IMG/VR virus record: IMGVR_UViG_3300035070_000721
Span: 1 to 26,406 of that record
Source: a virus
Direction: 5' to 3' (one strand)
Length of the DNA: 26,406 nt
The stretch's first letter is position 1. Every line of letters starts with the position of its first letter. Made by a program: the position numbers and the translations under genes. The notes beneath the pieces are model-generated. The model searched no databases and had not been told where the DNA came from. It saw only the letters and a list, made by a program, of their open reading frames with translations. This document shows positions 1 to 26,406 of this stretch, one piece after another.

Positions 1-12
1 AAGAGGAACCTG

Positions 13-1845
13 ATGCGAAGAACGATTTTTGATATAGAAACTGACGGTCTTCTCGATGAAGTTCAGAATCTTTGGTGCATCGTATGTCGTGATGCTGACA
101 CAGGAGAAGTGACTACTTATGGCCCTGATAAAGTTCATGAAGGTGTACAGCACTTAATAGACAGCGATGAGCTTATAGGTCACAACATAATAAATTATGA
201 CGTACCTGCTTTAGCAAAGTTAGGATATAGAATTGATTCTTTTCCGAAGCTGACAGACACACTTGTACTGTCACGTTTAATGCATACCAACTTAGGTGAT
301 TCAGATCGTATAAGAAATCTTAAAGGCGAAGTAATCCCTCCACGTTTAATAGGATCACATTCCTTGAAAGCGTGGGGGTATCGTCTGGAGTGTCACAAAG
401 GTAATTACATTGAGGAGCATGGCTATGACCATTATTCAGAAGGGATGCTGGTATACTGTGTACAAGACACTGAAGTTACCTACCGATTATATAGAGACCT
501 AATAGCAGAAGGATGGAGCCAGCAGTGTATCGATTTAGAACATAGATTCGCTACTATCATAAACGACATGTCTAATCACGGCTTCAGTTTTGATATATAC
601 AAAGCTAGGGATTTATATGTACGTCTCTCTTGCCGAAAGTTGGAACTTCAAGAGCAACTTAAGCTAATGTTTCCTGACGATAAACAGCAAATGAAATCCA
701 CATTATGGAGAACTTCAGATGGTGATTTATACGAAACAAAAAAGTCAGCTAAAGCAGCAGGTTTTAAAGATGTTGATATCGAAAAAGGCCCAGCAAAAAT
801 AAAGATGATTCCTTTTAATGCAGGTTCACGTGACCACATAGCAGATCGGTTGCAACGCCTTGGATGGAAACCTGTAGAGATGACTAATGAGGGTAAACCA
901 AAAGTAGATGAAACAATTCTATCTAAAGTTAGACTAGAAAAAGGACAAGAGTCAGTTGAGTTGCTTAATGAATATTTAACATTAGTTAAACGAATGGGTC
1001 AGCTTGCAGAAGGAAAACAAGCGTGGATGAAGTTAGAGCAGAAAGGGAGAATGCATGGAAAAGTAAATACTAACGGTGCAGTGACAGGGCGTTGTACACA
1101 TTCTAATCCTAATGTAGCTCAAGTTCCACGTTGTGGTTCTCCTTATGGGACTGATTGCAGGGAGCTTTTCAAAGCGTCAGAAGGGTATACTCTTATTGGT
1201 TGTGACGCTGCAGGGCTAGAATTACGTTGTCTTGCACACTTTTTAGCACCTTATGATGAAGGCGATTATACAAAAAAACTTCTCGAAAGTGATATACACG
1301 TGGAAAACCAGAAAGCTGCTGGCTTACCAACTAGAGACGCTGCTAAACGATTTATTTACGCTTTCCTCTATGGAGCTGGAGACGCAAAAATTGGAGAAGT
1401 CATTGGAAAAGGCAGAGCTGCAGGACGATCTATTAAAGAAACTTTCTTAAGCTCTTTACCTGCATTAGCAAAATTAAAAGCTTGTATAACAGGTGCATTA
1501 GCTGATAGGGACTTTCTCAAAGGTCTGGATGGTAGACACTTATATATACGTAGTGAACATTCAGCATTGAATACATTACTGCAATCTGCAGGTGCGGTAA
1601 TTATGAAGCAAGCGACAGTTGAGTTATACGACAGTTTAACAAAACTAGGACTTAAACACGGCTCAGATTGGGCCTTTGTAGCACATGTGCATGACGAGTT
1701 TCAAATGGAAGTCAGGCCTCAACATACTGAGGTTATACGAGCTGCTGCAGTCGAAGCAATCAAGCAAGCAGGTATCGCCCTTCAGTTTAGATGCCCTCTT
1801 GACGGCGAAGCTAGGGCTGGAAAAAACTGGGCCGAAACTCACTAG
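13..1845 (+). CDS. Family A DNA polymerase with 3'-5' exonuclease (T7 gp5-like)
   Basis: Replicative phage DNA polymerase, 610 aa (T7 gp5 is 704). The N-terminal proofreading exonuclease shows Exo I FDIETDG (D7, E9), Exo II around H57-N58-D63 and Exo III YCVQD (Y148, D152). The polymerase domain shows motif A DAAGLELR (D398), motif B K445-RFIYAFLYG, and motif C VHDE (H560, D561, E562), so all catalytic carboxylates are present. Similarity to T7 is strong in the fingers and palm, for example NGAVTGR and ALNTLLQSAGA. The segment at about residues 224-269, where T7 carries its thioredoxin-binding loop, is visibly shorter. The start is fixed by AAGAGG just upstream of the ATG, and the ATG overlaps a TGA (11-13) that probably ends an upstream gene outside the window. 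The following nuclease-like gene starts 11 nt after the stop. Confidence 0.97.
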   Translation: MRRTIFDIETDGLLDEVQNLWCIVCRDADTGEVTTYGPDKVHEGVQHLIDSDELIGHNIINYDVPALAKLGYRIDSFPKLTDTLVLSRLMHTNLGDSDRIRNLKGEVIPPRLIGSHSLKAWGYRLECHKGNYIEEHGYDHYSEGMLVYCVQDTEVTYRLYRDLIAEGWSQQCIDLEHRFATIINDMSNHGFSFDIYKARDLYVRLSCRKLELQEQLKLMFPDDKQQMKSTLWRTSDGDLYETKKSAKAAGFKDVDIEKGPAKIKMIPFNAGSRDHIADRLQRLGWKPVEMTNEGKPKVDETILSKVRLEKGQESVELLNEYLTLVKRMGQLAEGKQAWMKLEQKGRMHGKVNTNGAVTGRCTHSNPNVAQVPRCGSPYGTDCRELFKASEGYTLIGCDAAGLELRCLAHFLAPYDEGDYTKKLLESDIHVENQKAAGLPTRDAAKRFIYAFLYGAGDAKIGEVIGKGRAAGRSIKETFLSSLPALAKLKACITGALADRDFLKGLDGRHLYIRSEHSALNTLLQSAGAVIMKQATVELYDSLTKLGLKHGSDWAFVAHVHDEFQMEVRPQHTEVIRAAAVEAIKQAGIALQFRCPLDGEARAGKNWAETH

Positions 1846-1855
1846 ATACGAAGTC

Positions 1856-2227
1856 ATGGGAATAGCTGCTGAACATTTAATACAAGCAAGGTTAATAGCT
1901 AAAGGTTGCGTAATCTCTCAACCCTCTATAACTACAGGTTACGATCTTATGTGTGACTGGGATGGAGTAATTAACAGGCTTCAATGTCGATCAACAATTA
2001 GCATACAAAAAGGTGAAGGAAACAGACGCTCATATTACAGATTAAAAACAGGAGGACGCATAGGAAATTACACTGTATTAGTAGCTTACATAATTCCTAA
2101 AGATGCTCTTTATTTTATTCCTTGGGACATTGTCAAACAGTCACATACAATAAGCATTACCACTAAAGGTAAATGTAAATATGACAAGTACAAAGAAAAC
2201 TATGAAATACTTAAGACGACCCACTAA
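1856..2227 (+). CDS. Small PD-(D/E)XK nuclease-like protein
   Basis: Protein of 123 aa. It has the layout of small PD-(D/E)XK nuclease-fold proteins: an N-terminal helix with a Glu (E6 in GIAAEHLIQARLIAKG), a strand with an acidic residue (GYDLMCD, D30), then a QxxS strand, LQCRST (Q43, R45). The usual catalytic lysine (QxK) is arginine here, so activity is uncertain. Its position between polymerase and gp6-like exonuclease is where T7-like phages keep recombination or DNA-degrading nucleases, so a role in host DNA breakdown or junction processing is plausible but inferred. I chose ATG 1856. The frame is open upstream to 1685, but that would overlap the polymerase by about 160 nt and adds no recognisable domain. 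The 3' end overlaps the next gene. Confidence 0.7.
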   Translation: MGIAAEHLIQARLIAKGCVISQPSITTGYDLMCDWDGVINRLQCRSTISIQKGEGNRRSYYRLKTGGRIGNYTVLVAYIIPKDALYFIPWDIVKQSHTISITTKGKCKYDKYKENYEILKTTH

Positions 2228-2516
2228 AGTAATCATACTTAATCAGACGTTCAAAATTGAATGGGTCACTGCCGCTGATGAAGCACATGGCTTTGTTGAT
2301 TTAAACAAGTGCGTCATACAGATTGCAAAAGGTTACCCTAAAGAAACTACTGCTGACACATTGCTTCATGAAATAATACATGCAGTAAACCATGTTATGG
2401 ATGTCGGTGATAAAACAACTGAAGAACAAGCAACCACACGCCTAGCAACTGGCCTTTGCACAGTGTGGAAGCACAACCCTAAAATATTTGAGTGGCTACA
2501 CAAACAACTATCATGA
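2202..2516 (+). CDS. Small HExxH putative metallopeptidase
   Basis: Protein of about 104 aa with a zinc-binding HEIIH motif (H56, E57, H60 counted from ATG 2202) in a predicted helix (TLLHEIIHAVNHVM). An acidic stretch (TTEEQATTRLATGL) follows that could supply a third ligand. The N-terminal half is beta-rich and precedes the helix, as in ImmA/IrrE- or SprT-like minimal metallopeptidases. Substrate unknown. Similar small HExxH proteins are common in phage replication modules, recalled from general knowledge without a search. An alternative in-frame ATG lies at 2181, seven codons upstream; both starts overlap the preceding gene. The stop forms an ATGA overlap with the exonuclease start, which suggests translational coupling. 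Confidence 0.75.
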   Translation: MKYLRRPTKVIILNQTFKIEWVTAADEAHGFVDLNKCVIQIAKGYPKETTADTLLHEIIHAVNHVMDVGDKTTEEQATTRLATGLCTVWKHNPKIFEWLHKQLS

Positions 2517-3295
2517 AAACAGCACTTCTAGTAGACGGAGACATACTTGCATATAAACATGCAGCAGGTAGCGAAGTAGCTACAGATTGGGGAGATGACA
2601 TTTGGACATTACATACTGATGTTCGACAAGCTATACAGCAAATGGAAATCAACCTTAAAGAGTGGGTATCAATATTAAAAGCAGACAAAACTATAATTGC
2701 TCTTTCATCAAAAGAAAATTTCAGGCGAAGAATAGATGAAACTTATAAAGCTTCACGTAAGAAATCACGCAAACCTATAGGGTTACCTTCTTTAAAAAAA
2801 CATTTAGAAAAAGAGTTTAATGCTGTCATTGTTGATGAACTAGAAGCTGATGACATCTTAGGTATATGGGCTACTGACACTGAGTATTGTAAAGGTTACA
2901 GAAAAATAATCATAAGTTCAGACAAAGACATGAAGACATTGCCTTGTGATCTTTGGAATCCTAATCATACAGAACTAGGTGTAGTCAAAATAACCTTAGA
3001 AAAAGCAGACTACTATCATCTATACCAGACGTTAGTTGGTGACTCAACTGATGGGTATGCTGGTTGCCCCACAATAGGGCCGACACGTGCAAGTAGACTT
3101 TTAGATGAAGACTGCAGTTGGGAAGCAGTAGTAGCAGCGTTTAAACAACAAGGACTAGAAGAAAAAGACGCACTACAACAAGCTCGTCTAGCTAAGATTC
3201 TCAGGAACGAAAACTATAACTGGGAAGACAAAACCATAAACCACTGGACACCAGATGAAAATAATAGCGTTAAGCGGAAAGAAACAAAGCGGTAA
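2513..3295 (+). CDS. 5'-3' exonuclease / flap endonuclease (T7 gp6-like)
   Basis: Protein of 260 aa of the 5'-nuclease (FEN) superfamily. In T7 this enzyme (gp6, about 300 aa) removes RNA primers and degrades host DNA to nucleotides. Visible metal-binding motifs are LLVDGD at residues 5-10, ELEADDI in the middle, SSDKDMK, and GDSTDGYAGCPTIGP, which combines the last acidic cluster with a helix-hairpin-helix-like turn. The basic arch segment (RRRIDETYKASRKKSRK) precedes the acidic cluster, as expected. Start at ATG 2513 because it gives the canonical N-terminus MKTALLVDGD and an ATGA overlap with the previous stop; an in-frame ATG at 2492 would add seven residues with no clear role. The last 41 nt overlap the dNMP kinase gene. 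Confidence 0.93.
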   Translation: MKTALLVDGDILAYKHAAGSEVATDWGDDIWTLHTDVRQAIQQMEINLKEWVSILKADKTIIALSSKENFRRRIDETYKASRKKSRKPIGLPSLKKHLEKEFNAVIVDELEADDILGIWATDTEYCKGYRKIIISSDKDMKTLPCDLWNPNHTELGVVKITLEKADYYHLYQTLVGDSTDGYAGCPTIGPTRASRLLDEDCSWEAVVAAFKQQGLEEKDALQQARLAKILRNENYNWEDKTINHWTPDENNSVKRKETKR

Positions 3296-3824
3296 AGACA
3301 CTGTTTACCTAGAAGCTTGTCAGTACTTCTCTGAATTAGAAGATCAAAAAATAAGATGTGGAAGAGTAGGTTTTGCAGACCCTCTAAAACATGAAGTGTC
3401 AGTTGCTACAGGATTTAGGACTGATTTCATTGAAGAAAACAAACAAGGATTCAGAACACTACTCCAAGTGTGGGGTACTGATTTTCGTCGTAAGTTTTTT
3501 GGAAATGAGTACTGGATAAACAAAATGGATGAAATCATTAAGAAATCTAATAAGTTTTTTGATGTTATGTTTGTCACTGATCTCCGTTTTAAAAATGAAG
3601 CTGACTTTGTTAAAGCTGCAGGAGGATATGTAGTCAGAGTAGAAAGACGTAGCTTTAATAACGACCTTGAAATTGATTCCAGTGAGCAGCACATATCTGA
3701 ACACGATATGAATGATTACAGTGAGTTTGATTACGTCTTGAACAATGATAAAACTCAAGATGAATTACGTGAATCTATTGGTAAAATGATCGACACTTTA
3801 AAAATTATTAAAAATGCCGCTTGA
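3255..3824 (+). CDS. Deoxynucleoside monophosphate kinase
   Basis: Protein of 189 aa with a P-loop at the N-terminus (LSGKKQSGKDT, residues 6-16). It has the features of phage dNMP kinases of the T4 gp1 type: FADPLKHE after the first helix, TLLQVWGTDFRR in the middle, then VTDLRFKNEAD and VVRVERR. It would phosphorylate dNMPs released from host DNA to dNDPs for phage replication. Placement directly after the gp6-like exonuclease, with a 41 nt overlap, fits a nucleotide-salvage pairing: the exonuclease frees dNMPs and the kinase recharges them. The downstream hypothetical gene overlaps its stop by 11 nt. T7 itself encodes a gene 1.7 nucleotide kinase of a different family, elsewhere in its genome. 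The family call is firm from motifs; substrate range is unknown. Confidence 0.9.
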   Translation: MKIIALSGKKQSGKDTVYLEACQYFSELEDQKIRCGRVGFADPLKHEVSVATGFRTDFIEENKQGFRTLLQVWGTDFRRKFFGNEYWINKMDEIIKKSNKFFDVMFVTDLRFKNEADFVKAAGGYVVRVERRSFNNDLEIDSSEQHISEHDMNDYSEFDYVLNNDKTQDELRESIGKMIDTLKIIKNAA

Positions 3825-4035
3825 CCTTCCTCTAAACTATGGTAATGAAAAGTTGCCTCCAGTATCAAAGGAGCTTATTCTTTGGCTCAAAGGCGTGTAT
3901 CCTGATAGGATGCCTGAAATCGATGACGACCTACAAACTATACGTTTAAAACAAGGTCAAGTCGCTGTAGTTAAGACACTTGAAAGTATATACGAGGAAT
4001 TAAAAGATAATGTGTTTAGGAATGAAAGCACCTAA
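3814..4035 (+). CDS. Conserved hypothetical protein upstream of the head genes
   Basis: Protein of 73 aa, mixed charge, no membrane segment or signal peptide. The core reads PVSKELILWLKGVYPDR, then an acidic segment (MPEIDDDL), then KQGQVAVVKTLESI. Small proteins with this ELI-WL-YP-R ... GQ...V pattern occur in podoviruses just before portal genes; this is recalled, not searched. Function unknown. It overlaps the kinase gene by 11 nt and the next gene by 26 nt, so it is embedded in the operon and likely translated by coupling. Confidence 0.75.
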   Translation: MPLDLPLNYGNEKLPPVSKELILWLKGVYPDRMPEIDDDLQTIRLKQGQVAVVKTLESIYEELKDNVFRNEST

Positions 4036-4228
4036 AGTGGTGAAACCCCCAGCCCCTGCGTTACCCCCAATACAACCTAATAAACAAGCGGAAGTAGATA
4101 AAGGGCCAAAATCTACTGTCACTAAAGCAGGTAAAAAACAAAGAAGAGGAACAGCAAGAAAACGTCTTGTTATAAGCAGTCCTGCTGGAGTCAATCCTTC
4201 ATCATCAGGTGTTGGTACTTATTCATAA
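4010..4228 (+). CDS. Pro/Lys-rich small virion-associated protein (T7 gp7.3-like)
   Basis: Protein of 72 aa, low complexity. It starts MCLGMKAPK, has a proline-rich stretch (KPPAPALPPIQP) at residues 12-23, a basic segment (AGKKQRRGTARKRL) at about 41-54, and a Gly/Ser-rich C-terminus. Location just before the portal and the C-terminal pattern (RRG..RK.L, then G-rich end) resemble T7 gp7.3, a small tail-assembly protein ejected with the ejectosome. The similarity is compositional, so the call is tentative. The start at 4010 keeps the MC-x-G N-terminus seen in similar phage proteins; ATG 4022 is an alternative. Its stop overlaps the portal ATG as TAATG. Confidence 0.6.
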   Translation: MCLGMKAPKVVKPPAPALPPIQPNKQAEVDKGPKSTVTKAGKKQRRGTARKRLVISSPAGVNPSSSGVGTYS

Positions 4229-5823
4229 TGCAAACAGGAAGTTTAAAAAGTTATTACCAAGCCTGTGAAAATAGTCGGGACTCTTTTTTACGGAGGGCTA
4301 GGGATTCTTCGAGTCTTACTATTCCTTATCTTGTGCCTCCCGATAGCAATGGCCCTCACACTAGTTACCCTACACCCTTCCAAGGCGTGGGAGCCAGAGG
4401 AGTAAATAACCTTTCATCAAAACTACTGTTAGCACTACTGCCTCCTAACTCTCCTTTCTTTAGATTAATAATTGATAAGTTTGAGTATGAAAAAGCTAGT
4501 GAAGGCCAAGCTGATCCTGCTCTTAAAACTGAATTAGAAAAAGCTTTAGCTGAGATTGAACGAGCAGTACAAAGCGAAGTAGAAACATCAGCTATTAGAG
4601 TAGGTGTTTTTGAAGCACTGAAACAACTTATTGTTGCTGGCAATGTACTACTGTACGTCCCTGACAAAGGAGGACTACGTGTTTTTAATTTAGATAGATA
4701 CGTCTGCAATCGTGACCCTATGGGAAACGTGCAGTCTATGATTGTTAAAGAATCTATTAACCCAGACGTACTTCCTGAAAGAGTAAAAGCTCAATTAGAA
4801 GAAGCAGGAAACCCAGCAGTAGAGTCTTCGGGACATCAAAAAGATAAAAGTGTAGATGTATACACAGGAATTTATAGAAACAAAGGGAAATGGGTAGTAC
4901 GTCAGGAAGTTGCTGACATTGATATACCTGAATCTTTTGGTGAGTATCCTTTAGATAAAAACCCTTGGATGCCATTAAGATATACCAGAATTGAGAATGA
5001 AGATTATGGTAGAGGGTTCATTGAGGAATACATCGGTGACTTACAGTCTCTTGAAGGTTTAACTCAAGCTATTGTTGAAGGGTCTGCTGCTGCAGCTAAA
5101 GTATTATTTCTAGTAAATCCAAATGGAACCACACGCCCACGCATTCTGGCTAATTCTCCTAACGGTGCTATCGTGCAGGGCAATGCACAAGATGTGTCAT
5201 GCTTGCAGATGGAAAAGTTTGCCGACTTCAGAGTGGCTCAAGAAACTGTAGAACAAATTAGAGACAGACTTGGAGCTGCGTTCTTAATGAACTCTTCTAT
5301 TCAAAGACAAGGTGAAAGAGTCACTGCAGAAGAGATCAGATTCATGGCTCAAGAACTAGAAGATGTTCTAGGTGGAGTGTATTCTATTTTATCACAAGAA
5401 TTTCAAATGCCATTAGTTAATCGACTGATGGATCGGATGTCTAAAGCAGGTAGATTACCTAAATTACCTAAGAAAATAGTTAAAACTACTATTGTAACAG
5501 GATTAGAAGCTTTAGGAAGAGGTCACGATCTCAACAAATTAGATAGCTTTGTTCAAGGAGCTGCACAGTTGTTGGGAGATCAGTTTGCTACGTATGTAAA
5601 CATGAGTGACTACTTAAAACGCCGTGCTACTTCGTTGGGTATTGATGTTGAGGGCCTGATTAAATCTGAAGAAGAAATACAAATGGAACAACAACAGGCG
5701 GCACAACAAGCGATGACTCAACAAGTAGCTCCTAATTTAGCAAACGCTGCTGGTAAAATGGCCAGTGAAAACCCAGAGCAATTACAAGCGATGGCTCAAC
5801 AAGCCCAACAGATGCAACAATAA
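4228..5823 (+). CDS. Portal / head-to-tail connector (T7 gp8-like)
   Basis: Protein of 531 aa, almost the same length as T7 gp8 (536). It forms the dodecameric ring at one capsid vertex through which DNA is packaged and ejected and to which the tail attaches. Recognisable segments: N-terminal SYYQACENSRDSFLRRARDS, then GVNNLSSKLLLALLPPNSPFF at about residues 58-78, the wing/stem region around GRGFIEEYIGDLQSLEGL, and RVTAEEIRFMAQELE at about 370-384. The C-terminus is Gln/Met-rich (EEEIQMEQQQAAQQ onward) and likely disordered or the barrel end. Coupled by TAATG overlaps to both neighbours. Confident from sequence and gene order. Confidence 0.96.
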   Translation: MQTGSLKSYYQACENSRDSFLRRARDSSSLTIPYLVPPDSNGPHTSYPTPFQGVGARGVNNLSSKLLLALLPPNSPFFRLIIDKFEYEKASEGQADPALKTELEKALAEIERAVQSEVETSAIRVGVFEALKQLIVAGNVLLYVPDKGGLRVFNLDRYVCNRDPMGNVQSMIVKESINPDVLPERVKAQLEEAGNPAVESSGHQKDKSVDVYTGIYRNKGKWVVRQEVADIDIPESFGEYPLDKNPWMPLRYTRIENEDYGRGFIEEYIGDLQSLEGLTQAIVEGSAAAAKVLFLVNPNGTTRPRILANSPNGAIVQGNAQDVSCLQMEKFADFRVAQETVEQIRDRLGAAFLMNSSIQRQGERVTAEEIRFMAQELEDVLGGVYSILSQEFQMPLVNRLMDRMSKAGRLPKLPKKIVKTTIVTGLEALGRGHDLNKLDSFVQGAAQLLGDQFATYVNMSDYLKRRATSLGIDVEGLIKSEEEIQMEQQQAAQQAMTQQVAPNLANAAGKMASENPEQLQAMAQQAQQMQQ

Positions 5824-6110
5824 TGGCTAGAGAACAATTAAAAGCTAAGACTAAGAAAAACAAAGTTCCTTTTAGAACTCCTAGTCATCCTAAAAAAAGT
5901 CATGCAGTTTACGTAGACGGAAAACTTATTAGGTTTGGACAACAAGGTGTTAAAACAAATCAAACTGCTGGACAACGTAAAGCTTTTAAAAGTAGACATG
6001 CTAAAAACATTTCTAGAGGGCCAACATCAGCAGCTTATTGGGCTGACAAGGTTAAATGGTCTCCTAGTAAAACTAAATCAGATTCACCTAAATGGAAAAA
6101 AGGAAGTTAA
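5823..6110 (+). CDS. Small basic phage protein (RFG...RKxFxxRH...YW family)
   Basis: Protein of 95 aa, strongly basic. The core reads GKLIRFGQQGV, then GQRKAFKSRHAKNI, then SAAYWADKVKWSP. This pattern resembles a small phage protein family (RFGD...RRKSFRARH...YWSC) often found near head genes, but the cysteines I associate with that family are absent here. Function unknown; possibly a minor head or DNA-binding protein, inferred from charge and position between portal and scaffold. Starts in a TAATG overlap with the portal gene and ends in a TAATG overlap with the cysteine-rich mini-ORF. Confidence 0.8.
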   Translation: MAREQLKAKTKKNKVPFRTPSHPKKSHAVYVDGKLIRFGQQGVKTNQTAGQRKAFKSRHAKNISRGPTSAAYWADKVKWSPSKTKSDSPKWKKGS

Positions 6111-6175
6111 TGTGTACTAACAAAGACTGTTTTGAGGACTGCTGTAAAGGCGGATGTAAAAAGAAATCTAAATAA
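6110..6175 (+). CDS. 21-residue cysteine-rich mini-ORF
   Basis: ATG 6110 opens a 21-codon frame ending at TAA 6173-6175. The peptide has five cysteines (positions 2, 7, 11, 12, 16; spacing C-x4-C-x3-CC-x3-C) and a lysine-rich tail (KKKSK). Support: AAGGAAG precedes the ATG at good spacing; the ATG overlaps the upstream stop as TAATG, the junction used repeatedly in this genome; and the stop is followed by G and then ATG, the same TAAGATG arrangement as the next junction at 6429-6435. Too short for similarity-based naming. It could bind a metal or form disulfides, which is speculation. An alternative TTG start of the next gene (6132) would use another frame across this stretch. Confidence 0.5.
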   Translation: MCTNKDCFEDCCKGGCKKKSK

Positions 6176-6176
6176 G

Positions 6177-6431
6177 ATGCCAGCAAATAAACCATATAAC
6201 GATCACAAAAGAGACCCCAAAACAATTTCTAAAAAAGAAATAGCTGGATGGTCTGAGAAACGAAAAAGAGAATACATGCAAGCTGCTAAATCAGAAGCTA
6301 GAGAGTTTCAACGTAAAGAAGCTTTAAAAGCTCCCCCAAGTAGGAAGCAAGCCATAAGAGAACACCTTAAAAATGAAGCAGGTAAAAAAGTTGCACCTGT
6401 AAGGAAAAAACACAACAAGTATTACAGATAA
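6177..6431 (+). CDS. Small basic hypothetical protein
   Basis: Protein of 84 aa from ATG 6177, rich in Lys/Arg with little hydrophobic content: a helical, highly charged segment (KKEIAGWSEKRKREYMQAAKSEAREF in outline) and a basic tail ending HNKYYR. No recognised domain. The frame is open upstream to a TTG at 6132, which would add 15 residues that partly resemble the following gene (a VK..VK..(L/I)...N(R/K)M pattern before an HKR). I prefer ATG 6177 because it follows the mini-ORF stop by one base. Its stop is likewise followed by G and the next ATG. Perhaps a DNA- or RNA-interacting or minor head protein, inferred only from charge and location. Confidence 0.7.
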   Translation: MPANKPYNDHKRDPKTISKKEIAGWSEKRKREYMQAAKSEAREFQRKEALKAPPSRKQAIREHLKNEAGKKVAPVRKKHNKYYR

Positions 6432-6432
6432 G

Positions 6433-6714
6433 ATGGCCACTAAAGAAAAACAAAGAGCTAGACGCAGGGCTTTACTTGTACAAAAACAAAAAGGATTACG
6501 TAAGGAAGGTAAAGTTTATGACAAATACCTCTCAGCATATGACGTAAAGGGTAATGTAAAAAAAGAAATAAAGGCAGCAGTAAATCGCATGTCCCCGTCA
6601 AACGTCATAGAAGGCCACAAAAGATATATTAAATCGATTGCAGATGCAGCTACCCTGCCATTCAAAAGTAAAGAGGAACGGAAAAGGATAATTCAAGGCA
6701 AGAAAAAGAAATAA
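6433..6714 (+). CDS. Small basic hypothetical protein
   Basis: Protein of 93 aa, very basic from the first residues (KEKQRARRRALL) to a poly-lysine end (GKKKK). The middle holds VKKEIKAAVNRM and then a GHKRYIKSI segment, which resembles the 5' part of the preceding gene's frame and hints at distant paralogy. No membrane segment, no recognised domain. Third of a run of small basic genes between portal and scaffold; T7 has nothing of this kind between genes 8 and 9. No clear Shine-Dalgarno; the start follows the previous stop by one base, so translation is probably coupled. Confidence 0.75.
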   Translation: MATKEKQRARRRALLVQKQKGLRKEGKVYDKYLSAYDVKGNVKKEIKAAVNRMSPSNVIEGHKRYIKSIADAATLPFKSKEERKRIIQGKKKK

Positions 6715-6717
6715 TTT

Positions 6718-7434
6718 ATGGAGAGAGTAACATTCACAGACCAAGAAGCTCCTGCAGATGACCCTCAACTTGAGAATCCTGCAGAAGAAGTTAACGAACA
6801 AGAAGAAATCCAACAAACTGACAGGCCAGAGTGGTTGCCAGATAAGTTTGGAGACCCAGAAGAACTCGCTAAAGCGTACAGCAGTCTTGAAAAGAAGTTT
6901 ACTTCAAGGCAAGCGGAAGAGAAAGGCCTCCTTACGGAAGATGATTTCCAGAATTATGCAAATGAATATAATGAAAACGGAGGGTTAACAGATGAAACTT
7001 ATGAAGCACTTGCTAAGAAAGGGTTGTCTCAAGATTTAGTAGATAACTATATCAGAGGTGTTAACCAAGTAAACGAAGCTGAAGTTCAAGACATGTATGG
7101 CATAGCAGGTGGTGAAGAGAACTACAATGCTATGACTAACTGGATGGCTGAATCACTCGATCAAAGTGAGCTAGATGCTTTTAATAGTGCAGTCGAGGGT
7201 GATGCAGGAGTAGCACGTATGGCTATAAAAGGAATGTACGCTCAGTTTGCAGCAGCAGGAGGAGAATCTAGAGAACCTTCTTTAGTGCAAGGAGGAAGAC
7301 CTTCTAGTGTGGGAGGCTACGGGTCTCTGTATGAAATGAAAGAAGACATGAAAGACCCTAGATACCAAGCAGGTGACAGAAACTTCCACGCAATGGTTGA
7401 GAAACGTTTAGCGATGTCAGGTAATTTATCATGA
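6718..7434 (+). CDS. Capsid assembly scaffolding protein (T7 gp9-like)
   Basis: Protein of 238 aa (T7 gp9 is 307). Scaffolds guide procapsid assembly and leave before or during packaging. Hallmarks: a very acidic N-terminus (EAPADDPQLENPAEEVNEQE in outline), then PEWLPDKFGDPEELAKAYSSLEKKF at about residues 37-61, a conserved segment of phage scaffolds, and a helical middle and C-terminus. Gene order (portal, scaffold, capsid) supports it, although two lysis-like genes intervene before the capsid. The ATG is preceded by an A-rich stretch without a clear Shine-Dalgarno. Its end overlaps the holin-like gene as ATGA. Confidence 0.92.
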   Translation: MERVTFTDQEAPADDPQLENPAEEVNEQEEIQQTDRPEWLPDKFGDPEELAKAYSSLEKKFTSRQAEEKGLLTEDDFQNYANEYNENGGLTDETYEALAKKGLSQDLVDNYIRGVNQVNEAEVQDMYGIAGGEENYNAMTNWMAESLDQSELDAFNSAVEGDAGVARMAIKGMYAQFAAAGGESREPSLVQGGRPSSVGGYGSLYEMKEDMKDPRYQAGDRNFHAMVEKRLAMSGNLS

Positions 7435-7706
7435 GTCAACAAATAGAAAAAAAAGCAGGGTATAAATCTACTGAGTTCTGGTTAAGTCTTGTTGCTATCC
7501 TAGTAGGAGCAGTAGCAAGTTCAGGACTAGTAGAAAGCAGTGAGTTTGCGACCAAAATTGTAGGCCTTATTACAGCTACATTAATAGCATTAGGTTATAC
7601 AGGGTCACGACTGACCTTAAAGAAGCATGTATTAGATGCAGAAGTTAAATTAAACAGTGGAAATACTGATAATAATACTGAAGGAGATACTGAAACTCCT
7701 AATTGA
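7431..7706 (+). CDS. Holin-like protein with two membrane helices
   Basis: Protein of 91 aa. A short polar N-terminus (KKAGYKSTE) is followed by two predicted membrane helices, about residues 16-34 (FWLSLVAILVGAVASSGLV) and 42-57 (KIVGLITATLIALGYT), then a basic turn (GSRLTLKKH) and an acidic, Asn-rich tail. Size, two helices and charged C-terminus fit a class II phage holin, which forms membrane lesions that let the endolysin reach the wall and time lysis. The GYKSTEFW start is typical of holins annotated in many podoviruses (recalled). It overlaps the scaffold stop as ATGA and the lipoprotein start as TGATG. No endolysin gene is in the window. Confidence 0.8.
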   Translation: MSQQIEKKAGYKSTEFWLSLVAILVGAVASSGLVESSEFATKIVGLITATLIALGYTGSRLTLKKHVLDAEVKLNSGNTDNNTEGDTETPN

Positions 7707-7978
7707 TGATGCCACTAAACCTGTTAAAGCATCAGTTGCTACTACTGTTCCTAGTAAGTTGCGTGACGCTTGGGAACAGCGGATGCTTGACAGGTGGAAA
7801 AAGAGTGGTATTCATACACCCGACTGACACACTGGTTAGGATAGGGCCGGATGTCAAAGGTCATGTGTATTATTACAAAGGGCCTGAAAAAGGTTGGGAG
7901 CTATCCACTAATAGAGTCCAGTTGCCAGAAGGTTGGTTAACTGGGCCAATGAATTTGCCCGAAGAGGGAGCCGAATAG
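7706..7978 (+). CDS. Small lipoprotein, possible outer-membrane spanin or lysis accessory
   Basis: Protein of 90 aa from ATG 7706 (ATG 7709 equally possible). The N-terminus is a lipoprotein signal: a short basic start, the hydrophobic run LLLLFLVSC and a lipobox LVSC with C19 as the likely lipidated residue; a second candidate is NSGC (C27). The mature part reads KRVVFIHPTDTLVRIGPDVKGHVYY, then WELSTNRVQLPEGW. I recall similar small proteins beside phage holins. Directly after the holin-like gene, a Gram-negative outer-membrane spanin or other lysis role is the best guess, but no separate inner-membrane spanin is visible. Start overlaps the holin stop (TGATG). Confidence 0.72.
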   Translation: MMPLNLLKHQLLLLFLVSCVTLGNSGCLTGGKRVVFIHPTDTLVRIGPDVKGHVYYYKGPEKGWELSTNRVQLPEGWLTGPMNLPEEGAE

Positions 7979-8086
7979 CCTGTTACGACAGACAACTTGG
8001 AAGCAACAACTGAGGGAAGTGTTAGATCATAGTGAGTGCTATGGTCGTTTAGTTGTTTAATAATATATAAAGAAAGATAAAATAAT
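7979..8086 (+). promoter_or_regulatory. Structured leader upstream of the major capsid gene
   Basis: Largest gap between genes in the window. It contains a perfect 8-bp hairpin (GATCATAG 8025-8032, loop TGAGTG, CTATGGTC 8039-8046, one G-U pair). A 7-bp outer helix encloses it (AACAACT 8005-8011 with AGTTGTT 8051-8057). An imperfect direct repeat starts ACAACT at 7992 and 8006; the second copy runs into GAGGGAAG, which ends like a T7-type promoter start site. An AU-rich stretch follows to the ATG, with no clear Shine-Dalgarno. By analogy with the T7 phi-10/gene 10 leader it may hold a late promoter and a 5' stabilising or RNase III-processed stem. The structure is seen; the function is inferred. 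Confidence 0.5.
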
Positions 8087-9316
8087 ATGGGCTATGAAAA
8101 TAACTTATTCGGAACTAACGGATCAGTTAATGTCGAAGGTCGCGTTGGTTCAAACAAATGGGCTAACGACTCAACAGGTCTCTTCCTGAAGAAATTTGCG
8201 GGAGAAGTAATGACGGTATTTGATGAAAAGAACATCATGAAACCGTTACATACCATTAGAACTATTTCTAAAGGTAAATCGGCACAGTTTCCTGTAATAG
8301 GAACTGCAGGAGCAGGATACTACACCCCCGGAACTGACATCTTAGGTGCTGACGGAACAGGTGTAGGAGCTAACGGTGGTCTTAACCAATTCAAACAGAC
8401 TGAAGTGTTAATACACATTGACAAAATGTTGATGTCTAACACTTTCATTTCGTCTATTGATGAACTGGTAAGTCACTTTGATGTACGCGCTCCTTACACA
8501 CACCAGCTTGGTGAAGCCTTGGCTAACGAGTTCGATAAGAATGTCCTCAAGGTTGCTGTCAAGACAGGTGCTAAGAACTCTTCTGTACAAGAAGCAGCAG
8601 ATGTTGCAGGTGTCTCTGATTCTCAGAAGCTACTACTACCCGCTGACGCTTTGATACCCAACCAAACCAAACTCGGTTCTGTTGTGTACAGTAACAGTGT
8701 TGAAGGCCAAGTAGACGCAACTATAAAAGCTAACACAGCTTCAGCCTCTACTGCCATTAACAAGCTAAGATACGCTCCTGATGCTACAGCAATCCGCAAT
8801 GCTCTATTTGAGTCTGCACGATTGTTAGATGAGAAAGACGTTCCACAGAGTGATCGGTACGCCATCATTACTCCTGCGATGTACTATGAGTTGATCAACA
8901 GTGACAACATCGTTACTGGTTCGGTGATCAACAAAGACATCGGAGGTTCTGGTTCTATTGCTTCAGGTACTATTACCCAGTTGGCTGGAATCAACATTCT
9001 GGTAAGCAACCATCTTCCATCTGGAGCGCAGGTTGCTGGCACACACCCAAACCGTTGGACAGGTGCAGCAGGTAATGATTACGACCTCGATTACACCCAC
9101 TGTGCTGGCATCGTGTTCCAGAAAGGTGGTTTTGGTACGTTAAAACTACAAGACTTGACAATGGAGTCAGAATATATGATCGCCCGTCAAGGTAACTTGT
9201 TTGTTGCCAAGTACAGCATGGGTCACGGGCCTCTTCGCCCTGAGTCTGTTGTTGTTTGGTCTGACGGTACTCGTCCAGAAACACTGGCTGACGCTGACGT
9301 CGATAACGACGATTAA
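8087..9316 (+). CDS. Major capsid protein (T7 gp10A-like, HK97 fold)
   Basis: Protein of 409 aa (T7 gp10A is 345). Forms the icosahedral shell. T7-like capsid features: the N-terminal arm (NKWANDSTGLFLKKFAGEVM), the segment LHTIRTISKGKSAQFPVIG at about residues 63-81, the ILGADGTGVGANGG loop region, LLDEKDVPQSDRYAIITPAMY at about 247-267, and C-terminal ARQGNLFVAKYSMGHGPLRPESVV. Ends with an acidic tail (ADADVDNDD). It has its own leader upstream and a strong terminator downstream, as expected for the most expressed late gene. Codons here include more C-ending codons than in neighbours, consistent with high expression. No gp10B-type slippery site was seen at the 3' end. Confidence 0.96.
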   Translation: MGYENNLFGTNGSVNVEGRVGSNKWANDSTGLFLKKFAGEVMTVFDEKNIMKPLHTIRTISKGKSAQFPVIGTAGAGYYTPGTDILGADGTGVGANGGLNQFKQTEVLIHIDKMLMSNTFISSIDELVSHFDVRAPYTHQLGEALANEFDKNVLKVAVKTGAKNSSVQEAADVAGVSDSQKLLLPADALIPNQTKLGSVVYSNSVEGQVDATIKANTASASTAINKLRYAPDATAIRNALFESARLLDEKDVPQSDRYAIITPAMYYELINSDNIVTGSVINKDIGGSGSIASGTITQLAGINILVSNHLPSGAQVAGTHPNRWTGAAGNDYDLDYTHCAGIVFQKGGFGTLKLQDLTMESEYMIARQGNLFVAKYSMGHGPLRPESVVVWSDGTRPETLADADVDNDD

Positions 9317-9330
9317 TAATAGTTAACACT

Positions 9331-9368
9331 GGGAACCCTCTGAAATATTGGGGGTTCCCTCTTTTTTT
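9331..9368 (+). terminator. Intrinsic terminator after the capsid gene
   Basis: Perfect 8-bp stem GGGAACCC (9331-9338) and GGGTTCCC (9352-9359) with a 13-nt loop, followed by TC and a run of seven T (9362-9368). It sits 15 bases past the capsid stop, the same place as the T7 T-phi terminator, and would lower transcription of downstream tail genes relative to capsid. Confidence 0.93.
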
Positions 9369-9376
9369 ATAACATC

Positions 9377-10195
9377 ATGGCTTACGGATCATTTACAGGA
9401 AAATTAGAAGCAATCAATCAGATGTTGTCCACTATAGGACAATCACGTTTAGCAGCCCTGCCTACAGCAGGAGAAGGATTAGATGCACAGAAGATTTTAG
9501 AAGAAGTAGACAGAGCAGTTCAATCTGAAGGCTGGCACTTCAATATGTTTCATGACGTTCCTTTAGATGTAGGCCAAGCAACTCTTGCAGGATTAAGTAT
9601 TGCGAATGCAACACAAGTTACTACTACTGCTGCACACTACTTAGTCAAAGGTGAGAACATTGCAATCAACGATGCAGCAACAACAGTAGCCAGTGTAACC
9701 AGTGCAAACATATTTGTTACATCAACTAATGTTTCAGGAAGTCCTCTTAAATATTCTAAACGAATAGAGACTCCTGCTACTGCATTGAACGTAGATTTTT
9801 CAACTTATCGTTACAGCGACTTAGACCCAGTAGTTCGTGGTCGTTTTATCTATGACAAGAACAATGCTACTTATGAATTTCAAGAAGACTTAAAGGCAAT
9901 CATTACGTATCAAGTTGCCTTTGAGCAAGCTAGTGCTGGAGGTGAGGCGTTGCCAGAATATGCCAGAAGATTTATCACTATGAGAGCTGCACGTGTTTTT
10001 GCACAGCGTCATGTAGGCGATCCAGAATTAGTCAGAATGGCTGCTCTAGAAGAACAAACAGCTAACGCACAGTTTATTCAAGCTGAGTCTGAAAACTCAG
10101 AGTCTAATATATTTAGTGCAGCTCTACCTTATTACACAATATCTAGAGGAAGAGATGTACAAACACCTTCGATCTCTAATCTGTATAAAGTATAA
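9377..10195 (+). CDS. Tail tubular protein A / gatekeeper (T7 gp11-like)
   Basis: Protein of 272 aa (T7 gp11 is 196). It forms the ring joining portal to the tail nozzle. The N-terminus is characteristic: LEAINQMLSTIGQSRLAAL, then DAQKILEEVDRAVQSEGWHFN at about residues 34-54. The C-terminal half has LPEYARRFITMRAARVFAQRHVGDPEL at about 193-219 and a helical end (ALEEQTANAQFIQAE). The extra length lies mainly in a Thr/Ala-rich beta stretch in the middle (residues about 68-135). The ATG follows the terminator by only 8 bases and has no Shine-Dalgarno. The stop overlaps tail tube B as TAATG. Confidence 0.93.
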   Translation: MAYGSFTGKLEAINQMLSTIGQSRLAALPTAGEGLDAQKILEEVDRAVQSEGWHFNMFHDVPLDVGQATLAGLSIANATQVTTTAAHYLVKGENIAINDAATTVASVTSANIFVTSTNVSGSPLKYSKRIETPATALNVDFSTYRYSDLDPVVRGRFIYDKNNATYEFQEDLKAIITYQVAFEQASAGGEALPEYARRFITMRAARVFAQRHVGDPELVRMAALEEQTANAQFIQAESENSESNIFSAALPYYTISRGRDVQTPSISNLYKV

Positions 10196-13100
10196 TGCCC
10201 TTAGTTAAGAACGCTGCAACTAGTCTCGCACAAGGTGTCAGTCAACAGGCTGAATCTCAAAGGTATCCTTCTCAGGCTACTGAACAGATCAATGCATACT
10301 CATCACCAATTAAGGGACTTGTTAAGCGTCCTCCTTCTAAGTTTCTTACTAAGGTAGATTTAGACACTACAAACAGGAATAACACATTTATACATACAAT
10401 TAACAGGGATTCTGATGAACAGTATGTGTTAGCGATAGATAAACAGAATGAATATCCTGTAACAGCAGTTTCACATAGTAACGATACAATCACAACAGGG
10501 ACTGCTTTAGCAGCTAACACCCCAGTACGTTTTTTACCTAACGATTCTCAAACTACAGGTGAAGGTGCTAATGGTACGTTGCCAACTGGATTAGAAAAAG
10601 GGACAACTTACTTTACCAAGACCAATAATGTAACTACTCAAGTCTCAGCTACAGCAGGAGGTGCTGCAATTCCAATAGGAAAAGTAAGCATAACAGATAT
10701 TAAACTTGAATCAGTTAAACACACAGACGGCAGATGGGTAGACGGTGTGTTTGCAGTTACTTTTGCTGCAGGACATGGGTTTGAAGTAGGAGATATAATT
10801 CAAATTGATGGTCTTACAGGTGATGCTGCTTTAATTCTAAATGCAACTGAACAATACCTTTTACGTAAGCCTACACAAGTAATGGACGAATATGACACTA
10901 ATGGTACTGCCATTGCTCGGTCAGCTAATCAGTTTTTACTTGGAAAACCAAACGGTGATACAGGAAGTTTTGAAGATAATTTAGGATACGCTGTAGATGA
11001 ACGTTGGGTGGAAGACAATGATGACGACGGTTGGAACATGTATGGAGCAAGTGTTCATTGGGTGTTTTATAAAGATGGAGGAAACAGTGGCACGTTGTCT
11101 AATAGAATATCAAATGTCTCTCCTCCATCTGGAGATAATCTGTGTAATGAATTAATTTACAACACATCAGATAACGATGAGTTTGGTGGGGGAGGTGCTT
11201 TAAACGGTTGGGCTGCTGCTTTAACTGATTTTCAAGCAGGAGATTTACTTAGGTTAGGATCAAGACGAAACACAGATAAATCTATAAGAGCAGTTGTTGC
11301 TTCTGTTGATGGGCCTTTCACTGACCACGCTGGAGGAACTGCGTCTTACAGAATTAAACTACGTAATTACATAAAATTAAAAGACTTAGTAGATTCAGAC
11401 AGCAGCACTAACTATGGATCAACAGCACCACCTTGGAATTACATAGCTTATTGGGGAGACACAACATCGACAACACCTGCAGCGTCAAACCCTCGCCAAA
11501 TATTAAGCACAGATATTACTAATGCCCACATAGGGTTAAACGAAAGTATAGGTAGTTTTTCTATGTATACAGGAGGCATACGTGTTTACGATGTAAACTC
11601 CAAACAAGAACAGACTTTAAATATAGACAGTGGTTTATCTTATTTAACTAATACTGCTAACCCTGCTTCTGAATTATCTGCAGTTACTGTTGCAGATTAC
11701 ACTTTTCTAGTTAACAAAACACAAAAAGTAGCTGCAGGTAAAAAACCAAAGTATGCAAAAAACAATGAAGCTTTTATTAATGTACGTACTGCTGACTATG
11801 GCAAACGTTACACTGTAAAAGTAGGAGGAGAAGTCCACAAACAGTACGCAACTACTGACGCTCATTCTTACGCAATGATTCAAGGCGTAGATAGCGATGG
11901 AAAAGAAAGGCCTATAGCTAAATTAAGCTCTAGAGCAGTGGACAGCAAATTTAACGGGTACTTAGTAAGGGTGATTCAAAACTGGAGGTGGGACAATAAA
12001 GAAGGACACCCTTTAAAAAGCAAAGGAAAAATGAGTAACGGTGTCTGGAATTCAACTAAAAAACATAAAGACAATTTACCTCCTGAAAAACACCGAATTA
12101 ATGAGTACGTTGGTATTGAGTACAATAAAGAGAAAAATGAAATAAACATTTGGGTTAATTTTAATTGGGCTGAACGAACAAGCGTTACTTCAAAAAGAAC
12201 TACATTAGACCATGTGCTTAAAGCAGTAGATGCTTCGCCATTAGGAGATGATTTTAAATTAGAAGAAACAGATTCGACAGGGAATGTATTAGCTGACAGT
12301 AACAATGATGGAGTCCCTGATAATTCAGTTTCTACGGCATTGTTTTTCCATCAAGTACATGTAGGCCCTTTAACATCTAAACTACAACTTAACGTTACTC
12401 CTCATAAAGGGTTTCTTCAACTTGAAGATTTATATTATGGGCCTGAAACATCCTTTGGAACTGTTAACCTTAAAACAGAGTGGGTGCTTTCAGCAGGTTA
12501 TGTAAGTCCTTCTGCAGGAAAAAATATTATACGAGGACGTTACACTGGAAGCGGTGTACATGCGGCTGCTGGCGGTATGGACTTTGGGCATGCTAATTCA
12601 ACAGGTAAATATAAAATAGAAAACGGTGAGTTCTTTTATAAGTCTGCAAAATGGACAGGCCAAGCAACTCAAAAAGCGGTAGGAACAGAAAGAATTGCTG
12701 CAGTGCTGGCATGCAACGGAAAGCGAACTCCAGAAGGAGAAAATTTCACAGACAGTTCAGCAGGAGACGGAGTAGCTGATACAGGTGATCACGGTTTTAA
12801 AAAAGCTAATGGATTACCATTGGAAGGACAGTTTGACGATAATGCTAAAGAAGAATGTTTAGGGCTTACATGGAAACCTAGCAATAGTGGGACATACTTA
12901 AGTAAATACAATGGATCAGGAGGAATCGATGGGTCAACTGCTAATTGGCACGTACAACAGGATGGTTATGTCATTGCGTTAAAACATCCTGATGGTAAAG
13001 AATTTAAAATCAGCGTGTCTGACGATTTAGGTGGGCGAGGTCTTAAATTAACATATTTTGAAGTTGATGAAATCACTGACTTGCCTGACCGTTGCCGCCA

Positions 13101-14721
13101 CAATCACGTAGTAAAAGTCATAGGCAACGTTAGAGAAGAAGCTGATGATTATTATTTAAGATTTAAAGCAGACACTGAAGATGTAAACAGCATACAACAC
13201 GGGCGTTGGGTAGAGTCATTAGGATATGAAACAGTTCCTGACTTAGATAAAACCACAATGCCTATAGGACTTATACGAGAAGCAGACAATACATTTACTT
13301 TAAAAGAATTAGATTGGAATGAAAGACAAGCAGGAGACGACCAAAGTAACCCTTTCCCCTCATTTGTTGGTACTACTATTAACGATATTTTTTTGTTTAG
13401 GAATCGTTTGGGGTTCCTTTCTGGTGAGAATATAATTTTTAGTGAAGCAGGGGAGTATTTTAATTTCTTCAGGACTACAGTAGCAGCTTTGCTAGATACA
13501 GCTCCTATTGATGTGACTGCAAGTACTAACAAAGTAAGCAAGTTGCATAGTGCCATACCTTATAATGAACGTTTAATTATCTTTAGTGACCAAACACAGT
13601 TCGTATTAGATGCTGATCCATTCTTGTCACCTAAAACAGTAACACTTTCCCCTGCTAACGAAATTGATAACATAGTAGATGTTAAACCTGTAGTTAGTGG
13701 TAACTCTATTTACTATGCGTTTTCACGTACAGGATACAGTGGAATAGGAGAACTAGGTGTTTCACAAGAAGACGCTGATCAAATGGAAGTAGCTAATGCA
13801 ACTTCTCATGTTCCTAAATACATCAAAGGAAATATTCGCAAGATAGCAGCTACATCAAATGAAGATGTAATATGTTGTATTACTGATGATGAAACATCAG
13901 CTACTCTATACGTTTATAAATATTTTAATAACGAACAGAATCAAAAAGTACAATCAGCGTGGTTTAAATATAACTTTGGAACCCCTAACTCTGACACTAA
14001 TCTTTCCGATTATATTACTGATATATCTTTTATAGATACTACATTGTATATACTTATAAGACGCAATGGTGTTATGTATATTGAAACAGTGACGTTTGAA
14101 GATGATGTCAAAGATGCTAAAGCTTCAGGCACAATGGATTATCAAGTTTGCCTAGATCACCGCATTGATAAACCTTCTTCAGGTGTAACTTCAAGCTCAG
14201 TCACATTACCTAGTAACTACAAAGTGACTAGCACTATGAAGCTAGTAGATGAAGATGGGAATCAATTCAGCAGCAGTACTCATGGAAACACAAACGTATT
14301 TACATGCACTGTCCCTACCAGTAAGAATTTCTTTATAGGTGAACCCTACACAATGGAATACACCTTTAGTCAACCCTTCCTTAAGTCAGCTAAAGCTACA
14401 GAGACGGGACGCTACCAGATACAACGTGCTTATTTAGAATATGCTAACGCAAGGTATTTTACAGTAGATGTCCTTCACAACCCTAACTTAATTACATCAG
14501 CTCAAACTAATGTTACAAACACTTTTTCTTTATCTATAATTGAGCAAGGGTTAATAGATGGAACCTCTGAATTACAAAATGGTTTTTATGCTTTTGCTAT
14601 TCAGGAGAAAAACGATAGGCTTCAGTTGACGCTTAAAAATGATTCTCCTTATCCATCTGATTTTTTAAGTATCGATTATGAAGCTAGAGCATTTTCAAGA
14701 GGAAGTAGATGGAGAGGTTAG
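10195..14721 (+). CDS. Tail tubular protein B / nozzle, double length (T7 gp12-like)
   Basis: Protein of 1508 aa; T7 gp12 is 794. It forms the tail nozzle. The N-terminus (VKNAATSLAQGVSQQAESQRY, then KGLVKRPPSKFL) and C-terminal half (FPSFVGTTINDIFLFRNRLGF at about 1055-1075, DVTASTNKVSKLHSAIPYNERLIIFSDQTQF, SGNSIYYAFSRTGYSGIGEL) match the family. A middle core piece (SAVTVADYTFLVNKTQKV) lies near residue 495. Two long extra regions, about 80-480 and 575-955, are rich in Gly, Asn, Asp, Ser and Thr, which suggests added beta-domains on the nozzle surface. The first contains a LPTGLEKGTTYF motif common in phage structural proteins. No frameshift. Overlaps the gp13-like gene by 44 nt. Confidence 0.92.
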   Translation: MPLVKNAATSLAQGVSQQAESQRYPSQATEQINAYSSPIKGLVKRPPSKFLTKVDLDTTNRNNTFIHTINRDSDEQYVLAIDKQNEYPVTAVSHSNDTITTGTALAANTPVRFLPNDSQTTGEGANGTLPTGLEKGTTYFTKTNNVTTQVSATAGGAAIPIGKVSITDIKLESVKHTDGRWVDGVFAVTFAAGHGFEVGDIIQIDGLTGDAALILNATEQYLLRKPTQVMDEYDTNGTAIARSANQFLLGKPNGDTGSFEDNLGYAVDERWVEDNDDDGWNMYGASVHWVFYKDGGNSGTLSNRISNVSPPSGDNLCNELIYNTSDNDEFGGGGALNGWAAALTDFQAGDLLRLGSRRNTDKSIRAVVASVDGPFTDHAGGTASYRIKLRNYIKLKDLVDSDSSTNYGSTAPPWNYIAYWGDTTSTTPAASNPRQILSTDITNAHIGLNESIGSFSMYTGGIRVYDVNSKQEQTLNIDSGLSYLTNTANPASELSAVTVADYTFLVNKTQKVAAGKKPKYAKNNEAFINVRTADYGKRYTVKVGGEVHKQYATTDAHSYAMIQGVDSDGKERPIAKLSSRAVDSKFNGYLVRVIQNWRWDNKEGHPLKSKGKMSNGVWNSTKKHKDNLPPEKHRINEYVGIEYNKEKNEINIWVNFNWAERTSVTSKRTTLDHVLKAVDASPLGDDFKLEETDSTGNVLADSNNDGVPDNSVSTALFFHQVHVGPLTSKLQLNVTPHKGFLQLEDLYYGPETSFGTVNLKTEWVLSAGYVSPSAGKNIIRGRYTGSGVHAAAGGMDFGHANSTGKYKIENGEFFYKSAKWTGQATQKAVGTERIAAVLACNGKRTPEGENFTDSSAGDGVADTGDHGFKKANGLPLEGQFDDNAKEECLGLTWKPSNSGTYLSKYNGSGGIDGSTANWHVQQDGYVIALKHPDGKEFKISVSDDLGGRGLKLTYFEVDEITDLPDRCRHNHVVKVIGNVREEADDYYLRFKADTEDVNSIQHGRWVESLGYETVPDLDKTTMPIGLIREADNTFTLKELDWNERQAGDDQSNPFPSFVGTTINDIFLFRNRLGFLSGENIIFSEAGEYFNFFRTTVAALLDTAPIDVTASTNKVSKLHSAIPYNERLIIFSDQTQFVLDADPFLSPKTVTLSPANEIDNIVDVKPVVSGNSIYYAFSRTGYSGIGELGVSQEDADQMEVANATSHVPKYIKGNIRKIAATSNEDVICCITDDETSATLYVYKYFNNEQNQKVQSAWFKYNFGTPNSDTNLSDYITDISFIDTTLYILIRRNGVMYIETVTFEDDVKDAKASGTMDYQVCLDHRIDKPSSGVTSSSVTLPSNYKVTSTMKLVDEDGNQFSSSTHGNTNVFTCTVPTSKNFFIGEPYTMEYTFSQPFLKSAKATETGRYQIQRAYLEYANARYFTVDVLHNPNLITSAQTNVTNTFSLSIIEQGLIDGTSELQNGFYAFAIQEKNDRLQLTLKNDSPYPSDFLSIDYEARAFSRGSRWRG

Positions 14722-15193
14722 ATGGAACTTAGGAAAACTATATGTTGAACGAGCAACAGAACGAGATGCCAGTAGGATGGCAGGGAGATTGCGAAGCTGT
14801 GATCGGAACGAAATCGCTGCAGTCACCGTCAGACCTGCTGTACGAGTGCTTATCGATGGAGTCAAACAGTCATCTCCTTGCTTCACCGTCAAGACAACAG
14901 ATGGACGACCTTGCGGAATCTTCGGTACACGTGACTCTGGCGATCCCCAAAGCGGTGTGGTTTGGATGCTCGGAACTGACGATCTCACTGCCAACGGACG
15001 AACTTTCCTCAGATACTCAAGACGATGGGTAAATGAATTACATAAGAAATACAAAATGTTGTACAATGTTATCGATGCTCGTAATAAAGTTCACCTTAAT
15101 TGGCTCGAATGGATGGGCTTTGAGTTTGTTGAGGAAATAGAAAAGTACGGAATAGAAGAAAGAAAATTTATACTGTTTAGTCGTTATGTTTGA
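14678..15193 (+). CDS. Internal virion protein A, acetyltransferase-like (T7 gp13-like)
   Basis: Protein of 171 aa (T7 gp13 is 138). It has the GNAT-like layout of the gp13 family: LYVERATERDASRMAGRLRSCDRNEI near the N-terminus, a central sheet (PCFTVKTTDGRPCGIFGTRD and VVWMLGTDDL), then a helix WVNELHKKYKMLYNVIDARN and HLNWLEWMGFEF. In T7 gp13 is needed for proper assembly of the internal core proteins. Whether this copy is enzymatic is unknown. The only in-frame ATG that keeps the domain whole is 14678, inside the tail tube B gene. The stretch 14740-15010 is richer in CG and CCG-type codons than its neighbours, which may reflect the overlap or an older exchange. Confidence 0.85.
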   Translation: MKLEHFQEEVDGEVRWNLGKLYVERATERDASRMAGRLRSCDRNEIAAVTVRPAVRVLIDGVKQSSPCFTVKTTDGRPCGIFGTRDSGDPQSGVVWMLGTDDLTANGRTFLRYSRRWVNELHKKYKMLYNVIDARNKVHLNWLEWMGFEFVEEIEKYGIEERKFILFSRYV

Positions 15194-15803
15194 TTTAATA
15201 CCTATACTCGCTTGCGAACCTGTATCTTTAGGAATTGCTGCTGCATCTGCTGTAGCAGGTCATCTTGGAAAAAAACAACAAGCTGCTGCACAAGAAGATT
15301 ATCAAAAAAGTGTTTCAGGAAGTATGGTAGAGCAATCTGCTGCCACTATATCTGCTATTAATCAGAACATAACTGAAGCTGAAGAAATAGCTTCACGTAA
15401 AGATCAACAAATTCAAACAGCAGCTATGCGAGCTATCTCATCTTCATCACTTTCAGCATTAGAAAGCGGAGTCTCAGGTCAATCCATAGACGCTCAGATG
15501 GATGAGTTTAAAGCTCACGCTGCTTCCGTTAGACATGCAAACGCAAGAGATACTGAAAGTTCTGTTTACAAGTATCGTCAAAGCATGGTTAACACTAACC
15601 TAGCTACTAAAGCTCAACTAGTATCTAATGCCAGACCTATTGACCAAGCACAACCTTTAGCTGCTGTTCTTGATTTTGCCTCTAAAGGAATGGATATACA
15701 TAGAGCATACGCTGGAACAAAACCTCCAAAAGTAGGAGCTAAGTCACAACTTAAAGGTGCTGCTACTGACCCTAATGATTTTAAATTCTACCAACACACT
15801 TAA
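15186..15803 (+). CDS. Internal virion protein B (T7 gp14-like)
   Basis: Protein of 205 aa, close to T7 gp14 (196). In T7, gp14 leaves the particle first and forms an outer-membrane pore for DNA ejection. N-terminal hydrophobic Ala-rich helix (VSLGIAAASAVAGHLGKKQQ), then long Ala/Gln/Ser-rich helices with heptad-like spacing (NQNITEAEEIASRKDQQIQTAAMRAISSSS), and RHANARDTESSVYKYRQSM in the middle. The C-terminus is extended and polar. It starts 8 nt inside the gp13-like gene and precedes the gp15-like gene by 2 nt. Confidence 0.88.
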   Translation: MFDLIPILACEPVSLGIAAASAVAGHLGKKQQAAAQEDYQKSVSGSMVEQSAATISAINQNITEAEEIASRKDQQIQTAAMRAISSSSLSALESGVSGQSIDAQMDEFKAHAASVRHANARDTESSVYKYRQSMVNTNLATKAQLVSNARPIDQAQPLAAVLDFASKGMDIHRAYAGTKPPKVGAKSQLKGAATDPNDFKFYQHT

Positions 15804-15805
15804 TA

Positions 15806-18800
15806 ATGGCCGCTAAAAAAAGATATTCTCCCAATCCTTCACAAGTCTTAGGCACACCTTCGCTTGGATCTAACCAACAGATAGCGACTCCTAGTGTTGT
15901 AGGTGCTGCACCTCCTGCACGTTCTAATCCCTTATTAGATTTAGTAAAACCTTTAGAAAACTTTAACAGGTCTCTTGTTGGGTATCAGTTAGGTAAACTT
16001 GAAAAAGCTTCAGTAGAAGCAGGGCAACACTATGCAGGAATGGAGCAAACTATTTCTGATAAATCGTATGGTTTTAAAAAATATCTTAGACAAGCAGGAT
16101 TTAGTCAATGGGCTAACCCTTGGGTTTACAGTAAACAAATAACTAATTTAGCAGGTAACACTGCAAGTAAAGATGCAGTATCAGTAACTCAAAATCAGGA
16201 CTTCTTACTTCAATTAAATAGTTTAACCAGAAATTCAGATAACTTTGAAAATGATGCTAACGCTTTGATTGACCGTTTTAAACCTGAAAGAACTGCTGAG
16301 TTTGAACAAGAAGGAGCTTACTGGGATATGGGCTATGCTCCTAAATGGATTGCTGAAAAGAATAGAATCGTAGCAAATGCCTCTGCAAAAAACACTGAGT
16401 ACCAGCAGTTAAAAGTCAGGTCAACATTTTTTGAATCAGGCCGACAAGCTCTTTTAGATTCTGTAACACTAAGCCAACAAAGTGTTGAAGAAGGTGGAGG
16501 AATCGCAAACGCTAAGAAAGCATTTCGTAATTTTATTAATAATAATTTTTCTTCATTCCCTGATGATGAAATCAAATTTAATTCAGCAGTTTTTGAAAAT
16601 GTTATAAAACCTATTTTTCAAGAGTTAGCTGACAGAGGAGATGACTTAGAAAATGTAGCTGATTTATACGATCAATTATCAAGGCTCACTAGAGATGATG
16701 AAAAAACAGGGCAACGCATATCGATGTTTAAAAGCAAAACTTCTGATATTGACCCTAGTGACCAAAGGTATGAATCTTTCAATTCTTTTTGGAGGACATT
16801 AGAAGACAGCTATGATTCAGCACAGGGTGAAAAAACTAAACAGATTGCAGCAGTAAGAAACAATCTAATGCTTAAAGTCCAAAGTGATCTTAATAGTTTG
16901 CAAAGTTTTAAAGAAGAACACCCTGAGTTAATCAGTCGTTACGGTCTTGATGGTGTGACTTTTCCTTATGATGTTAGCAACAAAGATTTAACAAGACGGT
17001 TAGCTAGTGCTTTTTTTGAAGCTTATGACAAAGACGGATCTTCTTCTAAATTAGCTGGCACACATTCTGAAGATCATCGTGTATTTTATAACGTGTTTAG
17101 CACAATGACTACAGCGGCTAATGGTGCGTTAGTTACAGGTGCTGAGAACTCTGAAAAAGCTCAAGCTGCTTGGAGCAGTCAGATGTCTCAACAAATAGGA
17201 ACATGGTTACAGGATCAAGGTATTGCAGAAGATTTAGTAGAATATGTTAATAAAAGCATAGGAGGGCGAACAACTGCTTCTATGTATCCTGCAGAGTTTT
17301 TAAAAAGGGAAGGAGTAGATAAACTTCAAAAAAGATTTTATGATTCTCATCCTCACATTAAAAGAGGTTCTATTGCTTTTGCTTCTGCTATAGATCAGTA
17401 CATGCAACCAAAAATAGCTAATGCTGGCATCAATAGGGCTAAACAATTAATTGCTATTATTAATTCAAAAGTTAAAAACGATAGCGCAACAAAAGATGAC
17501 GCTGACAGCCTTAGAGACGCTGCCTTAGAAATAAACGACACAGACACAGAAAATAAACTTAAATTTTTAATGGGTGAAGTAGAAACACAAGTTGATAATT
17601 CAGCTCAATTTAAAACAGTTAAAACTACAGAAAACATAGACACTTTATTAAACAGGACTATAGCTGATTTAATGGTTAAAGATCCTGATATTAGAGAAAT
17701 ACAAGAATACAACGAACACAATTGGAAAACAGAAACTTCATTATCTTGGCAAGTTACCGAAGAAGATAAACAACTAGCAGCAGCAGCTCAAAACGCAATG
17801 CAATGGTATCGCAACGAAGCCCTTCAAATAGTGATTGAAACTTCAAAAGAGGTTTTAACAAACAAACCTGCAGATCAAGATAAAGAAACATGGTGGGCAG
17901 CAACAGGGCAGTCGTTAGCTAATGACACTGCAGTTGAAAGACTTAAACTTCTTAAAGACAGCTTTAAACAAAAATATAATGACGAAACAATACAGGTACA
18001 ATCAGCAGATCAATTTAGGTCACAAACTGAAGGAGGTGCTTTAAACCCACAAGATGCTGAACTTCTTAACAATCAAGAGTTTTATGCTGAAGAACTGAGC
18101 CAGTTTAATTCAAATCAAGCAGGTTTAAACACTACTGAAGCAGTTATAAACAATGCCCAATCTGATGCACCTCTTTTAGAGAAATTCTTTACAGGCCAAA
18201 AAGGACAAAACTTTTGGAACCGTATAGGTGATTCAAACAGAGCTGCAAAAGCCAGTGTACTTAAACATCAATCAAATTATCATCAAGCTGTTGAAAACTT
18301 AAAAGAAGCTGAAAACAACAAGTCAGCAGTTCAAATACAACAAGCTAGGACTAATTTAGAAGTACGTGCAGAGGAATTAAAAACCGCACGTTTAGCGTTT
18401 ACTCTTGTCCCTTGGGAAACTATTTCTGAAAATAATTACAAATTACCTGTAGATGCTTTTGGAACTCAAGGGGAACTTCAAATAAACAGCAACGATCTTA
18501 ATTTTAATAAAGTTTTGTTTTTTGGGTCTGTTGAAGAGATGGATGAAATTTCTGACATGTTGCAACTTTGGGAGGATGATCCTGATTTTCTTCAAGCACA
18601 GAACGAAACAGTTACTGATCCTAAAACAAAAGAAGTAACTGTACAACGTGGTGCTACTTTTGACCCTAAACTTGCTCCAGAAAAACTCCAAAAAGTTGCA
18701 CAATTTATACAGAAATCTACAGGTATAAACATACTAGAACCAAATGAAACAAAACGTGCTGAAGCACATAAAGCTTTTGACAAATTCTGGGATAAACAGG

Positions 18801-19810
18801 CTCGAATGTTAATGACACGTATGCCTGAAAAGATGCCACCACATTTGTTTAAAGCTCTTCAACACACTGCTGTTTCTAATTTTGTTAAAAACGATTCATT
18901 AACATTTAACGGAATCGAGTTTGAAAAAGAAGATCAAACACATGTGAAAGGTGTGTTTAAACAAAACGAAACAATATTAAGTGGTGCGGTAAATATCGAA
19001 GACGGTATAACCTTTGATCGTTTTATTGAGTTTTACAGACAAAGTACAGGAGACACTAGCCCTATAAGAAACTCATGGGGAGGACGCATGCCGTGGGAAA
19101 AGAATGGAGCGTATCGTTCAAAAAAAGCAAGAGAACAAGCTATTATAGCAGGTATCGCTGACGAAATGGCTAAAGCTCAATCAGGAGGAGCATATCTTGC
19201 ACACGACCCTGAAATTAACGCTGTAGTTCCAGCTTATACTGATAGAGGTTTAATAGGAAAAACACATACATATAAATCATCAGGAGTTGTCCCACAACCT
19301 GACGAAGCTTCAGGAATGGTTAATCTTAATAGCAAAACATATAAAGACAATTACAAAAGAATACACACTTTGTTAACAAGTCTGTCTAGATTTAAAGATA
19401 CTAGAGCAAACAACAAAAACACTGAGCTTGCTAAAATATATAACAGCTTTGCAATAGGTCTTAAAAATAATTATTTTGTACGCCCTACTACTCGAAAAAT
19501 AATTGACAATGTTTGGGGAATTACACCTATGTTAATACCTAATAAACCTGCTCCGTTAATTAACAAAACAAAGAAAAAACCTACACCTGACTTACCGCCG
19601 TTGCCTCCAAATATGCCTAAACCTAAGTCAAAAAAAGTGACTGTATTACCACCATTACCTGAAGGCCTTGGCAAAGGGTTTGATGGAAAACCTTCAATGA
19701 AAAGAGTTTCTAAAACTGATAAACAAAAACTTAATTTTTCACCAGCTACTAAAGAAGAAATGGAAGCTTTTCTTAAGAAGAATTCCAATACAAAAAACAA
19801 TAAAAAGTAA
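15806..19810 (+). CDS. Internal virion protein C, enlarged (T7 gp15-like)
   Basis: Protein of 1334 aa; T7 gp15 is 747. In T7 gp15 and gp16 form the periplasmic tunnel for DNA entry. Predominantly helical and charged, with Gln/Asn-rich helices throughout. The N-terminal PLLDLVKPLENFNRSLVGYQL, then GMEQTISDKSYGFKKYLRQAGF, matches the start of gp15-like proteins. The last 95 residues are unusual: a Lys/Pro-rich tail with repeats of the type LPPLPP and KPKSKK (nt about 19540-19670), then a basic end. The tail may be flexible or bind nucleic acid or wall, by inference only. Assigned from order between gp14- and gp16-like genes plus composition. Stop overlaps the next ATG as TAATG. Confidence 0.83.
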   Translation: MAAKKRYSPNPSQVLGTPSLGSNQQIATPSVVGAAPPARSNPLLDLVKPLENFNRSLVGYQLGKLEKASVEAGQHYAGMEQTISDKSYGFKKYLRQAGFSQWANPWVYSKQITNLAGNTASKDAVSVTQNQDFLLQLNSLTRNSDNFENDANALIDRFKPERTAEFEQEGAYWDMGYAPKWIAEKNRIVANASAKNTEYQQLKVRSTFFESGRQALLDSVTLSQQSVEEGGGIANAKKAFRNFINNNFSSFPDDEIKFNSAVFENVIKPIFQELADRGDDLENVADLYDQLSRLTRDDEKTGQRISMFKSKTSDIDPSDQRYESFNSFWRTLEDSYDSAQGEKTKQIAAVRNNLMLKVQSDLNSLQSFKEEHPELISRYGLDGVTFPYDVSNKDLTRRLASAFFEAYDKDGSSSKLAGTHSEDHRVFYNVFSTMTTAANGALVTGAENSEKAQAAWSSQMSQQIGTWLQDQGIAEDLVEYVNKSIGGRTTASMYPAEFLKREGVDKLQKRFYDSHPHIKRGSIAFASAIDQYMQPKIANAGINRAKQLIAIINSKVKNDSATKDDADSLRDAALEINDTDTENKLKFLMGEVETQVDNSAQFKTVKTTENIDTLLNRTIADLMVKDPDIREIQEYNEHNWKTETSLSWQVTEEDKQLAAAAQNAMQWYRNEALQIVIETSKEVLTNKPADQDKETWWAATGQSLANDTAVERLKLLKDSFKQKYNDETIQVQSADQFRSQTEGGALNPQDAELLNNQEFYAEELSQFNSNQAGLNTTEAVINNAQSDAPLLEKFFTGQKGQNFWNRIGDSNRAAKASVLKHQSNYHQAVENLKEAENNKSAVQIQQARTNLEVRAEELKTARLAFTLVPWETISENNYKLPVDAFGTQGELQINSNDLNFNKVLFFGSVEEMDEISDMLQLWEDDPDFLQAQNETVTDPKTKEVTVQRGATFDPKLAPEKLQKVAQFIQKSTGINILEPNETKRAEAHKAFDKFWDKQARMLMTRMPEKMPPHLFKALQHTAVSNFVKNDSLTFNGIEFEKEDQTHVKGVFKQNETILSGAVNIEDGITFDRFIEFYRQSTGDTSPIRNSWGGRMPWEKNGAYRSKKAREQAIIAGIADEMAKAQSGGAYLAHDPEINAVVPAYTDRGLIGKTHTYKSSGVVPQPDEASGMVNLNSKTYKDNYKRIHTLLTSLSRFKDTRANNKNTELAKIYNSFAIGLKNNYFVRPTTRKIIDNVWGITPMLIPNKPAPLINKTKKKPTPDLPPLPPNMPKPKSKKVTVLPPLPEGLGKGFDGKPSMKRVSKTDKQKLNFSPATKEEMEAFLKKNSNTKNNKK

Positions 19811-22800
19811 TGCCAATAGGACAAACTACATTTGGAGAACAAAAGTCATCAATCGATGAGTTACAGAATAAATATGCGACTTACCAAAACCAAGCGACAG
19901 GATTAGAAGACCATAAAGTTTATCAAAGAAGACAGCAAAGTGATTGGGAGAATTTTTATCAAGGGCTAGGACACGGTGCGTTTAATGCTGTAGAAAGCTC
20001 GGCTAATTTAATTCCTGACATAATGGGAGCTAATGAACGTACATTTACTTTTTCTGATTATGTCCCTGAAAATCCTGAAAGCCAGTTAAGCACTGTGACT
20101 TCAGATATGACACAAGCAGTCACTGGTTTATTGATGGGTGGGCCTATTAAAAGCGTGTTTCAAAAAACTGCAAAACAAGGTTTAAAACATCTTAGAAACA
20201 AGCAATTACGTAAAGCAGGTAAACGAGGTTCAATGACTCCATCTCGTTTTTGGGAAGTCACTAAAGAAGGTGCTGTATTAGGAGGTGTTTCAGAATTTAT
20301 AGCATTCCGTGGTCAAGATGAAGGATTAATATTAAGCAACTTTTTTGAAATAAATCCTGACATGCAAGGTTTCTTTGAAGACGCTACATCTGAAGAAGGT
20401 TGGGAAAACTTACCTACAGCAGAGTTAGCTCAAAAGATGCAACAGTCGTGGTCAGGCGGTATTTCTCAAAGTGCTGAAAACCTAGCAGGGCGAGCTGCTT
20501 TTGCAGCAGAAGGTGCTTTAATAGGTGCTGTCTTTAATCACATAATAGCTCTAGGAAAAGCTGCTTTTAAAAAAGTAGGCAGAAACAGTGATAAAAACGT
20601 ATTAAAAGCTGCTGAAGGAACTGACATTAAAGGGAGCCAAGCTGCTGATTCTACTGAAACAAAAACAGCTACTACTCAAAAAAATATAAAAGAAGAAGCT
20701 GAAGATTTAGCACACGTAAACAGAACACGTGATAAAATGGCAGAAGCTGAAGCTGACCATGCTGAAGCTACAGGTAAAGCTGGACAAGCTCAAATTGTAC
20801 GAGATGTTATAAACGAAGATACTTTAGTACCCTCTACTTGGGATGTAGTCCCAGAAGACGCTGCAGAAGGGATTACTAAAGACACTAAATTTGATTCAGA
20901 AGTTGTTGATAAAGGTGCAGCAGTACAACTTAAAGGTACAAAGATAAGAATAAATAGAGGTCTTGTTAATGAAGAGTACACTTCTGCTACTTCAACCCCT
21001 AACGCAAACACAGGAGATAACTCTTTTAATGCTTCTGACATTTTTAATGATGCTGATGAATACGAGCAGTATCTTGTTAATAAAGAAAAAGCTCGGTTGT
21101 TTTTTCCTAAAGGTGCTAAAGAACTTGAAAGTGCTTATTCGAGGCGTTTAGAAAAACATTCTATTAATGAAGCAAAACGTCAAGGGTTAGGTAATTTTTA
21201 TAAATACGAATTTAACGCACCAAAACATTTAAAACATTTAGAGTTAACAGCTCCTGAACAAGCTGCATTATTAATGGATGATGCTGTAGATGCGGCAGGA
21301 AACGTTAAGCCTGAAAAACTAAAACAGTTCACAAAGCTTGTTAAAGAGTTAAACGGAACTGCTACTACTAAAAAATCTATACAACAAATAATGGATGAAG
21401 CTGAAAAACTTTTTCGTCCAGACACCACGTTTTCAGATGTAGGAACTAAATATTTCTCAGGGAGAGTTTTTAGTTTTTTCTATAAACATTTAAAACCAAA
21501 TATTGAGAAAACAACTAACGCTACTACTTTTAATCAAGCAGTTGGCCAGACAAGTAACCCAACAACTTTAGTTGAAGCACTTCAGGAACACTTATTAAAC
21601 AACCTTGATGATTTTGCTGAAGCTAATCAGATGGAACCATCAGCTTTAGTACACAGGCTTTTAAAAGGTAGAGGAGATTTTAAACACTACTACAAAAAGC
21701 TTACTCCAAAAGAGCGAATGGATTTAGGTTTTGAGATGGACGTAGCTTCTATGAAAGAAATGAATATACGTCTTTTAGCTTATCGCATGGAACAAGCTGT
21801 TAGCCTTAAGCGTTTTAAAAAGTTAACAGAAGAAATTGATAAATTAACAGATGAGCAGCTTAATGCTAATCAGGATTTAATGTCTGATTACATTATTGAG
21901 TTAGAAAAACAAGGAAACAAAATAGATGGAATGCAAAAGTTGCGTCAAGCTTCTGGTCGTATTCTTGCTTCTTGGAAGAGTTTAAAAAATCCTTTAATGG
22001 ATTCTTTAGAAAGAACTTCTATTATAAAAGCAAAAGGAGGTGCAAAACATTTACGAAAACATGCTGCAAGAGCCAATGCTATATTTAAAGGAGCTGATTC
22101 TTCTTTAGAAGGTGCTGCTGCTGCTAGTGATTATTTAGGCAAAACAAGTTCTGCAATAGATATTCACAATGAATACTGGTTAAACTCCATATTAAGTGGA
22201 ACTAAAACCCAAATGGTTAACACTATTTCTACAGGCATCCATATGTACTACAAACCTATGGAAGGCTTAATAGGATCAGCCATAGGAAACCCTGAAGCTA
22301 GATCACGTTTAGCATCTGTTTTAGTACGTACAGCCATGATTAATGCACAAGTTGTACGTGTAGCTGCTGTCTTAGGTTTAAACAATTTAAGACATTTAGG
22401 AGGTCTTTTAGATAATAAAACGTTTCATGCAAACCGTGCTAAATTGTTTGCTAAAGGACAAGAAGATGGTTCCTATGCTCAAGCTATTCAATCAGTAGCA
22501 GGAGTTAAAAAATCCTTTAGAAGAGGAACAGGTACACTTTCAGAAGGTTCAGATTTATTTGATGTAGAACCTCCTAAAGCTATCAGTGGTGATATTTTAG
22601 GAGAAGCAGCATCTAAAACAGCTAAAAACGCTTTAGATTACATTGGTAACTTTGTGCGTATTCCCAGTCGTTTCATGATCGGAACTGATGAGTTGTTTAA
22701 ACAGATTAGTTTTAGAGCTAACGCAATGGGACGACTTGCTGGTGATGCTGTTAATGAAGGACACACTAGTAAAGAAGCTATCTCTAAATATGTATCTGAA

Positions 22801-24381
22801 AATTTTAGAGGTGTTATACGTGAATCAGGAAGAAGACACTCTAGGAAAGCAATCCAAGAAGAAGGTGTGAGGGAGTATAAAAAATTACAAGCTTCTGACC
22901 CTGAAGGGAGTTTATCTAAGTATCGTACAAGAAAAGATTTTTTAGATGAATATGAAGCTAATAACTTTGACGCTGACAAAAGTGAATTATCTCAGCTTGG
23001 TATGGATTGGGCTGAAGATGTTACATTTACACGTGGTTTAGATAAGGATTTATTAGCTCTTCAAGATGCAGGTAAGATTAACAAAGGAACAACATCGTGG
23101 ATGAAAGACATGCAAGACACTGTCCAACGACATCCTTGGATGCGTCTTATCATGCCTTTTATACGAACACCTGTTAACATCCTTAAATTTCCTTTACAGA
23201 GAACGCCATTCATAATGTCTCCTAATGGTAAGCTTTTTGCAGCTAAAGAGTTTGATTGGATTAAAAACTTACACATGCGGTATCAAGCTGATATGGCAAG
23301 CGGAGATGTTATAAAACAAGCTGAAGCTAAAGGACGTTTATATGCAGGTAATTTCTACTGGCTCAGTCTTACTGCTGCTGCTAGTTCAGGAATAATAACA
23401 GGAGGAGGGCCAAGCAATCCTAGAGAACGCAGGAATAAAATGGCTACAGGTTGGAGACCTTATTCTTTTAAATATAAAGACACTTACATTGCATATGGCC
23501 GCCTTGATCCTTTTTCTACTGTTTTAGGATTAGCAGCCGATCTATACGAAAAGTATGCAGAGTTAGGAAGGGATGGAGATATTGAAGAAAACTGGGGCCA
23601 AGCTGTTATGTTAGGTGCTATGTATTCTTTATCAAACAACATTGCAGATAAAAGTTATTTGGCAGGTATTAATAATGTTATACAAGCATTAATAGAACCT
23701 GAAACTAAACTTAATGCGTTAATAAAAAGACAGACGACATCTTACGTACCTAAAGCTATTTCTCAATGGACTCCACTTACTGATGATATCTATATGAAAA
23801 AAACGTATGGGTTGTTAGAAGGTTTAATGTCAAGAGTTCCTACGTTAAACCAACAGATAGAACCTATGCGTAATTACCTTGGAGAACCTATGGAATCTAT
23901 GTACGCACCTACAGTATGGGCTGCTGGTTTCAATCCTTTTACAATTTCAAAATCTACTAACGATCCTGTTTTATCTGAAATTGCAGCATTAGGCTACGGT
24001 TTTGGTGCGCCTACTCCTAGAATTAATGGTCTTCCGCATTTAGATATGAGAAGATTTCATAAAGAAGGTCGGTCTGCTTTTGACCTGTATCAAGAACGAG
24101 TTGGTACTGTCAAGATAGGTGGAAAAAATCTTAGAGAAATGCTTACAGTTTTGTTCAATTCAAAAAATTATAAAACAGCTTCAAAAATGCATGAGCGCAA
24201 TGCACTGATGTTTGACGGCACTGCGCGTGACCCTAGAATTAAAATGGTTAAAAGTATAATGGGACGTTTTAGAGCCAAAGCAAGGCATACTGTTTTAAAA
24301 GAACACACTGAGCTTGAAAAAGCATTCAGGTCATTCAAACAGGCAGAAGCTATTGAAAAACGAAATATTATTAACGGATAA
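19810..24381 (+). CDS. Internal virion protein D (T7 gp16-like), no lysozyme domain seen
   Basis: Protein of 1523 aa (T7 gp16 is 1318). It is the largest ejected protein, which in T7 spans the inner membrane. T7 gp16 begins with a lytic transglycosylase domain; here the first 300 residues show no SLT signature, only a helical, Ala/Gly-rich start with two hydrophobic stretches (near SGVF-type AFAAEGALIGAVFNHIIALG, about 235-255). The C-terminal half carries segments typical of large phage ejection proteins: EYWLNSILSGTKTQMVNTIST (about 790-812), RIPSRFMIGTDELFKQISFRA (about 950-972), and HPWMRLIMPFIRTPVNILKF (about 1107-1126), then FYWLSLTAAASSGIITGGGP. Position directly before the fibre anchor supports gp16. 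Confidence 0.85.
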   Translation: MPIGQTTFGEQKSSIDELQNKYATYQNQATGLEDHKVYQRRQQSDWENFYQGLGHGAFNAVESSANLIPDIMGANERTFTFSDYVPENPESQLSTVTSDMTQAVTGLLMGGPIKSVFQKTAKQGLKHLRNKQLRKAGKRGSMTPSRFWEVTKEGAVLGGVSEFIAFRGQDEGLILSNFFEINPDMQGFFEDATSEEGWENLPTAELAQKMQQSWSGGISQSAENLAGRAAFAAEGALIGAVFNHIIALGKAAFKKVGRNSDKNVLKAAEGTDIKGSQAADSTETKTATTQKNIKEEAEDLAHVNRTRDKMAEAEADHAEATGKAGQAQIVRDVINEDTLVPSTWDVVPEDAAEGITKDTKFDSEVVDKGAAVQLKGTKIRINRGLVNEEYTSATSTPNANTGDNSFNASDIFNDADEYEQYLVNKEKARLFFPKGAKELESAYSRRLEKHSINEAKRQGLGNFYKYEFNAPKHLKHLELTAPEQAALLMDDAVDAAGNVKPEKLKQFTKLVKELNGTATTKKSIQQIMDEAEKLFRPDTTFSDVGTKYFSGRVFSFFYKHLKPNIEKTTNATTFNQAVGQTSNPTTLVEALQEHLLNNLDDFAEANQMEPSALVHRLLKGRGDFKHYYKKLTPKERMDLGFEMDVASMKEMNIRLLAYRMEQAVSLKRFKKLTEEIDKLTDEQLNANQDLMSDYIIELEKQGNKIDGMQKLRQASGRILASWKSLKNPLMDSLERTSIIKAKGGAKHLRKHAARANAIFKGADSSLEGAAAASDYLGKTSSAIDIHNEYWLNSILSGTKTQMVNTISTGIHMYYKPMEGLIGSAIGNPEARSRLASVLVRTAMINAQVVRVAAVLGLNNLRHLGGLLDNKTFHANRAKLFAKGQEDGSYAQAIQSVAGVKKSFRRGTGTLSEGSDLFDVEPPKAISGDILGEAASKTAKNALDYIGNFVRIPSRFMIGTDELFKQISFRANAMGRLAGDAVNEGHTSKEAISKYVSENFRGVIRESGRRHSRKAIQEEGVREYKKLQASDPEGSLSKYRTRKDFLDEYEANNFDADKSELSQLGMDWAEDVTFTRGLDKDLLALQDAGKINKGTTSWMKDMQDTVQRHPWMRLIMPFIRTPVNILKFPLQRTPFIMSPNGKLFAAKEFDWIKNLHMRYQADMASGDVIKQAEAKGRLYAGNFYWLSLTAAASSGIITGGGPSNPRERRNKMATGWRPYSFKYKDTYIAYGRLDPFSTVLGLAADLYEKYAELGRDGDIEENWGQAVMLGAMYSLSNNIADKSYLAGINNVIQALIEPETKLNALIKRQTTSYVPKAISQWTPLTDDIYMKKTYGLLEGLMSRVPTLNQQIEPMRNYLGEPMESMYAPTVWAAGFNPFTISKSTNDPVLSEIAALGYGFGAPTPRINGLPHLDMRRFHKEGRSAFDLYQERVGTVKIGGKNLREMLTVLFNSKNYKTASKMHERNALMFDGTARDPRIKMVKSIMGRFRAKARHTVLKEHTELEKAFRSFKQAEAIEKRNIING

Positions 24382-24956
24382 TGCCTTTCTCACGTTATTA
24401 CGCTACAGAAGATACTCCAGTTAACTCTGGTGTTCTCACGCATACAGTAGCTAACCCAAGTAACGCTAACTTTGGGTATCTCGACCCGTACCATCTGGAA
24501 GTCTATGCATCTAAATCAGATGAGTCTATGAGTGCATTTCAAGCTGATGTAGCAGCAGGAACAGCGGATCAATACACATTGAACAACGACTTTACGTTAG
24601 AGTCAGGAGTAATCACAATTAACAACCTAGCAGTTGATAAGCGATACCGTTTGTTTATTAAACGTGCTACACCAAAACTAACACACTTTGTAGATTTTCA
24701 AGCAGGGTCACCATTAACTGAAGCTGACCTTGACAACAGCAACAAGTATAGCCTATTCAGAGAGCAGGAAATAGAAGACGACCTTGCTGACACTAATGCA
24801 CTTATAGGCACAAGCGGATCAGGAAGTAGTTCGCTAGATACAGCAGAAGCAATAAAAACTGCACTAGGAATTGAAGGAGATGCAGTAGGAACCCAGAATG
24901 TACAAGAGATTTTTACTAAAACAATTGATGGAGGAGTTTACGCAGGAGGATACTAA
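24381..24956 (+). CDS. Tail fibre anchor protein (N-terminal domain of T7 gp17)
   Basis: Protein of 191 aa, while T7 gp17 is 553. It matches the T7 fibre N-terminal domain that binds the tail: FGYLDPYHLEVYAS at residues 31-44, LNNDFTLESGVITIN, RLFIKRATPKLTHFVDFQAGSPL, and DLDNSNKYSLFREQEIEDDL with the conserved Q/E helix. After this there is only a Ser/Gly linker and a short helix ending KTIDGGVYAGGY. The shaft and receptor-binding tip are absent, so this is an adaptor, with distal fibres encoded by the next genes. TAATG overlaps on both sides. Confidence 0.9.
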   Translation: MPFSRYYATEDTPVNSGVLTHTVANPSNANFGYLDPYHLEVYASKSDESMSAFQADVAAGTADQYTLNNDFTLESGVITINNLAVDKRYRLFIKRATPKLTHFVDFQAGSPLTEADLDNSNKYSLFREQEIEDDLADTNALIGTSGSGSSSLDTAEAIKTALGIEGDAVGTQNVQEIFTKTIDGGVYAGGY

Positions 24957-25897
24957 TGTCTAATCTAATACAACTAAAACGAAATACATATACAGCAACG
25001 GGTAATCCAACTGCACTAGCTTACGGTGAATTAGGTTGGAACAATAATAACGGTGGAGGAGGTAATCTTTGGATTGGCTCTCAAAGAGATAACAACAGTC
25101 CTAGCCCTACTATTACTGAAGAGCTTATTAATAAACCTGTATTAGGCACTAGTTCTCAAATTACTGTTCTTGAAAGTGATGCAAGTTTTACTGTTAGTTT
25201 ACCTACTACGACTTCAGTCACAAATCTTCAAGTCAGTGGTAATTTAACTGTTTCAGGGACAACAACCACAGTCGCAACTAATGACCTTGTTGTTAAGGAC
25301 AGTTTAATATACTTAGCTAAAGACCAAGCAGGATCACCTTCGCTAGACTCTGGTTTTGTTGTTGAGCGAGGTAACTCTAATAATGTAGGTTTAATTTGGG
25401 ATGAATCTGCTGATGAATTTAGCTTTATAACCACTGATGAAACCGGAGGTACAGACGGTAATGTTTCTATAACCGCTCAAGCTAATGTAAGAGCATTAGG
25501 TTTTTATGGAAATTTAACTGGTAACGTAACTGGCAACATAACAGGAACAGTAACAGGTAACGCAACAAACGTAACAGGAACAGTTGCAATTGGAAACGGA
25601 GGTACAGGAGCTACAACCGCAAGTGGTGCAAGAACAGCATTAGGAGTAACTCTTGGAAACCTTGGTTACACTGGAGCTACAGACGCTAACAATTACACGT
25701 TTAATGTCTCAGCAGACGGAGGTGCTACTGCTGCTGTAGCGTCAGGAAATACTTTAAATATTATCGGCGGTTCTGGTATTACAGGATCACGATCAGGTAC
25801 AGCAGTTACGTTATCTATAGATACAACTAGTGTCTGTACAATTGATGCAACTCAAACTTTAACAAATAAGACAATAGACGGCGGCACTTTCAGTTAA
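24956..25897 (+). CDS. Tail fibre / fibre-like structural protein, modular
   Basis: Protein of 313 aa. The N-terminal module has LKRNTYTATGNPTALAYGELGWN and NLWIG (residues 7-42), a fibre start motif (GEL.N...LWIG) shared with the next gene. Next come a coiled or beta segment (LQVSGNLTVSGTTTTVATNDLVVKDSLIYLA), a T-G-N repeat tract, the common phage motif GNGGTGATTASGARTALG (about 217-234), and a C-terminal DATQTLTNKTIDGGTFS. Highly Gly/Thr/Asn-rich, as expected for a trimeric beta-structured fibre. It likely attaches to the preceding anchor. The final TIDGG also occurs at the end of the anchor protein. Confidence 0.8.
   Translation: MSNLIQLKRNTYTATGNPTALAYGELGWNNNNGGGGNLWIGSQRDNNSPSPTITEELINKPVLGTSSQITVLESDASFTVSLPTTTSVTNLQVSGNLTVSGTTTTVATNDLVVKDSLIYLAKDQAGSPSLDSGFVVERGNSNNVGLIWDESADEFSFITTDETGGTDGNVSITAQANVRALGFYGNLTGNVTGNITGTVTGNATNVTGTVAIGNGGTGATTASGARTALGVTLGNLGYTGATDANNYTFNVSADGGATAAVASGNTLNIIGGSGITGSRSGTAVTLSIDTTSVCTIDATQTLTNKTIDGGTFS
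25511..25586 (+). repeat. TGN/TG repeat tract inside the fibre gene
   Basis: About six tandem units of two to four codons reading x-(V/I/L)-T-G-(N/T), for example NLTGNVTGNITGTVTGNAT. DNA units vary at wobble positions (aactggtaac, acaggaaca, acaggtaac). Typical of repeated fibre shaft or beta-helix spacers and a possible site of length change. Confidence 0.75.
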
Positions 25898-26406
25898 ATG
25901 TCAAACACCATAAAGATTAAGAATGCTGCAAGCGGCACACCTAGTTCTTTAGTTGCAGGTGAACTTGCAGTTAATACCGCTAATGGAAATCTATGGGTTG
26001 GTAACACTGCGGGTAATGGTGTCATACATTTAAATCCTGCTTTTAACGGAACACTTAGTGGCACATTAACCACAACTGCCGTTGACATAGGGGGAGGTTA
26101 TACAAACGCAGGTTCTGGTGCGAGTATTACTAGTACTGGAAATATTAATGCTAATGGAAACTTGTCGGTTGATGGTAGTGCTGATTTTGGAGGAGGCTAC
26201 GGCAATGCTGTTGGTGTAAGTATTTCTAACACAGGAAACATATTAACTAATGGATTTCTTCAGGTTGATGGGAATTCATCGGTTACTGGTAACTTAACAG
26301 TCTTAGGCAATAGCACACTTAGTGGTGATTTAACTATTTCTACATCAAGCGACCCAGCACTCTCATTCGTTTCAGCCGAAAACGGTACAGATGCTTGGAA
26401 GGTTTA
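25898..26406 (+). CDS. Second fibre-like protein, 3' end outside window
   Basis: Frame open from ATG 25898 (directly after the previous TAA) to the end of the window: 169 codons, no stop. The N-terminus MSNTIKIKNAASGTPSSLVAGELAVN and NGNLWVG parallels the previous gene's N-terminal module, so the two are paralogous in that domain. It then has two imperfect copies of a roughly 33-residue unit beginning D-(I/F)-GGGY-x-N-A and ending VDG, followed by SVTGNLTVLGNSTLSGDLTIS, a fibre shaft pattern. Probably a longer fibre with a receptor-binding C-terminus beyond the window. Incomplete, so function is by inference. Confidence 0.8.
   Translation, partial: MSNTIKIKNAASGTPSSLVAGELAVNTANGNLWVGNTAGNGVIHLNPAFNGTLSGTLTTTAVDIGGGYTNAGSGASITSTGNINANGNLSVDGSADFGGGYGNAVGVSISNTGNILTNGFLQVDGNSSVTGNLTVLGNSTLSGDLTISTSSDPALSFVSAENGTDAWKV
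26084..26278 (+). repeat. Tandem 32-33 codon repeat in the partial fibre gene
   Basis: Unit 1 at 26084-26182 (33 codons) and unit 2 at 26183-26278 (32 codons) share D-x-GGGY-x-NA, then S-I-(T/S)-x-TGNI, NG-x-L-x-VDG. The DNA is less similar than the protein. A structural repeat of a fibre shaft; more copies may follow outside the window. Confidence 0.7.

Follow-up and report, generated by a model that had tools for sequence, protein, structure and literature searches.

The long tail nozzle encoded in the window, by which is meant the whole 26,406-nucleotide stretch of viral DNA analysed here (IMG/VR record IMGVR_UViG_3300035070_000721), is a T7 gp12-type nozzle with an intact T7-like core, to which are added modules that related phages appear to exchange. 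Comparison of related DNAs has shown that an intragenic cassette of ~3 kb recombined between these phages while the platform half of the nozzle stayed put, and the inserted half seems to have been swapped as a specificity determinant would be. The best explanation, and one which we regard as probable, is that the nozzle carries cell-facing, host-contacting exchangeable modules that provide a second recognition or trigger step. Host range in T7-like phages is usually assigned to the tail fibres. The extra parts probably face the cell and are apparently swapped between related phages, which suggests that the nozzle, too, may have a share in selecting the bacterial host or in triggering upon it.

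The nozzle gene and its insertions

The gene order of the window (portal, capsid, adaptor, nozzle, internal virion proteins) is that of T7-type nozzles and, as with T7 gp12 (PF25675; 6r21, 7ey9), the nozzle lies directly after the adaptor. Its product exceeds the curated cut-off of the Phage_nozzle family (PF25675, E 2.9e-204, 681 bits against a cut-off of 27), matches phrog_457 (E 1.6e-197) and aligns with the T7 gp12 chain 6r21_a (E 2.2e-90) in three collinear blocks, in which residues 2-78, 456-576 and 918-1427 correspond to T7 residues 2-78, 79-202 and 211-721, respectively. A structure model of aa 44-1240 superposes on the same chain with a Z of 27.4 and an rmsd of 2.5 Å over 419 residues. 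The open reading frame, the profiles and the superposition thus agree with an earlier sequence-only reading as to the position of the gene, its length and its gp12-like character. Other than nozzles, the Foldseek matches of the whole model are propellers (DDB1 and others), which are uninformative about the insertions.

T7 gp12, at 794 aa, has neither the ~376-aa insert, which falls at its residues 78/79, nor the ~335 aa by which the tip region is enlarged. In all, ~710 residues of the window nozzle are extra, at aa 82-457, 545-810 and 846-914 (Table 1). These boundaries come from comparison with 78 nozzles under 900 aa, the threshold being that <30% of them have the residue in question; the window residues so identified are 82-457, 545-695, 698-764, 774-810, 846-871 and 875-914. 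The regions given previously, 80-480 and 575-955, were roughly right, but they are shifted, and the second is interrupted by a short stretch common to short nozzles. Similarly, their description as Gly/Asn/Ser-rich comes down to a weak enrichment (26.4% and 26.5% vs 20.1% in the rest of the protein), mostly of Gly. No tandem repeats were found in the nozzle, which rules out such an origin for the insertions, and an internal duplication relating parts of insert 1 to insert 2 is unsupported (hhalign probabilities of 0.1-6.9%).

Table 1. Positions in the window of the nozzle, its parts and the associated adaptor and fibre genes
Feature	Position	Strand	Evidence
Adaptor, T7 gp11 type, 272 aa	9377..10195	+	PF17212 E 7.5e-28; phrog_446
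Adaptor extra insert, ~60 residues, beta-rich	about 9575-9757	+	alignment
Tail nozzle protein, T7 gp12 type, 1508 aa	10195..14721	+	ORF (start ATG 10195, stop 14721), profile matches, structure superposition
Exchange cassette, aa ~50-1040	10345..13300	+	~50% DNA identity to L001; flanks 96-100% left, mostly 83-100% right
Insert 1, aa 82-457, between equivalents of T7 gp12 78 and 79; predicted beta-barrel modules	10438..11565	+	alignment; model
First beta-barrel of insert 1, FCCH-like, aa ~83-188	10441..10758	+	UBA1/UBA6 matches, Z 6.2-6.8, 74-78 residues
Later beta-rich part of insert 1, aa ~277-425, like accessory barrels of GH110B, BesA, MacA	11023..11469	+	Z about 5, weak
Insert 2a, aa 545-810, by position within T7 nozzle tip domain equivalent	11827..12624	+	alignment; tip location PMC6702177
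Insert 2b, aa 846-914	12730..12936	+	
Conserved C-terminal part, aa 1050-1508: propeller remainder, fibre dock, platform	13342..14721	+	homology to T7; domain names PMC6702177
Stand-alone fibre anchor, T7 gp17 N-terminal domain only, 191 aa	24381..24956	+	PF03906 E 3.7e-8
Separate fibre-type protein 1, 313 aa	24956..25897	+	phrog_6002 E 3.8e-8
Separate fibre-type protein 2, cut by window end	25898..26404	+	weak Mtd_N match below cut-off, E 0.056

Long nozzles, of 1494-1675 aa, account for 20 of the 104 complete nozzles collected; they come from metagenomic viral contigs and group as a single clade (18 of 88 tree rows, SH-aLRT 100). The insertions are homologous across this clade and are missing from most of the nozzles collected. 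The objection raised with the sequence-only reading, that they might be ordinary elaborations present across the family, is only half right, in that they are common to the whole clade. The clade consists of uncultured ocean phages, all from metagenomic assemblies. No deposited phage with either insert was found, and a scan of bacterial and archaeal genomes returned no relatives and hence no hint of a host. Elsewhere, the 1228-aa nozzle of record L113 bears a different insert, for which a likeness to a laminin-G-like lectin, proposed by eye, is unsupported by Pfam, a PF13385 scan or the PDB, the best PDB match (jacalin-type lectins, E 0.26) being at chance level; no relative of it was found among deposited phages. 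The insert of the 1001-aa nozzle of L196 gave Gly_rich_2 matches that are sub-threshold only (E 0.0017 and 0.0047) and nothing in the PDB.

Exchange of the inserted half

Between the window and its closest relative, L001, DNA identity is about 90-99% in the flanks and ~50% in the cassette. Synonymous sites are saturated within the cassette (dS 1.6-2.2) and unsaturated outside it (0.03 and 0.25), such that local mutation cannot explain the divergence. The two regions also give different trees: the flanks join the window with L001 (100/100), while the cassette joins it with L005 (100/99), and a sister relationship of window and L001 is there rejected (p-AU 7.7e-78). Like backbones with unlike cassettes are found, moreover, between the window and L063 (left side) and between L005 and L037. 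The converse, a like cassette on unlike backbones, is seen in L007 and L040, where dS is 0.02-0.21 in the cassette but reaches 0.80 and 0.37 in the flanks. DNA identity in this pair is 80-100% across L040 positions 1601-5800, 47-77% before them and about 40% well downstream, and the neighbouring genes differ while the nozzles are similar.

The fall in identity from flank to cassette amounts to 0.55 for the window and L001 and to 0.39 for L005 and L037, against a maximum of 0.21 among 104 short-nozzle control pairs whose flanks have an identity of 0.75 or more. Short nozzles, too, are more variable in this region than in the core, so part of the variability signal is a general property of nozzles. 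The recombinant pairs are only a few, all of them metagenomic assemblies. A literature search found no earlier report of an intragenic nozzle cassette.

Proposed host contact and the rival readings

In the mechanism that we favour, the clade nozzle retains platform, fibre dock, seven-bladed propeller and tip as in T7, and beta-rich modules have been added to its N-terminal half at two points, namely at an early propeller hairpin and inside the tip domain, which in T7 is the most distal part of the tail. The cassette would then face the cell and touch its surface, so that the long fibres would be followed by a further recognition or trigger step at shorter range. In touching the cell, we infer, the inserted domains would attach to a receptor or to a polymer of the surface, and the tip and propeller gates would be displaced, letting out the core proteins and DNA. 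A change of host, or escape from a receptor change, would favour exchange of the cassette, much as tail fibres elsewhere are exchanged under such circumstances. That the adaptor is enlarged and the fibre anchor a separate protein suggests a remodelling of the whole tail hub together with the nozzle. A domain common to insert 1 and the adaptor insert is unsupported (HMM matches to the L040, L070 and L085 adaptor ORFs, E 0.7-4.7). Against this mechanism, the one or two large fibre genes that the clade also possesses could by themselves do all the host recognition, and two capsid patches drop to 61-62% between the window and L001.

Precedents exist for a nozzle with such a role. In the podophage OWB of Vibrio, whose fibre binds LPS, nozzle and adaptor are described as receptor-binding proteins that attach to a membrane protein of the host on which adsorption depends; the abstract and discussion of that account make no mention of enlarged nozzles or inserts (PMC7241545). 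A single nozzle substitution is reported to expand the host range of an Acinetobacter phage (PMC10904470), and T7 gp12 is likewise reported to accumulate substitutions under host-range selection (PMC6962156). A stronger form of the reading, which we put forward tentatively as falling a little short of an even chance, is that the nozzle is a modular receptor-binding protein, in which two cell-facing inserts of tail-fibre-type barrels form a multi-class allelic cassette, traded across backbones, that sets host choice or the ejection trigger besides the fibres. Were the nozzle tip to carry an exchangeable specificity cassette of this kind, predicting the hosts of these marine phages from fibre genes only would fail, and a comparison of naturally occurring cassette alleles within a single backbone would offer a direct handle on the nozzle-gate trigger after fibre binding.

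The closest structural parallels are propellers enlarged by inserted domains. The muzzle protein gp44 of phi-crAss001 is, like the window nozzle, a T7-like seven-bladed propeller so enlarged, at blades 2-3, and is described as varying in length and as likely contacting the cell surface (PMC10172136). Its inserts are two Ig-like domains and a 'crass fold', for which the window-insert profiles gave no PDB sequence match, and the whole nozzle model matches it (7qok_A) at propeller level only (Z 12.1, 216 residues). The nozzle of the kuravirus SU10, gp17, likewise carries additional domains in its propeller region, at the tip of the tail (PMC9509320); there they form a row of Ig-like domains, and here too the match (7z47_G) is at propeller level only (Z 15.4, 213 residues).

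SU10 provides the pattern for another reading, in which the inserted domains form a mechanical device that extends or rearranges at infection, lengthening the channel across the envelope with no receptor of its own. Its Ig-like nozzle domains are described as lying between blades 2 and 3 of the propeller; for genome delivery, the tail proteins are said to reorganise into a nozzle (PMC9509320). Moreover, both adaptor and nozzle are enlarged in 20/20 long-nozzle records, as structural remodelling would give. A purely mechanical part, however, should need no repeated exchange, nor should it outpace the core in change, and dN/dS between L007 and L040 is 0.48 and 0.62 in the inserts vs 0.17 in the core. 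We consider this reading unlikely.

It is also conceivable, but quite improbable in our estimation, that the cassette is one of many swapped marine-phage segments, with breakpoints at the conserved nozzle ends and no functional meaning. Concurrent marine phages are described as showing swapped and divergent regions beyond host-recognition genes (PMC3861242), and the block shared by L007 and L040 spans most of the nozzle gene, more than the inserts alone. Set against this is the confinement of the collapse to ~3 kb: in 250-base bins of window positions 1-10443 vs L063 and 7948-16204 vs L001, identity outside the cassette is everywhere at least 76%, save in the right-edge 13001 bin (68%), and short-nozzle pairs show no comparable drop.

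Predicted folds of the insertions

The sequence-only reading had proposed that the insertions might be extra receptor-binding or polysaccharide-binding domains, to be searched individually for carbohydrate-binding or depolymerase folds. Each insert was searched by sequence, and insert 1 alone by fold, insert 2 having been modelled within aa 44-1240, with no convincing match of this kind: Pfam, PHROGs, NCBIfam and PDB profiles gave no convincing lectin, CBM, depolymerase or enzyme family in either (the sub-threshold Pfam matches being N1221 at 0.01 and EHN at 0.0065, in one member each), and Foldseek of insert 1 against the PDB gave no match at E <=0.001. With these results, true polysaccharide-binding or depolymerase domains giving enzymatic access through a capsule are very improbable, even with insert 2 at the tip by homology and a part of insert 1 resembling a GH110 galactosidase barrel (Z about 5 across 83-90 residues, where the tool advises caution under 8).

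The notion of separate extra domains has fared better, as the insertions are additions to an intact T7-like core, and the model of insert 1 (pLDDT 79.5, pTM 0.74) folds into separate beta-barrel modules, predicting beta-rich domains of its own that are separate from the core. The extent of the first barrel is approximate, having been read off an alignment to residues 10..387 of the model, in which numbering starts at aa 74; a strand around aa 455-463 seems to close the barrel. In the VIA search of insert 1 the best 15 matches are all ubiquitin-E1 chains, the next matches standing at Z 5.4, and the highest value, 6.8, is again below the caution level. The E1 stretch aligned is presumably the FCCH beta-barrel (PF16190), a small-barrel fold that insert 1 may resemble, with no common function implied. 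PF16190 also gives weak matches in the nozzle ORFs of three of the 20 records (L001, L006 and L037), none of the 20 being over the family cut-off; 4 of the 14 control genomes give matches as well, and barrels of this FCCH-like type are too generic to prove adhesion. Among the matches listed for insert 1 alone, none is to Ig-like domains or to the crass fold. A compact structural match to a tail fibre module of S-TIM5 (96 columns, 2.5 Å) points to a likeness of the modelled insert 1 to viral tail-protein or tail-fibre modules, at a level below confident thresholds.

The enlarged nozzle and its distribution

The 26,406-base virus record has a T7-like gene order, running from DNA polymerase through head-tail connector, capsid, adaptor, nozzle and internal virion proteins to a fibre anchor and fibre genes. 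T7 gp12 matches the window nozzle at E 2.2e-90 in three collinear blocks. As the sequence-only reading had it, this protein is about twice the usual length, 1508 aa against the 794 of T7. Compared with 78 nozzles of <900 aa, its extra residues lie at aa 82-457 (insert 1) and at aa 545-810, interrupted briefly in two places, and 846-914 (together insert 2); since these sum to ~710, the difference from T7 is accounted for. In other words, the two insertions that had been proposed are present, with these boundaries rather than 80-480 and 575-955, and their enrichment in Gly, Asn and Ser is real but mild (26% vs 20%). Downstream lie two very large internal-virion-type ORFs, for the first of which no family scores confidently (best PHROG E 0.075, Pfam E 0.015).

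Coordinates of nozzle, adaptor and neighbouring features
Feature	Record	Position	Description	Remark
Nozzle ORF	window	10195-14721	1508 aa	T7 gp12-type, Pfam E 2.9e-204
Adaptor	window	9377-10195		insert at about 9575-9757
Internal-virion-type ORF	window	15806-19810	1334 aa	
Internal-virion-type ORF	window	19810-24381	1523 aa	
Fibre anchor	window	24381-24956		
Nozzle	L237	2314-7194	long-type, 1627-residue frame	insert-2 profile only; outside the counts
Nozzle	L239	2103-5021	long-type, 973 residues, truncated	insert-2 profile only; outside the counts
Nozzle	L113	5219-8902		outside long clade
Nozzle	L196	7098-10100		outside long clade

Viral contigs were searched with the window protein, its alignment to the closest relative (contig L001), the portal protein and a middle segment, and two deposited phages were added. 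The resulting set comprises 104 complete nozzle ORFs. Of these, 20, the window among them, measure 1494-1675 aa and 84 measure 648-1228 aa, with 67 of the latter at 750-849 aa; as they were fetched as relatives, the long share is not a prevalence. In a tree of the 88 rows kept after near-copies were dropped, the 18 long nozzles are set apart from all others by a branch with SH-aLRT 100, and on this sequence comparison the long nozzle is a clade trait. The nearest row outside, L100 (873 aa), carries an ~80-aa addition at the insert 1 position (site 1, T7 gp12 78/79) which aligns with the beginning of the insert-1 profile (iE 1e-3 for a nominal database size of 1000). Five rows of 900-1300 aa are scattered, two in the wider group holding the long clade and three elsewhere, such that smaller additions probably arose on more than one occasion, a reading which the quick tree and its long branches keep from being firm. 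Two nozzles outside the long clade bear different insertions at site 1, which may accept insertions generally. That of L113 is >200 aa long and matched no family, and that of L196 is rich in glycine and matches Gly_rich_2 below threshold.

Among 50,697 deposited phage records the nozzle is matched by 2,532, in no case across 80% of the protein, and with either insert alone as query no record is found at E 0.01. The insert-2 family, as far as scanned, is confined to these nozzles: 22 loci were confirmed, 20 on known long-nozzle contigs, and nozzle profiles match the remaining two, L237 and L239, as well.

Intragenic exchange of a nozzle cassette

The window and L001 share a backbone and differ in a cassette of about aa 50-1040 (10345..13300). 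Their DNA identity per 100 bases is 96-100% over 9301-10300 and mostly 83-100% over 13301-16204, against 34-65% over 10401-12900 and 57-70% in the remainder up to 13300; protein identity is 100% over aa 1-40, 9-54% over aa 79-915 and 92-100% after aa 1050, save a lower patch near aa 1250-1300. Since dS is high only inside the cassette (1.6-2.2 vs 0.03 and 0.25 outside), the segment has been replaced, not mutated in place. Contig L063, which ends inside the nozzle and thus informs on the left side, is 79-99% identical to the window in 250-base steps from 1 to 10443, after which alignment is lost. Patches of 61-69% window/L001 identity also occur amid far higher flanks at 8601-8700, 9001-9100 (capsid gene) and 14001-14100 (nozzle aa ~1270-1300), and are possibly exposed, quickly varying loops.

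The flank and core tree joins the window to L001 (100/100), whereas the cassette tree joins it to L005 (100/99) and groups L001 with L070, L037, L007 and L040; a window and L001 grouping is there rejected (log-likelihood 281 lower, p-AU 7.7e-78). L005 and L037, sisters in the core tree, are likewise separated, and the same two cassette classes thus recur in each of two backbone pairs. The reverse case is given by L007 and L040, with adaptors 58% identical and DNA 47-77% identical upstream and about 40% far downstream, and with 80-100% identity over L040 1601-5800, which takes in most of the nozzle gene. Exchange within the gene has occurred, then, in both senses. In this one close pair the inserts change amino acids faster than the core (dN/dS 0.48 in insert 1, 0.62 in insert 2, 0.17 in the core).

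As a control, 111 nozzle pairs, not independent of one another, with flank/core identity of at least 0.75 were compared. The largest identity fall among the 104 short pairs is 0.21 (L107/L108, both bearing an addition at site 2, the insert 2 position), and the seven long pairs fall by 0.55 and 0.39 in two cases and by <=0.11 in the other five. Nozzles enlarged via inserted domains are already known, and domain shuffling is described for tail fibres, spikes and baseplate proteins in a study whose available text lacks the words nozzle and tubular (PMC10684548); among the open-licence PMC papers listed by literature searches, none was found on a T7-like clade that has two nozzle inserts together with an intragenic cassette open to exchange.

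Predicted structure and role of the inserts

The superposition on the T7 nozzle proposed in the sequence-only reading was run with an AlphaFold2 model of aa 44-1240 (27 sequences, mean pLDDT 74.6, pTM 0.48), the core of which fits T7 6r21_a over 419 residues at 2.5 A (Z 27.4). The modules are inserted on an intact nozzle, within one clade. The T7 tip domain, which forms the distal end, exits the propeller via a loop of blade 3 that Y146, Y281 and W297 stabilise (PMC6702177). Insert 2 aligns between T7-equivalent residues about 170 and 211 and hence inside the tip, its aa ~623-693 reaching pLDDT about 90 within the same model. Insert 1 lies at T7 78/79, in a putative early propeller hairpin.

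Modelled separately (aa 74-468, 29 sequences, pLDDT 79.5, pTM 0.74), insert 1 is mainly beta, and Foldseek finds nothing against the PDB at E 0.001. In VIA-align, where Z <8 may reflect only a common arrangement, the first 15 rows are ubiquitin E1 enzymes (Z 6.2-6.8, 74-78 residues), aligned through what is presumably the FCCH barrel, followed by phage tail-tube and head-tail proteins (Z 5.3-5.4); model residues 203-352 match accessory barrels of GH110B and others (Z about 5). When 20 records were scanned directly with PF16190, 3 showed weak matches, all within the nozzle ORF and none over cut-off, and 4 of 14 control genomes match too. Twelve BFVD rows reach E 0.001, but with large rmsd; a cyanophage tail-fiber-like protein and a baseplate wedge subunit are among them, and lower-ranked compact matches include the S-TIM5 tail fiber (96 columns, 2.5 A, 26% identity, E 0.0083). 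Insert 1, as modelled, is probably built of small beta-barrels of a type common in phage tails.

The favoured reading is that the inserts contact the cell surface, for which there are several precedents: nozzle and adaptor of the OWB phage bind Vp0980, a protein required for adsorption, and the fibre of this phage binds LPS (PMC7241545), a single nozzle substitution widens the host range of an Acinetobacter phage (PMC10904470), T7 gp12 changes arise under host-range selection (PMC6962156), and the muzzle of crAss001 carries large insertions described as likely to be in contact with the cell (PMC10172136). Against such contact stand the many regions swapped in marine phages (PMC3861242), the separate fibres and the metagenomic nature of the assemblies; nor was a binding domain recognised in the inserts. 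The main rival, and not an exclusive one, is a mechanical role as described for SU10 (PMC9509320).

Adaptor and fibres of the tail hub

On sequence grounds, the tail hub of the long-nozzle clade is changed beyond the nozzle as well. The adaptor has 268-310 aa in all 20 long-nozzle records, compared with 191-224 aa in the 78 of 84 other records where it lies directly upstream of the nozzle. For one record there is a shorter alternative too, and several of the longest calls start from an upstream start codon. An insert of ~60 residues is common to 18 aligned long-clade adaptors and absent from all four taken from shorter nozzles. The adaptor, insert included, is 99% identical between the window and L001 despite their differing cassettes, and so does not vary along with them.

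Of 17 long-nozzle records searched for the N-terminal fibre anchor of T7 gp17, 13 have it, in each case within an open frame of 188-233 aa; elsewhere the anchor-bearing frames have 641 aa (record G017, nozzle 873 aa) and 569 aa (G020, nozzle 1001 aa), and the third non-long record searched, G018, has no gp17 N-terminal match. Where the contig goes on, one or two separate fibre-type genes follow the anchor; long fibres are therefore not missing, and the nozzle inserts are additional to them. The fibre anchors of the window and of the genome of L008 (L207) share 95% identity, while the nozzle cores are only 58% identical, from which the fibre module seems to have been exchanged separately from the nozzle.
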